Shown here piece after piece: positions 1-64,000 of a DNA stretch of 64,000 bases; the first letter of the stretch is position 1; each line of letters begins with the position of its first letter. The position numbers and the translations under genes are program-made. Origin of the DNA: Methylopila capsulata. Lineage in GTDB: Bacteria > Pseudomonadota > Alphaproteobacteria > Rhizobiales > Methylopilaceae. Location: assembly GCF_016907975.1 (NCBI RefSeq), contig NZ_JAFBCY010000002.1, positions 868,001 to 932,000 of the forward strand, written 5' to 3'. The notes under the pieces are model-generated. The model saw nothing but the letters and a program-made list of their open reading frames with translations. It searched no databases and was not told the DNA's origin.

Positions 1-354
1 GCGGCCCCGGTCACGGTGATCGTCGCCTACGACCTGCGCTGGATCGACCAACTGCCGCGCTTCTTCCCGCACACCAACGCCAAGGCCTGGTTCGAGGGCA
101 ACGACGCCGCGATCGAAGGCGGCGCCCAGCTCAATGGAAGCCTGATGGGCGGCTACCTCATCCTGGCGGCGCGCGCGCTCGGGCTCGACACCGGCCCGAT
201 GGGCGGGTTCGACCGCAAGGCCGTCGACGAGGCCTTCTTCGCCGGCACCACCTGGCGCTCGAACTTCCTCGTCAACCTCGGCTACGGCGACGGGCAGAAC
301 ATGTTCGACCGCCTGCCGCGGCCGGAGTTCGACGAGTTCTGCAAGATCGTCTGA
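1..354 (+). CDS. rutE: RutE-like nitroreductase family protein (C-terminal part)
   Basis: This is the C-terminal 117 residues of a protein that begins before the window; the reading frame is open from base 1. The sequence resembles the end of the RutE/HadB subgroup of FMN-dependent nitroreductases, which reduce malonic semialdehyde to 3-hydroxypropionate in pyrimidine breakdown. Landmarks are VIVAYDLRW near the start, the segment [23 protein letters not shown], seen here as [13 protein letters not shown] followed by GPMGGFD, and a tail [16 protein letters not shown] that is usual for this subgroup. It ends 13 bases before tsaB but there is no obvious functional link. A generic nitroreductase of unknown substrate remains possible because the FMN-binding N-terminus is not visible. 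Confidence 0.72.
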
Positions 355-367
355 TCGGCCTCCTCCC

Positions 368-1048
368 ATGCGCGTGCTCGCCATCGACACGGCCCTCGGC
401 GCCGCCTCCGTCGCGATCGTCGAGACCGACGACGACGCGGCGCCGGCGCACGTCGTCTCGGTCGCGATGGCGCGCGGCCACGCCGAGGCGCTGATGCCCC
501 AGACCCGCGACGCTCTTGCTGCGGCCGGCGGGCTTTCGACGGTGGAGCGCATCGCCGTCACCGTCGGCCCGGGCAGCTTCACGGGCCTGCGCGTGGGGCT
601 CGCCGCAGCGCGCGCCCTCGCGCTGGCGAGCGGCGTCCCAATCGTCGGCGTCACGACGCTGGCGGCGCTCGCCGCGCCCCAGCTCGCAGCCGACGACGGC
701 CTGCCCGTGGCGGCCGCCGTCGACGCGCGCCACGGCCGCGTGTTCTTCCAGGCGTTCGATCCCGACGCTGCGCCGCTCGGGCCGGCGGGCCTTCTGTCGG
801 CGGCGGACGCCGCGCTGGCGCTTGGCGACGGCCCGGCGCTGGTGGTCGGGTCCGGCGCGGATCTCGTGATCGACGCCTCGGTGAGCGGCCTGCTGCGAAA
901 GGCGGAGGGTCCGCACGACGCGCCGGACCCGATCTGGCTCGCGCGGCTCGGCGCCGCGTGCGATCCTCAGTCCTCTCCGCCCCGGCCGCTTTATCTGAAG
1001 GCCGCCGACGCCCACCCGCAGGAGGGCGGCCGCATTCCGCGCCGCTGA
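368..1048 (+). CDS. tsaB: tRNA threonylcarbamoyladenosine biosynthesis protein TsaB
   Basis: TsaB is the inactive ASKHA-fold partner of TsaD in the complex that transfers a threonylcarbamoyl group to A37 of ANN-decoding tRNAs in the cytoplasm. The 226-residue protein has the family hallmarks: the N-terminal MRVLAIDTALGAASVAI strand and phosphate-like loop, and the GPGSFTGLRVGLAAARALAL motif at about residues 63-80. Length is normal for the family. The gene is followed after 7 bases by rimI and then fur and plsC, an order that is common in Hyphomicrobiales and suggests one transcript. Confidence 0.95.
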   Translation: MRVLAIDTALGAASVAIVETDDDAAPAHVVSVAMARGHAEALMPQTRDALAAAGGLSTVERIAVTVGPGSFTGLRVGLAAARALALASGVPIVGVTTLAALAAPQLAADDGLPVAAAVDARHGRVFFQAFDPDAAPLGPAGLLSAADAALALGDGPALVVGSGADLVIDASVSGLLRKAEGPHDAPDPIWLARLGAACDPQSSPPRPLYLKAADAHPQEGGRIPRR

Positions 1049-1055
1049 CGTCGCG

Positions 1056-1556
1056 ATGTACTGGCTGTGGTTCTGGAACGCCTGGGCCTCGGGTCTGAGA
1101 CGCTGGGCGATCGAACCGGCGGACGCCGGGCACGCGGACGATCTCGCCGCGATTCACGCCGCCTGCTTCGCGCGCGGCTGGAGCATCGACGAGATGGAGC
1201 AGCTGCTGCGCGACCGGTCGGTCCGGGCCTGCGCGCTCTACCCCGAGGGCCGCTCGCGGCCGGTGGGCTTCGCCGCCTCGCGCATCGCGCTCGATGAGGC
1301 GGAGGTCCTGTCGATCGCCGTGCTCGAGCGCAGCCGCGGCGGCGGGGGCGGCCATGCGCTGCTCGCCCGCCATCTGGGCCGACTCGCGGGCGAAGGCGTG
1401 CGGCGCGTGGTGCTCGAGGTGGACGAGGACAACGCAGCCGCGCTCGCGCTCTACGCCCGCTTCGGCTTCGCCGAGGTGGGGCGGCGGAAGGCCTATTACC
1501 GCCGCGCCGACGGGACGCGGGGCGCCGCAAGAATCCTCGCGCTCGACATGACGTGA
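1056..1556 (+). CDS. rimI: Ribosomal protein S18-alanine N-acetyltransferase RimI
   Basis: RimI is a GNAT enzyme that acetylates the N-terminal alanine of ribosomal protein S18 with acetyl-CoA. The 166-residue protein has the GNAT core: the substrate-side segment IHAACFARGWSIDEM, a beta strand AEVLSIAVLERSRGGG leading into the acetyl-CoA pyrophosphate loop, and the C-terminal ALALYARFGFAEVGRRKAYY motif shared by RimI proteins. Start choice is the ATG 7 bases after tsaB. The extra tryptophan-rich N-terminus (about 18 residues) is longer than in enterobacterial RimI but usual in this order. The tsaB-rimI pairing supports the call. Confidence 0.92.
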   Translation: MYWLWFWNAWASGLRRWAIEPADAGHADDLAAIHAACFARGWSIDEMEQLLRDRSVRACALYPEGRSRPVGFAASRIALDEAEVLSIAVLERSRGGGGGHALLARHLGRLAGEGVRRVVLEVDEDNAAALALYARFGFAEVGRRKAYYRRADGTRGAARILALDMT

Positions 1557-1637
1557 CGTCGGCGTCGTTTACGGCGGACCGCGCGACTTTTATAAGCCTC
1601 TCGACGAGTCGCACCGCCTCATGAGGAGCGCCGGGAT

Positions 1638-2069
1638 TTGAGCGTCCTCAAGCCAGACGCCATCGAGAGCCTCTGCGCCGCCAAAGGCATGCGCATGACC
1701 GAGCAGCGCCGGACGATCGCGCGCGTCGTGGCGGAGGCCGACGACCACCCGGACGTCGAGGAGCTCTACCGCCGCGCTTCGGACGTCGACCCCCGCATTT
1801 CGATCTCGACGGTGTACCGCACCGTGAAGCTGTTCGAGGACGCGGGCATCATCGCCAAGGTCGATTTCCGCGACGGCCGCTCGCGCTACGAGCCGATCCC
1901 GGACGAGCACCACGACCATCTCATTGACCTGCGCTCCGGCAAGGTGATCGAATTCCGCGACGAGGAGATCGAGCGCCTGCAGGCGGAGATCGCCAAGCGG
2001 CTCGGCTACAAGCTCGTCGACCACAGGCTAGAGCTCTACGCCGTTCCGCTCGACGACCGGGAGGATTGA
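1638..2069 (+). CDS. Fur family metalloregulator (Fur/Mur type)
   Basis: A 143-residue winged-helix repressor of the Fur family. The N-terminal DNA-binding half carries MTEQRRTIARVV and ISISTVYRTVKLFEDAGI; the C-terminal metal site includes the HHDHLIDLRSGKVIEF segment (about residues 95-110). There is no CxxC pair for the structural zinc found in enterobacterial Fur, which fits the alphaproteobacterial Fur/Mur group that responds to iron or manganese. Translation appears to start at TTG 1638, preceded by GAGGAG at 1623-1628; the first ATG codons lie inside the conserved DNA-binding region, so they are too late. The promoter could include the TATAAG at about 1591-1596. I cannot tell Fur from Mur by sequence alone. 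Confidence 0.9.
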   Translation: MSVLKPDAIESLCAAKGMRMTEQRRTIARVVAEADDHPDVEELYRRASDVDPRISISTVYRTVKLFEDAGIIAKVDFRDGRSRYEPIPDEHHDHLIDLRSGKVIEFRDEEIERLQAEIAKRLGYKLVDHRLELYAVPLDDRED

Positions 2070-2071
2070 GC

Positions 2072-2938
2072 TTGGGGCTGGACGCGAAGGCCCTCCGAGC
2101 CGCCGCGACGGTGGCGGCGCTCGCGCCCGTGATCGCGATCGGCATTCCGCTGCAGACGCTCATCCTGAAGTTCCGGCTCGGCGACCCGGCGCGCATTCCC
2201 GTGCTGTTCCACCGCTACGCCCTGCGCGCGATCGGCGTCACCACCCATGTCGTGGGCGCGCCGGCGAAGGCGCGGCCCCTGCTGATGACGTCGAACCACA
2301 GCTCCTGGCTCGACATCCTCGTGCTGGGCGCCATCACGCCGGTCTCTTTCGTGGCCAAATCCGAGATCGCGTCCTGGCCGGTCTTCGGCTCGCTGGCGCG
2401 GCTGCAGCGCTCGATCTTCGTCGACCGCGCCCGCCGCACCGCGACCTCCGCCGTCAGCCGGGAGATGGCGGAGCGCATGCAGGCCGGCGACGCCGTCGTG
2501 CTGTTCGCCGAAGGCACCTCCAGCGACGGCAACCGGGTGCTTCCGTTCCGCTCCGCGCTGCTCGGCGCGGCCCAGCAGGCGATCGGCGGCGAGGGGGCGG
2601 GCGCGGTCTATGTGCAGCCGGTGTCGATCGCCTACGTCAAGCGGAACGGCCTGCCCCTCGGCCTCAGGACGCGGTCCGAGATCGCGTGGTACGGCGACAT
2701 CGACTTCGTGCCGCACCTCTGGGCGGTGCTGAGGAACGGCGCCATCGACGTCACGGTCGCCTTCGGGACGCCCGTCCGGGTCGACGCCTCGGCCAACCGC
2801 AAGACGCTCACGCGCGAGCTCGAACAGCAGGTCCGCCGCATGACGGCGTCCGCGCTGCGCGGCGGGGTCCGCCCGGCCGCGATCCCGTCCGACGCGGCCG
2901 GGGGCCTTCCGGCGCCCGCGCCGGCGCTCGAGGGCTGA
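2072..2938 (+). CDS. plsC: 1-acyl-sn-glycerol-3-phosphate acyltransferase (PlsC family)
   Basis: Membrane-bound acyltransferase that converts lysophosphatidic acid to phosphatidic acid in phospholipid synthesis. It has a hydrophobic N-terminal segment (residues about 10-30), the catalytic NHSSWLD motif (HX4D) and the FAEGTSSDG motif (EGTS-type substrate-binding block). Two in-frame TTG codons could start it: 2066 overlaps the fur stop, but the Shine-Dalgarno GGGAGGA at 2059-2065 abuts it with no spacer, whereas TTG 2072 lies 6 bases beyond it, so I prefer 2072 (288 residues). The close coupling with fur implies co-transcription. In many relatives miaB follows; here an EI24 gene follows instead. 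Confidence 0.9.
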   Translation: MGLDAKALRAAATVAALAPVIAIGIPLQTLILKFRLGDPARIPVLFHRYALRAIGVTTHVVGAPAKARPLLMTSNHSSWLDILVLGAITPVSFVAKSEIASWPVFGSLARLQRSIFVDRARRTATSAVSREMAERMQAGDAVVLFAEGTSSDGNRVLPFRSALLGAAQQAIGGEGAGAVYVQPVSIAYVKRNGLPLGLRTRSEIAWYGDIDFVPHLWAVLRNGAIDVTVAFGTPVRVDASANRKTLTRELEQQVRRMTASALRGGVRPAAIPSDAAGGLPAPAPALEG

Positions 2939-2942
2939 CGCG

Positions 2943-3650
2943 ATGATCGAGGCGGCTATGCTCTCCGCGCGGCAGATGTTCACGCCGCCGTTCCGCGCCG
3001 TGCTGCTGAAGTCGCTGGGCCTCACCGCCCTGGCGCTGGTCGTCGGCTGGATCGGGCTGCAGGCGCTGGCCGATCACCTGATCACGCTCGAAAACCAGAC
3101 GCTGACGGTAGTCGCCCGCGTCGTCGCCGGGCTCGGCACGGCCTTCGGCATGCTGTTCCTGGTGGTCCCGGTCACCGCGCTGGTCGCCGGCCTGTTCCTG
3201 GACGACGTCGCCGAGGTGGTGGAGCGCGAGCACTACCCCAACGATCCGCCCGGCGTCGCGACGCCGCTGGCGCGCGGGCTGTGGCTGTCCATCCGATTCG
3301 GCCTGCTGGTGCTCGGCCTGAACCTCGCCATGCTCGTCCTGCTGCTGCTGCCGGGGGTGAACGTGGCGGCCTGGCTGGTCGTCAACGCCTATCTGCTCAG
3401 CCGCGAATACTTCTCGCTCGCCGCCATGCGGTTCCGCAGCGAGGGGGAGGCGACCGCGTTGCGCAGGCGCCACAGGCTTAGAGTCTTCTCAGGCGGCCTG
3501 GTGGTGGCGGCGCTGGCGCTGGTGCCCTTCGCGAACCTGCTGACCCCGCTGTTTGCAACGTCCTTTTTCGTCCACCTGCACAAGCGGGTCGCCGCGCGGG
3601 ACGCGAAACGCTTGGGAACCGAGGAGTCGCGGCCGCGTTTGGGGCCCTAA
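2943..3650 (+). CDS. EI24 domain-containing membrane protein (CysZ-like)
   Basis: A 235-residue integral membrane protein with about four hydrophobic segments (for example residues 20-42, 55-80, 118-150 and 180-205) matching the EI24/CysZ family. CysZ proteins transport sulfate in some bacteria, but this alphaproteobacterial branch has no established substrate. Landmarks are LFLDDVAEVVEREHYP in the first cytosolic loop, NAYLLSREYFSLAAMRF in the middle, and FVHLHKR near the C-terminus. It starts 4 bases after plsC stops, so it probably belongs to the same operon. Membrane topology is clear; function is inferred only at family level. Confidence 0.8.
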   Translation: MIEAAMLSARQMFTPPFRAVLLKSLGLTALALVVGWIGLQALADHLITLENQTLTVVARVVAGLGTAFGMLFLVVPVTALVAGLFLDDVAEVVEREHYPNDPPGVATPLARGLWLSIRFGLLVLGLNLAMLVLLLLPGVNVAAWLVVNAYLLSREYFSLAAMRFRSEGEATALRRRHRLRVFSGGLVVAALALVPFANLLTPLFATSFFVHLHKRVAARDAKRLGTEESRPRLGP

Positions 3651-3747
3651 CGGTCCCTAAACCCGCCGCATTCAAAGTCCACCCCGGTGGACATGGGACG
3701 GCGCGTGACGGCGCTGCGGCGTGGATTCGTGACGAGGCGGGACAGGG

Positions 3748-6036
3748 ATGGCGTTCGGACGGCGCTCGGAGAAGGACGAACGGCGGGAACCGCGGTTCGA
3801 CGGGCGCGCCGGCGGCGGAGCCTTCGACCTCAGGCTGACGCCCGACGACCGGCCGACCGGCGACGGACGGGGCGATCCGTTCAAGGAGCCGCGCCTGGAC
3901 GAGCCGCGCGGCGACGGCCGGCGGGAGCCCCGGTTCGACGCGGGCGCGTCGGAGCCGGAACGCCCGGAGCGCGAAAAACTTTCTTATTGGGCCTGGGTCA
4001 TGGGGCGTAAGGCGCCGAAGCGCCGCCGCGAGGGCGGCGGAGGACGGGGCGGCCGCCCGCGGCGGAGCCTGCTCGGCCGTCTGGTCTCGCTCGTCGTGGT
4101 GCTCGGCCTGTTCGGGGCCGTCGGCGTCGGGGGCGTGATCGCCTATTACGCCTCGGGCCTGCCCTCGATCGACAAGCTCGAGATCCCGAAGCGGCCGCCG
4201 AACGTCGTCATCGCCGGCGCCGACGGCAAGCCGCTCGCGAACCGCGGGGAGACCGGCGGCGCCCAGGTGCCGCTGTCCGAGATTCCGCCCTTCGTGCCGC
4301 AGGCCTTCATCGCGATCGAGGACCGACGGTTCTACGACCACTGGGGCGTCGACTTCATCGGCCTCGCGCGCGCCATGAAGACCAACCTCGAGCACGGCAC
4401 CATGGTGCAGGGCGGCTCGACGCTGACGCAGCAGCTCGCCAAGAACCTGTTCCTGACGCCGGAGCGCTCGCTGGAGCGCAAGGTCCAGGAGGCGGTGCTG
4501 GCCTTCTGGCTCGAACGCAAGTTCGGCAAGAAGAAGATCCTCGAGATGTATCTCAACCGCGTCTACTTCGGCGCGGGCGCCTATGGCGTCGAGGCGGCGG
4601 CGCAGCGCTACTTCGGCAAGTCGATCCGCGCCGTGAACATCTCCGAGGCCTCGATCCTGGCGGGCCTGGTGAAGGCGCCGTCGCGGCTCGCCCCCACCCG
4701 CGACCCGGACGCCGCCCGCGCCCGCGCCGACCTCGTGCTCGCCTCCATGGCGGACGAGGGCTACATCTCCCGCGATCTCGCCAACCGCGCGTTCCGCGTC
4801 TCGCCGCCCTCGCCCGCGCCCAAGCCCGAGGGCGCGATCGGCTATGTCGCGGACTGGGTGATGGACCAGCTCGACGGCCTCGTCGGCGTCTACGACGAGG
4901 ACCTGACGGTCCAGACCACCATCGACCCCAAGCTCGAGGCCGAGGCCGAGAAGGACCTGTCGGAGGCGATCGCCAAGAAGGGGCCGGCGCTGAAGGTGAG
5001 CCAGGGCGCGCTGGTCGCGCTCGCGCCCGACGGCGCGGTCAAGGCGCTGGTCGGGGGCAAGTCCTACGCGGACAGCCAGTTCAACCGCGCGGTCGCCGCC
5101 AAGCGCCAGCCCGGTTCGTCGTTCAAGCCCTTCGTCTACCTCACCGGGCTCGAGCTCGGCCTGACGCCGGACGCCGTCAGGGTGGACGAACCGATCCGGT
5201 TGAAGGGCTGGAACCCGGAGAACTACTCGCGCCGCTACAACGGCCCGATGACGCTGACGACCGCGCTCTCGCGCTCGATCAACACGGTCGCCGTGCGGCT
5301 CGGCGTCGAGGTCGGCCCCGAGAACGTGGTGCTCACCGCCCAGCGGCTCGGCATCAGCTCCGAACTCGCCGCGAACCCATCGGTCGCGCTCGGCACCTCC
5401 GAGGTCACGCCGATCGAGCTCGCCGGCGCCTACGCGCCCTTCGCCAACGGCGGCATGCTGGCGAGGCCCTACGTCGTCACCCGCGTCACCTCCTCCAACG
5501 GCGAGGTGCTGTACAATCGTCGGGCGGAGCCTCCGAAGGAGGTCGTCGACATCGACCGCGTCGGCATGATGAACGCCATGCTGACCGAGACGATCCGCTC
5601 CGGCACCGCCCGCAGCGCCTCGTTCCGCGACTGGCCTGCGGCGGGCAAGACCGGCACCAGCCAGGATTTCCGCGACGCCTGGTTCGTGGGCTACACCTCG
5701 CACCTCGTCACCGCCGTCTGGCTCGGCAACGACGACAACTCCGTCACCAAGAAGGCCTCGGGCGGCGGACTGCCGGTCGAGATCTGGAGCCGCTTCATGG
5801 CGCGCGCCCATGACGGCGTCGCGGTCGCGGCGCTGCCGGGCGACTGGAACGCCCATGTGGCCGGCTACCAGGAGCCGGGCGACGTCTACCAGACCGGCCC
5901 CGGCGGCGGCGACGGCGGCGACATGCCCGACGGCCAGTGGGTCGACGAGAGCCCGCGTCAGCGCCCTCGCGGCGGCGACGGCGGCCCGCTGCGCGAGCCT
6001 CTCGGCTTCCTGAAACGGCTGTTCGGCGGCGGATGA
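3748..6036 (+). CDS. PBP1A-family bifunctional penicillin-binding protein
   Basis: Class A penicillin-binding protein that polymerises and cross-links peptidoglycan. The 762-residue chain has a charged, low-complexity cytoplasmic N-terminus (about 1-105) rich in Arg, Glu, Asp and Gly, one transmembrane helix (about 108-135), a GT51 glycosyltransferase domain with AIEDRRFYDHWGVD and GGSTLTQQLAKNLFL, and a transpeptidase domain with the SxxK motif SSFK at S457-K460, the SRSIN motif, and KTGTS at K634. The C-terminal tail after about 710 is Gly/Asp-rich. All catalytic motifs are intact. The unusually long acidic/basic leader may bind cytosolic partners. It stands alone, convergent with ybjQ. Confidence 0.95.
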   Translation: MAFGRRSEKDERREPRFDGRAGGGAFDLRLTPDDRPTGDGRGDPFKEPRLDEPRGDGRREPRFDAGASEPERPEREKLSYWAWVMGRKAPKRRREGGGGRGGRPRRSLLGRLVSLVVVLGLFGAVGVGGVIAYYASGLPSIDKLEIPKRPPNVVIAGADGKPLANRGETGGAQVPLSEIPPFVPQAFIAIEDRRFYDHWGVDFIGLARAMKTNLEHGTMVQGGSTLTQQLAKNLFLTPERSLERKVQEAVLAFWLERKFGKKKILEMYLNRVYFGAGAYGVEAAAQRYFGKSIRAVNISEASILAGLVKAPSRLAPTRDPDAARARADLVLASMADEGYISRDLANRAFRVSPPSPAPKPEGAIGYVADWVMDQLDGLVGVYDEDLTVQTTIDPKLEAEAEKDLSEAIAKKGPALKVSQGALVALAPDGAVKALVGGKSYADSQFNRAVAAKRQPGSSFKPFVYLTGLELGLTPDAVRVDEPIRLKGWNPENYSRRYNGPMTLTTALSRSINTVAVRLGVEVGPENVVLTAQRLGISSELAANPSVALGTSEVTPIELAGAYAPFANGGMLARPYVVTRVTSSNGEVLYNRRAEPPKEVVDIDRVGMMNAMLTETIRSGTARSASFRDWPAAGKTGTSQDFRDAWFVGYTSHLVTAVWLGNDDNSVTKKASGGGLPVEIWSRFMARAHDGVAVAALPGDWNAHVAGYQEPGDVYQTGPGGGDGGDMPDGQWVDESPRQRPRGGDGGPLREPLGFLKRLFGGG

Positions 6037-6067
6037 CGCGGACTGCGGGGCGCGGCCCCCGCGCGCG

Positions 6068-6388
6068 CTACGCCAGCGTGACGGCGGTGCCGGTGGCCGA
6101 CACCATCAGCATCGAGCCCTTGTCGCCCACGGTCTCGTAATCGAGGTCGACGCCGATGACGGCGTTGCCGCCGCGGGCGTGAGCCTCCGCCGTCATCTCC
6201 TCCAGCGCGATGTCGCGGGCGCGCTTGAGCTCCTTCTCATAGGCGCCCGAGCGGCCGCCGACGATGTCGCGCACCGCCGCGAACAGATCCCGAAAGATGT
6301 TCGCCCCAAGAATGGCCTCGCCGGTGACGAGGCCGTGGTAGGCCACGATGCGACGGCCTTCGACGGTCGGGGTGGTGGTGACGAGCAT
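6068..6388 (-). CDS. YbjQ family protein (heavy-metal-binding domain, DUF74)
   Basis: A 106-residue protein of the YbjQ/DUF74 family, which forms small pentameric or decameric barrels of uncertain function. It shows the family pattern: [22 protein letters not shown] at the N-terminus, a central [20 protein letters not shown] block, and [16 protein letters not shown] near the C-terminus. The ATG is preceded by GAGGAG on the minus strand. The family name mentions heavy metals, but I see no Cys/His metal cluster here. It is convergent with the penicillin-binding protein gene, with a short GC-rich inverted repeat between them. Confidence 0.88.
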
Positions 6389-6510
6389 GGACGCGGTCTC
6401 CTCGGGCGGATGGCGCGGGAGACATGGGGGTTTTCAGCCCCCGCGGAAAGACGCCGGCCGCCGAAAGGGGCCCGCCCGCGCGTCCGTTCGGTTCAGGCCC
6501 GCTCTCGGCC

Positions 6511-7284
6511 TCAGGTCCGTTTGGCGACGTCGGCGACGGCGGGCGTGGGCGCGAGCTTGCGGCCGAGCGTCTCCGCGAGGAAGGCGCCGACGCAGGCGTG
6601 GCCGATGTCGTTCATGTGCAGCCGGTCGGCCGAGAGCATGTCGGTCGCGCCCGACTTCGCAAGCGCGCGCATGGCGGCGTAGCGGTGGACGACCGGCGCG
6701 CCGGTCTTGGCGGCGAGCGCCTCGAGCGCGCCGAGGTAGGGGCCATAGGCCGCCTCGTCCTGGGGCACGTACTGCGGATCGAGCAGCGCGACGTCGACGC
6801 CGGCCCTGGCGATGCGGGCGAGTCCGCGTTCGGTGACCTGCTGGAAGGTCGCGAGGTCGATCCGGCGGGCCGCATCGTTGGTTCCGATCTGCCAGACGAC
6901 GAGGTCGGGCTTCGCCGCCGCGATCTCCCTGTCGAGCCGCGCCTCGGCGCCGAGCGCCGTCTCGCCGCCGACGCCGCGGGCGACCACCTCCACCTCGACG
7001 CCGGGCAGGCGCTCTTCCAGCTCGGTTTCGAGGCGCTTGGTGTAGGCCTTCTCCGGCGTGGTCGCGCCGACGCCCGCGGTCGAGGACGATCCCACGACCA
7101 GCACCGTCAGCTCGTCGTCCTGCCGGACGTTCGCGGTGGCGCGGTCCAGCTTGCCGGCCAGGCCGAGGTAGGCGTCGGCGACGCGGCAGGGGCCGCGCAG
7201 GGCTTCGGCGTGAGCCGAACCAGCGACGAGAGCAAGGACGCCGGCAAGCGCGGCGGAGCGGACGACGGGACGGAGCGACGTCAT
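6511..7284 (-). CDS. Secreted SGNH/GDSL-family hydrolase
   Basis: A 257-residue exported esterase/lipase-like protein. The N-terminus has a typical Sec signal peptide (RPVVRSAALAGVLALVAGSAHA, cleavage after about residue 26). The SGNH blocks are visible: VVGSSSTAGVG around the nucleophilic Ser in block I, a Gly in RGVGGETALG (block II), QIGTNDAAR with the Asn (block III), and the catalytic pair in DRLHMND (Asp-x-x-His, block V). The substrate is unknown; related proteins act on acyl or acetyl esters of polysaccharides or lipids. The gene stands alone between ybjQ and purH on the same strand. Confidence 0.88.
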   Translation of the reverse strand: MTSLRPVVRSAALAGVLALVAGSAHAEALRGPCRVADAYLGLAGKLDRATANVRQDDELTVLVVGSSSTAGVGATTPEKAYTKRLETELEERLPGVEVEVVARGVGGETALGAEARLDREIAAAKPDLVVWQIGTNDAARRIDLATFQQVTERGLARIARAGVDVALLDPQYVPQDEAAYGPYLGALEALAAKTGAPVVHRYAAMRALAKSGATDMLSADRLHMNDIGHACVGAFLAETLGRKLAPTPAVADVAKRT

Positions 7285-7440
7285 GCGGTCAAGGCCTCAT
7301 GGGGGCGGAGACGATGCGGTCGAGTGGGAGAGAGGTAATTTACTCCTGCACCCGCCTTTAGCATGCGTCTTTCGTCGGAGTCAGCTCCGCACGAACCCCT
7401 ATGCCTGAACTCGACGTGAACGCCGTCGTCTTGGCGCGGC

Positions 7441-9027
7441 TCAGTGGCGGAAGTGTCGCACCCCGGTGAACACCATGGCGAGTCCCGCCTCGTCCGCCCG
7501 GGCGATCACCTCGGCGTCGCGCATCGAGCCGCCCGGCTGGATGACGGCGGTCGCGCCCGCCTCGATCGCGGCGTCGAGCCCGTCCGCGAAGGGGAAGAAC
7601 GCGTCGGAGGCCACCACCGCGCCGCGGGTCAGCGGCTCGCGCGCGCCCGCCGCCTCGGCCGAGTCCACGGCCTTGCGGGCGGCGATGCGGGCGCTGTCGA
7701 CGCGGCTCATCTGGCCGGCCCCGACGCCGACCGTCGCCCCGCCCCGGGCGTAGACGATGGCGTTCGACTTCACGTGCTTCGCCACCCGGAAGGCGAAGCG
7801 CAGGTCGGCGAGCTCGGCCTCGGTCGGCGCCCGCCTGGTCACGACCTTGAGCTCGAGGTCGTCGACCACGGCGTTGTCGCGGTCCTGCGCCAGGAAGCCG
7901 CCGGCGATGGTCTTCACGCTGAGGCCCTTCGTCCGCGGGTCCGGCAGGGTTCCGGCGACCAGCAGGCGCAGGTTCTTCTTGGCCGCGACGATGGCCTTGG
8001 CCTCGTCGGTGGCGTCGGGGGCGATGATGACTTCTGTGAAGATCTTGACGATCTCCGCCGCGGCCTCGGCGTCGAGCGTGCGGTTCAGCGCCACGATGCC
8101 GCCGAAGGCCGAAACCGGGTCGCAGGCGAGCGCGGCGAGGTAGGCGTCCTTCAGGCTCGCGCCCTCCGCCACGCCGCAGGGGTTGGCGTGCTTGACGATG
8201 ACGCAGGCGGCGGTCCGCGCCGGGTCGAACTCGCCGGCGAGCTCATAGGCCGCGTCGGTGTCGTTGAGGTTGTTGTAGCTGAGCTCCTTGCCCTGGAGCT
8301 GGACCGCCGTCGCGACGCCGGGGCGGCTCTCCGCCGTGCGGTAGAAGGCCGCCTGCTGGTGCGGGTTCTCGCCGTAGCGCAGCCCCTGCGCCAGCGTTCC
8401 GCCGAGCGCCCGGAAGGCCGGCGTGGTTTCGCCCGCCTGGCCGGAAAGCCAGGTCCCGATCGCCGCGTCATAGGCCGCGGTGCGCGAAAACGCCTTGGCC
8501 GCGAGGCGCTTGCGCAGGGACAGCGAGGTCGCCCTGCCGTTGGCCGCCATGTCGTCGAGCACCGCGCCGTAGTCCGCGACGTCGACCACAACCGCCACAT
8601 GGGCGTGGTTCTTCGAAGCCCCGCGGATCATCGCCGGCCCGCCGACGTCGATGTTCTCGACCATGTCGTCGTAGTCCGCCTGGCGCGCGAGCGCCTCCTC
8701 GAACGGATAGAGGTTCACCACCAGCAGGTCGATCGGGAGAATGGCGTGCTCCGCCATCGAGGCCTCGTGGCCCGCGTCGCCGCGGATAGCGAGGAGGCCG
8801 CCGTGGACCTTGGGGTGCAAGGTCTTCACCCGGCCGTCCATCATTTCGGGAAAACCGGTGAGGTCCGACACGTCCTGAACGGGAAGCCCCGCCTCGGCGA
8901 TCGCCTTCGCGGTCCCGCCCGTGGACACCAGCGCGACGCCGCGCTCGACGAGGGCGCGGGCGAAGTCGAGCAGGCCGGTCTTGTCGGAGACCGACAGCAG
9001 CGCGCGGGCGACGGGACGTTCGGACAT
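7441..9027 (-). CDS. purH: Bifunctional AICAR transformylase / IMP cyclohydrolase
   Basis: PurH performs the last two steps of de novo purine synthesis: formylation of AICAR with 10-formyl-tetrahydrofolate and ring closure to IMP. The 528-residue protein starts at the ATG that gives [18 protein letters not shown], where the MGS-like IMP cyclohydrolase domain begins (about 1-150, with STGGTAKAI and [11 protein letters not shown]). The transformylase domain follows, with the catalytic VKHANPCG motif and QPGGSMRD near the C-terminus. An open frame extends much further upstream but has no homology and would cross the divergent promoter region. It uses the folate one-carbon pool fed by fhs elsewhere in this window. 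Confidence 0.97.
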
Positions 9028-9238
9028 GGGGCTTGGCCTTGGACGGTGCGGACGTCCGGGCGGGTAGCACTTTTCAGGCCGCGCGAGAACCGCGGCGCCC
9101 CCAGCGTCCGGAAGATGGGGACGACGTGCGCCGCCGACGCATGGCTCCGCAACGTGGGGTTGACGGCGGGCGGCCGGTTGGGGCGTCATCAGGCTGCGGC
9201 TGGCGGAACGTCCGTCCGGCCTTGCGCGGGGGCGTGGG

Positions 9239-9820
9239 GTGACGCGGTTTCTGGTGGGGTTCGTTCTGGCGCTGCTCGGCGCCGGGTCCGGTCCGGCGTG
9301 GGCGCAGGCCCTGCGCGAGCCGATCTCGGGCTTTTCAATCGTGAAGCCGGATGGGTGGCTAATCGGGACCGAACGCAGGTCTCTGACCCTGGCCGAAGCG
9401 CAGGCGCTGATGAACCGACGGCAGGTCGGAACCGCGGTGATCTTCACCAAGCGCGATCCGGCCTACCCGGTTTTTGCGCCGCGGGTGGTGGTGCGCACGA
9501 TTCCCGGTCGAGGCTCGCCGGCCTTGCTCGACGACTGGCGCGACAACGGCGTGGCGATGTTTATGGACATGCGGAACGCGACCGTCGTGCGTAAGGCTTC
9601 ATCGGCCGCGCTCGGGGGGCGGCCGGCCGTGACCTACCGGATTCATCGCCTCGTGGCCCGCGGCGGCGAAACCCTGCGGATCGTCGAGGACTACTGGACC
9701 GTTCCGGCCGGCAAGGGCTCGCTGGTGGTCACGACCATGAGGCTCGCCAACGACGTCAACGACCCGCGCCCCGCCTTCAAAGCCGTCCTCGGCACAGCGA
9801 GTTGGGGGCCGCGTCCATGA
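9239..9820 (+). CDS. Hypothetical secreted protein, first of a tandem pair
   Basis: A 193-residue protein of unknown function with a signal peptide ([21 protein letters not shown], cleavage near residue 22). The mature part starts [19 protein letters not shown], which parallels the LRDEATGVTFSVPKGWFVA of the next gene. Both resemble small exported proteins with a PsbP/DcrB-like beginning, although I would not assign the family on this alone. The start is GTG. The gene ends with an ATGA overlap into its neighbour, so the two are translationally coupled. No lipobox or transmembrane segment is seen beyond the signal. Confidence 0.7.
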
Positions 9821-10428
9821 CCAACCTCGGCAGGCTGACATTCTTCTTCGCCATTCTGGCGCTTGTCGTCGCCGCGCGGCCGGCGTCGGCGGAGGTCCTG
9901 CGCGACGAGGCGACCGGCGTGACCTTTTCGGTTCCGAAGGGGTGGTTCGTCGCCCAGGCCGCGGACATGCTCGATCCGCGCGACGTTGAGTTCGGCACGG
10001 CGCAGTTCCAGAGCGCTGTTCGAAACTACCGCGGGCCGAAGCCTCAAGCGGTGCTGAAGTACAAGGAGCCGTATCCGGACCTGAACCCGAGCGTGCAGTT
10101 CCAGACGTTTCCCAAGCCGGCTCCCGACATCAGCGAGACCGACTTTCTCAGTGCTGCGATCGTTGCGCTGCGGATGAACCTCAATCAGGCGGCGATCATC
10201 AAGCCCGTCTCGGTGGTCAAGCTCTCGGGCCGCAAGGCGGCGCACTGCGTTTTCGATTACGTCCTGACCTACGCTGGCCAGACGATCCCCGTCCGGGCGG
10301 AAATCTGGATCGCCGAGGCTTCCGGCCGGATGGTCCTTCTGAAGACGGCCGCGAAGCGGGACGATGCGAAGGCGCTGAAGGAGCTTCGGTCCGTCGCAAG
10401 CCGCATCGCGTTCACGAGCGCGCGCTAG
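9817..10428 (+). CDS. Hypothetical secreted protein, second of a tandem pair
   Basis: A 203-residue exported protein of unknown function. The ATG overlaps the stop of the previous gene (ATGA), which fixes the start. The signal peptide is GRLTFFFAILALVVAARPASA, cleaved near residue 25. The mature protein opens with EVLRDEATGVTFSVPKGW, matching the layout of the upstream protein and indicating duplication and divergence. Later landmarks are KYKEPYPDLNPSVQFQTF and AEIWIAEASGRMVLLKTAAK. A single Cys lies in the AAHCVFDYVL segment. The pair probably forms a two-gene operon divergent from purH and convergent with the ceramide-synthase-like gene. Confidence 0.7.
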   Translation: MTNLGRLTFFFAILALVVAARPASAEVLRDEATGVTFSVPKGWFVAQAADMLDPRDVEFGTAQFQSAVRNYRGPKPQAVLKYKEPYPDLNPSVQFQTFPKPAPDISETDFLSAAIVALRMNLNQAAIIKPVSVVKLSGRKAAHCVFDYVLTYAGQTIPVRAEIWIAEASGRMVLLKTAAKRDDAKALKELRSVASRIAFTSAR

Positions 10429-10468
10429 ACCGAGAACGATCGGTTGTCGCGCCGGGGAACGCGCCGGC

Positions 10469-11620
10469 CTAAAGCTCTTTCCCGTAGAGCCGCCAGGTCT
10501 TGGTGTGCGTGGCGGGGAGGCTGGCGACGAGATTGATGACCGAACGGTTCTCCTCGAGCATCCAGCTCACCTCCATGCGCTCGACCTTGGCCGCCTGCGC
10601 CTTCTCCACGGCGTCGGCGAGCAGCGAGGCGGCGGCCATCGCGCCGACGCGGGTGCCGCGCCAGGCCCGGCGGACGCCGATGACGGGCACGCGCACGCGC
10701 TTGGTGCCGGCCACCTTCAGCCGCCACAGCATGCGCGCCCAGCCGAAGGGGAACAGCTTGCCGCCGAGCCCGTGGATCGCCTCGTTCACGTCCGGCGCCA
10801 TGGCGAGCACGCCGATCGGCTCGTCCTTCCAGGTCACGATCGTCGTCCAGTCGCGCGGCAGCAGCGGCTGCGCCAGCTCGGCGAGGAAGCTCGCTTCGGC
10901 GTCCGAGACCGGCACGGCGCCCCAGTTGCCGGACCAACCGTCGTTGTAAATGGCGTTGAGGGTCGCCACCGCCTCGCGGCCGACGGCGCTGCGGATGACG
11001 AGGTCCTTGGAGCCGGCCCAGCGCGCGCGGGCGCGCTTGACCCGGCCCGGCAGCGGACTGCCTGCGACTGGACCTTCGTAGCCGATGAGATCCTTGATCC
11101 CGACGAACCCAAGCCGCTCCAGCTGCCGCGCGTAGTAGCGCGGGGCGTAGTTGGTGTGGGTGGTCGAGGGCGTGTCGTGGCCCTCCACCAGCAGGCCGCA
11201 CTCATGGTTGATCGAGGCGCTGAACGGTCCGGTCATCCGCGTCAGGCCGCGTTCGCGCAGGAAGGCGGCGGCGGTCGCGAACAGCGCGTCCCAGACCGCG
11301 TCGTCGTCGATCGCCTCGAGGAAGCCGAAGTGGCCGGCGCCGTCCTTGTGGATCGCCAGATGGGCGTGGTCCTTGACCGCGTAGATCCGTCCGACGGGTT
11401 GTCCGTCGCGAAAGGCGGTCCAGGCGCGGCCGTCGTTGTCGCGGGCGAACGGCGTGTTGCCCGGCGTGATGGTGAGGTTGAGCTCGTGCAGCAGCGGCGG
11501 CGAGAACGCCGGGTCGCCGCCCTGCGCCGCCAGTCCCGCCCGCCAGAACGGCGTGACGTCGCGACGCGACTCGACCGGGCGGACCGCGATCGGGGAGCGA
11601 TGGGTCGGGGATGGGGTCAA
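10469..11620 (-). CDS. GNAT-fold N-acyltransferase, bacterial ceramide synthase (BcerS/YghO) family
   Basis: A 383-residue acyl-CoA N-acyltransferase-like protein. The arrangement matches the BcerS/YghO family as I recall it: an N-terminal RPVESRRDVTPFWR, then DPAFSPPLLHELNLTITPGNTPF, PVGRIYAVKDHAH, FGFLEAIDDDAVWDALF, LRERGLTRMTGPFSASINHECGLLVEG and YYARQLERLGFVGIKDLIGYE. In Caulobacter the family member acylates the amino group of a sphingoid base to give ceramide. Such proteins are often misnamed dATP pyrophosphohydrolase. Translation appears to start at a TTG only 5 bases after the alpha-oxoamine synthase stop, with no later ATG that keeps the N-terminal block, so it is coupled to that gene. 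The role in N-acylating the product of the two upstream enzymes is inference from family and operon. Confidence 0.78.
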   Translation of the reverse strand: MTPSPTHRSPIAVRPVESRRDVTPFWRAGLAAQGGDPAFSPPLLHELNLTITPGNTPFARDNDGRAWTAFRDGQPVGRIYAVKDHAHLAIHKDGAGHFGFLEAIDDDAVWDALFATAAAFLRERGLTRMTGPFSASINHECGLLVEGHDTPSTTHTNYAPRYYARQLERLGFVGIKDLIGYEGPVAGSPLPGRVKRARARWAGSKDLVIRSAVGREAVATLNAIYNDGWSGNWGAVPVSDAEASFLAELAQPLLPRDWTTIVTWKDEPIGVLAMAPDVNEAIHGLGGKLFPFGWARMLWRLKVAGTKRVRVPVIGVRRAWRGTRVGAMAAASLLADAVEKAQAAKVERMEVSWMLEENRSVINLVASLPATHTKTWRLYGKEL

Positions 11621-11625
11621 GGGCG

Positions 11626-13020
11626 TCAGGCCGGCCGCGTCGCCTTGGCGAGCGCCGCCGCCATCTTGATGCCGAAGCCGGCCTCGGCGAGCTTGGCGTG
11701 CTCGTCGGCGGTCACGGCGACGGCCTCGTCGATGTGGGCGGGCTCATGCTCGCTGGTGAAGAAGAAGCGCAGCCGGGCCGAACGCTCGGGCACGGCGGGG
11801 TGGATGATCGGCAGCGCGTTCACGCCGCGCTCCAGCAGCCGGTTCGCGAGATGCACGGCGCGCAGGCTGTCGCCCACCATGACCGGCGAGATCGCGAAGC
11901 CGGCGCTGGCGCCGACGTCGAGGCCCGCGGCCTTGGCCTTCTCCACGAAGCGCTGGCCGATCGCGCGCAGCTTCGTCACCCGCTCCGGCTCGCGCTCCAG
12001 CACGTCGAGCGAGGCAATGGCGGCGCCCGCGACCGGCGGCGGCATACCGACGGAGTAGACGAAGCCGGGCGCGGAGAACTTCAGATAGTCGCAGAGCGCG
12101 GCGGAGCCGGCGATGTAGCCGCCGCAGCCCGAGAGCGTCTTGGACAGCGTGCCCATCCAGATGTCGATCTCGTTGGGGTCGACGCCGGCCTCTTCCGCGA
12201 TGCCGCGGCCGGTCTTGCCCAGCACGCCGAGCGAATGGGCCTCGTCCACCATCAGCCAGAAGCCGAACCGCTCCCGCAGCGCGACGAGGCGCTTCAGGTC
12301 CGGAAAATCGCCGTCCATGCTGTAGAGGCCCTCGACGACGACGAGCACCCGCGCGTGGCCATGGGCGTGCGCGATCAGCATTTCCTCGAGCGCGTCGAGA
12401 TCGTTGTGAGGAAACAGCCGCCGGGTCGCGCCGGACAGGGTCGCGCCCACCACGATCGAGTTGTGGGCAAGGCTGTCGTAGAGCACCAGGTCGCCCTGGC
12501 GCATGAGGTGGCCGATCGCCGAGACGTTGGTGGCGTGGCCGCTGACGAAGCACACCGCGGCCTCGACGCCGATGAAGCGCGCGATGCGGCCTTCGAGCTC
12601 CTGGTGGATCGGGCGTTCGCCCGCCACCAGCCGGCTCGCCGACACCGACGTGCCGTAGCGGTCGATCGCGGCCTTGGCGGCGGCGCTGACCTCGGGGTGG
12701 CCGTTCAGGCCGAGGTAGTTGTAGGAGGCGAAGTTCAGGATGGTGCGGCCGTCGATGTGGGTGGTCGCGCCCGCGCGGTCGTCGTGCACGCGGAAGAACG
12801 GCGTGCCGACGCCGATCAGCTCCGCGACCGCCTGCTGGGTGCGGATGTCCTTCAGCTCCGGCAGGTCCTGGAACCGGAGCTGGGCCTTCCGCGCCCGTTT
12901 CGCCCGCGGCGCCGGAGCCTCCGCGGAGCCGTCCTTCTTCGGGGCGGACTGCCTCAGCGCGCTGAGCAGTCCGTCCTTCGCCGAGCGCGACAGCGCGCCC
13001 ACGCCACGCCGCTCGCTCAT
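11626..13020 (-). CDS. PLP-dependent alpha-oxoamine synthase (RkpG / serine palmitoyltransferase-like)
   Basis: A 464-residue fold-type I enzyme that should join an acyl thioester to an amino acid with loss of CO2, giving an alpha-aminoketone. After a basic, low-complexity leader (1-50), it has LNFASYNYLGLNGHP, H186 of LAHNSIV for cofactor stacking, the VDEAHSLG block with D259 and H262, and the Schiff-base lysine K294 in TLSKTLSGCGGY. Relatives are KBL, BioF, HemA, serine palmitoyltransferase and rhizobial RkpG. The ATGA overlap with the polyketide synthase gene means it is translated together with it, so its acyl donor is probably the chain carried on that synthase's ACP. That partnership argues against a BioF or HemA role. 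The amino-acid substrate cannot be read from the sequence. Confidence 0.9.
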   Translation of the reverse strand: MSERRGVGALSRSAKDGLLSALRQSAPKKDGSAEAPAPRAKRARKAQLRFQDLPELKDIRTQQAVAELIGVGTPFFRVHDDRAGATTHIDGRTILNFASYNYLGLNGHPEVSAAAKAAIDRYGTSVSASRLVAGERPIHQELEGRIARFIGVEAAVCFVSGHATNVSAIGHLMRQGDLVLYDSLAHNSIVVGATLSGATRRLFPHNDLDALEEMLIAHAHGHARVLVVVEGLYSMDGDFPDLKRLVALRERFGFWLMVDEAHSLGVLGKTGRGIAEEAGVDPNEIDIWMGTLSKTLSGCGGYIAGSAALCDYLKFSAPGFVYSVGMPPPVAGAAIASLDVLEREPERVTKLRAIGQRFVEKAKAAGLDVGASAGFAISPVMVGDSLRAVHLANRLLERGVNALPIIHPAVPERSARLRFFFTSEHEPAHIDEAVAVTADEHAKLAEAGFGIKMAAALAKATRPA

Positions 13021-16000
13021 CCGGTCACCCGGCCGATCGCCGACCGGCGCTCCTCCACCGCCGCGCCGAAGGCCGCGAGGTCCTCGATCGCGACGTCGTC
13101 GGAGATGTGGCGGTTCACGAGGTCCGCGTTCACCGCCGCGCTTTCGGCGCCGCCGTCCGGCTCGTGGATGCGCGAGACGATCGACTGGGCGATCGTCGTC
13201 AGGGTCGTGGAGTCGCCGATCGCGACGAGCGGCAGTTCGATGTCGAAGCGTCGCTCGACGCTCATGCGCAGCTCAAGGCCCATCAGCGAGTCCATTCCCA
13301 GCTCGGCCAGCGGGCGCTGGGCCGAGATTTCCTTCGCCGGCAGCTTCAGGATGCGGGCCACCTCGCCGGCGAGGATCTCCGACACCACGTCGCGCGCCTC
13401 GCGGGCGTCCTTGCCGCGCACAAGCGCCGCGAGGTCGATCTGCTCCACCGTGTCCTGCGGCCCGAGCTCGGCGCCAGCCAGCACTTCGGCGAAGGTCGGC
13501 GCCGCAAGGAAGGCGAGGTCGCGCCGCGCCGCCGCCCAGTCGATCGGGGCGATGGCGACGACCGCCGTCTCCGGCCGCGGGTCGTTGCGCGCCAGCACGG
13601 TCCCGAGCCCTTCCAGCGCCTCCGCGCCGGAGAGCGTGGCGTGGCCGAGCCGCCGCTGGATCTTCTCCTTCACCTCGCCGGTGCGGGCGAGATAGCCGAC
13701 GTCGCCGAGCGCGCCCCAGGCGATTGCGAGCCCCGGCTTGCCCGCCGCGCGGCGCCGGCGCACGAGCGCCTCCAGCCAGGCGTTGGCCGCGACGTAGTTG
13801 GCCTGGCCCGGGTTGCCGATGACGGTGGTTGCGGAGGAGTAGACCACGAACTGGCCGAGCGGATCGCTCGCCGTCAGCCGGTCGAGCGCCGCGGCGCCGT
13901 CGATCTTTGGCCGCAGCACGGCTTCGAAGCGCGTGGCGTCGAGGTTCGCGAGCAGCGAATCCTCCAGCACCATGGCGACGTGCCAGGCGCCGCCGATGGG
14001 CCCGAGCGTCGCGCGGGTGTCGTCGAGCGCCTTCGCGAGGGCCGTCTCGTCGGCCGCGTCGCAGGCGAACACCTTCACCTCCGCGCCCGCCGCCTTCAGC
14101 CGTGCGACGCCGGCCTTGGCGTGCTCGCCCTTCGCGCCGGACCGGCCGATGAGCGCGAGCTTGGTCGCGCCCTTGGCCACCAGCCACTCCGCGGTGGCGA
14201 GACCGAAGCCGCCGAGGCCGCCGACCAGCACATGCGCGCCTTCGGCCGCCTGGAACGACGCGGTCTCCGGGACGCTCAGCGCCTCGGGCGCCTGCGGCCG
14301 CACCACGATCTTTCCGATGTGCCCGGACTGCTGCATCAGCCGGAACGCGTCGCGCACCTCCGTCGCCCCGAAGGCGCGGTAGGGCAGCGGCGAGAACACG
14401 CCCTTCGCGAACAGCTTCAGCACGTCGCGGAACAGCTTCTGGCCGAGATCCTTGCGGTGGACCAGCAGCTGGTCGGCGTCGATGCCGAAGTAGGCGATAT
14501 TGCGCCGGAACGGACGCAGGCCGACGCGGCTGTTGGCGTAGTAGTCGCGCTTGCCGAGTTCGAGGAAGCGGCCGAAAGGCTTCAGCGTCTGGAGGCTGCG
14601 CTCCATCGCCTCGCCGAACAGCGAGTTCAGCACCACGTCGACGCCCTCGCCGCCGGTGAGGCGCCGGGCCTCGTCGACGAAGTCGAGGTTGCGGCTGGAC
14701 AGCACGTGGCGGGCGCCGAGCGCGCGCAGCAGGTCGCGCTTCTCGTCGGAGCCGGCGGTCGCGATGACCTTGGCCCCGCGCCAGAGCGCGATCTGGAGCG
14801 CGGCGAGACCGACGCCGCCGGCGCCGCCGTGGATCAGCACCCACTCGCCGCGCTTGATGCGGGCAAGTTCGACCAGCGCGTAATAGGCGGTGAGGAAGCA
14901 GACCGGGATGGTCGCGCCTTCCTCGAAGGCCAGCCCCTCGGGCAGCGGGGCGACCGCGATCTCGGGCACGGTGACGTGGCTCGCGAAGGCGCCGGAGGCG
15001 AAGGTGACCACGCGGTCGCCGGCCGCGAAGGCGGTGACGCCCGCGCCGACCGAGGTGACGACGCCCGAGCACTCGATGCCGAGGCCGGGGCCGGCGAAGC
15101 CGTCCTCCAGCGCCTCTTCGGGCAGCAGGCCGAGCGCCCACATCACGTCGCGGAAGTTCAGGCCGACCGCGGCGACGTCGATCGCGACTTCGCCGGCCTG
15201 GGGCGCCATGACGGGCGCGGGGCGCCACGCGACGTCGTCCAGGCCGCCTTCGCGGCCGGTGTCGAGCTGCGCGCGGACGGGCGTCGCGCTCGCAGCCCTG
15301 ACGGGCGCGGGCGGCAGGCCGTGGCGCAGCCGCGGCGCGCGCACGCCGCCCGCCGAGATCTCGATCTCGACGTCGGCGCGGGGAACGGCGATTTCAGCGG
15401 CGACGGCGCGGGAGGACGCGTCCGCCCCGAGCGCCGGATCAACGTCGATCAGCCGGATGTCCTGGCCCCGGAACTCGTTGCGCACGACGCGCAGGAAGCC
15501 GGCGAGCGCCGCCTGGTCGGTGCGGCCGCCGCTGTCCAGCGTCCAGCCGAGCGCCCCGGGCGCGACGATCCACAGCCGCGCTTCGGCTGCGGCCGCGGCG
15601 CGGACGAGGCCGAGCAGGCGGCCGGAGCGCGCGGTCGCGGTCGCGGAATCGTCCGGACCCGCCGCGTCGAACACGGCGACGAGGTCGGGCTTCGGCGCCG
15701 ACTTGGCCACCTTGCCGAGGCCGAGGTCGAGGACGTCGCCCCAGTCGGCGGCGGGCTCGTCCGCGATCCGCGCGACCTTGCGGCCCGCGCCCGCGAGCGC
15801 CTCCGACAGGCCCGCGGCCAAGGCGCCGTCGGCGGTCTCGGCGAACAGGACGACCGGGCCCGCGGCGACGGTCTCTTCCGCCTCCGCGGCGCGGGGCGCG
15901 CGGGTGGCGACGGCGAGCGTGGTGGGCGCGCGGGCGCCGGCGACGGGCGCGAAGGCGTGGTCGGTCAGCCGGGCGTCCGCGAAGTCCGCAGCCCAGTCCT

Positions 16001-19000
16001 CCGGCGCGCGGGCCGCGCCGACCGGGAAGGCGTCGGCGGCCGACCGGTCGAACCACGAGGGGTCGAGGCCGAGCGTGACGTCGAGGAAGGGCGCGGGTTC
16101 GACAGCCGCGAGCAGCAGGCGTCCGCCGTCGGCGAGCGCCGCAGCGACGCGGCGGACCGCGTCGTGGTCATGCAGCGCGGCTCCCCAGCCGACGGCGCCG
16201 ACGACGAGGTCGAAGCGCCCCGGAGCGTCCGCGTCAGAGCCGGGATCGAAGGCGGCCACCGTGACGCCGGGCGCCCCGGCGAAAGCGAAGCGCAGACGCT
16301 CCGCGGCGGTGGCGTCGGGGTCGGTCACGGCGAGGGTCACGCGCGGGTCGCCGCCGAGCGGCAGCAGGCGACGGGTGAGCGCGCCGGCGCCGGCGCCGAG
16401 CTCGAGGATGCGGAGCGGCCGGTCGGCCGGCCAGCCCGCGAGCGTGTCGGCCGCAAGCGCAGCCACAGCCTCGACGCCCGCCGCGACGAGCGGCGCGCCT
16501 CCGGCGAGATGGGCGAGGGTGGAGGCGCCGAAGGGCGCGCCGGCGCCCGGGCCCTGCTTCAGCGTCTTCGGCAGCAAGGAGAGCGCGCGGGTGGCGAGCG
16601 TCACCTCGGCGCTGCGGTCGGGATGGTCGGCCAGCACCGTGCGGGCGATGTCGACCGCCGAGGGCAGGCCGGTGGCGGCGGCGAGCGTCCAGGTCTCGCC
16701 GTCGAGCGTGGCGTGGCCGCGCTCCTCGAGGATCGCGAGCAGACGGTTGGCGAGGCGGACCGAGCCCGCGGCCAGACGCTTGCGGGCGACCAGCGCGGCG
16801 ACGGCGCCGCTGCGGGCGCGGCCGAAGATCGCGACCAGAGCCTCATGGGAAAGTGCGACAGCGAAAGCTTCCAGCAGCAGGTCGTCGTCCGCCCGGTCGT
16901 CCGCGTCGCCAGCGAGGCCGAGCGCCTTGGCGCGGGCGACGATGGCCGCGGCCTCGGGCGCCGGCGGCGTTTCGCCGTTGAGCGGCGCGCCGATCAGCGC
17001 CGGGGCCGGATGGTACGACAGCCGCTCGAGCGGCGTGCGCCGCGCGAGCGTGACCGCCCGGAAGCGGGCGTCGGTCAGGGTCGCGACGATCTCGCCGTCG
17101 ACGCCGAACACGGTGAAGGTCGCGTCGATCGAACGCGGGCTGAAGCGACGGATGCGGATCTCCGCGCCGCCGATCGCGGCGCCGGGCTTCATCAGCCGCA
17201 GCGCGCCGAAGCGCATCGGCAGGTAGGTCACGTCCGGCCGGTCGCCATGCTCGCCGAACAGCGTCAGCAGGCCATGGAAGCAGGCGTCGAAGTCGGCCGG
17301 GTGCAGGCCGTAGCGGTCGTCCCGCGCGCCGGCGCGGTCGGCCTCAGGCTTCAGCGTGACGCGGATCGCGTGCGGCGCGGGCCGGTCGACCCGCTCGACG
17401 GCGCGGAAGGCCGGGCCGAAGCCGAGACCGTGGATCTCGGAGCGGGCGTAGATCTCGGCCGAGGTGAAGCTCGGGCCGTCGCCGGAGACGGGCTCCGGCG
17501 TCGGGATCACCTTGGTCGGCGTCGGCGCGACGCGCCCGCTGGCGTGCAGGATCCAGTCGTCGGAGCGCAGGCGCGGGCGGCTGAGGATCTCGACGGTGCG
17601 GCTCTCCGGCGAAATGCGGGTGCGCACCTCCGTCAACGACTCGGAATCGAGCGTCAGCGCATGCGGGATCTCGAAGTCCGAGAGCTCGACCGTCGGCGTC
17701 TTCAGCCAGGCGCGGCCGGCGGCGAGCGCCATCTCGGCAAGCGCCGCGGCCGGCACCACCACGCGGCCGCCGACCTTATGGTCGGCGAGCAGCGGCGCGA
17801 CGAGCGGGTCGAGGTGGGTGGTCCACTGGTCGCTGTCGACCTTGAGCCGCGTGCCGATCAGCGGATGCTGGTCGTAGCCGTGGTAGATGCCCTGCCCTTC
17901 GCCGGTGACGGAAACCGCGAAGCGCGCGTTCTGCCAGGGGTAGGTCGGCAGCTTCGCGGCGGGGCCGCCGAGCCGTCCGAAGGCGAGGTCGCGGTCGACG
18001 CGGCCGCCCTTGGCGATCACGCGCGACAGCGTGCGGCGCACCGGGTCGTGGTCGCCGGGGCCATGGTCGTCGCACGACAGCGCGCCGCCCTGGACCTCTT
18101 CGGCCGCGAGCACGTCGGAAATGTAGGTCTGCAGCACCGGCCGGGGGCCGATCTCGACGAAAATCCGGGCGCCGAGCTCGGCGGCGGCCGTGACGGCGGC
18201 GGAAAACAGCACTGGCTGGCGGACGTTGTCCCACCAGTAGTCGGCGCCGAGGGCCGAACCCTCGACCAGCGCGCCGGTCACGCTCGACACGAAGGCGCGC
18301 CGCGTCGCGCGCGGCTTCAAGCCCTTGAGGTCGGCGAGCAGCGGGGCGCGCACGCCCTCGATCAGGCCGGTGTGGAAGGGATAGTCGATGTCGAGCACGC
18401 GCACTGCGATGCGCTTGCCCTTGGCGAAACGCTGCAGGTCGCGGATCTCGGCCTCGGGGCCGGAGACGGTGATCGAGCGGAAGCTGTTGACGGCGGCGAT
18501 CTCGACGCCCTCGAAGCCGCCCTCGTCGAGCAGCGCCTGCACCTCGTCGGCCGGCGACAGCACGGCCGCCATCGCGCCGGCCTTCCAGGCGATCTCCTGG
18601 TGCAGGCTGCGCGAATGCACGACCTCCGCCGCCTGCTCCAGCGTCAGCGCGCCGGACGCGTAGGCCGCGGCGACCTCGCCCACGGAATGACCGAGCACGA
18701 CGTCCGGCGTCACGCCGACGGCGCCCAGCGCCGCAGTGGTGGCGACCTGGACCGCGAACAGCAGCGGCTGGGCGAACTCGGCCCGGCGCAGCTTGTCCGC
18801 GAGATCCTCGGCGAACAGCGCCTCGCGCAGCGACCAGCCGGCGACCTTGCCGAACGCCGCGTCGACCTCGTCGAGGCTGGTGCGGAACGCGCGGTCCTGG
18901 GCGTGGAGCTTGCGCCCCATGCCGGCCCACTGCGAGCCGTTGCCCGAGAAGGCGAAGGCGACAGGCGCCTCGCGGCCGACCGCCTGGTCCGCCGCGGCGC

Positions 19001-20564
19001 CTGCGACCTCGCCGGTTTCGGCGAAGGCGGCGAGCGTCGCGGCCCAGCTCTGGGCGTCGTCGCTTTCGAGCACAAGGCGGCGGGGCAGCAGGTCGCGCGT
19101 CGCAGCCACGCTGGTGGCGATGCGCCGGGCTTCCGCCGCGTCCGCGCCGTCGAGCGACTTGGCGTAGGCGCCGGCGAGCGCCGACAGCGCCTCGCGCGAC
19201 CGCGCGGAGAGGGCCAGAACCGGCGCAGTCGCCGAGGTCTGGGCCGGCCGCGGCCCGGCGTGGCCGAGACGGTCCTCGGGCGTCGGGTCGTAGACCACCA
19301 CGTGCGCGTTGGTGCCGCCGAAGCCGAAGGAGTTCACCCCGGAGTACCGCGCCAGGGCGCCGCGCGGCAGCGGCGTCAGCTCGGTCGCGACCGTGAGGTT
19401 GAGCTCGTCGAACGGGATGTCGGGGTTCAGCTCCTCGAGGTGGAGCGAGGCCGGGAGCAGGTCATTCTCGAGCGCGAGATCGACCTTGAGCAGGCCGACG
19501 AGACCCGAGGCCGGCTCGAGATGGCCGACATTGGTCTTGACCGAGCCGATCGGCAGCGGACCGACGGTGCGGCCCTTGAAGGCGCGGCCCACGGCGCTCG
19601 CCTCGGCCGGGTCGCCGACGCGGGTGCCGGTGCCGTGCGCCTCGATGAAGGCGAGGCGATCGGGGTGGACGCCGGCGTCAGAGTAGAGCCGCTCCAGCAG
19701 CGCCACCTGCGCGTCGGACGACGGCAGCGACATGCCGACGGTGCGGCCGTCGGAGTTCACGCCGGAGGCCGCGATCATCAGGCGCATCGGGCGATGGGCG
19801 GCGCGGGCGACGTCGGCGCGCTCGATCACCACGGCGACGCCGCCTTCGGCCCGCACGTAGCCGTCCGCGCCGGCGTCGAAGGCGCGGCAGCGGCCGCGCG
19901 GCGACAGCATGGTCGCCTGGGCGAAGGAGATGAACGGGAACGGGCTGCCGAGAATGCTGACGCCGAGCACGACCGCGCGCTCGATCCGGCCGGAGCGCAG
20001 CGCGACGATCGCTTCGTTCAGCGCGACCAGCGACGACGAGCAGGCCGTGTCGATGGTGAAGCTCGGCCCGTGCAGGTCATAGACGTAGGAGATGCGGTTC
20101 GAGACGATCGACAGCGTGTTGCCGGTCGCGAAATAGGGGTCGGCCGAGGCGGTGTCGAAGATGACGCGGTTGCCGTAGTCCAGCGCGGAGGCGCCGACGA
20201 ACACGCCGGTCTCGCTGCCAGCGATGCTCGAGGGCGGAATCCCGGCGTCCTCGAGCGCCTCCCAGACCAGCTGCAGGCCGAGGCGCTGCTGCGGATCCAT
20301 CTGCTCGGCCTCGCGCGGCGAGATGCCGAAGGCGGCCGGATCGAAGCCGAACACGTCGTCCAGCACGCCGGCCGCGAAGGTGTAGCTCTTGCCCGGCTCG
20401 CCCTTGCGGGGGTGCAGGTAGCGCGCGTGGCTCCAGCGATCCTCGCCGATCTCCGTGACGGCGCAACGCCCCTCGGCCAGCAGGTTCCAGAACGAGGGGA
20501 CGTCGTTGGCGCCCGGAAGACGACACGACCGTCCGACGACGGCCAGCGACAAGGGAGCTTTCAT
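13017..20564 (-). CDS. Single-module highly reducing type I polyketide synthase (RkpA-like)
   Basis: A 2,515-residue iterative-looking synthase. Domains in order: ketosynthase 1-425 with DTACSSSL (C175), EAHGTGT (H310) and KTNVGHLE (H348); acyltransferase about 535-830 with GHSVGE (S627) and YPFHT; dehydratase about 890-1175 with H929 in the HxxxGxxxxP motif and D1093; a methyltransferase-like domain about 1380-1550 with ILELGAGAG; a structural KR half about 1565-1740; enoyl reductase about 1760-2090 with HGGAGGVGLAA; ketoreductase about 2105-2345 with GGLGGFG and Y2257/N2261; ACP with GMDSL (S2426); then a 45-residue tail. There is no thioesterase, so release probably uses the coupled alpha-oxoamine synthase. 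The same order occurs in fungal reducing synthases. Rhizobial RkpA, needed for capsular K antigen, is the closest bacterial relative I recognise. Confidence 0.93.
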   Translation of the reverse strand: MKAPLSLAVVGRSCRLPGANDVPSFWNLLAEGRCAVTEIGEDRWSHARYLHPRKGEPGKSYTFAAGVLDDVFGFDPAAFGISPREAEQMDPQQRLGLQLVWEALEDAGIPPSSIAGSETGVFVGASALDYGNRVIFDTASADPYFATGNTLSIVSNRISYVYDLHGPSFTIDTACSSSLVALNEAIVALRSGRIERAVVLGVSILGSPFPFISFAQATMLSPRGRCRAFDAGADGYVRAEGGVAVVIERADVARAAHRPMRLMIAASGVNSDGRTVGMSLPSSDAQVALLERLYSDAGVHPDRLAFIEAHGTGTRVGDPAEASAVGRAFKGRTVGPLPIGSVKTNVGHLEPASGLVGLLKVDLALENDLLPASLHLEELNPDIPFDELNLTVATELTPLPRGALARYSGVNSFGFGGTNAHVVVYDPTPEDRLGHAGPRPAQTSATAPVLALSARSREALSALAGAYAKSLDGADAAEARRIATSVAATRDLLPRRLVLESDDAQSWAATLAAFAETGEVAGAAADQAVGREAPVAFAFSGNGSQWAGMGRKLHAQDRAFRTSLDEVDAAFGKVAGWSLREALFAEDLADKLRRAEFAQPLLFAVQVATTAALGAVGVTPDVVLGHSVGEVAAAYASGALTLEQAAEVVHSRSLHQEIAWKAGAMAAVLSPADEVQALLDEGGFEGVEIAAVNSFRSITVSGPEAEIRDLQRFAKGKRIAVRVLDIDYPFHTGLIEGVRAPLLADLKGLKPRATRRAFVSSVTGALVEGSALGADYWWDNVRQPVLFSAAVTAAAELGARIFVEIGPRPVLQTYISDVLAAEEVQGGALSCDDHGPGDHDPVRRTLSRVIAKGGRVDRDLAFGRLGGPAAKLPTYPWQNARFAVSVTGEGQGIYHGYDQHPLIGTRLKVDSDQWTTHLDPLVAPLLADHKVGGRVVVPAAALAEMALAAGRAWLKTPTVELSDFEIPHALTLDSESLTEVRTRISPESRTVEILSRPRLRSDDWILHASGRVAPTPTKVIPTPEPVSGDGPSFTSAEIYARSEIHGLGFGPAFRAVERVDRPAPHAIRVTLKPEADRAGARDDRYGLHPADFDACFHGLLTLFGEHGDRPDVTYLPMRFGALRLMKPGAAIGGAEIRIRRFSPRSIDATFTVFGVDGEIVATLTDARFRAVTLARRTPLERLSYHPAPALIGAPLNGETPPAPEAAAIVARAKALGLAGDADDRADDDLLLEAFAVALSHEALVAIFGRARSGAVAALVARKRLAAGSVRLANRLLAILEERGHATLDGETWTLAAATGLPSAVDIARTVLADHPDRSAEVTLATRALSLLPKTLKQGPGAGAPFGASTLAHLAGGAPLVAAGVEAVAALAADTLAGWPADRPLRILELGAGAGALTRRLLPLGGDPRVTLAVTDPDATAAERLRFAFAGAPGVTVAAFDPGSDADAPGRFDLVVGAVGWGAALHDHDAVRRVAAALADGGRLLLAAVEPAPFLDVTLGLDPSWFDRSAADAFPVGAARAPEDWAADFADARLTDHAFAPVAGARAPTTLAVATRAPRAAEAEETVAAGPVVLFAETADGALAAGLSEALAGAGRKVARIADEPAADWGDVLDLGLGKVAKSAPKPDLVAVFDAAGPDDSATATARSGRLLGLVRAAAAAEARLWIVAPGALGWTLDSGGRTDQAALAGFLRVVRNEFRGQDIRLIDVDPALGADASSRAVAAEIAVPRADVEIEISAGGVRAPRLRHGLPPAPVRAASATPVRAQLDTGREGGLDDVAWRPAPVMAPQAGEVAIDVAAVGLNFRDVMWALGLLPEEALEDGFAGPGLGIECSGVVTSVGAGVTAFAAGDRVVTFASGAFASHVTVPEIAVAPLPEGLAFEEGATIPVCFLTAYYALVELARIKRGEWVLIHGGAGGVGLAALQIALWRGAKVIATAGSDEKRDLLRALGARHVLSSRNLDFVDEARRLTGGEGVDVVLNSLFGEAMERSLQTLKPFGRFLELGKRDYYANSRVGLRPFRRNIAYFGIDADQLLVHRKDLGQKLFRDVLKLFAKGVFSPLPYRAFGATEVRDAFRLMQQSGHIGKIVVRPQAPEALSVPETASFQAAEGAHVLVGGLGGFGLATAEWLVAKGATKLALIGRSGAKGEHAKAGVARLKAAGAEVKVFACDAADETALAKALDDTRATLGPIGGAWHVAMVLEDSLLANLDATRFEAVLRPKIDGAAALDRLTASDPLGQFVVYSSATTVIGNPGQANYVAANAWLEALVRRRRAAGKPGLAIAWGALGDVGYLARTGEVKEKIQRRLGHATLSGAEALEGLGTVLARNDPRPETAVVAIAPIDWAAARRDLAFLAAPTFAEVLAGAELGPQDTVEQIDLAALVRGKDAREARDVVSEILAGEVARILKLPAKEISAQRPLAELGMDSLMGLELRMSVERRFDIELPLVAIGDSTTLTTIAQSIVSRIHEPDGGAESAAVNADLVNRHISDDVAIEDLAAFGAAVEERRSAIGRVTG

Positions 20565-21073
20565 GACAGGGCCTGCGCGCGAGCGTCACGAAAACGCCGT
20601 CCGGGGACGCTCGGCCGTGACCAAACCGTCACATAGCCGCGCGGGCGGCGCGTCGTGGAAAGGGACGAAAGCACGGGAACGTCGCGGGCGATGTGAAGCA
20701 AATCAGGTCCGATATAAGCGGTGAACGTGGCCGTAAGGGTCATGACGCGGTGCAACATAACCCGTCGCGAGACGATCGCCCAACCCCTGTTCCAGCGCCG
20801 CGTGGCCGTGTTGGCCGCCTCGGTGGTCCTGAATGCGTGTTGCGCAGGCGTTCCCCGCCCCATGCGTCCTCTCGCGGTGTCGCGCCGTCGTTCACGGTGT
20901 CGTGCCGAAGCGGACCCTACACGACTTTCGACGCGTTCGCCTATGGCCTCGTCATGGATCGCGACGGCATGGCGGTCAGGCGTCCTGTCTATGCCCATGG
21001 GCGTATCGTGGCCTTTGCCGCCATGCGGATCCGAAGACGGCGGGACCGCCGAGGCCTTTTTGTAGGGGCGACG
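20565..21073. other. Non-coding stretch upstream of the polyketide synthase operon
   Basis: No convincing gene is present; the short open frames on both strands are Arg-rich and lack recognisable domains or ribosome-binding sites. The part nearest the synthase (about 20690-20770) is less GC-rich than its surroundings and probably holds the operon promoter reading leftward, but I cannot place -35 and -10 elements with confidence. A perfect 10-bp palindrome GCCCATGGGC lies at 20993-21002 and could be an operator, although such a short palindrome can arise by chance in GC-rich DNA. Confidence 0.45.
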
Positions 21074-21427
21074 TCAGAGGCCCTTGCGCGAGAGCCGCCG
21101 GGCGTTGGCGCGCACCATGCGCGACGCAGGCCGCATCGCCGCTTCGCTCGCGGCGACCATCAGGCCGGCCGCGGCGATCGGATCCTGCGCGCCGGCCATC
21201 GCCGTCATGACCTTCGTCGCCGCCAGACCGCCTTCGAAGGCGGCGGACAGCTTCTCGGCGACCATGCGCTGCGCCTCCGCCAGACCGGCCGCGGATGGCG
21301 ATCCCGCCTCCTGAACCATCTGCGTCACCCTGTGGGCCATCACGACGCCGGCGAAGGGGCCCATGGCGGCGAAGCCGCCGGCGAGCGCCGCCTGCCTGCG
21401 CCACAACTCGAAAAGCTTGGGGGTCAT
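21074..21427 (-). CDS. Small alpha-helical hypothetical protein (phasin-like composition)
   Basis: A 117-residue protein of unknown function, predicted almost wholly helical and rich in Ala and Met. It begins MTPKLFELWRRQAALAGGF and has AEAQRMVAEKLSAAFEGG and VRANARRLSRKGL toward the end, an amphipathic pattern like that of small phasin-like proteins of Hyphomicrobiales. A GTG 9 bases upstream is an alternative start; neither has a strong ribosome-binding site. It is on the same strand as the polyketide synthase but 510 bases away, so membership in that operon is doubtful. Confidence 0.6.
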   Translation of the reverse strand: MTPKLFELWRRQAALAGGFAAMGPFAGVVMAHRVTQMVQEAGSPSAAGLAEAQRMVAEKLSAAFEGGLAATKVMTAMAGAQDPIAAAGLMVAASEAAMRPASRMVRANARRLSRKGL

Positions 21428-21654
21428 GGACTGCACCGGGTCACGCGAGCGTCGGGAGCGGCCAGGGGTTTGGCCGGCTCGTCGCCGCGGGTAAGAACAT
21501 TAGTGTGCGATCCGAACAGGTCCATGCGTCTTTCGGTTCCATGCCCTGGCGGGGGTCTGGCCCCGCGACCGCGCAGGCCACCGCGCATTGACCCTCCGGC
21601 GAGCCCGGGCGATACGCGGAAACCCTGAGAAACAACGGCGCGGAGGCGCGAGAC

Positions 21655-22578
21655 GTGAGCGCTTCCGGACCGACGGGTCTCCGGCCGTTCGACCGGCCCT
21701 ATCTGCTGCTGTCGCTGGCCTCGCTGTTCTGGGCGGGGAACATCGTCCTCGGGCGGTTCATAGCGGATCACATCCCGCCGGTGGCGCTGACCTGGACGCG
21801 ATGGGTCGGGGCCTTCGTCCTGCTCGCGGTGATCGCGCGCCGCGATCTCGTCCGCGATCTGCCGGCGCTGCGGAGCCGCTGGCGCCAGCTGGTCGGGCTG
21901 TCGGCTCTCGGCGTGGCGGGCTACACCGTGCTGGCCTACTGGGCGCTGCATTACACGCAGGCGCTGAACGCGCTCCTCGCCCAGTCCGTCACGCCGCTGG
22001 TGATCGCGATCTGGAGCTTCGCGCTGTACCGCGACGCGCTGACGCCGCGGCAAGCCGTCGGAGTCGTGGTCTCGCTCGCGGGCGTCGCGACGATCGTGAC
22101 GCGCGGCGACCTCGGGGCGCTGGCCCGCATCGACGTCAACCTCGGCGACCTGATCTTCATGGTCGCGATCGCGCTCTACGCGCTCTATTCGACGCTTCTG
22201 CGCGAGAAGCCCAAGGTCGCCCAGACCTCGCTCCTCACGGCCCTGATGGCTCTCGCCGCCATCCTGCTGACGCCGGCGTTGCTGTGGGAGATCGCGCAGG
22301 GGCGGACGATGTCGTTCGACGCGGTCTCCGCCGCCTCGCTCGCCTACGTCATCGTCTTCCCCTCGACGCTCGGCTACCTCTTCTACAACCGCGGCGTGGA
22401 GCTGATCGGCGCGAACCGGGCCGGGCCGTTCTTCCACCTCATCCCGCTGTTCGGGGCGGCGCTCGCCATCCTGCTGCTGGGCGAACGCCCGCAGGCCTTT
22501 CACGCGGTCGGCTTCGCGCTGGTGCTCGCCGGGGTGTGGACGGCGGCGCGGAGCGCGGCCGCCGCGCCGTCAAGCTGA
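21655..22578 (+). CDS. EamA/DMT family transporter
   Basis: A 307-residue inner-membrane protein with ten hydrophobic segments arranged as two five-helix EamA repeats, the pattern of drug/metabolite transporters. The first repeat starts PYLLLSLASLFWAGNIVLGRF; the second contains FPSTLGYLFYNRGVELIGANRAGPFFHLIPLFGA, a well-known EamA closing motif. Translation starts at GTG 21655. The substrate is not predictable; family members export amino acids, nucleotide precursors or drugs. It is followed by a strong terminator shared with fhs, so it is probably a single-gene transcript. Confidence 0.88.
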   Translation: MSASGPTGLRPFDRPYLLLSLASLFWAGNIVLGRFIADHIPPVALTWTRWVGAFVLLAVIARRDLVRDLPALRSRWRQLVGLSALGVAGYTVLAYWALHYTQALNALLAQSVTPLVIAIWSFALYRDALTPRQAVGVVVSLAGVATIVTRGDLGALARIDVNLGDLIFMVAIALYALYSTLLREKPKVAQTSLLTALMALAAILLTPALLWEIAQGRTMSFDAVSAASLAYVIVFPSTLGYLFYNRGVELIGANRAGPFFHLIPLFGAALAILLLGERPQAFHAVGFALVLAGVWTAARSAAAAPSS

Positions 22579-22614
22579 GGGCGCCAGCCCTTCAGGGCGC
22601 CGCCCCCCCGCATG

Positions 22615-22654
22615 AAAAAGCCCCGGCGATCGCGCGCGACCGCCGGGCTTTTTT
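22615..22654. terminator. Bidirectional rho-independent terminator between eamA and fhs
   Basis: A hairpin with arms GCCCCGGCG and CGCCGGGCT flanked by a run of A on the left (22615-22619) and a run of T on the right (22649-22654). It would stop transcription from the transporter gene on the plus strand and from fhs on the minus strand. Confidence 0.88.
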
Positions 22655-22689
22655 GCTGGTTCGGGTCGCGCCCGACCCGCGGTCGAACG

Positions 22690-24363
22690 TCAGGCGATGC
22701 CGTCGATCACGCCGTCGTCGAGCAGGCGCATGTTGACCGAGGCCGGGACCTTCGGCAGGCCCGGCATGGTCATCAGCTCGCCGCAGATCACCACGATGAA
22801 GCCGGCGCCGGCGGACAGCCGCACCTCGCGGATCGGCAGCGTGTGGCCGGTCGGCGCGCCGATGGCGGTCGGATCGGACGAGAACGAGCTCTGGGTCTTC
22901 GCCATGCAGACCGGGAAGGAGCCGTAGCCGGCGGCCTCCCACTCCTTGAGCTGCTTCTTGATGGCCGCGCTCGCGGTCACTTTGTCCGCCCGGTAGAGCT
23001 TCTTGGCGATGGTCTCGACCTTCTCCAGCAGCGGAACCTCGTCGCCGTAGAGGAACTCGAAGTTCGCCTTCTCGCGCTCGACCAGGTCGACCAGCGTGCG
23101 GGCGAGCTCCTCGGCTCCGGCGCCGCCCTCCGCCCAGTGCTTGCAGAGCACGGCGTCGACGCCGAAGTCCGCCTTCACGCGCCGCTTCAGCGTCTCGACC
23201 TCGGCGTCGGTGTCGGAGACGAAGTGGTTGATCGCGACCACGACCGGCAGGCCGAAGCTCTTCATGTTCTCGATGTGGCGGCCGAGGTTGGCGAGGCCGG
23301 CCTCGAGCGCCGCGACGTTCTCGGAGGTGAGCTCCGACTTCGCCACGCCGCCGTGCATCTTGAGCGCGCGGATGGTGGCGACGATCACCACCGCGTCCGG
23401 CGAGATGCCGGACTTGCGGCACTTGATGTCGAGGAACTTCTCGGCGCCCAGGTCCGCGCCGAAGCCCGCTTCCGTCACCGTCCAGTCGGCGAGCGCGAGG
23501 CCCGTCGTGGTGGCGATGACCGAGTTGCAGCCGTGCGCGATGTTGGCGAAGGGGCCGCCGTGGATGAAGGCCGGCGTGCCCTCGATCGACTGCACCAGGT
23601 TCGGCCGCAGCGCGTCGCGCAGCAGCACGCAGATCGCGCCCTCGGCGGCGACGTCCTTGGCGGTGATCGGCTTCTTGTCCGGGGTGTAGGCCACGACGAT
23701 GCGGCCGATCCGCTCCTCGAGGTCCTTCAGGTCGTTCGCCAGGCAGAAGATCGCCATGATCTCGGAGGCGACCGTGATGTCGAAGCCGGCCTCGCGGGTG
23801 TAGCCGTTGGCCGGGGCGCCGACGCCCGAGATGATGCTGCGCAGCGTGCGGTCGTTCATGTCGATCACGCGGCGGAAGACGATACGGCGCGGATCGATGT
23901 TGAGCGGGTTGCCCCAGTAGAGCGAGTTGTCGACCAGCGCGGCGAGCAGGTTGTTCGCCGAGGTGATCGCGTGGAAGTCGCCGGTGAAGTGCAGGTTGAT
24001 CTGCTCCATCGGCAGCACCTGGGCCCAGCCGCCGCCGGCGGCGCCGCCCTTCACGCCGAACACCGGCCCGAGCGAGGGCTCGCGCAGGCACACCACGGCC
24101 TTCTGGCCGATGCGGTTCAGCGCGTCGCCGAGGCCGACGGTGGTCGTGGTCTTGCCCTCGCCCGCGGGCGTCGGGTTGATCGCGGTGACCAGCACGAGCT
24201 TGGCGTCCGGCTTCTTCGGCAGGCCGGCGATGAAGCGGTCGTCGATCTTGGCGATCGTCTTGCCGTGCAGATGCAGGGCGTCTTCCGGAATGCCGACCTT
24301 GGCCGCGATCTCGACGATCGGCTTGAGTTCGACGGAACGGGCGATCTCGATGTCGGTCGGCAT
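22690..24363 (-). CDS. fhs: Formate-tetrahydrofolate ligase
   Basis: ATP-dependent enzyme that makes 10-formyl-tetrahydrofolate from formate and tetrahydrofolate. In serine-cycle methylotrophs (where it is called FtfL) it feeds formate carbon into assimilation. The 557-residue protein starts [16 protein letters not shown] and has the P-loop [13 protein letters not shown], then [12 protein letters not shown], and [15 protein letters not shown]. Length and motifs are complete. The ATG at 24363 fits homologues and is preceded by CGGAG about 10 bases upstream; an upstream in-frame extension of 14 residues is not conserved. Fhs is also found in non-methylotrophs, so it only supports the methylotrophy inference together with lanmodulin. 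Confidence 0.97.
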
Positions 24364-24771
24364 AGCGGCTCCGGCTGACGTGGCAGGAAGGAGACCGGCC
24401 GCCAAGCCGAGCCCCTTGATGATGGGGCGCTTTTGTCACCTTTCGGGGCGTGGTTCGCAACCGTGTCCGAGAACCGCAGACGAAGGTCTTATGCGGGTTG
24501 AAGACGCGTCAGACGCCGCCGACGAGTCGCGCCAGCCCGTCGGCCGCGGCGACGAAAGCGCTTTCCAGCATGGCGAGCGTGATCGCGAGCAGGGGCAGCG
24601 CAAGCGCCGCAAGCTCGGCGCCTCGCGTGCGGCGGACTTGGCGGACGGGGAAACCCGGACCTGAGCCGTGGTCGAGCCTGGACGGCATGGCTTCGAGCGT
24701 CCTTGCGCGCATGCGGCCGCCGAAGGGCGGGCTGTCAGACAGCGGTCCGTCCTTGACCTCGGCTTAACCTG
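24364..24771. other. Intergenic leader of fhs and spacer to the pilus locus
   Basis: This stretch carries the promoter and leader of fhs on the minus strand. A short inverted repeat, GCCCC at 24411-24415 paired with GGGGC at 24424-24428, lies in the leader; it has no T-run in the fhs direction, so it is not an obvious attenuator. I see no match to known tetrahydrofolate riboswitch motifs by eye. A weak small open frame occupies 24509-24688 on the minus strand and is listed separately. Confidence 0.4.
24509..24688 (-). CDS. Possible small single-pass membrane protein
   Basis: A weak candidate of 59 residues beginning MPSRLDHGSG. It has a basic middle (RQVRRTRG) and one hydrophobic segment LAALALPLLAITLAML that could span the membrane. 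An upstream ATG at 24712 would add 8 residues. There is no clear ribosome-binding site and no recognised family. It lies between fhs and the pilus locus, so a pilus-related small protein is conceivable, but the frame may be fortuitous. Confidence 0.25.
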   Translation of the reverse strand: MPSRLDHGSGPGFPVRQVRRTRGAELAALALPLLAITLAMLESAFVAAADGLARLVGGV

Positions 24772-25236
24772 TCACTCGGCCTTGACGCCCGCGGACATGC
24801 CCGAACGCTTCGCGATCTGGGACGCCGTCGCCGAGAAGCTTTCGTCGCTGTCGCCGACCGCAAGCACCGGCTCGCAACGGGGCGTGCAGGCGAGGCTTTC
24901 CCGCTTGCCGCCGCGCTGGACGACGATCGTGCCGTCCTGCGCGCGCCCGACGTGCACCAGCGTTTCGCTGAGCACGTCGCCCGCGCCGTCGAGCAGCATG
25001 ATGTTGGTGGTGCCGAAGCTCTTGCCGGTGATGACCAGCACGCCGTTCCGCTGGCTGGTGGCGTCGGCGATCAAGGGATTGCCGACGATGACGGTCGCGG
25101 TGCCTTCCGGCGACCGGATCACGCTGGCGCGGTCCACCGTCACCTCGATCGCGTCGTTCGCGGCGCCCGCCGGGGCGGCGACGAGCATAAGGCCGCAGGC
25201 GGCGGCGATGCGGCGGGCGGCCATCCGGGCGCTCAT
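24772..25236 (-). CDS. Stand-alone pilus-assembly/secretin N-terminal domain protein (CpaC N-domain-like)
   Basis: A 154-residue exported protein corresponding to the N-terminal domain of the CpaC/RcpA secretin without the channel-forming part. The ATG at 25236 gives MSARMAARRIAAACGLML and a signal peptide ending about AGA. The mature part has IEVTVDRASVIRSPEGTATVIVGNPLIADAT and VITGKSFGTTNIMLLDGAGDVL, which parallels VTLPRDAKEVFVADPSVANAVV and AYLIGAGPGQTDVMFLDAEG in the full-length CpaC of this locus. Two cysteines in ACTPRCEP could form a disulfide. It is divergent from the flp pilin gene across a shared AT-rich promoter region. A role as a periplasmic pilus factor is inference. Confidence 0.82.
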   Translation of the reverse strand: MSARMAARRIAAACGLMLVAAPAGAANDAIEVTVDRASVIRSPEGTATVIVGNPLIADATSQRNGVLVITGKSFGTTNIMLLDGAGDVLSETLVHVGRAQDGTIVVQRGGKRESLACTPRCEPVLAVGDSDESFSATASQIAKRSGMSAGVKAE

Positions 25237-25419
25237 GACGTCGTTTCCCCAACGTTCGATGGCGTCAGGAAAGCGGAATTGGGTGAACGAAGTCCTAACC
25301 TGCTCGCGAGCGACCCCCGGCTTGCGCAGCCTGTCCGCCGCCTCAACCTCTGATCTCACGCGCGTGGCGCGACGTTGCTGTCTCTGAGCCGCGCGGGGAG
25401 CGCGCCCAACCATCGACGG

Positions 25420-25560
25420 CAAGGTTATTTCTTGATTTTCATCTGACGTTAATTACGATCTTTTGCGCAACGATGCTTTAACCGTGAGTGCGTTCAATTT
25501 GATTTACCTCGAAGTTGCTTTGGCGGTTAACTCAATTTCAACTCACAGGTGGTTTAGTCA
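25420..25560. promoter_or_regulatory. AT-rich promoter island upstream of flp with CtrA-like half-sites
   Basis: This is one of the most AT-rich parts of the window. It contains TTAACC at 25478-25483 and its inverse GGTTAAC at 25525-25531, plus TTAATT at about 25449-25454. TTAACC resembles the half-site of the cell-cycle regulator CtrA, which controls pilin genes in Caulobacter. The island lies between the divergent secretin N-domain gene and flp, so it may drive both. No full TTAA-N7-TTAA site is present, so the assignment is tentative. Confidence 0.42.
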
Positions 25561-25640
25561 GGACGTTCCGGCGCACCGACGACGACGTGAGGACGCGGGA
25601 CAGGGACAGTCGCAACCTCCGTAGACCAGGAGTCTTCGCC

Positions 25641-25814
25641 ATGAACATCTTCAAGCGTTTCGCCAAGGACGAGTCCGGCGCCACCGCCATCGAGTACGGC
25701 CTGATCGCCGTCGGCATCGCCGTAGCGATCATTCTGGTCACCCAGGAAATTGGCACTAATCTTGTGACCAAGTTCGGAGAGATCAGGGATGGTCTGGCGG
25801 GCTCGGGCAGCTAA
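25641..25814 (+). CDS. flp: Flp family type IVb pilin
   Basis: The 57-residue major subunit of the Flp/Tad adhesion pilus. It starts MNIFKRFAKDESGATAIEYGLIA, with the prepilin peptidase site after Gly and the conserved Glu-Tyr pair at mature positions 5-6, followed by the hydrophobic stretch VGIAVAIILVTQEIG. The ATG has an AGGAG at 25629-25633 in front of it. The cpaA peptidase gene that should process it follows. Length is typical of Flp pilins. Confidence 0.96.
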   Translation: MNIFKRFAKDESGATAIEYGLIAVGIAVAIILVTQEIGTNLVTKFGEIRDGLAGSGS

Positions 25815-25863
25815 AGCCCTCTAGCTCCGCCCGGTCGTGCGCCGGCGAGCGCCGGCCCGGACC

Positions 25864-25911
25864 AACCGCCGATCCCGGCTTCAGGCCGGGGCGGCGGTTT
25901 CGTCGTTTTTT
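25864..25911 (+). terminator. Rho-independent terminator after flp
   Basis: Arms AACCGCC (25864-25870) and GGCGGTT (25893-25899) enclose an inner stem, followed by a T-run at 25906-25911. It should separate abundant flp transcript from the assembly genes downstream. Confidence 0.87.
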
Positions 25912-26061
25912 AGAGCGTGATCGGCTTCAATGGATCACGCACCATTCCCCGGATAAACTGGGGCATGACACGCGCGTTGATTAAGGCAAGGTCCGAGTTT
26001 CCGGCCTACGCCGCATGCGAAGTTCCGCCGACGCCCGCGGCGGTCCCAGATGAGGCCTCCG

Positions 26062-26562
26062 ATGTTCGAGACGATGGTGATCGTGGTCCTGCCGGCGCTG
26101 ATCGCCGTCGCGGCGGTCTCCGACCTCATGACGCTGACCATTCCGAACCGGCTGGTGCTCGCGCTGGTCGCGGCCTTCGCCGTCGCGGCGCCGCTCGGCC
26201 ACCTCGGCCTGCAGGAAGTCGGTCTGCATCTCGTCGCGGGCGCGCTGACGCTCGCGATCGGGATGGCGCTCTTTATCCCCGGCTGGATCGGCGGCGGCGA
26301 CGCCAAGCTCGCCGCCGCCGTGGCGCTGTGGCTGGGCTTCGATCCCCTGCTGTCCTGGTTCGTGTCGTTCGCCCTGTTTGGCGGCGCGCTGACCGCGGCC
26401 GTGATGTTGTATCGCCGCGCGCCGATGCCGCTGCCGTTCGAGCGCGTCGGCTTTCTCAGCCGCCTGCACTCGCCGCGCGAAGGCGTGCCCTACGGGATCG
26501 CGCTGGCCGCGGGCGCGCTCGTGCTTCTGCCAAGCACGGCATGGTTCGCCTCGATCGGCTGA
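26062..26562 (+). CDS. cpaA: Prepilin peptidase CpaA (TadV)
   Basis: Inner-membrane aspartyl peptidase that cleaves the Flp pre-pilin leader. The 166-residue protein consists mainly of hydrophobic helices and retains both catalytic aspartates: one in SDLMTLTIPN and one in GGGDAKL. Start chosen at ATG 26062 because GAGG at 26052-26055 precedes it by 6 bases and homologues begin MFE; the ATG at 26050 would add four residues. It lies between flp and cpaB as expected in a cpa locus. Confidence 0.93.
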   Translation: MFETMVIVVLPALIAVAAVSDLMTLTIPNRLVLALVAAFAVAAPLGHLGLQEVGLHLVAGALTLAIGMALFIPGWIGGGDAKLAAAVALWLGFDPLLSWFVSFALFGGALTAAVMLYRRAPMPLPFERVGFLSRLHSPREGVPYGIALAAGALVLLPSTAWFASIG

Positions 26563-26586
26563 CAAGGTCATCCGGATGATGAGCGG

Positions 26587-26627
26587 CTGTTAACCTGATC
26601 CATGGGCTTAAAGACGCTCTGTTAACC
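26587..26627 (+). promoter_or_regulatory. Paired CTGTTAACC repeats upstream of cpaB
   Basis: The 9-mer CTGTTAACC occurs at 26587-26595 and again at 26619-26627, spaced 32 bases apart (about three helical turns), in the intergenic gap before cpaB. The core TTAACC matches the CtrA half-site and recurs in the flp promoter. This may be the control point of the cpaB-tadC operon. Regulator identity is inference. Confidence 0.45.
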
Positions 26628-26713
26628 ACGAATTGACGATTGGCTGGTTGAATCCTCGGGAACGACGCTCGCCCCGCGATTAGCGGCGCCGAGCCGCTCA
26701 TGGGGATCGCCTG

Positions 26714-27505
26714 ATGAAAGCCGCTCGCCTCGTGGTGCTTGGCATCGCGCTCGTCGCCGGGCTCGGGGCCGCGATGCTCGCCGGGGGCGGCGGGGACGCG
26801 CCGCCGGCGCCGGTCGCGGACGCCACGCCGCTGAACACGGTCGACGTCCTGGTCGCCGCGGCCGACATCCCGCTCGGCTCGGTCGTGAAGACGGAGGACG
26901 TGCGCTGGCAGGCCTGGCCGCAGGAGGCGGCCAACGCGCAGTTCCTGCAGAAACCGACGACCCCGCAGGCGATCGAAACCACGACGGGCTCGATCGCGCG
27001 CTCGCCCTTCGTCGCCGGCGAGCCGATCCGCGCCGACAAGCTGATCAAGGGCAACGGCTCCGGCTACATGGCCGCGATCCTGCCGGCGGGCATGCGCGCG
27101 ATCTCCATCGAGATCTCGCCCGAGACCGGCGCCGGCGGCTTCATCCTTCCGAACGACCGCGTCGACGTGATCCTCACCCGTCGCCAGCAGGGCGCGAACG
27201 GCCGGGACGAGACCTACTCCGAGACGATCGGCGCCAATGTCCGCGTCCTGGCGATCGACCAGGCGGTCGAGGACAAGGACGGCCAGCGCGTGGTCGTCGG
27301 CAAGACCGCGACGCTCGAGCTCAGCCCGGTCCAGACCGAACAGCTCGCGCTCAGCCGTCAGCTCGGCACGCTTTCGCTCGCCCTGCGCTCCCTCGCCGAC
27401 TCCGGCCCGAGCCCGAGCGACGGCGCCGCCTCCGATCTCAACAAGCGCGGCGGCGGCCTGACCATCGTCCGCTTCGGCGTGGCGAGCCAGGGGGGCGCCC
27501 GGTGA
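26714..27505 (+). CDS. cpaB: Flp pilus assembly protein CpaB
   Basis: A 263-residue periplasmic protein anchored by an N-terminal hydrophobic segment (about 4-27), with an SAF-type domain. Landmarks are VDVLVAAADIPLGSVVKTEDVRWQ, SPFVAGEPIRADKL, and PAGMRAISIEISPETGAGGFILPNDRVDVIL. CpaB is thought to act with the CpaC secretin in the outer part of the pilus machine. The stop overlaps the GTG start of cpaC. Confidence 0.94.
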   Translation: MKAARLVVLGIALVAGLGAAMLAGGGGDAPPAPVADATPLNTVDVLVAAADIPLGSVVKTEDVRWQAWPQEAANAQFLQKPTTPQAIETTTGSIARSPFVAGEPIRADKLIKGNGSGYMAAILPAGMRAISIEISPETGAGGFILPNDRVDVILTRRQQGANGRDETYSETIGANVRVLAIDQAVEDKDGQRVVVGKTATLELSPVQTEQLALSRQLGTLSLALRSLADSGPSPSDGAASDLNKRGGGLTIVRFGVASQGGAR

Positions 27506-29034
27506 TCGACCGTCGCGCACCGCAGAGTCCTCCGCCTTCGAGCCTTCCGCCACGCTTAGGCGACGCCACCCCTTCCAGCGCCAGGATCCGACGCGCCATG
27601 ACCGCCAGCCTGAGCGTCCTCCTCTCGACCACGGTTCGGCTTCGCCGAGGTCTTCGCGCTACGCTCATCGCGACCGCGGCCGTCTCCCTCGCCACGGGTC
27701 CCGCAGCCCTCGCCGCCGATCCCGGCTACTACGCCGAGGCCCAGCCGGGCGGTCAGGGCGACCGCGTCGATCTCGGCATCGGCAAGTCCTTCGTAGTCAC
27801 CCTGCCGCGCGACGCCAAGGAGGTGTTCGTGGCCGACCCGTCGGTCGCGAACGCTGTCGTCCGTTCGGCCCGCAAGGCCTATCTGATCGGGGCCGGCCCC
27901 GGGCAGACCGACGTGATGTTCCTCGACGCGGAAGGCCGCGAGATCGCGGCGTACGAGGTCTCGGTGTCGCGTGACGTCGGGTCCATCCGCTCCTCGATCG
28001 GCCGCTCGCTCGGCGGCGCCGGGAACATCCGGGTCGAAGGCGTCGGCGACGGCGTCGTGGTGACGGGTTCGGTGAAGTCCGCGCAGGAGGCGCAGACCGC
28101 CGTCGACATCGCCGCCGGCTACATGTCCGACCCGAAGAAGGTCGTGAACGCGCTCAAGATCGAGGGCCAGGATCAGGTTCTGCTCAAGGTCAAGATCGTC
28201 GAGATGCAGCGCGACGTCGTTAAGCAGCTGGGCGTCAATTACGACCTTAACGGCCTCAGCATCGGCAGCGCCGTGCTGAGCGGCGCGACCAACTTCGGCT
28301 TCCCCGCGACCAATGACGCTCCGAACAACAGCGGGACCATCACGAACGGCAAAGGGACGGCCGCTGCGACCATCAGCGCGCTGGAACGAAATGGCGTCTC
28401 GAAGACGCTCGCCGAGCCGACCCTGACCGCGATTTCCGGTGAGAGCGCTAAGTTCCTTGTGGGCGGCGAGTTTCCGATCGTCACCGGTTATGACCGGGAA
28501 GACAACCGCGCCAGCATCGAATTCAAGCAGTTCGGCGTCGGCCTCAACTTCACGCCGATCGTGCTTTCGGGTGGTCGTATCAGCCTCAGGATCGCGACCG
28601 AGGTCAGCGAGATCGACTCTTCAGCTTCCGTGCAACTTGGCGGCGGGTTCGTTGTTCCTGGCCTGAAGGTGCGGCGCGCCGACTCGACCGTCGAAATGCC
28701 GTCCGGGGGCTCGCTTGTCCTCGCCGGCCTCATTCGGCAGCAGAACAGCAGGGCGGCCGAGGGGCTTCCGGGTCTGATGAAGCTCCCGGTTCTCGGCGCA
28801 TTGTTCCGCTCGAACGACTTCAAGCGCAACGAGACGGAACTCGCGATCATCGTCACGCCCTACCTGGCGAAATCGACCGCGCCCACGAAGCTGGCCTCGC
28901 CCGACGACGGGTTCGCCGAACCGACCGACGAGTCCAACCTCCTCCTCGGCCGGCTGAACCGCCTCTACGGGATTCCCGGCAGGATCGACCCCTCCACTGT
29001 GAGCCACCGCCGCAGCGGCTTCATCATCGATTGA
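27502..29034 (+). CDS. cpaC: Type II/III secretin family protein CpaC (RcpA)
   Basis: The outer-membrane channel for the Flp pilus, 510 residues. It has an N-terminal pilus-assembly domain (VDLGIGKSFVVTLPRDAKEVFVADPSV), a BON-type middle (GNIRVEGVGDGVVVTGSVKSAQEAQ) and the secretin core with SGESAKFLVGGEFPIV and LAGLIRQQNSRAAEGLPGL. Translation may start at GTG 27502, which overlaps the cpaB stop, or at ATG 27598 directly before the signal-peptide-like stretch ending ALAADPG; the longer form would have an unusual 32-residue proline-rich leader. Confidence 0.94.
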   Translation: MIDRRAPQSPPPSSLPPRLGDATPSSARIRRAMTASLSVLLSTTVRLRRGLRATLIATAAVSLATGPAALAADPGYYAEAQPGGQGDRVDLGIGKSFVVTLPRDAKEVFVADPSVANAVVRSARKAYLIGAGPGQTDVMFLDAEGREIAAYEVSVSRDVGSIRSSIGRSLGGAGNIRVEGVGDGVVVTGSVKSAQEAQTAVDIAAGYMSDPKKVVNALKIEGQDQVLLKVKIVEMQRDVVKQLGVNYDLNGLSIGSAVLSGATNFGFPATNDAPNNSGTITNGKGTAAATISALERNGVSKTLAEPTLTAISGESAKFLVGGEFPIVTGYDREDNRASIEFKQFGVGLNFTPIVLSGGRISLRIATEVSEIDSSASVQLGGGFVVPGLKVRRADSTVEMPSGGSLVLAGLIRQQNSRAAEGLPGLMKLPVLGALFRSNDFKRNETELAIIVTPYLAKSTAPTKLASPDDGFAEPTDESNLLLGRLNRLYGIPGRIDPSTVSHRRSGFIID

Positions 29035-29062
29035 GCGTGAGTCGCGCAACGGAGCGCAGCAG

Positions 29063-29800
29063 ATGACCTTTTCCCACGCTTCCTTCGTCCGCGCCGTGAG
29101 GCTCGCCTGCCTCGGCGCCGCCGCCGCAGCGCTCGCCGGCTGCCATGCCGACCGGATCGTCGGCGACGACTACCCGCAGACCTACCAGCAGCGGCATCCC
29201 ATCGTGCTCGCGGAGGGCGAGGCCAAGCTCGACCTGCCGGTGGGCGCCACGCGGGAGGGCCTGACGCAGCGCCAGAAGGAAGACATTCGCGCCTTCGCCG
29301 CGGACTGGCGCAGGAACGGACGCGGCCCGATCGCCATCCTCTCGCCGCGCGGCGGAGCGAGCGACGCGGCCGCGGCCTACGCCCTGCCCGCCGTGCGCAC
29401 CACGCTCGCAGCGGCGGGCGTGCCGGCGACGGCCGTGCTCAGCCAGCGCTACACCGCCGAGGCGCCGGATCACTTCGCGCCGCTCCGGCTCGGCTACGTC
29501 AAGCTGAAGGCGGAGGTTCCGCATCCCTGCGGTCTCTGGCCCGACGACCTCGGCCACGGCGGCGGCGATTTCCGCGGCGCGACGCAGAATCGCGACTACT
29601 GGAACTTCGGCTGCGCCACGCAGCAGAACCTCGCCGCGCAGGTCGCCGATCCGGAAGACCTCGCGCGGCCGCGGGCCGAGACCCCGGTCTATGCGGCGCG
29701 CCGCCAGACCGTGATCCAGAAGCATCGCGCCGGCGAGGACACGACGACGACGTACAAGCAGGAAGATACGGACATCAGCGGCATCGGGAGCGCGAAGTGA
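29063..29800 (+). CDS. cpaD: Pilus assembly lipoprotein CpaD
   Basis: A 245-residue CpaD family protein, required for Flp pilus biogenesis and probably a partner of the secretin at the outer membrane. The signal ends in a lipobox (AALAGCHAD), so it should be lipidated at the Cys near residue 30. Typical features are DDYPQTYQQRHPIVLAEG, SPRGGASDAAAAYA, and GCATQQNLAAQVADPEDLARPR, the last being characteristic of the family. Its stop codon shares one base with the cpaE start. Confidence 0.92.
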   Translation: MTFSHASFVRAVRLACLGAAAAALAGCHADRIVGDDYPQTYQQRHPIVLAEGEAKLDLPVGATREGLTQRQKEDIRAFAADWRRNGRGPIAILSPRGGASDAAAAYALPAVRTTLAAAGVPATAVLSQRYTAEAPDHFAPLRLGYVKLKAEVPHPCGLWPDDLGHGGGDFRGATQNRDYWNFGCATQQNLAAQVADPEDLARPRAETPVYAARRQTVIQKHRAGEDTTTTYKQEDTDISGIGSAK

Positions 29801-31077
29801 TGACCAAGCTCGCCTCGCACCCGGGCTCTCATCTCGACGAACCCGCCGCCCCGCCCGTCGACATCATCGCGCCGCTTCCGCGCGTCTCGATCCAGGCGTT
29901 CTGCGAGACGCCCGAGATCGCGCGTCTCGTCGAGCACGCCGCGACCGACCGGCGGATGGAGAAGGCGCACGTCAAGGTGCAGATGGGCGGCGGCCTCGCC
30001 GCGGCCGAAGCCTACAAGAACGCGCCCACGCCCAACGTCGTCGTCATCGAGGGCGACGCCCATCGCGAACGTCTGCTCGACATCCTCCACCGCCTGTCCG
30101 ACGTGTGCGATCCCGGCACCAAGGTGGTCGTCATCGGGCAGGTGAACGATGTGCTGCTCTACCGCGAGCTCATGCGGCAGGGCGTCAGCGACTATCTCGT
30201 GCCGCCCTTCGACGTGGTCGACCTGGTGCGCTCGCTGTCGGAAATCTTCCGCGCGCCGGGCGCCGACCCCGTGGGCCGCACCGTCGCCTTCGTCGGCGCC
30301 AAGGGCGGCGTGGGCTCCTCGACCATCGCGCACAACGTGTCCTGGGCGATCGCGCGCCAGATCAAGCTCGACAGCGTCGTGGTCGATCTCGACCTCGCCT
30401 TCGGCACCGCGGGGCTGAACTTCAACCAGGACCCGCCGCAGGGCGTCGCCGAGGTGGTGTTCGCCCCCGACCGGCTCGACGCGGCGCTGGTCGACCGCCT
30501 GCTGTCGAAGTGCACGGAGCAGCTCTCGCTGCTTGCGGCGCCGGCGACGCTCGACCGGGTCTACGACTTCCATGAGGACGTGTTCGACCCGCTGCTGGAC
30601 ATTCTCAGGGCGAACGTGCCCTGCGCGGTGCTCGACGTGCCGCACATCTGGACCGCCTGGTCGAAGCGCGCTCTGATCGCCGCCGACGAGGTCGCGATCG
30701 TGGCGACGCCGGATCTCGCGAACCTTCGCAACGCGAAGAACCTGATCGATCTGCTGAAGGCCGCGCGTCCGAACGACGGTCCGCCGCGGCTGATCCTCAA
30801 TCAGGTCGGGGTTCCGAAACGCGCGGAGATCAAGCCGCAGGATTTCGCGAAGGCGCTCGACCTCGAGCCGGCGGCGATCGTGCCGTTCGATCCGCAGCTG
30901 TTCGGGACGGCGGCCAACAACGGCCAGATGCTGGCCGAGACCGCAGCCGGCCACAAGACCAACGAGATGTTCGTCGAACTCGCGAAGCGCCTGACGGGCA
31001 GGACGGAGGCCCGCAAGGTCAACCGCTCGCTGCTGGAGCCGCTGATGGCCCGGATCAATCGGAAGAAAGCCGGCTGA
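29800..31077 (+). CDS. cpaE: Pilus assembly ATPase-like protein CpaE (TadZ)
   Basis: A 425-residue protein with an N-terminal receiver-like domain (VQMGGGLAAAEAYKNAPTPNVVVIEG) and a C-terminal MinD/ParA-type domain. The P-loop reads GAKGGVGSST, keeping the deviant first Lys but with Ser in place of the usual second Lys, as in many TadZ proteins. TadZ localises the pilus machine to the cell pole. I chose ATG 29800, which overlaps the cpaD stop, rather than the GTG one codon earlier, because GGGAG lies at a good distance upstream. Confidence 0.94.
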   Translation: MTKLASHPGSHLDEPAAPPVDIIAPLPRVSIQAFCETPEIARLVEHAATDRRMEKAHVKVQMGGGLAAAEAYKNAPTPNVVVIEGDAHRERLLDILHRLSDVCDPGTKVVVIGQVNDVLLYRELMRQGVSDYLVPPFDVVDLVRSLSEIFRAPGADPVGRTVAFVGAKGGVGSSTIAHNVSWAIARQIKLDSVVVDLDLAFGTAGLNFNQDPPQGVAEVVFAPDRLDAALVDRLLSKCTEQLSLLAAPATLDRVYDFHEDVFDPLLDILRANVPCAVLDVPHIWTAWSKRALIAADEVAIVATPDLANLRNAKNLIDLLKAARPNDGPPRLILNQVGVPKRAEIKPQDFAKALDLEPAAIVPFDPQLFGTAANNGQMLAETAAGHKTNEMFVELAKRLTGRTEARKVNRSLLEPLMARINRKKAG

Positions 31078-31109
31078 GCCGGGGGGATCGGACGGGGAGA
31101 AGCGCCACG

Positions 31110-32585
31110 ATGTTCGGAAAACGCGGAACGCCGGCCACGCCGGCCACGACGGCCGGTTTCGCGCGCCGCTCCACGGCCGCGAGCGAGTTCGGCGCGCCGC
31201 TGATCACCGTGGCGCCGATCGGCGCCCCTGCGGCGTCGCCGCAGTCCGACCCTCGCCCGGTCGCGCCGCCGCCGATCGACACCCGCCGCAACGACGAGTA
31301 TTTCCAGACCAAGAGCCGGATCTTCGGCGCCCTGATCGAGGCGATCGACCTCGCGCAGCTCGCCCGCCTCGACACCGAGAGCGCGCGCGAGGAAATCCGC
31401 GACATCGTCAACGAGATCATCGCGATCCGGAACGTCGTGATGTCGATCGCCGAGCAGGAGGAGCTGCTCGACGACATCTGCAACGACGTGCTCGGCTACG
31501 GCCCGCTCGAGCCGCTGCTCGCGCGGGATGACATTTCCGACATCATGGTCAACGGCGCCGAGCGGACCTACATCGAGGTCGCCGGCAAGGTGCAGCAGAC
31601 CCCGATCCGCTTCCGGGACAACGCGCAGCTCCTCAACATCTGCCAGCGCATCGTCAGCCAGGTCGGCCGCCGCGTCGACGAGAGCTCGCCGATCTGCGAC
31701 GCGCGCCTTCCCGACGGCTCGCGCGTCAACGTCATCGTCGCGCCGCTGGCGCTCGACGGCCCGACGCTGACTATCCGCAAGTTCAAGAAGGACAAGCTGA
31801 CGCTCGACCAGCTGGTCCGGTTCGGCTCGATCAGCCCGGAGGGCGCCGAGATCCTCAAGATCATCGGCCGCGTCCGCTGCAACGTCCTGATCTCCGGCGG
31901 CACGGGCTCGGGCAAGACGACGCTGCTCAACTGCCTCACGCGCTACATCGACGAGGACGAGCGCATCATCACCTGCGAGGACGCGGCCGAACTGCAGCTG
32001 CAGCAGCCGCACGTCGTGCGCCTCGAGACGCGTCCGCCGAACCTCGAAGGCGAGGGCACGGTGACCATGCGCGACCTGGTCAAGAACTGCCTGCGCATGC
32101 GCCCCGAGCGGATCATCGTCGGCGAGGTCCGCGGACCGGAGGCCTTCGACCTGCTCCAGGCGATGAACACCGGCCACGACGGCTCGATGGGCACGCTGCA
32201 CGCGAACTCGCCGCGCGAGGCCCTGTCCCGTCTGGAGTCGATGATCACGATGGGCGGCTTCACCCTGCCGTCGAAGACCATCAAGGAGATGGTCTGCACC
32301 TCGGTCGACGTCATCGTGCAGGCGTCGCGCCTGCGCGACGGCTCCCGCCGCATCACCCACATCACCGAGGTGATGGGGATGGAGGGCGACGTCGTCATCA
32401 CCCAGGACATCTTCCTCTACGACATCCTCGGGGAGGACGCGAACAAGCGCCTGATCGGACGCCACCGCTCGACGGGCATCGGCCGCCCCCGCTTCTGGGA
32501 GCGGGCCCGCTACTTCGGCGAGGAGAACCGGCTCGCGGCCGCGCTCGACGCCGCGGAGAGCAACAACGAAAGCCGCGTCGCGTGA
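31110..32585 (+). CDS. cpaF: Flp pilus secretion ATPase CpaF (TadA)
   Basis: A 491-residue hexameric ATPase that powers pilus extension and retraction. It has a Pro/Ala-rich N-terminus, then the N1 domain with [21 protein letters not shown], the Walker A motif [12 protein letters not shown] at about residues 263-270, the Asp box EDAAELQL, the Walker [31 protein letters not shown] region, and a conserved C-terminal domain. It acts on the cytoplasmic face with TadB and TadC, whose genes follow. Confidence 0.96.
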
Positions 32586-32607
32586 CCCCGGCGAGCGGAG
32601 ACCGCGC

Positions 32608-33591
32608 ATGATCGACATGGACCGGCTTCCCGTCATCCTGCTCGCGACCGTCGCGGCCGGCGGCGCGGCCTATGCGCTGCTCTACCCGTTGCTGTCCGGC
32701 GAAAAGCGCGTGGAGGAGCGGAAAAAGCTCGCCGGCGTGGGCCTCGATCGCCGACGCGTGGTCACCCAGGCGACGCAGGAGACCCTGAGGCGCGGGCATG
32801 TCGCCGACAGCCTGAAGGCGCTCGACGAGCGGCAGAAGCGCATCAACCGCCCGTCGCTCAGCATGCGGATCGAACAGGCCGGGCTGAGCTGGTCGAAAGA
32901 CCGATTCTACGCGATCAGCGCGGCCGTCGCGGCCGCCCTCGGCTTCGCCGCGCTCGTCCTGAGCGGCGACATGCGCATCAGCCTGCTCGCGGCGTTCGTC
33001 GGCGGCCTCGGCCTGCCGCGCTGGGCGCTCGCCTTCCTGCGGAAGCGCCGCATCGCCCGATTCCTCAACGAGCTTCCGAACGCCGTGGAAGTCATCCTCC
33101 GCGGCCTCAAGGCCGGTCTTCCACTCGGCGACTGCATCCGCATCGTCGCCAATGAGACCCAGGAGCCGGTGAAGTCGGAGTTCCGCACGATCGTAGAGGA
33201 GCAGGCCATCGGCATTCCGCTCGCCGAAGCGGTCGCCAAGCTCTACGAGCGGATGCCGGTGACCGAGGCGAACTTCCTCGGCATCGTCATCGCGATCCAG
33301 TCCAAGGCCGGCGGCAGCCTGTCCGACGCCCTCGGCAACCTCGCCCGGGTGCTGCGCGACCGCAAGAAGATGAAGGCGAAGATCCAGGCGATGAGCATGG
33401 AGGCCAAGGCTTCGGCCGCCATCATCGGCTCGCTTCCGATCCTCACGATCGCGATCATCTCGGTGACAAGTCCCGACTACATGTCGCTGATGTGGACGAC
33501 GGACCTCGGCCGCGTCCTCCTCGTCGGCGGCGGATGTCTGATGCTGACGGGCGTGCTGGTCATGAAGAAGATGATCAGCTTCGACTTCTAA
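32608..33591 (+). CDS. tadB: Type II secretion F-family platform protein TadB
   Basis: A 327-residue inner-membrane platform protein of the Flp pilus. It has an N-terminal helix (DRLPVILLATVAAGGAAYALL), two central helices around residues 97-135, the GspF domain with LPNAVEVILRGLKAGLPLGDCIRIVA and KAGGSLSDALGNLARVLRDR, and a C-terminal pair of helices. It should form the base of the pilus with TadC and receive force from CpaF. Confidence 0.93.
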   Translation: MIDMDRLPVILLATVAAGGAAYALLYPLLSGEKRVEERKKLAGVGLDRRRVVTQATQETLRRGHVADSLKALDERQKRINRPSLSMRIEQAGLSWSKDRFYAISAAVAAALGFAALVLSGDMRISLLAAFVGGLGLPRWALAFLRKRRIARFLNELPNAVEVILRGLKAGLPLGDCIRIVANETQEPVKSEFRTIVEEQAIGIPLAEAVAKLYERMPVTEANFLGIVIAIQSKAGGSLSDALGNLARVLRDRKKMKAKIQAMSMEAKASAAIIGSLPILTIAIISVTSPDYMSLMWTTDLGRVLLVGGGCLMLTGVLVMKKMISFDF

Positions 33592-33606
33592 AGACGGGAA
33601 CGTCGC

Positions 33607-34581
33607 GTGATCGACCAGATCTTTCGCACCATCAACGATCCGCACGCCATGGCGATGCTGCTCGCCGCGATCGCGGCCGTCGCGACCGTCGTGACCTTCG
33701 CCATGCCGCTGCTGGCGGGCGATCAGCTCGAGAAGCGCATGAAGTCGGTCGCGATCGAGCGGTCGCGCATTCGCGCCCGCGAGCGCGAGCGGCTCGCGCG
33801 CAACGACCGGAGAGGCCTGAAGCGCGAGCCCAAGGCCTACATGCAGAACATCGTCAGCCAGTTCAATCTGGCCAAGCATCTCGGCACCGCCGACGCCAAG
33901 GAGCGCCTGCTGATGGCGGGCTACCGCGGGCCGGGAGCCATGACGGCGTTTCTGTTTTTCCGGCTCGTCGCGCCGCTCGCCTTCATGGCGGTTTCGCTCA
34001 GCTACCTCTTCCTGATCAACGATTTCGGCAAGCCGCCGCTCATGCGGTTCGCCGCCGTAGTGTTCGCCACCTACCTCGGCATCAAGGCTCCGGAGCTGTT
34101 CCTCCGGAACCAGACGCAGAAGAGGCAGCTCTCGATGAAGCGCGCGTTTCCCGACGCGCTCGATCTGATGCTGATCTGCGTCGAGGCCGGCATGTCGGTC
34201 GAGGCCGCCTTCCGCAAGGTCGCGGACGAGATCGGCTCCCAATCGATCCCCCTCGCCGAAGAGCTGACGCTCACCATGGCGGAGATGTCCTACCTGCAGG
34301 ACCGCCGCCTGGCCTATGAGAACTTCGGCATGCGCACCGGGCTGGAATCGGTGAAGTCGGTGGCGACCGCGCTGATCCAGGCCGACAAGTACGGTACGCC
34401 CGTGAGCCAGGCGCTGCGCGTGCTCGGGCAGGAAAGCCGCGACATGCGGATGGCGGACGCCGAGAAGAAGGCCGCCGCCCTGCCCCCGAAGCTGACGGTG
34501 CCAATGATCGTGTTCTTCCTGCCGGTGATCTTCATCGTGATCCTCGGCCCGGCCGTCATCCAGGTGATGGCCGTCAAATAG
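33607..34581 (+). CDS. tadC: Type II secretion F-family platform protein TadC
   Basis: A 324-residue membrane platform protein, partner of TadB. Translation starts at GTG 33607. It shows the N-terminal helix, [25 protein letters not shown], the GspF motif [26 protein letters not shown], the segment [34 protein letters not shown], and a final hydrophobic segment [21 protein letters not shown]. It closes the visible Tad locus; no tadD, tadE or tadG follows in this window. Confidence 0.94.
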
Positions 34582-34667
34582 CGTTCGGCGACGCGGCCAT
34601 TGACACGAGGCGGCGTCGGCGCTTCACCTCGCCGCCGGACAAAACGCCTACGCCTCGAGAGGATCGC

Positions 34668-35846
34668 TTGGGCGGAATCATGGAGCGGACGACGAACGAG
34701 GCGGCGCGGTCGGAAGCCGACGCGCCCCATAGCCTCGTCGCGCGCATCGCCTCTCCCCTGACGCTCGAGTCCGGCAAGGCGCTGGCGCCGCTCAACATCG
34801 CCTACCAGACCTACGGCGAACTGAACGCCGACCGGTCCAACGCCGTGCTCGTCTGCCATGCGCTGACGGGCGACCAGCACGTCGCCAACGCGCATCCCGT
34901 CACGGGCAAGCCCGGCTGGTGGTCGACCATGGTCGGCCCCGGCCGGCCGGTCGACACCGATCGCTTCTTCGTCATCTGCTCGAACGTCGTCGGCGGCTGC
35001 CTCGGCACCACCGGCCCGGCCTCGACCAACCCGGCGACCGGCGAGCCCTACGGCCTCGACCTCCCGCTCGTCACGATCCGCGACATGGTGGCGGCTCAGG
35101 CCATGCTGATCGACCATCTCGGAATTCCCGACCTGTTCGCCGTGGTCGGCGGCTCCATGGGCGGCATGCAGGTGCTGGAATGGGCCGCGAGCTATCCCGA
35201 CCGGGTGTTCGCCGCGCTGCCGATCGCGACCGCGGCCAAGCATTCGGCCCAGAACATCGCCTTCCACGAGGTCGGCCGACAGGCCATCACCGCCGATCCC
35301 GACTGGCGGAACGGGCGCTACCTGATGGAGGGCGCGGTTCCCCGCAAGGGGCTCGCGGTCGCGCGCATGGCCGCGCACATCACCTATCTGTCGGAGCCCG
35401 CGCTCCAGACCAAGTTCGGCCGCAATCTGCAGGACCGCGACGCGCGGACCTTCGGCTTCGACGCCGATTTCCAGATCGAGAGCTACCTCCGCCACCAGGG
35501 CGCGAGCTTCGTCGAGCGCTTCGACGCCAACAGCTACCTCTACGTCACGCGCGCCATGGACTATTTCGACCTGGCGGCCGACCACGGCGGCGTGCTTGCG
35601 AAAGCGTTCCAGGGCACCCGGACCCGGTTTTGCGTCGCTTCCTTCACGTCGGACTGGCTGTTTCCGACCGAAGGCGCGCGCCAGATCGTGCATGCGCTGA
35701 ACGCCGCGGCGGCGAACGTCAGCTTCGTGGAGATCGCGACCGACAAGGGCCACGACGCCTTCCTGCTCGACGTGCCGGAGCTGTTCGCGACCACGTGGGG
35801 CTTCATCGACGCCGCCGCGAAGGTGCGTGGGCTGCCGTCTCCTTAA
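34668..35846 (+). CDS. metX: Homoserine O-acetyltransferase MetX
   Basis: Alpha/beta-hydrolase-fold enzyme that activates homoserine with acetyl-CoA (or succinyl-CoA in some relatives) for methionine synthesis. The 392-residue protein has [10 protein letters not shown], the nucleophile elbow GGSMGGMQ, the acid Asp in SFTSDWLFP and the base His in DKGHDAF. The TTG at 34668 follows GAGAGGA at a spacing of about 6; ATG 34680 is an alternative with GGGCGGA in front. In many relatives metW follows directly; here yciB follows. I looked for a SAM-II riboswitch in the 86-base leader and saw none. Confidence 0.93.
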
Positions 35847-35910
35847 AACGCAGACGGAAGGCGTTTCTTTCGCCTTGATCCCGCCGCGGGGCGGAGGCAG
35901 AGCTTGAGCC

Positions 35911-36498
35911 ATGACGACGCAACCGCCGAAATCGGCCCCCAAGGCCGTCAATCCCTTCCTTAAGCTCGGGCTCGAGCTCGGGCCGCTCGTGGTGTTCTTC
36001 ATCGCGAACAACCGGACCGACCTGTTCACCGCCACCGCCGCCTTCATGGTCGCGACGGTCGTGTCTCTGGTCCTGTCATGGACGCTGATGCGCCGGCTGC
36101 CGATCATGCCGCTGGTGTCGGGCGCCGTGGTGCTGATCTTCGGCGGGCTGACGCTCTTCCTCCAGGACGAGCTGTTCATCAAGCTGAAGCCGACGATCGT
36201 GAACCTGCTGTTCGCCGGCGCGCTGTTTGCAGGTCTCGCCATGGGCAAGCCGCTGCTCGCCATCGTGTTCGATCAGGCCTTCCGCCTGACGCACGAGGGC
36301 TGGACCAAGCTGACCTGGCGCTGGGCGTTCTTCTTCGTGGTCCTCGCGGTGATCAACGAGGTGGTGTGGCGGACCCAGACGACGGATTTCTGGGTGGCCT
36401 TCAAGGTCTGGGGCGTCATGCCGCTGACCATGGTCTTCGCCGTCGCCCAGACGCCGCTGCTCCAGCGCTACGCCACGACCGACGCGCCGGCGGAATAA
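35911..36498 (+). CDS. yciB: Inner membrane septation protein YciB (IspZ family)
   Basis: A 195-residue protein with five or six transmembrane helices, matching the septation protein A/YciB family. It has the [19 protein letters not shown] opening, [26 protein letters not shown] in the middle, and [38 protein letters not shown] near the end, all conserved in the family. It affects cell-envelope integrity and intracellular septation in enteric bacteria. A terminator follows immediately. Confidence 0.93.
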
Positions 36499-36526
36499 AA
36501 AAGGGCGCCGCAAACGACGCCCTTTT
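36498..36526. terminator. Bidirectional terminator between yciB and opgH
   Basis: Arms AAAAGGGCG and CGCCCTTTT enclose a short loop. The A-run on one side and T-run on the other allow it to end both convergent transcripts. Confidence 0.88.
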
Positions 36527-36544
36527 CGTCTCGATCAGCAGCCC

Positions 36545-38473
36545 TCAGCCCGCCGCCTTCTCCGCAGCGCGGAGCGCCGCCGCTTCGCCGCCGTCCAGGC
36601 GGAATGGCGACATCGGGAGAGCGTAGCGCGCGGCGACGAGGTCGTCGCTGACGGCGCGCACCTCCAACGGCGGGCGCACCTCCTCCGGCGTCGCGCCGAG
36701 GCCCGCGCGGGCGGTGAGCGCGCCGAGCGTCTCCGTCGAGGTTAGCACCGTGAAGGGAATGGCCAGCAGGAAGCTCGCGAGAACCGGCGCCGCCCAGAAC
36801 AGCACGTAGGGGGCGGAGACGGCGAAGGCGACGGTGAGCGCCGCGCCGAACAGGGTGGCCGGCCAGAGCTTGCGCGTCGCCTCGCCCCAGCCGATGCGGT
36901 GAGCGTCGCGGTCCTGCGCCTCCCAGCCGACCGACTTGCCGAAGACGAACAGCACGAACAGGAAGGTCGTGACCGAGAAGCTGATGAGCGGCGCCAGAAG
37001 GAAGCCGAACAGCACCTCGGCCAGCGCGCCGAGAGTGAAGAGCTGCGGCCCGCCGTAGCGGTCCATCTCGTTCCGCTGCAGCGCCACGTCGAGGTAGCCC
37101 ATCAGCTTCGGCGTGAAGGTGATGGTCAGCATCGTCATGAGCAGGCCGATGGAGAGCCCGACGGGGAAGGAGCCGGGCGGGTCGAGCTCGCCGATGACGG
37201 ACGGCGGCATGAAGGCCTGCGCCGCGCCGGCGATCATGAAGCCGATCCAGGCGGGCGCGCCGACATACATCAGGATCGCGAGCAGCAGCTGCACCCGGCT
37301 GATGAGCTTGAGGCCGGGCATGCCGAGCAGCTTCACGTACTGCATGTTGCCCTGGCACCAGCGCAGGTTGCGCCGCATGAACTCCGGCAGCGACGGCGGG
37401 TTGTCCTCCCACGAGCCGCCTTCTTCCGGCAGCACGCAGACCTCGTAACCGGCGCGTCGGACCAGCACCGCCTCGACCTGGTCGTGGCTGAGGATGACCC
37501 CGCCGAGCGGGGGCTTGCCCGACAGCGTCGGCAGTTCGGCGTGATCGCGGAAGGGCGCCACGCGGATCGCGGCGTTGTGGCCCCAGTACGGCCCGCAGTC
37601 GCCGCTCCACCAGGCCGCGCCCATGGTGTAGCTGCGCATGCCGGCGCGCATGCCGAACTGGAAGATGCGCGCGAAGGCCGTGCGGGCGGGAAGCCCGACC
37701 ACGAGGCTCTGCAGGATGCCGAGCTTCGGATTCGCCTGCATGACGCGGACGAGGCGCAGGATGGTCTCGCCGGACATCACGCTGTCGGCGTCGAGCGTGA
37801 TCATCAGCTCGTAGTCGTCGCCGCGCTCCAGCAGGAACTCGCGGATGTTGCCCGCCTTGAAGCCGGCGTTGACGGCGCGGCGGCGGTAGACGACGCGGTC
37901 CGGGTCCGCGAGGCGCGCGCGCCAGGTCTCGATCGTCGCGCGCTCCTCGGCCGCCAGGTCGTCCTGCGTCGAGTCGCTCAGGATGAAGAGGTCGAACGCC
38001 CGGCCCTCGCGGGTGGCGTCGACGCTGCGCAGGATGGCGTCGAGGCGCCGCACGACGCGCTCGGGATTCTCATGGCGGATGCACATGACGATCGCGGTGC
38101 GCGCCGTGATCGGATCGGTCGCGCCGGCGTAGGCCGCGCAGGGGGTCACGATGTCGAGCGGGTCGCGCGCGAGGCGCAGCAGCAGCAGGCCGATCACCCC
38201 GTTCCAGAATCCGATCACGATCCACGGCAGCGAGACGACGAAGCAGACGTACATGACCATCTCGGGGATCGACCAGCCGTCGACCGCCATCACCGTCCAG
38301 AAGGCCCAGCTGAGCCCCACCATCGTGCCCAGCACGAGACCCGCCATCGTCAGCCGTCGGGCGGCGAGCGCGGCGGTCGACTGGGCGCCGGTCGGCGTGG
38401 TCCCCCGGAACAGGCCCCGCAGCCAGGAGGGACGGGAGGCGGCGACCGGGGAGCTGTCGATCGTGGAACTCAT
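36545..38473 (-). CDS. opgH: Glucans biosynthesis glucosyltransferase (MdoH/OpgH)
   Basis: Inner-membrane family 2 glucosyltransferase that makes the beta-glucan backbone of osmoregulated periplasmic glucans from UDP-glucose. The 642-residue form starts MSSTIDSSPVAAS. Two N-terminal helices (about 40-85) precede the cytosolic domain with IVMCIRHENPERV, LILSDST-type FILSDSTQDD, the LDADSVMSGE metal-binding Asp cluster, and the RRNLRWCQGNMQY motif (QxxRW class). Several C-terminal helices form the membrane channel. No opgG or opgD partner is nearby. Confidence 0.94.
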   Translation of the reverse strand: MSSTIDSSPVAASRPSWLRGLFRGTTPTGAQSTAALAARRLTMAGLVLGTMVGLSWAFWTVMAVDGWSIPEMVMYVCFVVSLPWIVIGFWNGVIGLLLLRLARDPLDIVTPCAAYAGATDPITARTAIVMCIRHENPERVVRRLDAILRSVDATREGRAFDLFILSDSTQDDLAAEERATIETWRARLADPDRVVYRRRAVNAGFKAGNIREFLLERGDDYELMITLDADSVMSGETILRLVRVMQANPKLGILQSLVVGLPARTAFARIFQFGMRAGMRSYTMGAAWWSGDCGPYWGHNAAIRVAPFRDHAELPTLSGKPPLGGVILSHDQVEAVLVRRAGYEVCVLPEEGGSWEDNPPSLPEFMRRNLRWCQGNMQYVKLLGMPGLKLISRVQLLLAILMYVGAPAWIGFMIAGAAQAFMPPSVIGELDPPGSFPVGLSIGLLMTMLTITFTPKLMGYLDVALQRNEMDRYGGPQLFTLGALAEVLFGFLLAPLISFSVTTFLFVLFVFGKSVGWEAQDRDAHRIGWGEATRKLWPATLFGAALTVAFAVSAPYVLFWAAPVLASFLLAIPFTVLTSTETLGALTARAGLGATPEEVRPPLEVRAVSDDLVAARYALPMSPFRLDGGEAAALRAAEKAAG

Positions 38474-38594
38474 CTGACGCTTTCGATGGCGAGGACGCGG
38501 CGGCGGGCTGGTCGTTCGCGCGCAGCCGGATATAACCTCCGTCGCGGGCGAGCGTCCGCATCCTCTGGAACGAACTGGCGGGCAATTAGGGTCG

Positions 38595-39599
38595 ATGCGG
38601 CGAGCCGACAACTCCCCCGCCGCGGACCGGCCGAGAGCGCTGTGGTATCTCGGCGACAGCCGGATCGAGATTCGCGAAGCCGCAGCGCCGCCTCCCCCGC
38701 GTAGCGGAGAGGCGCTGGTGCGCGCAAGCTTCTCCGGCGTCAGCCGCGGCACCGAGCGACTGGTTTTCCAGGGCCGCGTGCCCGAAAGCGAATGGGAGAG
38801 GATGCGCGCCCCGCGCCAGGAGGGCGGCTTTCCCGGTCCGGTGAAGTACGGCTACTGCGCGGTCGGGGCGGTGCTCGAGGGCCCGTCGGACCTGATCGGC
38901 CGGGCGGTGTTTTGCCTGAACCCCCACGAAAGTCTGTTCCTCGCGCCGGTCGGGATGCTCACGCCCTTGCCCGCCGCGCTGCCGCCGAAGCGCGCGACCT
39001 TGGCGGCCAACATGGAGACGGCGCTGAACGCCCTCTGGGATTCCGGCGCGGGCCCCTGCGACCGGATCGTGGTGGTGGGCGCAGGCGTGGTCGGCCTGCT
39101 GGTCGCCGCCCTCGCCGCGCGGCTGCCGGGGGCCGAGGTCACGGCGGTGGACGTCGACCCCAGGCGCCGGCCCGTCGCGGAGGCGCTCGGAGCCCGATTT
39201 GCGACGCCGAACGACGCGCCGGGCGAGGCCGACGTCGTGCTCCACGCCAGCGCGACCGCCGCCGGCCTCAACCTCGCGCTGTCGCTCGCCGGCGACGAGG
39301 CGACCGTGGTGGAGATGAGCTGGCACGGCGCGGGCGAGACGCCGGTCGCGCTCGGCGGCGCATTCCATGTGCGGCGGCTGAAGCTGGTCTCCTCGCAGGT
39401 GGGTCAGGTCTCGCCGGGGCGGCGGCCGCGCTGGAGCCACGCGCGCCGGCTGGCTGCGGCGTTGGAGCTGCTTGCGCACGATGAGCGGTTCGACCTCCTG
39501 ATCGGCCGCGAGATCGCGTTCGAGGACGCGCCCCGGCTGCTGCCGGACATCTTCGCGCCCGGCGCGGACGCCCTCGGCGTCGCGCTGGCTTACGCCTGA
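38595..39599 (+). CDS. BchC-like medium-chain dehydrogenase of the pterin-like operon
   Basis: A 334-residue medium-chain dehydrogenase/reductase. It has FSGVSRGTERLVFQGRVP and FPGPVKYGYCAVG, motifs shared with the BchC-like group, and a Rossmann dinucleotide site VVVGAGVVGLLVAALAA. The usual GHE zinc-site motif is replaced by YGY, so catalytic zinc may be absent. It is the first gene of an operon with a tetrahydropterin-synthase homologue, a glycosyltransferase and a methyltransferase, with tight spacing or overlaps. A redox step on the product of that pathway is inferred; photosynthesis genes are absent, so a bacteriochlorophyll role is unlikely. Confidence 0.82.
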   Translation: MRRADNSPAADRPRALWYLGDSRIEIREAAAPPPPRSGEALVRASFSGVSRGTERLVFQGRVPESEWERMRAPRQEGGFPGPVKYGYCAVGAVLEGPSDLIGRAVFCLNPHESLFLAPVGMLTPLPAALPPKRATLAANMETALNALWDSGAGPCDRIVVVGAGVVGLLVAALAARLPGAEVTAVDVDPRRRPVAEALGARFATPNDAPGEADVVLHASATAAGLNLALSLAGDEATVVEMSWHGAGETPVALGGAFHVRRLKLVSSQVGQVSPGRRPRWSHARRLAAALELLAHDERFDLLIGREIAFEDAPRLLPDIFAPGADALGVALAYA

Positions 39600-39621
39600 C
39601 CCCGCTTCTGGAGCGCCCCGC

Positions 39622-40023
39622 ATGTACGCCGTCGAAGTCCGCGACCACATCATGATCGCCCACAGCCTGAAGGGCGAGACCTTCGGCCCCGCCCAGGCGC
39701 TGCACGGGGCGACCTTCGTGGTCGACGTCGCCTTCTTCCGCGAGGAGCTCGACGCCGACGACATCGTGGTCGACATCGGCCGGGCGACGGACGCGCTGAA
39801 GGCCGCGCTCGCGCCGATCAACTACGCCAACCTCGACGAAACGCTGCCGGGCAAGCGCACCACCACGGAGTTTCTGGCGAAGCACATCTTCGACGCCATG
39901 GCGGAGGCTGCGCGGACCGGCGCGCTCGGGCCGAACGCCGCCGGCCTGACCCGTATCCGCGTCACGCTGAACGAGAGCCACGTGGCCCGCGCCTGGTACG
40001 AAGGCGCGCTCGGCCATGGCTGA
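39622..40023 (+). CDS. 6-pyruvoyl-tetrahydropterin synthase/QueD family protein with altered active site
   Basis: A 133-residue protein of the PTPS/QueD (T-fold) family. It keeps H14 (AHSL) and H28 (LHG) of the zinc site and E118 in TLNESH, but the third zinc ligand of the usual HGH is Ala (A30), the catalytic Cys position four residues before H28 is Ala (A24), and the usual LDHxxLN block reads INYANLD. A canonical 6-pyruvoyl or 6-carboxy-tetrahydropterin synthase reaction is therefore doubtful. It may bind a pterin or a related substrate and perform another reaction. Its stop overlaps the glycosyltransferase start by 8 bases. Confidence 0.85.
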   Translation: MYAVEVRDHIMIAHSLKGETFGPAQALHGATFVVDVAFFREELDADDIVVDIGRATDALKAALAPINYANLDETLPGKRTTTEFLAKHIFDAMAEAARTGALGPNAAGLTRIRVTLNESHVARAWYEGALGHG

Positions 40024-41062
40024 CATCGTCCTCGCGGTTCCGGGCGATCTGCAGATCCGCACCGGCGGTTACGTCTACGACTCCCATGTGCTGGCGGAAC
40101 TCGCCGGTCGGCGGCGGGGCGCGGTCGCGCTCGGCCTGCCGGCTGCGCTTCCCTTCGGCACGGACGGCGATCTCACGGAGGCCCTGCGCCGCCTGGCGGC
40201 CGTGCCGAAGGAGTCGGCGCTGTTCGTGGACGGGCTCGCCTACGCCGTGCTGCCGCCGGAACGCATCCGCGCGCTCGGCCGGCCGGTGATCGCGCTCTGT
40301 CACCACCCGCTGGCGCTCGAGGGCAATCTGGCGTTCAACGTCGCGGCCCGGCTCGAAGCGTCCGAGCGCGCTGCGCTGACCGCCGTGGCCCATGTCGTCG
40401 CGACCAGCGAGACCACAGCCGCGACCCTGCGCGAGCGCTTCGGCGTCTCGCCCGAGAGACTTTCGGTCGCCGAGCCCGGCGTCGCCCCAGCGGAGCGCGC
40501 GCGCGGAGCGGACAACGGGCCGCCGACGCTGCTCACGGTCGCGACCGTCACCCCCCGCAAGAACCACATCGCCGTCGCCCGCGCGCTCGCGCGCATGACC
40601 GATCTCGACTGGCGTTGGCGGATCGCCGGGAGCGTCGCGCGGGACGCCGCGACGGTCGAGGCGCTGACGGCCGAGATCGCGGCCGCCGGGATCGGCCACC
40701 GCGTCGAGCTGCTGGGCGAGCTGTCGCATGAGGCGATCGAGCAGGAGTACGCGGGCGCGGACGTCTTCGTGCTGGCCTCGCGCTACGAGGGCTACGGCAT
40801 GGCCTACACCGAAGCGCTGGCGCGCGGCCTGCCGGTGATCGCCGGCCGCGGCGGGGCCTCGGAGACGACCGTGCCGGCGGACGCCGGCGCGATCGTCGAT
40901 CCCGAGGACGTGGCGGGCCTCGAGGCCGCGCTCCGCCGGCTCGTCGGCGACGCCGATGCGCGCGGGGCCGCCGCCGACGCGGCCTGGGCCCATGCCGAGC
41001 GCCTGCCGCGCTGGTCGGATACGGCGGACGTGTTCGAGCGCGTCGCGGCGCTCGTGCGATGA
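40016..41062 (+). CDS. Family 4 glycosyltransferase of the pterin-like operon
   Basis: A 348-residue GT-B fold glycosyltransferase. The C-terminal nucleotide-sugar domain has TVTPRKNHIAVARAL, the EYAGADVFVLASRYEGYGMAYTEALARGLPVIAGRGG block with the E-x7-E motif typical of GT4, and a closing PEDVAGLEAALRRLV. The acceptor is unknown. Overlaps with both neighbours (8 bases upstream, 4 bases downstream) imply that it works with the PTPS-like protein and the methyltransferase, for instance by glycosylating a pterin-like molecule. Confidence 0.88.
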   Translation: MADIVLAVPGDLQIRTGGYVYDSHVLAELAGRRRGAVALGLPAALPFGTDGDLTEALRRLAAVPKESALFVDGLAYAVLPPERIRALGRPVIALCHHPLALEGNLAFNVAARLEASERAALTAVAHVVATSETTAATLRERFGVSPERLSVAEPGVAPAERARGADNGPPTLLTVATVTPRKNHIAVARALARMTDLDWRWRIAGSVARDAATVEALTAEIAAAGIGHRVELLGELSHEAIEQEYAGADVFVLASRYEGYGMAYTEALARGLPVIAGRGGASETTVPADAGAIVDPEDVAGLEAALRRLVGDADARGAAADAAWAHAERLPRWSDTADVFERVAALVR

Positions 41063-41904
41063 GCGGCTTCGATCCCGCCTGGCTCGACCTGCGCGAGCCC
41101 GCCGACCATGCCGCCCGCTCGGCCGAGGTTCTGGCGGCCGTCGCCTCGGATTTCGCTGGCTCGGAGGAGGTCGTCGTCGCCGATCTCGGCTGCGGATCCG
41201 GCTCGACGCTGCGCGCGGTCGCGCCACATCTGGGGCCGCGGCAGCGCTGGCGGCTGATCGATCACGACCCCGCCCTGCTGGCGCACGCCCGCGCCCGGCT
41301 GTCCGCCTGGGCGGACGCGGCGACGGACGACGGCGGCGTGCTGCGCCTGGTCCGTGAGGGACAGGAGATCGCGGTCGAGACCTTCGCTCTCGATCTCTCC
41401 ACCGACCCGCTGCCGGAGGCCGCGCGCTCCGCCGACCTCGTCACGGCGTCCGCCCTGTTCGATCTGGTCGGCGAGGACTGGCTCCGAGGGTTCGTCGACG
41501 CGCTGGCTGCGGCGCGACGGCCGCTCTACGCCGCGCTGAGCTATGACGGCGCAACGCGGTTCACGCCCGCGCATCCGAGCGACCTCGCCGTCGTCGCGGC
41601 CTTCAATCGCCACCAGCAGACCGACAAGGGTTTCGGGCCGGGGCTCGGGCCCGCCGCCGCCGAGACGCTGACGCGGCTTTTGCAGGCGCAGGGGCGGCAA
41701 ACCGTGGCCGCGGCGAGCCCGTGGCGGCTCGGCTGGGCCGAGACCGAGCTCACGAGTGAGCTTGTGGCGGGCATGGCCCGCGCGGTCGCCGAACGTCCCG
41801 ACGCGCCGGCCGGCCTCGATGGATGGCTCGCGTTCCGGACCGAGTTCGCGGGCGTCCGCGCTGAGGTCGGACACCTCGACCTCTACGCACGGCCGCCTCG
41901 GTGA
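41059..41904 (+). CDS. Class I SAM-dependent methyltransferase of the pterin-like operon
   Basis: A 281-residue methyltransferase with a Rossmann-type SAM site: motif I VVVADLGCGSGSTLRAVAP, the acidic RLIDHDPALL after strand 2, and motif II-like SADLVTASALFDLVGEDWL. The N-terminus SGFDPAWLDLREPADHAARS is a common start for this group. The ATGA overlap with the glycosyltransferase gene indicates coupled translation. The substrate is inferred to be the product or intermediate of the same operon. Confidence 0.87.
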   Translation: MSGFDPAWLDLREPADHAARSAEVLAAVASDFAGSEEVVVADLGCGSGSTLRAVAPHLGPRQRWRLIDHDPALLAHARARLSAWADAATDDGGVLRLVREGQEIAVETFALDLSTDPLPEAARSADLVTASALFDLVGEDWLRGFVDALAAARRPLYAALSYDGATRFTPAHPSDLAVVAAFNRHQQTDKGFGPGLGPAAAETLTRLLQAQGRQTVAAASPWRLGWAETELTSELVAGMARAVAERPDAPAGLDGWLAFRTEFAGVRAEVGHLDLYARPPR

Positions 41905-42021
41905 GGGCGATCAGCGAAGTCGCCGGGCGGCGGCCGTGTGAGGCTCTCAGACAAAAGCCTGATCGTTGAAGTTGGAGCGCCTACAGTCCCGAAAGTTCAC
42001 CGTCGCCGAGCCGCGCTCTCT

Positions 42022-42044
42022 CCCCTCCCCCTTGCGGGGAGGGG
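42022..42044. terminator. CCCCTCCCC palindrome between convergent genes
   Basis: Arms CCCCTCCCC and GGGGAGGGG with loop CTTGC lie between the methyltransferase gene and lemA. It can fold into a strong hairpin but lacks a clear T-run. Similar CTCCCC-type palindromes are scattered through many Hyphomicrobiales genomes, so it may be a small dispersed repeat as much as a terminator. Confidence 0.5.
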
Positions 42045-42082
42045 GACAAAAGTGGGCGCGTCTGTTTGAAACGATCAGCCGC

Positions 42083-42685
42083 TCAGAACGACACCTTCGG
42101 CGGCGCCTGGTTTTCCGGCGTCGCGGTGAAGGCCGCCATGGGCTTGGCGTCGGGATAGAGCCAGCCGGCGATCCAGCGGCCGGGCACGGTGCGCAACTCG
42201 GTGTTGTAGGCCTGGACGGACTCGATGTAGTCGCGCCGCGCGACGGCGATGCGGTTCTCGGTGCCTTCAAGCTGGGATTGCAGCGCGAGGAAGTTCTGGT
42301 TGGATTTGAGGTCGGGGTAGCGCTCGGACACCGCGAGCAGCCGGCCGAGGGCGCCCGACAGCTGGGCCTGCGCGTCCTGGAAGGCTTTCACGGCCGCGGG
42401 ATCGGTGAGCTTGCTGGCGTCGATCGTGACCTGCGTCGCCTTGGCGCGCGCCTCGACGACCGCGGTCAGCACCTCCTGCTCCTGCCGCGCGAAACCCTTC
42501 ACTGTCTCCACGAGATTGGGAATCAGATCGGCGCGGCGCTGGTACTGGTTCTGCACCTCGCTCCAGCTGGCCTTGGCCTTCTCCTCGAGCGTCGGCACAT
42601 TGTTCACGCCGCAGCCGACGAGCGTGACGGCGAGCGCGAGAACGGCGGCGGCGCGGCCGATGGCGGCGACAAGCGTGCGGGCCAT
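42083..42685 (-). CDS. LemA family lipoprotein
   Basis: A 200-residue LemA family protein. The signal ends in LVGCGVNN, a lipobox, so it should be a lipoprotein. The conserved core is present: VPTLEEKAKASWSEVQNQYQRRADLIPNLVETVKGF, followed by VVEARAKATQ and SERYPDLKSNQNFLALQSQLEGTENRIAVARRDYIESVQAYN. It is mostly helical. LemA proteins are of uncertain function and often sit beside TPM-domain proteins; none is seen here. Confidence 0.93.
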   Translation of the reverse strand: MARTLVAAIGRAAAVLALAVTLVGCGVNNVPTLEEKAKASWSEVQNQYQRRADLIPNLVETVKGFARQEQEVLTAVVEARAKATQVTIDASKLTDPAAVKAFQDAQAQLSGALGRLLAVSERYPDLKSNQNFLALQSQLEGTENRIAVARRDYIESVQAYNTELRTVPGRWIAGWLYPDAKPMAAFTATPENQAPPKVSF

Positions 42686-42798
42686 CGCGGGCTCCTTCGA
42701 ATGTGGGTCCTGCGAGCACGAAGTCGCGACGGCGCGGCCCGAGTCAAGCCGGCGTACGACGGCGAACGCCGAGGAGGTGTTTGGGTATGGATCGATGG

Positions 42799-42993
42799 TC
42801 AGGCGGAAACGTCGAGCGTCGTTCCCACGCCGGCTTCGGTCAGCGCCTTGCTGTCTGCGGCCGTCTGCGCGACGAGGTCGGCCATCGCCTGCTGCTGCTC
42901 GTTCGCGATCTTGAGCGCGGCAACGGTGAAGCCGTCCCGGGTCTGCTGCGCCTGAGTGGCCACGGCGCCCGCCGCTAGCGAACCGATGTCCAT
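42799..42993 (-). CDS. YjfB family putative motility protein
   Basis: A 64-residue protein of the YjfB family, annotated in other genomes as a putative motility protein. It starts MDIGSLAAGAVATQ and is helical with a Gln-rich core (ANEQQQAMADLVAQ), ending VGTTLDVSA. The ATG at 42993 is preceded by GGGGAG on the minus strand and is preferred over an upstream in-frame start. The molecular function is unknown. It stands alone between lemA and hbd. Confidence 0.75.
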   Translation of the reverse strand: MDIGSLAAGAVATQAQQTRDGFTVAALKIANEQQQAMADLVAQTAADSKALTEAGVGTTLDVSA

Positions 42994-43074
42994 GGGCGAT
43001 CTCCCCGCATGGTGCAAAAATCCACCATGGCGGAGCGGCTTTAACGAGCGATTAAACCGCCCGGGACAGATCGG

Positions 43075-43956
43075 TCAGCGCGTCGGGACCGGGTGTTCGC
43101 CGCGGTAGTCGTAGAAGCCGCGCTGGGTCTTGCGGCCGAGCCAGCCCGCTTCGACGTACTTCACAAGCAGCGGGCACGGGCGGTACTTCGAGTCCGCCAG
43201 GCCCTCGTAGAGCACCTGCATGATGGACAGGCAGGTGTCGAGGCCGATGAAGTCCGCGAGCTGCAGCGGCCCCATGGGGTGGTTGGCGCCGAGCTTCATG
43301 GCGGTGTCGATGGCGTCGACCGAGCCCACGCCCTCGTACAGCGTGTAGATCGCCTCGTTGATCATCGGCAGCAGGATGCGGTTGACCATGAAGGCGGGGA
43401 AGTCCTCGGAGACCGCGACGGTCTTACCGAGCCGGTCGATCAGCGCCTTGGAGCTTTCGAAGGTCTCGTCTTCGGTGGCGATGCCGCGGATCAGCTCCAC
43501 GAGCTGCATCAACGGCACCGGATTCATGAAATGAATGCCGATGAACCGCTCCGGCCGATCGGTCGAGGCGGCGAGCCGCGTGATCGAGATCGACGAGGTG
43601 TTGCTCGCCACCATCGTGCCCGGCTGCAGCTGCGGGCAGAGCTCCGAAAAGATCTTGCGCTTGACCTGCTCGTCCTCGGTCGCGGCTTCGATCACGAGAT
43701 CGCAGTCGGCGAGGCCGGCGTAGCTGTCGACCGGCCGGATGCGCGACAGGCCCTCGGTCCGCTCGGTCTCCGCGATGGCGCCCTTGGCGACCTGGCGCTG
43801 CATGTTGCCGTCGATGCGGCCGATCGCGGCCGCCAGCCGGTCGGACGAGATGTCGTTGAAGGCGACGTCCAGTCCGGCGAGCGCGCAGACGTGAGCGATG
43901 CCGCTGCCCATCTGGCCTGCGCCGATCACGCCGATCTTGCGAATGTCCACCGCCAT
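43075..43956 (-). CDS. hbd: 3-hydroxybutyryl-CoA dehydrogenase
   Basis: NAD(P)-dependent dehydrogenase that interconverts acetoacetyl-CoA and 3-hydroxybutyryl-CoA. The 293-residue protein has the Rossmann motif [16 protein letters not shown], the substrate-site segment [25 protein letters not shown] with the catalytic His, and [12 protein letters not shown]. The ATG at 43956 matches homologue starts; 27 upstream in-frame residues are not conserved. It sits after etfA on the same strand, as in other Hyphomicrobiales, linking it to fatty-acid or C4-acyl oxidation and possibly PHB turnover (see phaZ). Confidence 0.95.
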
Positions 43957-44104
43957 CGAACCTGCCTGGCCAGTCTGCTGCGCCGCCGCCCCGGGAGAGG
44001 CACTGTCGCGGCGGACTATAATTGGTGCGCCGCACAATGCCAGCGCCGCACGCTCATTTTAAGCAGAATGGCGCGCCGGCGACCATCGCCTGCGCGCCAA
44101 AGCG

Positions 44105-45046
44105 TCATTTCGACTTGGCGAGTTCCGCCTGAAGCTCCGGCGCCGCGACGAACAGGTCCGCGACGAGGCCGTAGTCCGCGACCTGGAAGATTGGCGCCTC
44201 GTCGTCCTTGTTGATCGCGACGATGACCTTCGAGTCCTTCATGCCGGCGAGATGCTGGATCGCGCCGGAGATGCCGAGGGCGACGTAGAGGTCCGGCGCC
44301 ACGATCTTGCCGGTCTGTCCGACCTGCTGGTCGTTCGGGGCGTAGCCGGCGTCGACCGCGGCGCGGCTCGCGCCGATCGCGGCCCCGAAGGCGTCGGCCA
44401 GCGGCTCGATCACCTGCTCGAACTTCTCCTTGGAGCCAAGCGCGCGGCCGCCGGAGACGATGATCTTGGCGGAGCCGAGCTCCGGTCGGTCGGACTGGGT
44501 GAGGTCCTCGCCGACGAAGCTCGACAGCGCCGGGTCGGAGGCCGCGGCGACATCCTCGATCGCGGCGGAGCCGCCCTCGCCGGTCGCGGCGAAGGCCGCC
44601 GTGCGCACCGTGATGACCTTCTTCGGGTCCGAGCTCGTCACCGTCTGCAGCGCGTTGCCGGCGTAGATCGGCCGCTCGAAGGTGTCCGGGCTTTCGACCT
44701 TCACGATGTCGGAGATCTGCATGACGTCGAGCTTGGCGGCGACGCGGGGCAGCACGTTCTTGCCCGTGGTGGACGACGAGGCGACCAGCGCGTCGTAGTT
44801 CGCCATCAGGCCGACGATGAGCTCCGCGAAGGGCTCGGCCAGGCCGTGGGCGTAGATCTCGGCGCTCGCGACGAGCACCTTCTCGACGCCGTCGAGCTTG
44901 GCCGCGGCTTCGGCCGCGCCCTTCGGCGACTGGCCGGCGACGAGCACGTGCACCGGAGCGCCAAGCGCCTTGGCGGCGGTGAGCGCCTTGGCCGTGGCGT
45001 CGCCGAGGCTGTCTTCGTGGTGGTCGGCGAGAAGCAGGGTCGCCAT
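44105..45046 (-). CDS. etfA: Electron transfer flavoprotein subunit alpha
   Basis: A 313-residue FAD-binding subunit of ETF, which carries electrons from acyl-CoA and other dehydrogenases to ETF-ubiquinone oxidoreductase. The C-terminal FAD domain is complete: [68 protein letters not shown] is the usual block, seen here from about residue 195. It begins 2 bases after etfB ends, so the two are co-translated. Confidence 0.96.
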
Positions 45047-45048
45047 GA

Positions 45049-45798
45049 TCAGATCACTCCCGCTTCGGTCTTGAGCTTCTGGACGAGCTCCGCGACGGAG
45101 CCGACCTTCACGCCAGCCTGACGCTTCGGCGGCTCGGAGGTCTTCAGCACCTGGAGTCGCGGCGCGACGTCGACGCCGAGATCGGCCGCCGACGTCTCGT
45201 CGATCGGCTTCTTCTTCGCCTTCATGATGTTCGGCAGCGAGGCGTAGCGCGGCTCGTTGAGGCGCAGGTCCGTCGTCACGATCGCCGGAAGCTTCAGCTT
45301 CACCGTCTGGAGGCCGCCGTCGACCTCCCGGGTGACGGAGACGCCGTCGGCGTCGGGGGCGACCTTGGAGGCGAAGGTGCCCTGGGGCCAGCCGAGCAGC
45401 GCGGCCAGCATCTGGCCGGTCTGGTTGCAGTCGTCGTCGATGGCCTGCTTGCCCATGATCACAAGGCCGGGCTGCTCCTTCTCGACGAGCTTGACCAGGA
45501 TCTTCGCGACGGCGAGCGGCTCGACCGGGCCGTCGACCTTCACGAGGATGCCGCGGTCGCCGCCCATGGCGAGGCCGGTGCGGATCGTCTCGGCGGCCTG
45601 AGCGGGTCCGATCGACACCACCACGACCTCGGTCGCGGTCCCGGCTTCCTTGAGGCGAAGCGCTTCCTCGACCGCGATCTCGTCGAAGGGGTTCATCGAC
45701 ATCTTGACGTTGGCGAGCTCGACGCCCGACCCATCCGGTTTCACCCGGATCTTCACGTTGTAGTCGACCACTCTCTTGACGGGAACGAGAACCTTCAT
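45049..45798 (-). CDS. etfB: Electron transfer flavoprotein subunit beta
   Basis: The 249-residue AMP-binding beta subunit of ETF. It starts [23 protein letters not shown]; an upstream in-frame Met adding four residues is less typical. Conserved blocks are [49 protein letters not shown] (which shapes the dehydrogenase-recognition region and AMP site) and [24 protein letters not shown] with the recognition loop. First gene of the etfB-etfA-hbd set. Confidence 0.96.
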
Positions 45799-46016
45799 CG
45801 CGGCGGTCACCTCAAGGGTTCGCCGCGGGCCCGGGCGATCGCCTCGGGCCGAGCGGCGCGGCAGGACTTGGCGCGCCGGCAGGCAGATCCGGTCGCGAGC
45901 GGGGCGGACAGTAGGGTTGCCGCAGGTGCGAAGTCAACGCTCGCAGGGGCCGCTCGCGCCCTTCAAAAGTCTAGGGGCGGACCCCTGCGCCGCATGGGCT
46001 CCGGACCCGCTCCCGG

Positions 46017-47501
46017 TCACTCCAGGAGCATGCGCCGGATCAGTTCGATCTCGTCGGAGAGGGTCTGGTCGCGCTTCGCCAGATCGTCGATCTTGCGCAC
46101 CGCGTGCAGCACCGTGGTGTGGTCCCGCCCCCCGAAGCGGCGGCCGATCTCGGGAAGCGACCGCAGGGTCATCTGCTTCGACAGATACATCGCCACCTGG
46201 CGCGGGCGGACCACCGTCTGGGTGCGGCGGGACGACAGCACGTCCGCGCGGCTGACGTTGTAGTGCTTGGCGACGATGCGCTGAATGTCCTCGATCTTGA
46301 CGCGTTTCGGCTCGACCTGGCGCACGAGGTCGCGCAGCGCCGTCTCCGCCATCTCGACCGTAATCGGCGCGCCCGTCAGCGTGTTGTGCGCAAGCAGGCG
46401 GTTCACCGCGCCGTCGAGATCGCGGCCGTTCGCCGTGATGATCTTCGCCACATAGGCGATCACCTCGGACGGCACGTCGAACTTCGCGTGCACGGCGCGG
46501 GCGGCGGCGACGCGCTCCACCAGGATCTTGGCGCGCAGCTCCTCGTCGAGCGAGCCCATCTCGAGCGTCAGGCCGCCGGCGAGACGCGAGCGCAGCCGCT
46601 CGTCGACGCCCTCGAGTTCGGACGGCGCGCGGTCGGCGGCGACGATCACCTGCTGGCGCCCGTCGAGCAGCGCGTTCAGCGTGTGGCCGAACTCCTGCTG
46701 CACCACCTTGCCCTGCAGGAACTGCAGGTCGTCGATCACCAGCAGGTCGATCGCCCGCAGCTTCTCCTTGAAGGCGAGCGCGGTCTGGCCCTTCAGCGAC
46801 GCCACGAAGTCGAACATGAACTTCTCGGCGGTGAGGTACATGACGCGCCGGCCGGAGGCCTCGACGGCGTGCGCCGTCGCCTGCAGCAGGTGGGTCTTCC
46901 CGAGCCCGACGGCGGCGTGGATCACCAGCGGGTTGAAAGTCACGGGGTCGCCGGCCTTGGCGTTCGCCACCTGAAGCGCCGCCGCGTAGGCGAGCTGGTT
47001 GGCGCGGCCGACGAGGAAGGTGTCGAAGGTCAGCCGCCGGTCGAGCGGCGAGCCGGGAAGGCGCTGATGGTCAGACGTACGGTTGGAGCCGGAATGCGAC
47101 GCAGGGGCCGCCCCCGCCTGGGCGGCGCGGTCCAGGAAGGGCTCGCGCGGGGCGGGCGACGTCACCACGTCGCCGCCGTTGGTCGCAAGCTTCGGCGCCG
47201 CGACCCGCAGGCCGAGAGCGATGCGGGTGACGTCCGAGCGCTCCTCGCCGAACACCGCCGCGATGCGATCGGCGTAGTGCGACTGGATCCAGCTCTTGAG
47301 GAAGCGCGTCGGCACCGTCAGGTGCGCCACGCCGTCCTCGATCCGGTCGAGCACCAGACGCGCGAACCAGCTGGCGTAGACGTCGTCCCCGAATTCGGCG
47401 CGCAGCCTTTCGCTGGCCTTCCGCCACGCGGCCTCCCCCTCGGTCATCTCGCCGGCCGCCGGAGTCGCGGGGAAAAGTCGTTCGGGTTGCGCTGAAGGCA
47501 T
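46017..47501 (-). CDS. dnaA: Chromosomal replication initiator protein DnaA
   Basis: Initiator of chromosome replication, 494 residues. Domain I is the N-terminal [24 protein letters not shown] segment; domain II is a short variable linker (about 105-160); domain III is an AAA+ ATPase with [11 protein letters not shown], Walker [11 protein letters not shown], and the box with RLRSRLAGG; domain IV binds DnaA boxes through a helix-turn-helix with [24 protein letters not shown]. The start ATG 47501 yields [14 protein letters not shown]; longer open frame upstream would run through the rhodanese gene. Transcription probably begins in the GANTC-rich region upstream of the rhodanese gene or in the 55-base gap. 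Confidence 0.97.
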
Positions 47502-47556
47502 AGGGACCACTCCGGGGAAAGCTGATGCGGCGGTCGAAAGGATGGGCGGAGACGGA

Positions 47557-48003
47557 TCAGCTCTGGATCCAGGGAAGGCCTTCGGCCTTCCAGCCCGCGG
47601 CGGCGCCGCGGTGGCGGTCCTGATCGAGGGGACCCTCGAAGCCGCCGGCCACATTGTAGCAGCGGGTCCAGCCCGCCGCGGCCATCGCGGCCGCCGCAGC
47701 CTGGCTCCGCGCGCCGCTGCGGCAGAGAAAGAACACGGGAGCGTCCTTGGTCGCGCCGGCCGCGGCGAGCGCGCCTTCGACCTTCGCGGGGAAATCGGGC
47801 TCGACCTGCATGGTCGGGAACGTCTGCCACTCCTGAAGCACCGCGCGCTTCGACAGCGGCGAGAGATCGGGAACGCCGACGAAGGTCCACTCGACGCTGG
47901 TGCGCACATCCACCATCGCCGCCGCCCCGTCGCTCTCGAGCGCCGCCCAAGCCTCGGTGGGCGTCACGTCGCCAGCGTAGGGATGCCCTTTCGTCTGAGA
48001 CAT
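47557..48003 (-). CDS. Rhodanese-like domain protein
   Basis: A 148-residue single-domain rhodanese. It has the [17 protein letters not shown] entry motif, an active-site loop [17 protein letters not shown] with the catalytic Cys, and [12 protein letters not shown] near the C-terminus. Related proteins move sulfane sulfur in cytoplasmic reactions, but the acceptor is unknown. Its position directly upstream of dnaA (55 bases) on the same strand, separating dnaA from rpsT, makes co-transcription with dnaA likely. Confidence 0.9.
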
Positions 48004-48629
48004 AGACTAGCCTTCGCCGGGCTCGCCCGACGCTCCCATTTGACGTTGTCACGACTCGCCGCACAGCGAGGCTCCCTAGTCGGGAACGTCTCGCCGGCTC
48101 ACGGCTTTAAATATCCTGGAACACTAACTCAGGTGATAAGCAGCCAGCGCACACAAAAAATACTTTGGAGGACTGGAGGTTATCTCCGGATGATCCGCTT
48201 TTATGTTTCTGTGGAAGAAAGATATTTGCGGCGTCTCCATGGGGTCAGACGATACACAGCGGCCTAAAACGGCGCAATGCCGACTCCCAAACGAATCGAT
48301 TCATATCGCCGCAGCGCCTTACGGCCGAGACGCCTCCAAATCCGCAAAACCTTGGGTAGCCAGCAAAATCGCTGCGCGGCGGGAGGTCGTCCAAAAACGA
48401 CTCCGGCGAGTCGAATCTTGGTCTTCGCCCCTGTGCGACTCCCCCATGACGGGGCGGATTCCGGGTCCCCCCTGGGGTCCTGCTTCTAAGGCATTGAAAT
48501 ACATCTATTTTTCGTGCTCGCCTACGGCGGATGGACTCTATCTGTTGCGAATCCTTCACAAATCCGAGTCAAGCGCTGAATTCCGGCAGCCGCACGTTCA
48601 CGGAGCCCGTCGCGCAGGCGCCACAAACG
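48004..48629. promoter_or_regulatory. GANTC-rich, AT-rich regulatory region upstream of rhodanese-dnaA
   Basis: About 620 bases without a convincing gene. The base composition is clearly more AT-rich than the rest of the window, with runs such as CTTTAAATATCC near 48105 and ACAAAAAATAC near 48152. Eleven GANTC sites, the target of the cell-cycle methyltransferase CcrM, start at 48282, 48293, 48298, 48399, 48408, 48413, 48437, 48457, 48534, 48549 and 48566. Roughly one would be expected. Near matches to DnaA boxes exist (TGTGGAAGA at about 48210, 7 of 9 positions) but none is perfect. It most likely holds the methylation-sensitive promoter of dnaA, or part of a replication origin. Confidence 0.6.
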
Positions 48630-48656
48630 AAAAAACCCGGCCGCGAGGCCGGGTTT
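48630..48656 (-). terminator. Rho-independent terminator of rpsT
   Basis: Arms AAACCCGGCC and GGCCGGGTTT around a GCGA tetraloop; on the minus strand the stem is followed by a run of T. It lies 22 bases after the rpsT stop and isolates rpsT from the rhodanese-dnaA promoter region. Confidence 0.92.
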
Positions 48657-48678
48657 CGATGCGTCTTGAAACCGTCGT

Positions 48679-48945
48679 TCAGGCGCTGAGGGCGCGCACG
48701 CGAGCGGCGAGGCGCGAGACCTTCCGGGAGGCGGTGTTCTTGTGCAGCACGCCCTTCTGGGCGGCGCGCATGATCTCCGGCTCGGCGGCGCGGAGCGCGC
48801 TGCGGGCGTCGTCCGCCTGACCGGAGGCGAGCGCCTCTTCGACCTTGCGCAGGAAGGTGCGCACGCGGCTGCGACGAGCGCCGTTCACGAGCGTGCGGCG
48901 AGCGATCTTACGGGCGGCCTTTTTGGCCGACGGCGTGTTGGCCAT
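48679..48945 (-). CDS. rpsT: 30S ribosomal protein S20
   Basis: Primary 16S rRNA-binding protein S20, 88 residues. It has the basic helical pattern [39 protein letters not shown] in its first half and [19 protein letters not shown] near the end, the family signature. In Hyphomicrobiales rpsT lies just upstream of dnaA, which agrees with this order. Own promoter in the gap to the histidine kinase gene; own terminator downstream. Confidence 0.97.
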
Positions 48946-49099
48946 GGGCGTCTCGTTCCTTGATCCGATGCGCCGCGAGCGTCGAGCGCAGGGGCGGCGA
49001 TAAAACGACGAGCGGCGAGCTCAGGCCCGCCGCGAGTGGCGGTCTCCTAGCAACGAAGCGGCCGCGCGTCAACGCCGGAGCGCATGCCCACGACGCGGA

Positions 49100-50425
49100 T
49101 CAGCCGAACAGGCCGCGTTCCTGAGCTTCGAAACGCCCGCGCGGCCAGGCGACGCGCACCACCGCGCCCTCCTCCGGCGCCGCGGCGTTGCCGATCTCGA
49201 TCGTCGCCCCCGACCGCTCCAGCAGGGTCTTGGCGATGAAGACGCCGAGACCGAGACCGCCGGCCTCCTGGTCGTGGCCGCGGTCGTCCGAGCGGGTGGA
49301 GACATAGGGTTCGCCCACCTTGGCGAGGATCTCGGGCGCGAAGCCCGGGCCGTCGTCAGCGATCTCCAGGGTCACGCGCGCCGCGTCCCACCCGGCTGTC
49401 ACGCGCACGCTCGACCGGGCGAAGTCGACCGCGTTCTCCACGATGTTGCCGAGGCCATAGAGAACGCTCGGGTTGCGGCGCCAGTGGGGCTCGGTCGCCC
49501 GGTCGCCGATCAGCGCCACCTGCAGCGCCACGCCAAAGTTGCGGTGCGGCTCCACGACGTCCTCGATCAGGTGGCCCATGGCCATGATGTCGAAGGGCGC
49601 GCCGTGCTCGTCGAGCGAGGTCAGCTTCTTGAGAATGTCGCGGCAGCGGTCGACCTGCTCGCGCAGCAGCACGATGTCGTCGCGCTGGGGGCCCGCCTCC
49701 ATCCCCCGCTCGAGCTCCTTGGCCACGAGCGCGATGGTGGCGAGCGGCGTACCAAGTTCGTGGGCGGCCGCGGCCGCCAGTCCGTCGAGCGCGGACAGGT
49801 GCTGCTCGCGGGCGAGCACCAGCTCGGTCGCGGCCAGCGCCTGGCCGAGCTCCCGGCTCTCGGCCGCGACGCGCCACGCGTAGACGCCGATGAAGCAGAG
49901 CGCCAGCAGCAGGGCGCACCAGATGCCCGCCACATAAAGGAACGGCATGTCGACGGGCTCGGCCCCCGACCAGGGCAGCGGGCGATGGGCCAGGCCGAGC
50001 AGGGTCGCGCAGGTGACGACGAGGGCTGCGAGCGACAACGTGGCCTTCGGCGGCAGCGCTGTCGCCGAGATCATGACCGGCGCGAGGAACAGCACGGAGA
50101 AGGGGTTCTCCAGCCCGCCCGTCAGATAGAGCAGCGCCGCAAGCTGCAGCACGTCGTAGCCGAGCAGGGCGGCGGCGGCCTGCGGCGCGAGCCGGTGCGT
50201 CACCGGAAACCGCAGGCGCAGCAGGACGTTCAACCCGGCGGAGAGCGCGATGACCAGGAAGCAGGCGGCGAGCGGCAGGGGAAAGCCAAGCGCCGCGTGC
50301 ACCAGCACCACCGCCGCGCTCTGCCCCGCGACCGCGAGCCACCGCAAGCGGACGAGCGTGTCGAGCCGCAGGCGGTGCTGGACGAAGAACAGGCGCTCGC
50401 GGGCGTGGGAGATGTCGAGGGTCAC
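49100..50425 (-). CDS. Redox-sensing histidine kinase of the RegB/PrrB/ActS family
   Basis: A 441-residue membrane kinase. Six transmembrane helices occupy about 28-185, with the quinone-site heptad GGLENPF at 103-109. The dimerisation domain has the phosphorylated H222 in AAAHELGTPLATIALVAKEL, and a Cys at 261 (DRCRDIL) placed 39 residues later, where RegB carries its redox-active Cys. The ATPase domain has NIVENAVDFA, DDGPGF and GGLGLGVFIAKTL. GTG 50425 is the start, with AAGGTGG before it; the much longer open frame upstream is antisense to phaZ and spurious. The cognate regulator gene (regA/actR) is not next to it. Confidence 0.92.
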   Translation of the reverse strand: MTLDISHARERLFFVQHRLRLDTLVRLRWLAVAGQSAAVVLVHAALGFPLPLAACFLVIALSAGLNVLLRLRFPVTHRLAPQAAAALLGYDVLQLAALLYLTGGLENPFSVLFLAPVMISATALPPKATLSLAALVVTCATLLGLAHRPLPWSGAEPVDMPFLYVAGIWCALLLALCFIGVYAWRVAAESRELGQALAATELVLAREQHLSALDGLAAAAAHELGTPLATIALVAKELERGMEAGPQRDDIVLLREQVDRCRDILKKLTSLDEHGAPFDIMAMGHLIEDVVEPHRNFGVALQVALIGDRATEPHWRRNPSVLYGLGNIVENAVDFARSSVRVTAGWDAARVTLEIADDGPGFAPEILAKVGEPYVSTRSDDRGHDQEAGGLGLGVFIAKTLLERSGATIEIGNAAAPEEGAVVRVAWPRGRFEAQERGLFG

Positions 50426-50551
50426 GGCGACCACCTTACACGCGCTTCGCCCGCGGCGGAGAGCCGGCGCCATCGGATGGATTGACGCCGCGGCGGAAGC
50501 GCGGAATCGTCTGGCGAGTTGTGCGACGCAGCATATCCGGAAGGATGAGCG

Positions 50552-52246
50552 ATGCCGAGAGACATCAAGAGCGCGGGTATCGGCGAGTTTGGCGGGGCGC
50601 CCGCCACCGCCGATTGGGGCGGCTCTCTGACGACGATGCCCTTGTACTGGATGTACGAGGCGGCGCAATCCTCGCTCGGACCGGCCCGCGCGTTGGCGGA
50701 CGCCGGTCGGCTCTATTTCAAGAACCCCGCGAACCCCGCCTCCCACACCGACTGGGGCCGGAAGATGGGGGCGATGTGCGAGGTGTTCGAGCGCGCGACG
50801 CGCCGCTACGGCAAGCCCGAGTTCGGCCTCGCCACCACGCTCGTGAACGGCGAGCGGCTGGCGGTGACCGAAAAAGTGGTCTGGAGCCGACCGTTCTGCG
50901 ACCTCATCCATTTCCAGCGCGCGATGCGGCCCGGCGCCCGCAAGCAGCCCAAGCTGCTGATCGTGGCCCCGATGTCCGGCCACTACGCCACGCTGCTGCG
51001 CGGCACCGTCGAGGCCATGCTGCCGGACCACGACCTCTTCATCACCGACTGGACCGACGCCCGTCTTGTCCCGGTCACGGACGGCTCCTTCGACCTCGAC
51101 GACTACATCGACTACCTCATCTCGATCTTCCGCTTCATGAAGGGCGACGTGCACGTGATGGCGGTGTGCCAGCCCGCCGTGCCGGTGCTCGCCGCGGTCG
51201 CGCGCATGGAAGCGGAGGACGACCCCTTCGTGCCGCACTCCATGACCCTGATGGGCGGCCCGATCGACACGCGCGAGAACCCGACCGCCGTCAACCAGGT
51301 CGCCATCGACCGCGGCACCGAGTGGTTCCAGCGCAACGTGGTGACCATGGTGCCGTGGCCGCACCCCGGCGCGATGCGTCAGGTCTACCCCGGCTTCCTG
51401 CAGCTGACCGGCTTCGTGTCGATGAACCTCGACCGGCACGTCGAGGCCCACAAGGAGTTCTTCAATCACCTCGTGGACGGCGACGGCGACAGCGCCGAGA
51501 AGCACCGCGAGTTCTACGACGAGTACCTCGCGGTGATGGACCTGACCGCGGAGTTCTACCTCCAGACGGTCGACACCGTGTTCGTGCGCCAGTCGCTGCC
51601 GAAGGGCGAGATGACCCATCGCGGCAAGCCGGTGGACTGCTCGAAGATCACCCGCTGCGCGCTGATGACGGTGGAGGGCGAGCGCGACGACATCTCGGGC
51701 GTCGGCCAGACCAAGGCCGCGCACACGCTCTGCTCGAACCTCTCGGACGACAAGCGCGTGCACTATCTGCAGGACAAGGTCGGCCACTACGGCGTGTTCA
51801 ACGGGTCGCGGTTCCGGTCGCAGATCGCCCCGCGCATCCATGATTTCATCCTGTCGAACCAGCCGCGCGCCGCAGCGGCGTCGAAGCCCTCCGCTCCCGC
51901 CGAGGCCCCACGGAAGGCGGAGCCCGCCGAAGTCGGCGCCGAGCCGAAGACCGCAGCGGGCGCGGAGGCCGCCGTCAGGGCTCCCGCCACAGGCAAGCGC
52001 GCGAAGTCGAACGGCGCGACCCGTCTGGCCGAGCCGCAGGGCCCGGCCGACGACCTCACCCGGATCACGGGCGTCGGGCCGAAGCTGCAGGCCGTGCTCA
52101 ACGAGGCGGGGATCTTCCATTATTGGCAGATCGCCCGGATGACCGAGGACGAGCGGAAGTCGCTGGACGCCAAGATGACGCCGCCCGGCCGGATCGCGCG
52201 CGACAAGTGGGTGGAACAGGCGGCCCGCCTCGTCGACGCGGGCTGA
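50552..52246 (+). CDS. phaZ: Intracellular polyhydroxybutyrate depolymerase fused to a helix-hairpin-helix domain
   Basis: The first 435 residues are a PhaZ-type depolymerase that mobilises stored PHB: lipase-like core with VCQPAVP (catalytic C206), acidic residues in EGERDDISG (379-380) and H412 in VGHYGVFNG. The order Cys-Asp-His matches the family of the Cupriavidus enzyme. A 65-residue Ala/Pro/Glu-rich linker follows and then a C-terminal domain (about 503-560) with LTRITGVGPKLQAVLNEAGIFHYWQIA, a helix-hairpin-helix element of the kind fused to other proteins in this order. AAGGA precedes the ATG at a good distance. The added domain is not needed for catalysis and may bind DNA, RNA or a protein partner. 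Confidence 0.9.
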   Translation: MPRDIKSAGIGEFGGAPATADWGGSLTTMPLYWMYEAAQSSLGPARALADAGRLYFKNPANPASHTDWGRKMGAMCEVFERATRRYGKPEFGLATTLVNGERLAVTEKVVWSRPFCDLIHFQRAMRPGARKQPKLLIVAPMSGHYATLLRGTVEAMLPDHDLFITDWTDARLVPVTDGSFDLDDYIDYLISIFRFMKGDVHVMAVCQPAVPVLAAVARMEAEDDPFVPHSMTLMGGPIDTRENPTAVNQVAIDRGTEWFQRNVVTMVPWPHPGAMRQVYPGFLQLTGFVSMNLDRHVEAHKEFFNHLVDGDGDSAEKHREFYDEYLAVMDLTAEFYLQTVDTVFVRQSLPKGEMTHRGKPVDCSKITRCALMTVEGERDDISGVGQTKAAHTLCSNLSDDKRVHYLQDKVGHYGVFNGSRFRSQIAPRIHDFILSNQPRAAAASKPSAPAEAPRKAEPAEVGAEPKTAAGAEAAVRAPATGKRAKSNGATRLAEPQGPADDLTRITGVGPKLQAVLNEAGIFHYWQIARMTEDERKSLDAKMTPPGRIARDKWVEQAARLVDAG

Positions 52247-52280
52247 GTTTGGCGGTTTTTGCGCACTCGGCTCTGGTCGG

Positions 52281-52300
52281 CGCTTATAAAACGCTTATAA
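52281..52300 (+). promoter_or_regulatory. Direct repeat CGCTTATAA upstream of lanmodulin
   Basis: Two exact copies of CGCTTATAA at 52281-52289 and 52292-52300 are offset by 11 bases, one helical turn, about 100 bases before the lanmodulin start. The element may be a regulator site or promoter elements. The regulator is not known. Confidence 0.4.
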
Positions 52301-52397
52301 GGAGCCAACGCAGCGTAGTTCCGCAGGGTTTGTTGTCGAACGCGGAGCCGCCGCTGCCGATTGCTCCGTTTAAACTTATTATTATCAGGAAAACACC

Positions 52398-52817
52398 ATG
52401 AGCGTGTTCACTCATCGTCTTGGCGCCGCCGCGGCGGCGCTTGTCCTCGTGGCGGCTCCGCTCGTGGCGCAGGCCGCGACGACCATGACCGGCGCCGAAG
52501 TTCTGGCGAAGTACAACAAGGACGGCGATCAGACCATCGAGCTGCCCGAGGCTCTGATGCTGGCCGCCGACACCTACCAGGCGATCAATCCGGACGGCGA
52601 CAAGACCCTCGAGCCGAACGAGACCGAAGGCCGCCTGACGGCGAAGGACTGGGAGCGCGCCAACAAGGACGGCGACAAGACGCTCGAGCTCGACGAGTGG
52701 CTGAGCATCGCGCGCAAGCGCTTCAAGGGCGCCGACGCCGACAAGGACGGCAAGCTGACCGCCGCCGAGCTCGACTCCAAGCGCGGCCAGCTGTTCGTCG
52801 CGATGATCGCGCACTGA
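52398..52817 (+). CDS. lanM: Lanmodulin-like lanthanide-binding EF-hand protein
   Basis: A 139-residue periplasmic protein with a signal peptide (cleavage after AQA, about 26). It carries four EF-hand loops: 40-51 NKDGDQTIELPE, 64-75 NPDGDKTLEPNE, 89-100 NKDGDKTLELDE and 113-124 DADKDGKLTAAE. Neighbouring loops are only 12-13 residues apart, the spacing that sets lanmodulin apart from calmodulin (about 25). Lanmodulin binds lanthanides with picomolar affinity in methylotrophs that use lanthanide-dependent methanol dehydrogenase. Loops 1-3 start with Asn in place of Asp, and only loop 2 has Pro at position 2. From memory this resembles the variant of Hansschlegelia. A generic calcium-binding role cannot be excluded. 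AGGA precedes the ATG. Confidence 0.88.
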   Translation: MSVFTHRLGAAAAALVLVAAPLVAQAATTMTGAEVLAKYNKDGDQTIELPEALMLAADTYQAINPDGDKTLEPNETEGRLTAKDWERANKDGDKTLELDEWLSIARKRFKGADADKDGKLTAAELDSKRGQLFVAMIAH

Positions 52818-52865
52818 TCCAGCGGATGGACGGGCCGCGTTCGCCGGCCTGTTCGTGACGTTTCT

Positions 52866-52907
52866 GACGGCCCGCGGGGGACACCCCTCGCGGGCCGTCC
52901 GCGTTTT
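52866..52907 (+). terminator. Rho-independent terminator after lanmodulin
   Basis: Arms GACGGCCCGCG (52866-52876) and CGCGGGCCGTC (52889-52899) with a short T-run (52904-52907) soon after. The stem is strong and should end the lanmodulin transcript before the metallophosphatase gene. Confidence 0.82.
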
Positions 52908-52982
52908 CGCCCCGGCGCGTCCCGAACCGCGCGCGGCGCGCTATGTCACGGATCGCGTCCGCTCCCCAATCATCGAGCCGCC

Positions 52983-53729
52983 ATGACCGCCGTCACCGTT
53001 CTGCGCCATGAGTGGCGTCCCGCCATCCGCCCCGCGCCGCCCGGCGTCGCGATCGCGGCCGTCGGCGACGTCCATGGCCAGATCGACCTGTTCGCGGCCC
53101 TGCGCGACGCGCTGGCGGAGGAGATCGCGTCGGCGCCGGAGCGGATCTTCGTCAGCGTCGGCGACCTGGTGGACCGTGGGCCGGGGAGCCTCGCCGCGCT
53201 ACGGCTCGCGCGCGCCGCCCCGCAGGGCGCGACCGCGATCACCTTGCGGGGCAATCACGAGGACGTCCTGCTCGACGTGCTGGCCGAGCCTCGACCCGAG
53301 GTCGTCGCGCACTGGCTGGAGTTCGGCGGCGGGGACGTGGCGGGCGAGGCGGGCGTGCGCGTCGGCGAGAGCGGCTGGACGGACGCCCTGAAGGCGGCGA
53401 TCGGCCCGGACCTGCTGGAATGGCTCGACGCGCGGCCGACGCTGTGGCGGATCGGCGATCTTGTCTTCGTCCACGCCGGGCTGGACCCGCAGACGTCGCT
53501 CGCGGCGCAGACCGACCGGACCCTGATGTGGATCCGCCGGCCCTGGCTGGAGAGCGCGGGCCCCTACGCCGAGAACGTCGCCGTGATCCACGGCCACACG
53601 CCCCAGCGCGGCGTGGATCTCGACCATCCGCACCGGATCAACCTGGACACCGGCGCCTACCGCTCGGGCCTGTTGTCGGGGCTCGTGATCCTCGGAGACA
53701 GGATGCGCCTGGTGCAGGCGGCGCGATGA
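52983..53729 (+). CDS. Metallophosphoesterase, PrpA/PP2A-like serine/threonine phosphatase
   Basis: A 248-residue calcineurin-type phosphatase. The metal-binding signatures are clear: GDVHGQIDLF, VGDLVDRGPGSL, LRGNHEDVLLD, VHAGLDPQTS and IHGHTPQRG. These define the bacterial serine/threonine-phosphatase or diadenosine-tetraphosphatase-like group. The natural substrate is unknown. The gene is convergent with typA and shares a terminator with it. Confidence 0.9.
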   Translation: MTAVTVLRHEWRPAIRPAPPGVAIAAVGDVHGQIDLFAALRDALAEEIASAPERIFVSVGDLVDRGPGSLAALRLARAAPQGATAITLRGNHEDVLLDVLAEPRPEVVAHWLEFGGGDVAGEAGVRVGESGWTDALKAAIGPDLLEWLDARPTLWRIGDLVFVHAGLDPQTSLAAQTDRTLMWIRRPWLESAGPYAENVAVIHGHTPQRGVDLDHPHRINLDTGAYRSGLLSGLVILGDRMRLVQAAR

Positions 53730-53730
53730 A

Positions 53731-53778
53731 AAAAGGGCGGCTCGCCCGGCTCATGGAGCCCGGACGACGCCGCCCTTT
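53731..53778. terminator. Bidirectional terminator between phosphatase and typA
   Basis: Arms AAAGGGCGGC (53732-53741) and GCCGCCCTTT (53769-53778) enclose an internal smaller stem (CCCGGCTCATGGAGCCCGG region). A-run and T-run on opposite sides fit termination of both convergent transcripts. Confidence 0.8.
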
Positions 53779-53787
53779 CGTCAAGCC

Positions 53788-55617
<1,830 letters not shown>

Positions 55618-55820
55618 GGGCTCTCGCTTCAGGGCCGCCCGCGCGGCCCCGCCTGTTCGCTTCTTCTATCTCGTGTGCGGCGCACACATGCGCGAAATGC
55701 GCTCGAAACGCAAGGGCGGGCCGGCCGCGCGACCGCGCGCGCTCGCGGACGAGCCTCAGTCCCGGCCTAAAACGCGCGCCGAAACGCGCTCATGCTCGCG
55801 CGGCCCGAGGAGCCGGTCGC

Positions 55821-57056
55821 TCAGTTTTCCGCGCGGTTCTTCCGGGCGGCGAGCGTCCGCAGGCGCAGGGCGTTGAGCTTGATGAAGCCCGCCGCGTCGC
55901 GGTGGTCGTAGGCGACCGCGCCGTCCTCGAAGGTGACGAGCTCCTGATTGTAGAGCGAGTTCGGGCTCTCGCGGCCGGTGACGATGACGTTGCCCTTGTA
56001 GAGCTTCAGCCGCACGCGGCCGGACACCTCCTTCTGGGACAGGTCGATCGCCGCCTGCAGCATCTCGCGCTCCGGCGAGAACCAGAAGCCGTTGTAGATG
56101 AGCTCCGCATAGCGCGGCATCAGCTCGTCCTTGAGATGCGCGGCGCCGCGGTCGAGCGTGATCGACTCGATCGCGCGGTGGGCGGCGAGCAGGATCGTGC
56201 CGCCCGGCGTCTCGTAGACGCCGCGGGACTTCATGCCCACGAAGCGGTTCTCGACCAGGTCGAGGCGGCCGATGCCGTTGGCCTTGCCCAGCTCGTTGAG
56301 CCTGGTCAGGATCGACGCCGGCGACAGCGCCTCGCCGTCGATCGCGACCGCGTCGCCCTTCTCAAAGTCGATCGACATCAGCGTCGGCTGGTCCGGCGCC
56401 TCTTCGGGCGAGATCGTGCGCATGTGCACGTCCTCGGGGGCCGCGAGGCTCGGGTCCTCGAGCACCTTGCCCTCGGACGAGGAGTGCAGAAGGTTGGCGT
56501 CGACCGAGAACGGGGCCTCGCCGCGCTTGTCCTTCGAGATCGGGATCTGGTGCGCTTCCGCGAACTCGATCAGCCGGGTGCGGGAGGTCAGGTCCCACTC
56601 CCGCCACGGCGCGATGACCTTCACTTCCGGCTCCAGCGCGTAGTAGGCGAGCTCGAAGCGGACCTGATCGTTGCCCTTGCCGGTGGCGCCGTGGCAGACG
56701 GCGTCGGCCCCGGTCGCGCGCAGAATGTCGATCTGGCGCTTGGCGATCAGCGGCCGCGCGATCGAGGTGCCGAGCAGGTACTGCCCCTCGTAAACCGCGT
56801 TCGCCCGGAACATCGGGAACACGAAGTCCCGGACGAACTCCTCGCGCAGGTCCTCGATGAAGATGTTGTCGGGCTTGATGCCGAGCAGCTCCGCCTTCTT
56901 GCGCGCGGGCTCCAGCTCCTCGCCCTGGCCGAGGTCGGCGGTGAAGGTCACCACTTCGCACTGGTAAGTGGTCTGCAGCCACTTGAGGATCACGGAGGTG
57001 TCGAGGCCGCCGGAGTAGGCGAGAACGACCTTCTTCACGGAGGCGGCGTCTGACAT
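55821..57056 (-). CDS. argG: Argininosuccinate synthase
   Basis: ATP-dependent enzyme that joins citrulline and aspartate in arginine synthesis, 411 residues. It has the N-type ATP pyrophosphatase loop [13 protein letters not shown] near the N-terminus, [16 protein letters not shown] in the citrulline/aspartate-binding part, and [19 protein letters not shown]. The ATG at 57056 ([10 protein letters not shown]) suits homologues; an in-frame upstream extension is not conserved. Single-gene unit. Confidence 0.97.
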
Positions 57057-57173
57057 GCGAGAGGGTCCTGAGGGTCTTGGAGCGCAAGGGTCTTGGAGCG
57101 CGGCGCACTCTAGCCATCGCCGCGCGCGGCGCAACCCGTGAGCGGCAAGGCCGCACCCTGAGGCGGGAGGCCG

Positions 57174-58541
57174 CTAGTCCCGCGCGTCGGGCACGCGGAC
57201 GGCGCCGAGCAGAGCGGCCCCGCCCAGGAAGAAGGCGATCAGCACCGAGACGCCAACCCGCTGGCTGTCGGTCAGCGCGGTCACGGCCGCCACCGCGAAC
57301 GGCCCGAGGAAGGACGTGACCTTCCCCGACAGCGCGAACAGGCCGAAGGCCTGCGTGAGCTTTTCCTTCGGCGCGAGGCGCACCAACAGCGAGCGCGAGG
57401 ACGCCTGGAGTGGCCCTGAGGCCGCGCCGAGCACCAGGGCGAGGCCGATGAACAGCCGCTCGGGAGCGGATGAGAACAGGGCGTCATCGGGCACCGGCGG
57501 CGTCACCGGCACCACGAACAGGATGCGCGCGCGGTCGATCGAGGCGATCGCCACCGCGGCGGCGGTCAGAAGTCCAAGCGACCACGCGACCACGCGCTCG
57601 GGGCCCACGCGGTCGTCGAGCCAGCCGCCGACCAGCGATCCGACGATCCCGGAGACGATGACGAGCACGCCGAAGACGCCGGTTTCGATCGGCCCCCAGC
57701 CGAGAGCGCCCGCCCCGTAGATGCCGCCGAAGGCGAACAGCGCCGTCAGCCCGTCCACGTAGAGCATGTGAGCCGCGAGGAAGAGCGCGAGGTCCGGCGA
57801 ACGTCGCAGGCTCTTCAGCGTCCGCCAGAGGTCCCTTAAACCCGCCGTGACCGCGCCGCGCGGAGATCCGGCCGTCACGTCCGGCGTGAACAGGAACAGC
57901 GGGGCGGCGAAGACGAGGTACCACAGCGCCGAGAAGGGTCCCGCCGCGCGATCCCCCTCGGAGGTCGCGGGATCGAGCCCGAGGATCGGCGCGATCCCGG
58001 CGAGCGTCAGCCCGTCCTCCGGATCGGCGGAGAACAGCAGCAGCGCGATCGCCAGGGCGATCAGGCCGCCGACGTAGCCGGTCGCCCAGCCCAGGCCGGA
58101 CAGGCGGCCGATCCGCTCCGGCGGCGCCAGCGTCGGCATCATGGCGTTGGTGAAGGCCGTGGCGCATTCCGCCCCCACGGTCGCGACCACAAACCCGCCG
58201 AGCGCGATCGGAACCGCGTAGGCCGACCCGGGGACCGCGAACCACAGGGCCGAGGCGCCAAGGACGATCAGGAGCGAGAACCCCGCGATCCAAAGCTTGC
58301 GGCCGCCGGTCCGGTCCGCGATCGCGCCGAGCGGGGGCGTGGCGAGGCCGACGATCAGTCCCGCGGTTCCCGCCGCGACGCCCCACAGCGCCTGCCCTTC
58401 CGCGGGATCGTCCATCAGCCGCGAGACGAAGAACGGCGCGAACACGAAGGTCGCGAGCAAGGTGAACACGGGCTGCGTCGCCGCGTCGTAGAGCGCCCAC
58501 GCGGCGACCGCGCGGCGGGAGACGGTTCGGTGCTGCGGCAT
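57174..58541 (-). CDS. MFS transporter of the UMF1 family
   Basis: A 455-residue membrane protein with about twelve transmembrane helices, assigned to the unknown-major-facilitator UMF1 family that also includes fungal Atg22. Hallmarks are the N-terminal AVAAWALYDAATQPVFTLLATFVFAPFF and PPLGAIADRTGGRKLW (the MFS loop 2-3 motif), and GLGWATGYVGGLIALAIAL. The substrate is unknown; Atg22 exports amino acids from vacuoles. No operon partner with a clear link is present. Confidence 0.88.
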   Translation of the reverse strand: MPQHRTVSRRAVAAWALYDAATQPVFTLLATFVFAPFFVSRLMDDPAEGQALWGVAAGTAGLIVGLATPPLGAIADRTGGRKLWIAGFSLLIVLGASALWFAVPGSAYAVPIALGGFVVATVGAECATAFTNAMMPTLAPPERIGRLSGLGWATGYVGGLIALAIALLLFSADPEDGLTLAGIAPILGLDPATSEGDRAAGPFSALWYLVFAAPLFLFTPDVTAGSPRGAVTAGLRDLWRTLKSLRRSPDLALFLAAHMLYVDGLTALFAFGGIYGAGALGWGPIETGVFGVLVIVSGIVGSLVGGWLDDRVGPERVVAWSLGLLTAAAVAIASIDRARILFVVPVTPPVPDDALFSSAPERLFIGLALVLGAASGPLQASSRSLLVRLAPKEKLTQAFGLFALSGKVTSFLGPFAVAAVTALTDSQRVGVSVLIAFFLGGAALLGAVRVPDARD

Positions 58542-58578
58542 GGGGCTCGCGTAACGCAGGCGTGGCGGGACGCGCAGT

Positions 58579-61500
58579 CTACGCCACGTCCCGCGCCAAA
58601 TCTCCGAGCAGGCTGGAGGCCACCGTCAGCCGCGCGAGCGTGAGCCCGCCGCCGGCTATCTCGCCGACCGCGCGGCGCACGCGGGCGACGTCCGCCGCGT
58701 TCTCCGACCAGGCGGACACCGCCGGCCACCCGTCGAGGCCGGGCTCGGCGACAAGCGCCGCGACCGCCATAGCCCGCGCGGCGACGCCGATCTGATCCAG
58801 CGCGCGGTCGAGCGCGAGGCGGTCGTAATAGTCCGCCACGCCGATCGCCTGCGCCGACCGCACCATGCGGGCGAGCTGGAACTCGTCGGCGACCGCGAAC
58901 AGCGCCGCCGCGGCGACGTCGATCGGACGGCCGGTCTTCTCGGCGATCAGCACCGCGTCGGTCGCGCCCTCCATGGCGAGAAGCGCCGAGAACCGCACCG
59001 CGAGCGGCCCCGGCAGGCCGGCGCGCACGAGCTCCGTCGCGCGGGCGGAGCGGCGGCCCGCCGCGTCGGGCCCGAGCGCCTCGTCGAGCCCGGCGGCGAC
59101 CGCGTCCACGCCGGTCTGGAACCGTGCGACGACGCCGTCGAGCCCTCCGTCAAGATCGACGTTGCGCAGGAACCAGACCATGCGGTGGAGCAACAACTCG
59201 CGCATGCCGGCGTAGAGATCGAGCTGGAGGGCGCCGGGAATCTTCGTATCCAGCGCGTCGATCTCGTCGTGCACCTCGTCCATGCGGAAGGCGTCGCGCG
59301 CCACCGCGAAGGCGGCCGCGATGCGGGACGGCGGCGCTCCGGTCTGGTCCATCAGCCGGACCACGAGCGCCGGCCCGCCGCGGTTGATCATGGCGTTCGC
59401 GAGCATGGTCGCGATAATCTCCCGCCGCAGCCGGTGGCCGGCGATCGCCTCCGCGAAGCGCTCGCGCATCAGCGTCGGGAAATAGCGGACCAGCTCCTTC
59501 GCGAGGTAAGGATCGTCCGGCGTGCCGGAGGCCAGCAGGTCGTCGTAGAGCGCGATCTTGGACCAGGCCAGCAGCACGGCGATCTCGGGCCGCTCCAGCG
59601 GATCGCCGACGCGCACGCGTTCGGCGAGCGTGGCGTCGTCCGGCAGGGTCTCGACCGCGCGGTCGAGCAGGCCGCGGACCTCGAGCGCCTGCATCAGCCG
59701 CGACAGGAAGCCCGCCTCGTCGACGCCCGCACGCTGGCTGAGCGAGATCGCGAGGGTCTGGTCGTAGTTGTTGGCGAGCACGAGGCGACCGACCTCGTCT
59801 GTCATTTCGCTCAGGATGCGGTTGCGCTCGTCGAGCGCGAGCGTCCCGTCGCGCACCGGGCCGGCGAAGGCGATCTTGATGTTCACCTCGACGTCCGAGG
59901 TGTTGACGCCCGCGGAATTGTCGATGGCGTCGGAGTTGATGCGCACGCCCCTGGCCGCCGCCTCGATGCGGGCCTTCTGGGTGACGCCGAGGTTGGCGCC
60001 CTCGCCCACCACCTTCACCCGGAGATCCGGCGCGGCGACGCGGATCGCGTCGTTGGCGCGGTCGCCGGCCTGCTCGTCGGTCTCGCTCGTGGCCCGCACA
60101 TAGGTGCCGATGCCGCCGAACCAGAGCAGGTCCGCCGGCGTCTTCAGGATCGCGCTCATCAGCTCCTGCGGCGTCGCGCTGGCCTTGTCGAAGCCGAGAG
60201 CGGCGCGCACGGGCTCAGAGAGCGGGATCGTCTTCAGGCTGCGCGCGAACACGCCGCCTCCCGCCGAGATCTTGGCGGCGTCGTAGTCCTTCCAACTCGA
60301 GCGCGGCACGGCGAACAGACGCTTGCGCTCCTCGAACGAGACGGCGGGGTCCGGATCGGGATCGAGGAAGATGTCACGATGATCGAAGGCCGCGAGGAGC
60401 TTGATCGCAGGCGACAGCAGCATGCCGTTGCCGAAGACGTCGCCCGACATGTCGCCGACGCCCACCACCGTGAAGGGCGTGGTCTGGATGTCGACGTCCA
60501 TCTCGCGGAAATGCCGCTTCACCGCCTCCCACGCTCCCCGCGCGGTGATGCCCATGGCCTTGTGGTCGTAGCCGACGGAGCCGCCCGAGGCGAAGGCGTC
60601 GCCTAGCCAGAAGCCGCGGCCCTCGGCGATGCCGTTCGCGGTGTCGGAGAAGGTGGCGGTGCCCTTGTCCGCCGCGACCACCAGATAGGGGTCGTCGCCG
60701 TCGTGGCGGACAACCGCCTCGGGCGGGACAAGGTCGTCGCCCTTCAGGTCGTCGGTCACGTCCAGCAGGGCGTTGATGAAGATCTTGTAGGCCTCGGTTC
60801 CTTCCGCGAACCAGGCGTCGCGGGGCCCCGCGGGCAGCTGCTTCGGCACGAAGCCGCCCTTGGCGCCCACCGGCACGATGACCGCGTTCTTCACCTGCTG
60901 TGCCTTCACCAGGCCCAGCACCTCGGTGCGGAAATCCTGCGGCCGATCGGACCAGCGCAGACCGCCGCGCGCGACCTTGCCGAAGCGGAGATGCACGCCC
61001 TCCACGCGGGGCGAATAGACCGAGATTTCGTAGAGCGGCCGCGGGGCGGGCAGGCCGTCGACCTTCGCGCTCTCCAGCTTGAAGGCGAAGGTGCGCTTGA
61101 GCCCTCCCGCCGCGTCGTCCTGGAAGAAGTTGGTGCGCTGGCAGGCCTGCACGAAGTTCTCGAACCGGCGCAGGATGCGGTCTTCGTCGAGGCTGTCGAC
61201 GGCGACGAGCGCCTCCTCGATGCGGGCGACGATCCCCGCCTCGCGCTCGACGCGGTCGCCGGACCCGCCCGGCGCAAAGCGGACGTGGAACAGCTCGACG
61301 ATCATCGCGGCGACGCCCGCATGCTTCGTCAGCGTGGTCCACATGTAGTCCTGGTCATAGGGAACCCGCGCCTGCCGGAGGTAGCGCGAGAGCGCGCGCA
61401 CCAGCGCGATGTCGCGCCAGCCGAGACCGCCTTCGAGCGTGAGCGCGTTGTACCCGTCGCTCTCCGCGTCGCCGTTCAGCACCGCGATGAGCAGCGCCTC

Positions 61501-63393
61501 GAGCTGGGCGTCGAGCGCGTGCGTCAGCTCGAACGCGCCGCCGCTGGCGCGCTCAAGCGCCATGTCGTGGATGAAGACATGGGCCTCCGCCCCGAGACCC
61601 GCGGGCTCCGCGCGGTAGCTGCGCTCCTCGATCACCCGGAATCCCATGTTCTCGAGCATGGGGACGCGGCGCGACAGCGGGATCGGCGCCCCGCGCGAGA
61701 ACACCTTCAGGCGGATCTCCGGCTCGCCGGCGCGGCGGAAGAAGTCGATCGCGAAGCTCGCCTCGGCGGAGAGCCGCTCGATGTGGCCGAGGTCGACCAC
61801 CGCCTCCGCCGGCGAGGTGCGCGACTCGTAGGCGCGACCGAACGCCTGGCCGTAGCGCTGCGCCAGCCGGCGGGCCTCGGCGCCCGTGCGGCTGGTCGAA
61901 AGCTCGGTCCGGAGCAGATCGCCCCAGGTCGCCGCCTGCTGAGCGATCTCCTCGTCGAGCGCCGCAGGGTCGACCTCCGGCGCGGGTCCGTCGAGGCCGA
62001 TGACGAACTGCACCCGGGCGAGCGGGCCCTCGGGGAAGGCGGGATAGTAGGCGCTTACGCGGCCGCCGAGCCGTTGCGCGAGCCGCTGGCCGATGCGCGT
62101 GCGCACGGCGGAATCGTAGCGCTCGCGCGGAACGTAGACGAGCGCCGAGGCGAAACGCTCGAACCGGTCGAGGCGCAGCAGGACCTTCACGCGCGGGCGT
62201 TCGTAGAGCGCGAGGATCTCCATCGCGGTGTCGAACAGCGCGTCGGCGTCGACCTGGAACAGCTCGTCGCGCGGGTGGGTCTCCAGCACGGTCGCAAGCG
62301 CCTTGCCGGAGTGGCTGTCCGGATCGAAGCCCGCGCGCCGGATGACCTGATCGATCTTGCGGCGGACCACCGGAAGGCTGCGGGCCGGCCGGGTGTAGGC
62401 CGAGGCGGTGAACAGGCCCACGATGCGGAGTTCGCCGACGAGGCGGCCGTCGCCATCGAACCGCTTCACGCCGACGTAGTCCATGTGCCGCCGCCGAAAG
62501 ACCTTTGCGTGGACGCTGGCCTTGGTGACGATCAGCGGCTTCGGCTCGTGCAGGAAGGCCCGGATCTCAGGCGTAAGATTGACCAGCTGGCCGCCGCGAC
62601 GCAGCACGCGTGCGGCGGGATCGCGCAACGCGCCGAGGCCCGTCTCGGACAGCTGCTCCAGCCGCTCGTCGTCGCCCTCCCCCTTCAAGGCGTACTCGCG
62701 GGCGCCGAGGAAGATGAACTCGTCGCCGTCGAGCCATTGCAGGAACTGGATCGCCTCGGCGATCTCGGCGACCTCGAGCGGCGGCGGCGTCTCCTTGAAC
62801 GCCGCGACCTGCGCCTGCACGAGGGACCGCATGGCTTCGTAGTCTTCGGTCGTCTTCCGGACCTCGGCCAGCACGTCCTCGAGCGCCGCGACCAGGTCGG
62901 CGCGGGCCGCCTCGTCGTCGATCCGGTCGACATGCAGATGGATCAGGCTCTCGCGCGGCGTGTCCTCCACCTCCGCGCGGTTTGCGTCGCCGAGGAAGCG
63001 GGCGAGCCTGCCGTCGGCGTCCCGCTCCACGGCGATGATGGGATGGGCCACGAGCCCTGCCGTCATCGCGCGCTCGCCGAGCTCAGCCAGCACGCTGTCG
63101 AGCAGGAACGGCATGTCGTCGTTGACGATCTCGATCACGGTCGTCTCGGCCCGGCCCCCAAGCTCGGGGTCGATCAGCCGAATGTCGGCCTTCCCCGGCG
63201 CCCGGCGCGCCAGATGCCGCCACGCGTCGCTGGCGAGGGTCGCGAGCGCCGCCGGCTGAAGAGGTTCGAGATCGTCCAGCGCGGTGCGCGCGAACAGCGC
63301 CTCGACGAAGGCCGCCGGCGGTCCGCCCGCCCGCCCGGCCCGCTCCGCGGCGTCGTCGATGAGCCTGGTGCGGATGGCGTCGCCCTGCAGCAT
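58579..63393 (-). CDS. gdhB: Large NAD-specific glutamate dehydrogenase (GDH-180 class)
   Basis: A 1,604-residue NAD-dependent glutamate dehydrogenase of the L-GDH180 class, which deaminates glutamate to 2-oxoglutarate for catabolism. The long N-terminal regulatory region has ACT-like repeats (ETTVIEIVNDDMPFLLDSVLAELGERAM) and VYVPRERYDSAVR. The catalytic core has VHLRFGKVARGGLRWSDRPQDFRTEVLGLVKAQQVKNAVIVPVGAKGGFVPK, with the substrate Lys in GAKGGFV, and the dinucleotide fold GVGDMSGDVFGNGML. I chose the ATG at 63393 (MLQGDAIRTR) over an Arg-rich upstream frame. It lies 105 bases after gluQ. Confidence 0.96.
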   Translation of the reverse strand: MLQGDAIRTRLIDDAAERAGRAGGPPAAFVEALFARTALDDLEPLQPAALATLASDAWRHLARRAPGKADIRLIDPELGGRAETTVIEIVNDDMPFLLDSVLAELGERAMTAGLVAHPIIAVERDADGRLARFLGDANRAEVEDTPRESLIHLHVDRIDDEAARADLVAALEDVLAEVRKTTEDYEAMRSLVQAQVAAFKETPPPLEVAEIAEAIQFLQWLDGDEFIFLGAREYALKGEGDDERLEQLSETGLGALRDPAARVLRRGGQLVNLTPEIRAFLHEPKPLIVTKASVHAKVFRRRHMDYVGVKRFDGDGRLVGELRIVGLFTASAYTRPARSLPVVRRKIDQVIRRAGFDPDSHSGKALATVLETHPRDELFQVDADALFDTAMEILALYERPRVKVLLRLDRFERFASALVYVPRERYDSAVRTRIGQRLAQRLGGRVSAYYPAFPEGPLARVQFVIGLDGPAPEVDPAALDEEIAQQAATWGDLLRTELSTSRTGAEARRLAQRYGQAFGRAYESRTSPAEAVVDLGHIERLSAEASFAIDFFRRAGEPEIRLKVFSRGAPIPLSRRVPMLENMGFRVIEERSYRAEPAGLGAEAHVFIHDMALERASGGAFELTHALDAQLEALLIAVLNGDAESDGYNALTLEGGLGWRDIALVRALSRYLRQARVPYDQDYMWTTLTKHAGVAAMIVELFHVRFAPGGSGDRVEREAGIVARIEEALVAVDSLDEDRILRRFENFVQACQRTNFFQDDAAGGLKRTFAFKLESAKVDGLPAPRPLYEISVYSPRVEGVHLRFGKVARGGLRWSDRPQDFRTEVLGLVKAQQVKNAVIVPVGAKGGFVPKQLPAGPRDAWFAEGTEAYKIFINALLDVTDDLKGDDLVPPEAVVRHDGDDPYLVVAADKGTATFSDTANGIAEGRGFWLGDAFASGGSVGYDHKAMGITARGAWEAVKRHFREMDVDIQTTPFTVVGVGDMSGDVFGNGMLLSPAIKLLAAFDHRDIFLDPDPDPAVSFEERKRLFAVPRSSWKDYDAAKISAGGGVFARSLKTIPLSEPVRAALGFDKASATPQELMSAILKTPADLLWFGGIGTYVRATSETDEQAGDRANDAIRVAAPDLRVKVVGEGANLGVTQKARIEAAARGVRINSDAIDNSAGVNTSDVEVNIKIAFAGPVRDGTLALDERNRILSEMTDEVGRLVLANNYDQTLAISLSQRAGVDEAGFLSRLMQALEVRGLLDRAVETLPDDATLAERVRVGDPLERPEIAVLLAWSKIALYDDLLASGTPDDPYLAKELVRYFPTLMRERFAEAIAGHRLRREIIATMLANAMINRGGPALVVRLMDQTGAPPSRIAAAFAVARDAFRMDEVHDEIDALDTKIPGALQLDLYAGMRELLLHRMVWFLRNVDLDGGLDGVVARFQTGVDAVAAGLDEALGPDAAGRRSARATELVRAGLPGPLAVRFSALLAMEGATDAVLIAEKTGRPIDVAAAALFAVADEFQLARMVRSAQAIGVADYYDRLALDRALDQIGVAARAMAVAALVAEPGLDGWPAVSAWSENAADVARVRRAVGEIAGGGLTLARLTVASSLLGDLARDVA

Positions 63394-63498
63394 GATCGTC
63401 TCCTGGCATGCGCGGCGGCGGCCTCGACGGCCGGCCGTCGAGGTGAACCTAGGTCGCAAAGCGCGACGGGTCGATAACGCTTATGCGACGAGGCCCGC

Positions 63499-64000
63499 TC
63501 AGGCCGCCCCGACCGCGCGCAGGACGTCCTCCCGCGACCACCCCTCCGCCCGCAGTGACCGCAGCGACGGCGAGCCGCGGCGCTTCGCCAGCTTCTCGCC
63601 GTCGGGCGCGAGCAGGAGCGGGTGGTGGCGGTAAGCGGGTTCCGGCAGATCGAGCAGGCGCTGGAGCAGCCGGTGGACGGCCGTCGCATCATAGAGGTCG
63701 CGCCCGCGCACCACGTGGGTGACGCCCTGCGCCGCGTCGTCCACGACAACGGCGAGGTGGTAGCTCGTCGGCGTCTCCTTGCGCGCGAGCACGACGTCGC
63801 CCCAGAGCTCGGGCCGGGCCTCGATCGCGCCGACGCCCTCCTCCCGCCAGGTCAGCGGATCGCCGCCGAGCGTCGCGAGCGCCTTCGCCATGCGCAGGCG
63901 ACGCGCAGGGGGGCCGTCGGGATCCGAGGGCCGGGCCCCCGCGAGCGGCAGACGCACGGCGCCGTCCGGATCGCGCGCGGCGTCCGGCGCCGCGGCGGCG
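63499..64000 (-). CDS. gluQ: Glutamyl-Q tRNA(Asp) synthetase (C-terminal part)
   Basis: The last 166 residues or so of a class I glutamyl-tRNA synthetase paralogue; the 5' part lies beyond the window end and no stop occurs in frame up to the edge. It has DVVLARKETPTSYHLAVVVDDAAQGVTHVVRGRDL, a block shared by GluRS and GluQ-RS, and a KLAKRRGS motif in place of KMSKS. The protein ends soon after this motif, lacking the anticodon-binding domain, which identifies GluQ-RS rather than GltX. GluQ-RS glutamylates queuosine-34 in tRNA(Asp). Confidence 0.9.
   Translation of the reverse strand, partial: AAAAPDAARDPDGAVRLPLAGARPSDPDGPPARRLRMAKALATLGGDPLTWREEGVGAIEARPELWGDVVLARKETPTSYHLAVVVDDAAQGVTHVVRGRDLYDATAVHRLLQRLLDLPEPAYRHHPLLLAPDGEKLAKRRGSPSLRSLRAEGWSREDVLRAVGAA

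Follow-up and report, generated by a model that had tools for sequence, protein, structure and literature searches.

Three genes lie one behind another on the minus strand of the window (the whole 64,000-nucleotide stretch of Methylopila capsulata DNA that was analysed), reading from position 20564 to position 10469 in an operon-like arrangement: a polyketide synthase (PKS; 13017..20564, 2515 amino acids), an alpha-oxoamine synthase (AOS, protein P0002; 11626..13020, 464 amino acids) and a GNAT protein (P0003; 10469..11620, 383 amino acids). The PKS and AOS genes overlap by 4 bp in the window sequence and the P0003 gene begins, with a TTG start codon, 5 bp past the AOS stop, which confirms the three overlapping or nearly abutting same-strand genes described in an earlier, sequence-only reading of this DNA. 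The flanking genes are unrelated to the trio; from their translations we take them to be purH and two genes for small proteins on one side, and an EamA-type permease and a formate-THF ligase on the other. The host genome (4.1 Mb in 8 contigs) has a completeness rating of 100%, and its close relatives belong to Methylopila, Hansschlegelia, Chenggangzhangella and a record named Chelatococcus sambhunathii. Elsewhere in the window (26050-34581) is a run of Tad pilus genes, presumably, from their translations, those for prepilin peptidase, CpaB, CpaC, CpaE, CpaF, TadB and TadC.

The synthase is a type I PKS which is predicted to act iteratively. Pfam matches and motifs place along it, all on the minus strand, a ketosynthase region (19275..20564; DTACSSS, EAHGTGT and NVGHLE motifs), an acyltransferase region (18015..18974; GHSVGE and YPFH), a dehydratase region (17025..17894; HKVGGRVVVP), a methyltransferase-like region (15885..16544; LELGAGAG), an enoylreductase region (14280..15254), a ketoreductase region (13485..14264) and an acyl carrier region (13155..13409; GMDSL). 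The catalytic motifs are in place and no thioesterase was found in the PKS by Pfam, supporting the domain order KS-AT-DH-MT-ER-KR-ACP without thioesterase that had been proposed. By a motif rule the acyltransferase is presumably of the malonyl type. The methyltransferase-like region is a candidate for activity: a glycine-rich SAM motif is present in the 12 aligned synthases of the genus (G008, whose PKS gene is broken into pieces, was omitted) and in Aquibaculum, and the motif is eroded in most other RkpA-type synthases in the alignment.

P0002 is a PLP-dependent enzyme by its motifs and sequence kinship, and the motif check found the PLP lysine, aspartate and histidine that mark the AOS family, at the positions named beforehand (K294, D259 and H186); its relatives among solved structures are AOS enzymes. 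It scored below all three NCBIfam cut-offs for serine palmitoyltransferase (SPT), with 270.2 against 500 for NF047599, 298.8 against 640 for NF047600 and 204 against 670 for NF047603, and so we only infer serine as its substrate. It is of the RkpG/SgaB type. The pair's relationship to rhizobial RkpA/RkpG, as suggested earlier, was borne out by Sinorhizobium meliloti pSymB, whose AOS matches P0002 at 55% over 462 columns and whose PKS matches the window PKS at 43% over a 1190-column aligned segment, the two genes there also overlapping by 4 bp. The window pair thus has the RkpA/RkpG form, a reducing single-module PKS overlapping an RkpG-type AOS. Such a module is needed for the capsular K antigen. 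On pSymB the AOS gene is followed by a short-chain dehydrogenase/reductase (SDR) gene and a capsule gene (the PKS, AOS, SDR and capsule genes, annotated there by domain, are taken to be RkpA, RkpG, RkpH and RkpJ) and the annotation shows no GNAT in the neighbourhood, whereas in the window no RkpH-like SDR or capsule gene lies directly downstream of the AOS gene and the GNAT gene is found instead. A search of pSymB with P0003 gave no match at 1e-20.

P0003 is a predicted tandem-GNAT N-acyltransferase. Its resemblance to the bacterial ceramide synthase (bCerS/YghO) family, claimed for the third protein by the sequence-only reading, is supported by 34.5% identity to E. coli YghO over 377 amino acids and 34.9% to its own canonical paralogue over 381 amino acids (genome-level E 4.5e-62), and so it has the full-length sequence kinship by which the bCerS/YghO (Aca) family is recognised. 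Its relationship to Caulobacter CC_1154 appears probable from gene order and from the comparison with YghO. Searches with P0003 gave no match in NCBIfam and, by sequence in the PDB, none at E 1.

The paralogue, the only one in the genome, is encoded at C5:90310-91431, in a locus (L011) that also holds an ABC exporter, a fatty acyl-AMP ligase (NF006624, 809.4 bits against a cut-off of 600), an acyl carrier protein, an SPT which passes NF047599 (668.8 against 500) and LptF- and LptG-type permeases (PF03739). The open reading frame after the permeases probably encodes a nucleotidyltransferase, the equivalent neighbour being so annotated in Roseomonas plasmids. In Caulobacter the genes of CC_1165-CC_1152 run in the order AasR, AcpR, Spt, LptF2, LptG2, CC_1154, CC_1153, and CC_1154 is the N-acyltransferase required for ceramide (PMC11324152). 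The order in L011 is that of Caulobacter and therefore the canonical ceramide synthase gene is present and P0003 is a second copy; the trio as the sole sphingolipid locus of the genome is rejected. The best match to CerR in the genome was poor (28%, 49.5 bits), and there was no match at 1e-5 in 6 of the 11 canonical loci tested, L011 among them.

The synteny survey of the three genes that had been proposed was strongly positive. Orthologues of P0003 and P0002 are adjacent in 13 of the 13 genus genomes searched, and the PKS stands in front of them in all 13 (the KS and ER matches of G008 being broken into pieces). All 13 also carry a second GNAT, and around it the canonical cluster (AasR-AcpR-SPT-LptF/G-ceramide synthase) was present in each of the 8 genomes checked. 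A scan of named genomes yielded 22 GNAT loci, 2 on the SPT side and 20 on the PKS side, ten of these last being the same genus genomes; a PKS-type AOS is directly upstream in 18 of the 20 and a PKS within the locus in 16. The PKS-side type extends to Beijerinckiaceae and Rhodovibrionaceae with altered gene orders: the PKS is inverted and farther away in Methylocella (L067), a Hyphomicrobiales MAG (L070) and Methylocapsa (L071), and the order is AOS-GNAT-PKS in two Beijerinckiaceae (L072, L073), with the AOS-GNAT adjacency kept through all five rearrangements. Of the two PKS-side loci without a PKS-type AOS directly upstream, one (L066) starts at a contig end, and the start piece of the GNAT, the AOS and the PKS are at another contig end of the same genome. 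In the other, that of Beijerinckia mobilis, the GNAT (L069 10001-11134) is unlinked from the PKS-type AOS (L167), with no PKS in the 3.4 kb from the AOS to the contig end before it, and decay or a different use of the genes is possible there. Aquibaculum arenosum (G218), of another order, has both GNAT types at separate places (L117, L118). When 29 GNAT places besides the window were typed, one (that of Aquibaculum) was PKS-side and 28 were SPT-side.

The two types also separate in a tree of 80 GNAT rows (103 before near-identical duplicates were removed), in which the 23 PKS-side rows form one branch with 100% SH-aLRT support. The labels had been assigned by best hit to the two paralogues of the window's own genome and therefore the tree alone is no independent proof of the split, which the count of neighbours provides: of the 23 PKS-side rows, 21 have a PKS-type AOS no more than 200 bp away and 19 have a PKS nearby, compared to none of the 57 others for either, while any of SPT, LptF/G, nucleotidyltransferase and AasR is nearby in none of the 23 compared to 51 of the 57. 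Six of the 57 show no canonical gene, and several of these 57 loci are only about 4 kb long, so that missing neighbours there say little; 13 of the 23 rows come from one genus, and so the number of independent lineages is nearer three. Near-fixed differences between the branches are T156/M, Y225/F and I314/M, and 27 positions are common to at least 97% of rows. The two N-acyltransferase paralogues are split cleanly by partner. As SPT, AcpR and AasR, the usual though not universal neighbours of the bCerS/YghO family, are found with none of the 23 rows, and the PKS-side GNAT stands without the SPT, AasR, LptF/G and NTP transferase genes of canonical loci, P0003 belongs to a sister branch of the family and is not a canonical member.

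A class survey of 385 alphaproteobacterial genomes found a PKS-type AOS (E 1e-110) in 13, and a GNAT adjoins it only in the window's own genome and in G218. The other 11 genomes (12 places, in stretches of 12 to 20 kb) have PKS domains at 12 of 12 places and a GNAT at 0 of 12, and 9 of the 12 have RkpH-like SDR or KpsS/KpsC-like genes near the AOS. Five PKS-AOS pairs in the same order as here (L032-L034, L036, L037) are likewise without a GNAT. A GNAT on all PKS-AOS pairs is thus rejected, and since most pairs are without one, the GNAT is an extra component that some lineages have. A quick AOS tree with SH-aLRT support only (77 rows reduced to 64 after near-identical duplicates were dropped, plus two named rows) rejected the GNAT-bearing AOS genes as one clade: the Aquibaculum AOS groups with other AOS rows, and so one and the same GNAT type has become or stayed associated with more than one AOS lineage. 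Two variants of the pair were seen outside the class survey. On Planktothrix agardhii plasmid p3 (L166 5584-13182) the PKS and AOS are apparently fused, beside glycosyltransferases, and the capsule-like PKS-AOS cluster of a Pseudomonas plasmid has a short, different GNAT (PF00583; L165 16402-17004), which may be an independent solution to N-acylation.

In fungal fumonisin synthesis, which uses Fum1 and Fum8, and in sphingofungin synthesis, an AOS off-loads a PKS chain, as would happen here; these fungal systems are not known to include a dedicated ceramide-synthase paralogue of the bacterial type. Canonical ceramide synthesis (Caulobacter; E. coli BL21 yghO-spt) resembles the trio in its AOS-type first step and its tandem-GNAT N-acyltransferase, and differs in that its acyl chain comes from AasR/AcpR, whereas in the window the chain is predicted to come from the PKS. 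The nearest published bacterial case is PfSgaAB(C) of Pseudomonas fluorescens MYb115, reported in 2025 as, to its authors' knowledge, the first PKS cluster for sphingolipids in bacteria (PMC12134224). Like the window it has a single-module PKS and an AOS; the PfSgaAB pair makes sphinganines, PfSgaB having SPT activity with a preference for serine over alanine and glycine, an SDR is proposed to reduce the ketone, and the products are sphinganines and proposed phosphoglycerol sphingolipids (PMC12134224). Unlike the window, the cluster as described in the relevant sections of that paper includes no bCerS-type N-acyltransferase; the bacterial ceramide synthase is mentioned there in a discussion of canonical producers, and fungal Fum13 and SphF are also named (PMC12134224). 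P0002 shares 54.8% identity with an AOS homologue encoded on a Pseudomonas plasmid.

What is observed at the locus and in its relatives (gene layout, domains, motifs, kinship, conserved linkage and partner split) is probably best explained by one pathway to an N-acylated sphingoid, that is ceramide-like, lipid, each reaction and product of which is here a prediction from sequence. In this pathway the PKS would assemble a reduced acyl chain on the ACP that it carries itself. As the PKS is without a thioesterase, the AOS would be needed to release this chain, by condensing it decarboxylatively with an amino acid, of which serine is the likeliest by analogy with PfSgaB; this would give a 3-keto-sphinganine-like base which the GNAT would then N-acylate. 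The product is likely a PKS-derived (keto)ceramide. The canonical pathway of the same genome could be sufficient for ceramide, which weighs against this reading. The PKS-AOS-GNAT lipid pathway put forward from the sequence is partly upheld: domains, residues, kinship and synteny agree with it, but the idea that a lipid product for such a pair would be wholly new had to be corrected, as the PfSgaAB sphinganine pair is already published (PMC12134224).

The ketone may be reduced, either ahead of the N-acylation or following it, by an RkpH-like SDR whose gene is on a different contig; the order of these two steps is likewise left open for Caulobacter in PMC11087976. This SDR gene is on contig C3, beside KpsS- and KpsC-like genes (PF05159) and a gene for an LTA-synthase-like protein (PF00884; L080 10451-15796). 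Its product is 49% identical to the SDR beside the PKS-AOS pair in L032 and 43% to that of the Pseudomonas plasmid cluster, compared to only 31% for the S. meliloti SDR, and it matches only generic SDR models and was not recognised by them as a keto-sphinganine reductase. On the Pseudomonas plasmid PKS, AOS, KpsC-like, LTA-synthase-like, SDR and KpsS-like genes stand in one run, and their proteins are 29 to 55% identical to those of the window's genome. An RkpH-like SDR gene is also beside the GNAT in two PKS-side loci, those of Aquibaculum (L118, with KpsS) and L070. Together this suggests that the C3 genes may act on the trio product.

It is possible, though we hold it with some doubt, that the purpose of the trio is to make the lipid anchor of a Kdo-linked capsule, with KpsS/KpsC-like enzymes extending a PKS-derived ceramide and not a lyso-phospholipid, which is compatible with the N-acylated sphingoid pathway preferred above. 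PKS-AOS pairs stand beside RkpH-like SDR and KpsS/KpsC-like genes in several lineages, LTA-synthase-like, KpsC-like, KpsS-like and SDR genes are together on C3, and all 13 genus genomes carry a KpsS-SDR pair. In that genus, however, the trio has no capsule-type genes next to it (the KpsS-SDR pair is about 25 kb and 29 kb from it in G002 and G006, and in the other genomes is distant or on a different contig), the KpsS-like protein of the window's genome misses the NCBIfam KpsS cut-off (229.6 against 600), and no paper naming an rkp lipid was found in the open-licence literature.

The PKS and AOS might instead make a free sphinganine-like base which the GNAT caps or detoxifies by attaching no more than a short acyl group, for example acetyl, so that the product would be a small secondary metabolite and not a membrane ceramide. 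We consider this unlikely; it draws on the acetyl-CoA enzymes among the solved structures closest to the predicted model of P0003, and on PfSgaAB, for which sphinganines and proposed phosphoglycerol sphingolipids are published and, in the sections concerned, no ceramide-synthase-type gene is reported (PMC12134224). That the GNAT is a spare ceramide synthase also serving the canonical SPT pathway and merely carried along with the PKS genes is very improbable, as both loci are indeed in the same genome but the PKS-side GNAT forms a separate branch (100% SH-aLRT) with a clean partner split, and its tight linkage is kept through rearrangements and found in several families.

The PKS-AOS half of the N-acylated sphingoid pathway is known chemistry, and what is new is the ceramide-synthase paralogue dedicated to it; no report of a bCerS-type gene together with a bacterial PKS-AOS pair was found in the open-licence PMC literature. 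The co-inherited paralogue predicts a ceramide-type product and so assigns to the rkp-type pair a lipid product that can be tested, and the trio would run alongside the standard sphingolipid pathway, for which most genes are at other places in the genome. More speculatively, and with slightly less expectation than for a capsule anchor as such, some bacteria might run two ceramide pathways side by side, each with its own acyl source and ceramide synthase, one through SPT to outer-membrane phosphosphingolipids and one through the PKS to a tailored, possibly C-methylated, anchor ceramide decorated by the KpsS/KpsC-like and LTA-synthase-like enzymes. If this were true, the rkp-type PKS-AOS module would be a sphingoid-anchor factory. 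The single operon offers a simple genetic test in cultured Methylopila or Hansschlegelia strains, in which the canonical locus would serve for internal comparison.

In that canonical locus the genes for the ABC exporter and the SPT cluster are immediately preceded (L011 92-2597, about G000:C5:76091-78596) by a gene for a UDP-GlcNAc 2-epimerase (PF02350), together with open reading frames that from their translations we take to be NeuB-like and CMP-sialic-acid-synthetase-like, hinting at a nonulosonic acid linked with sphingolipid export.
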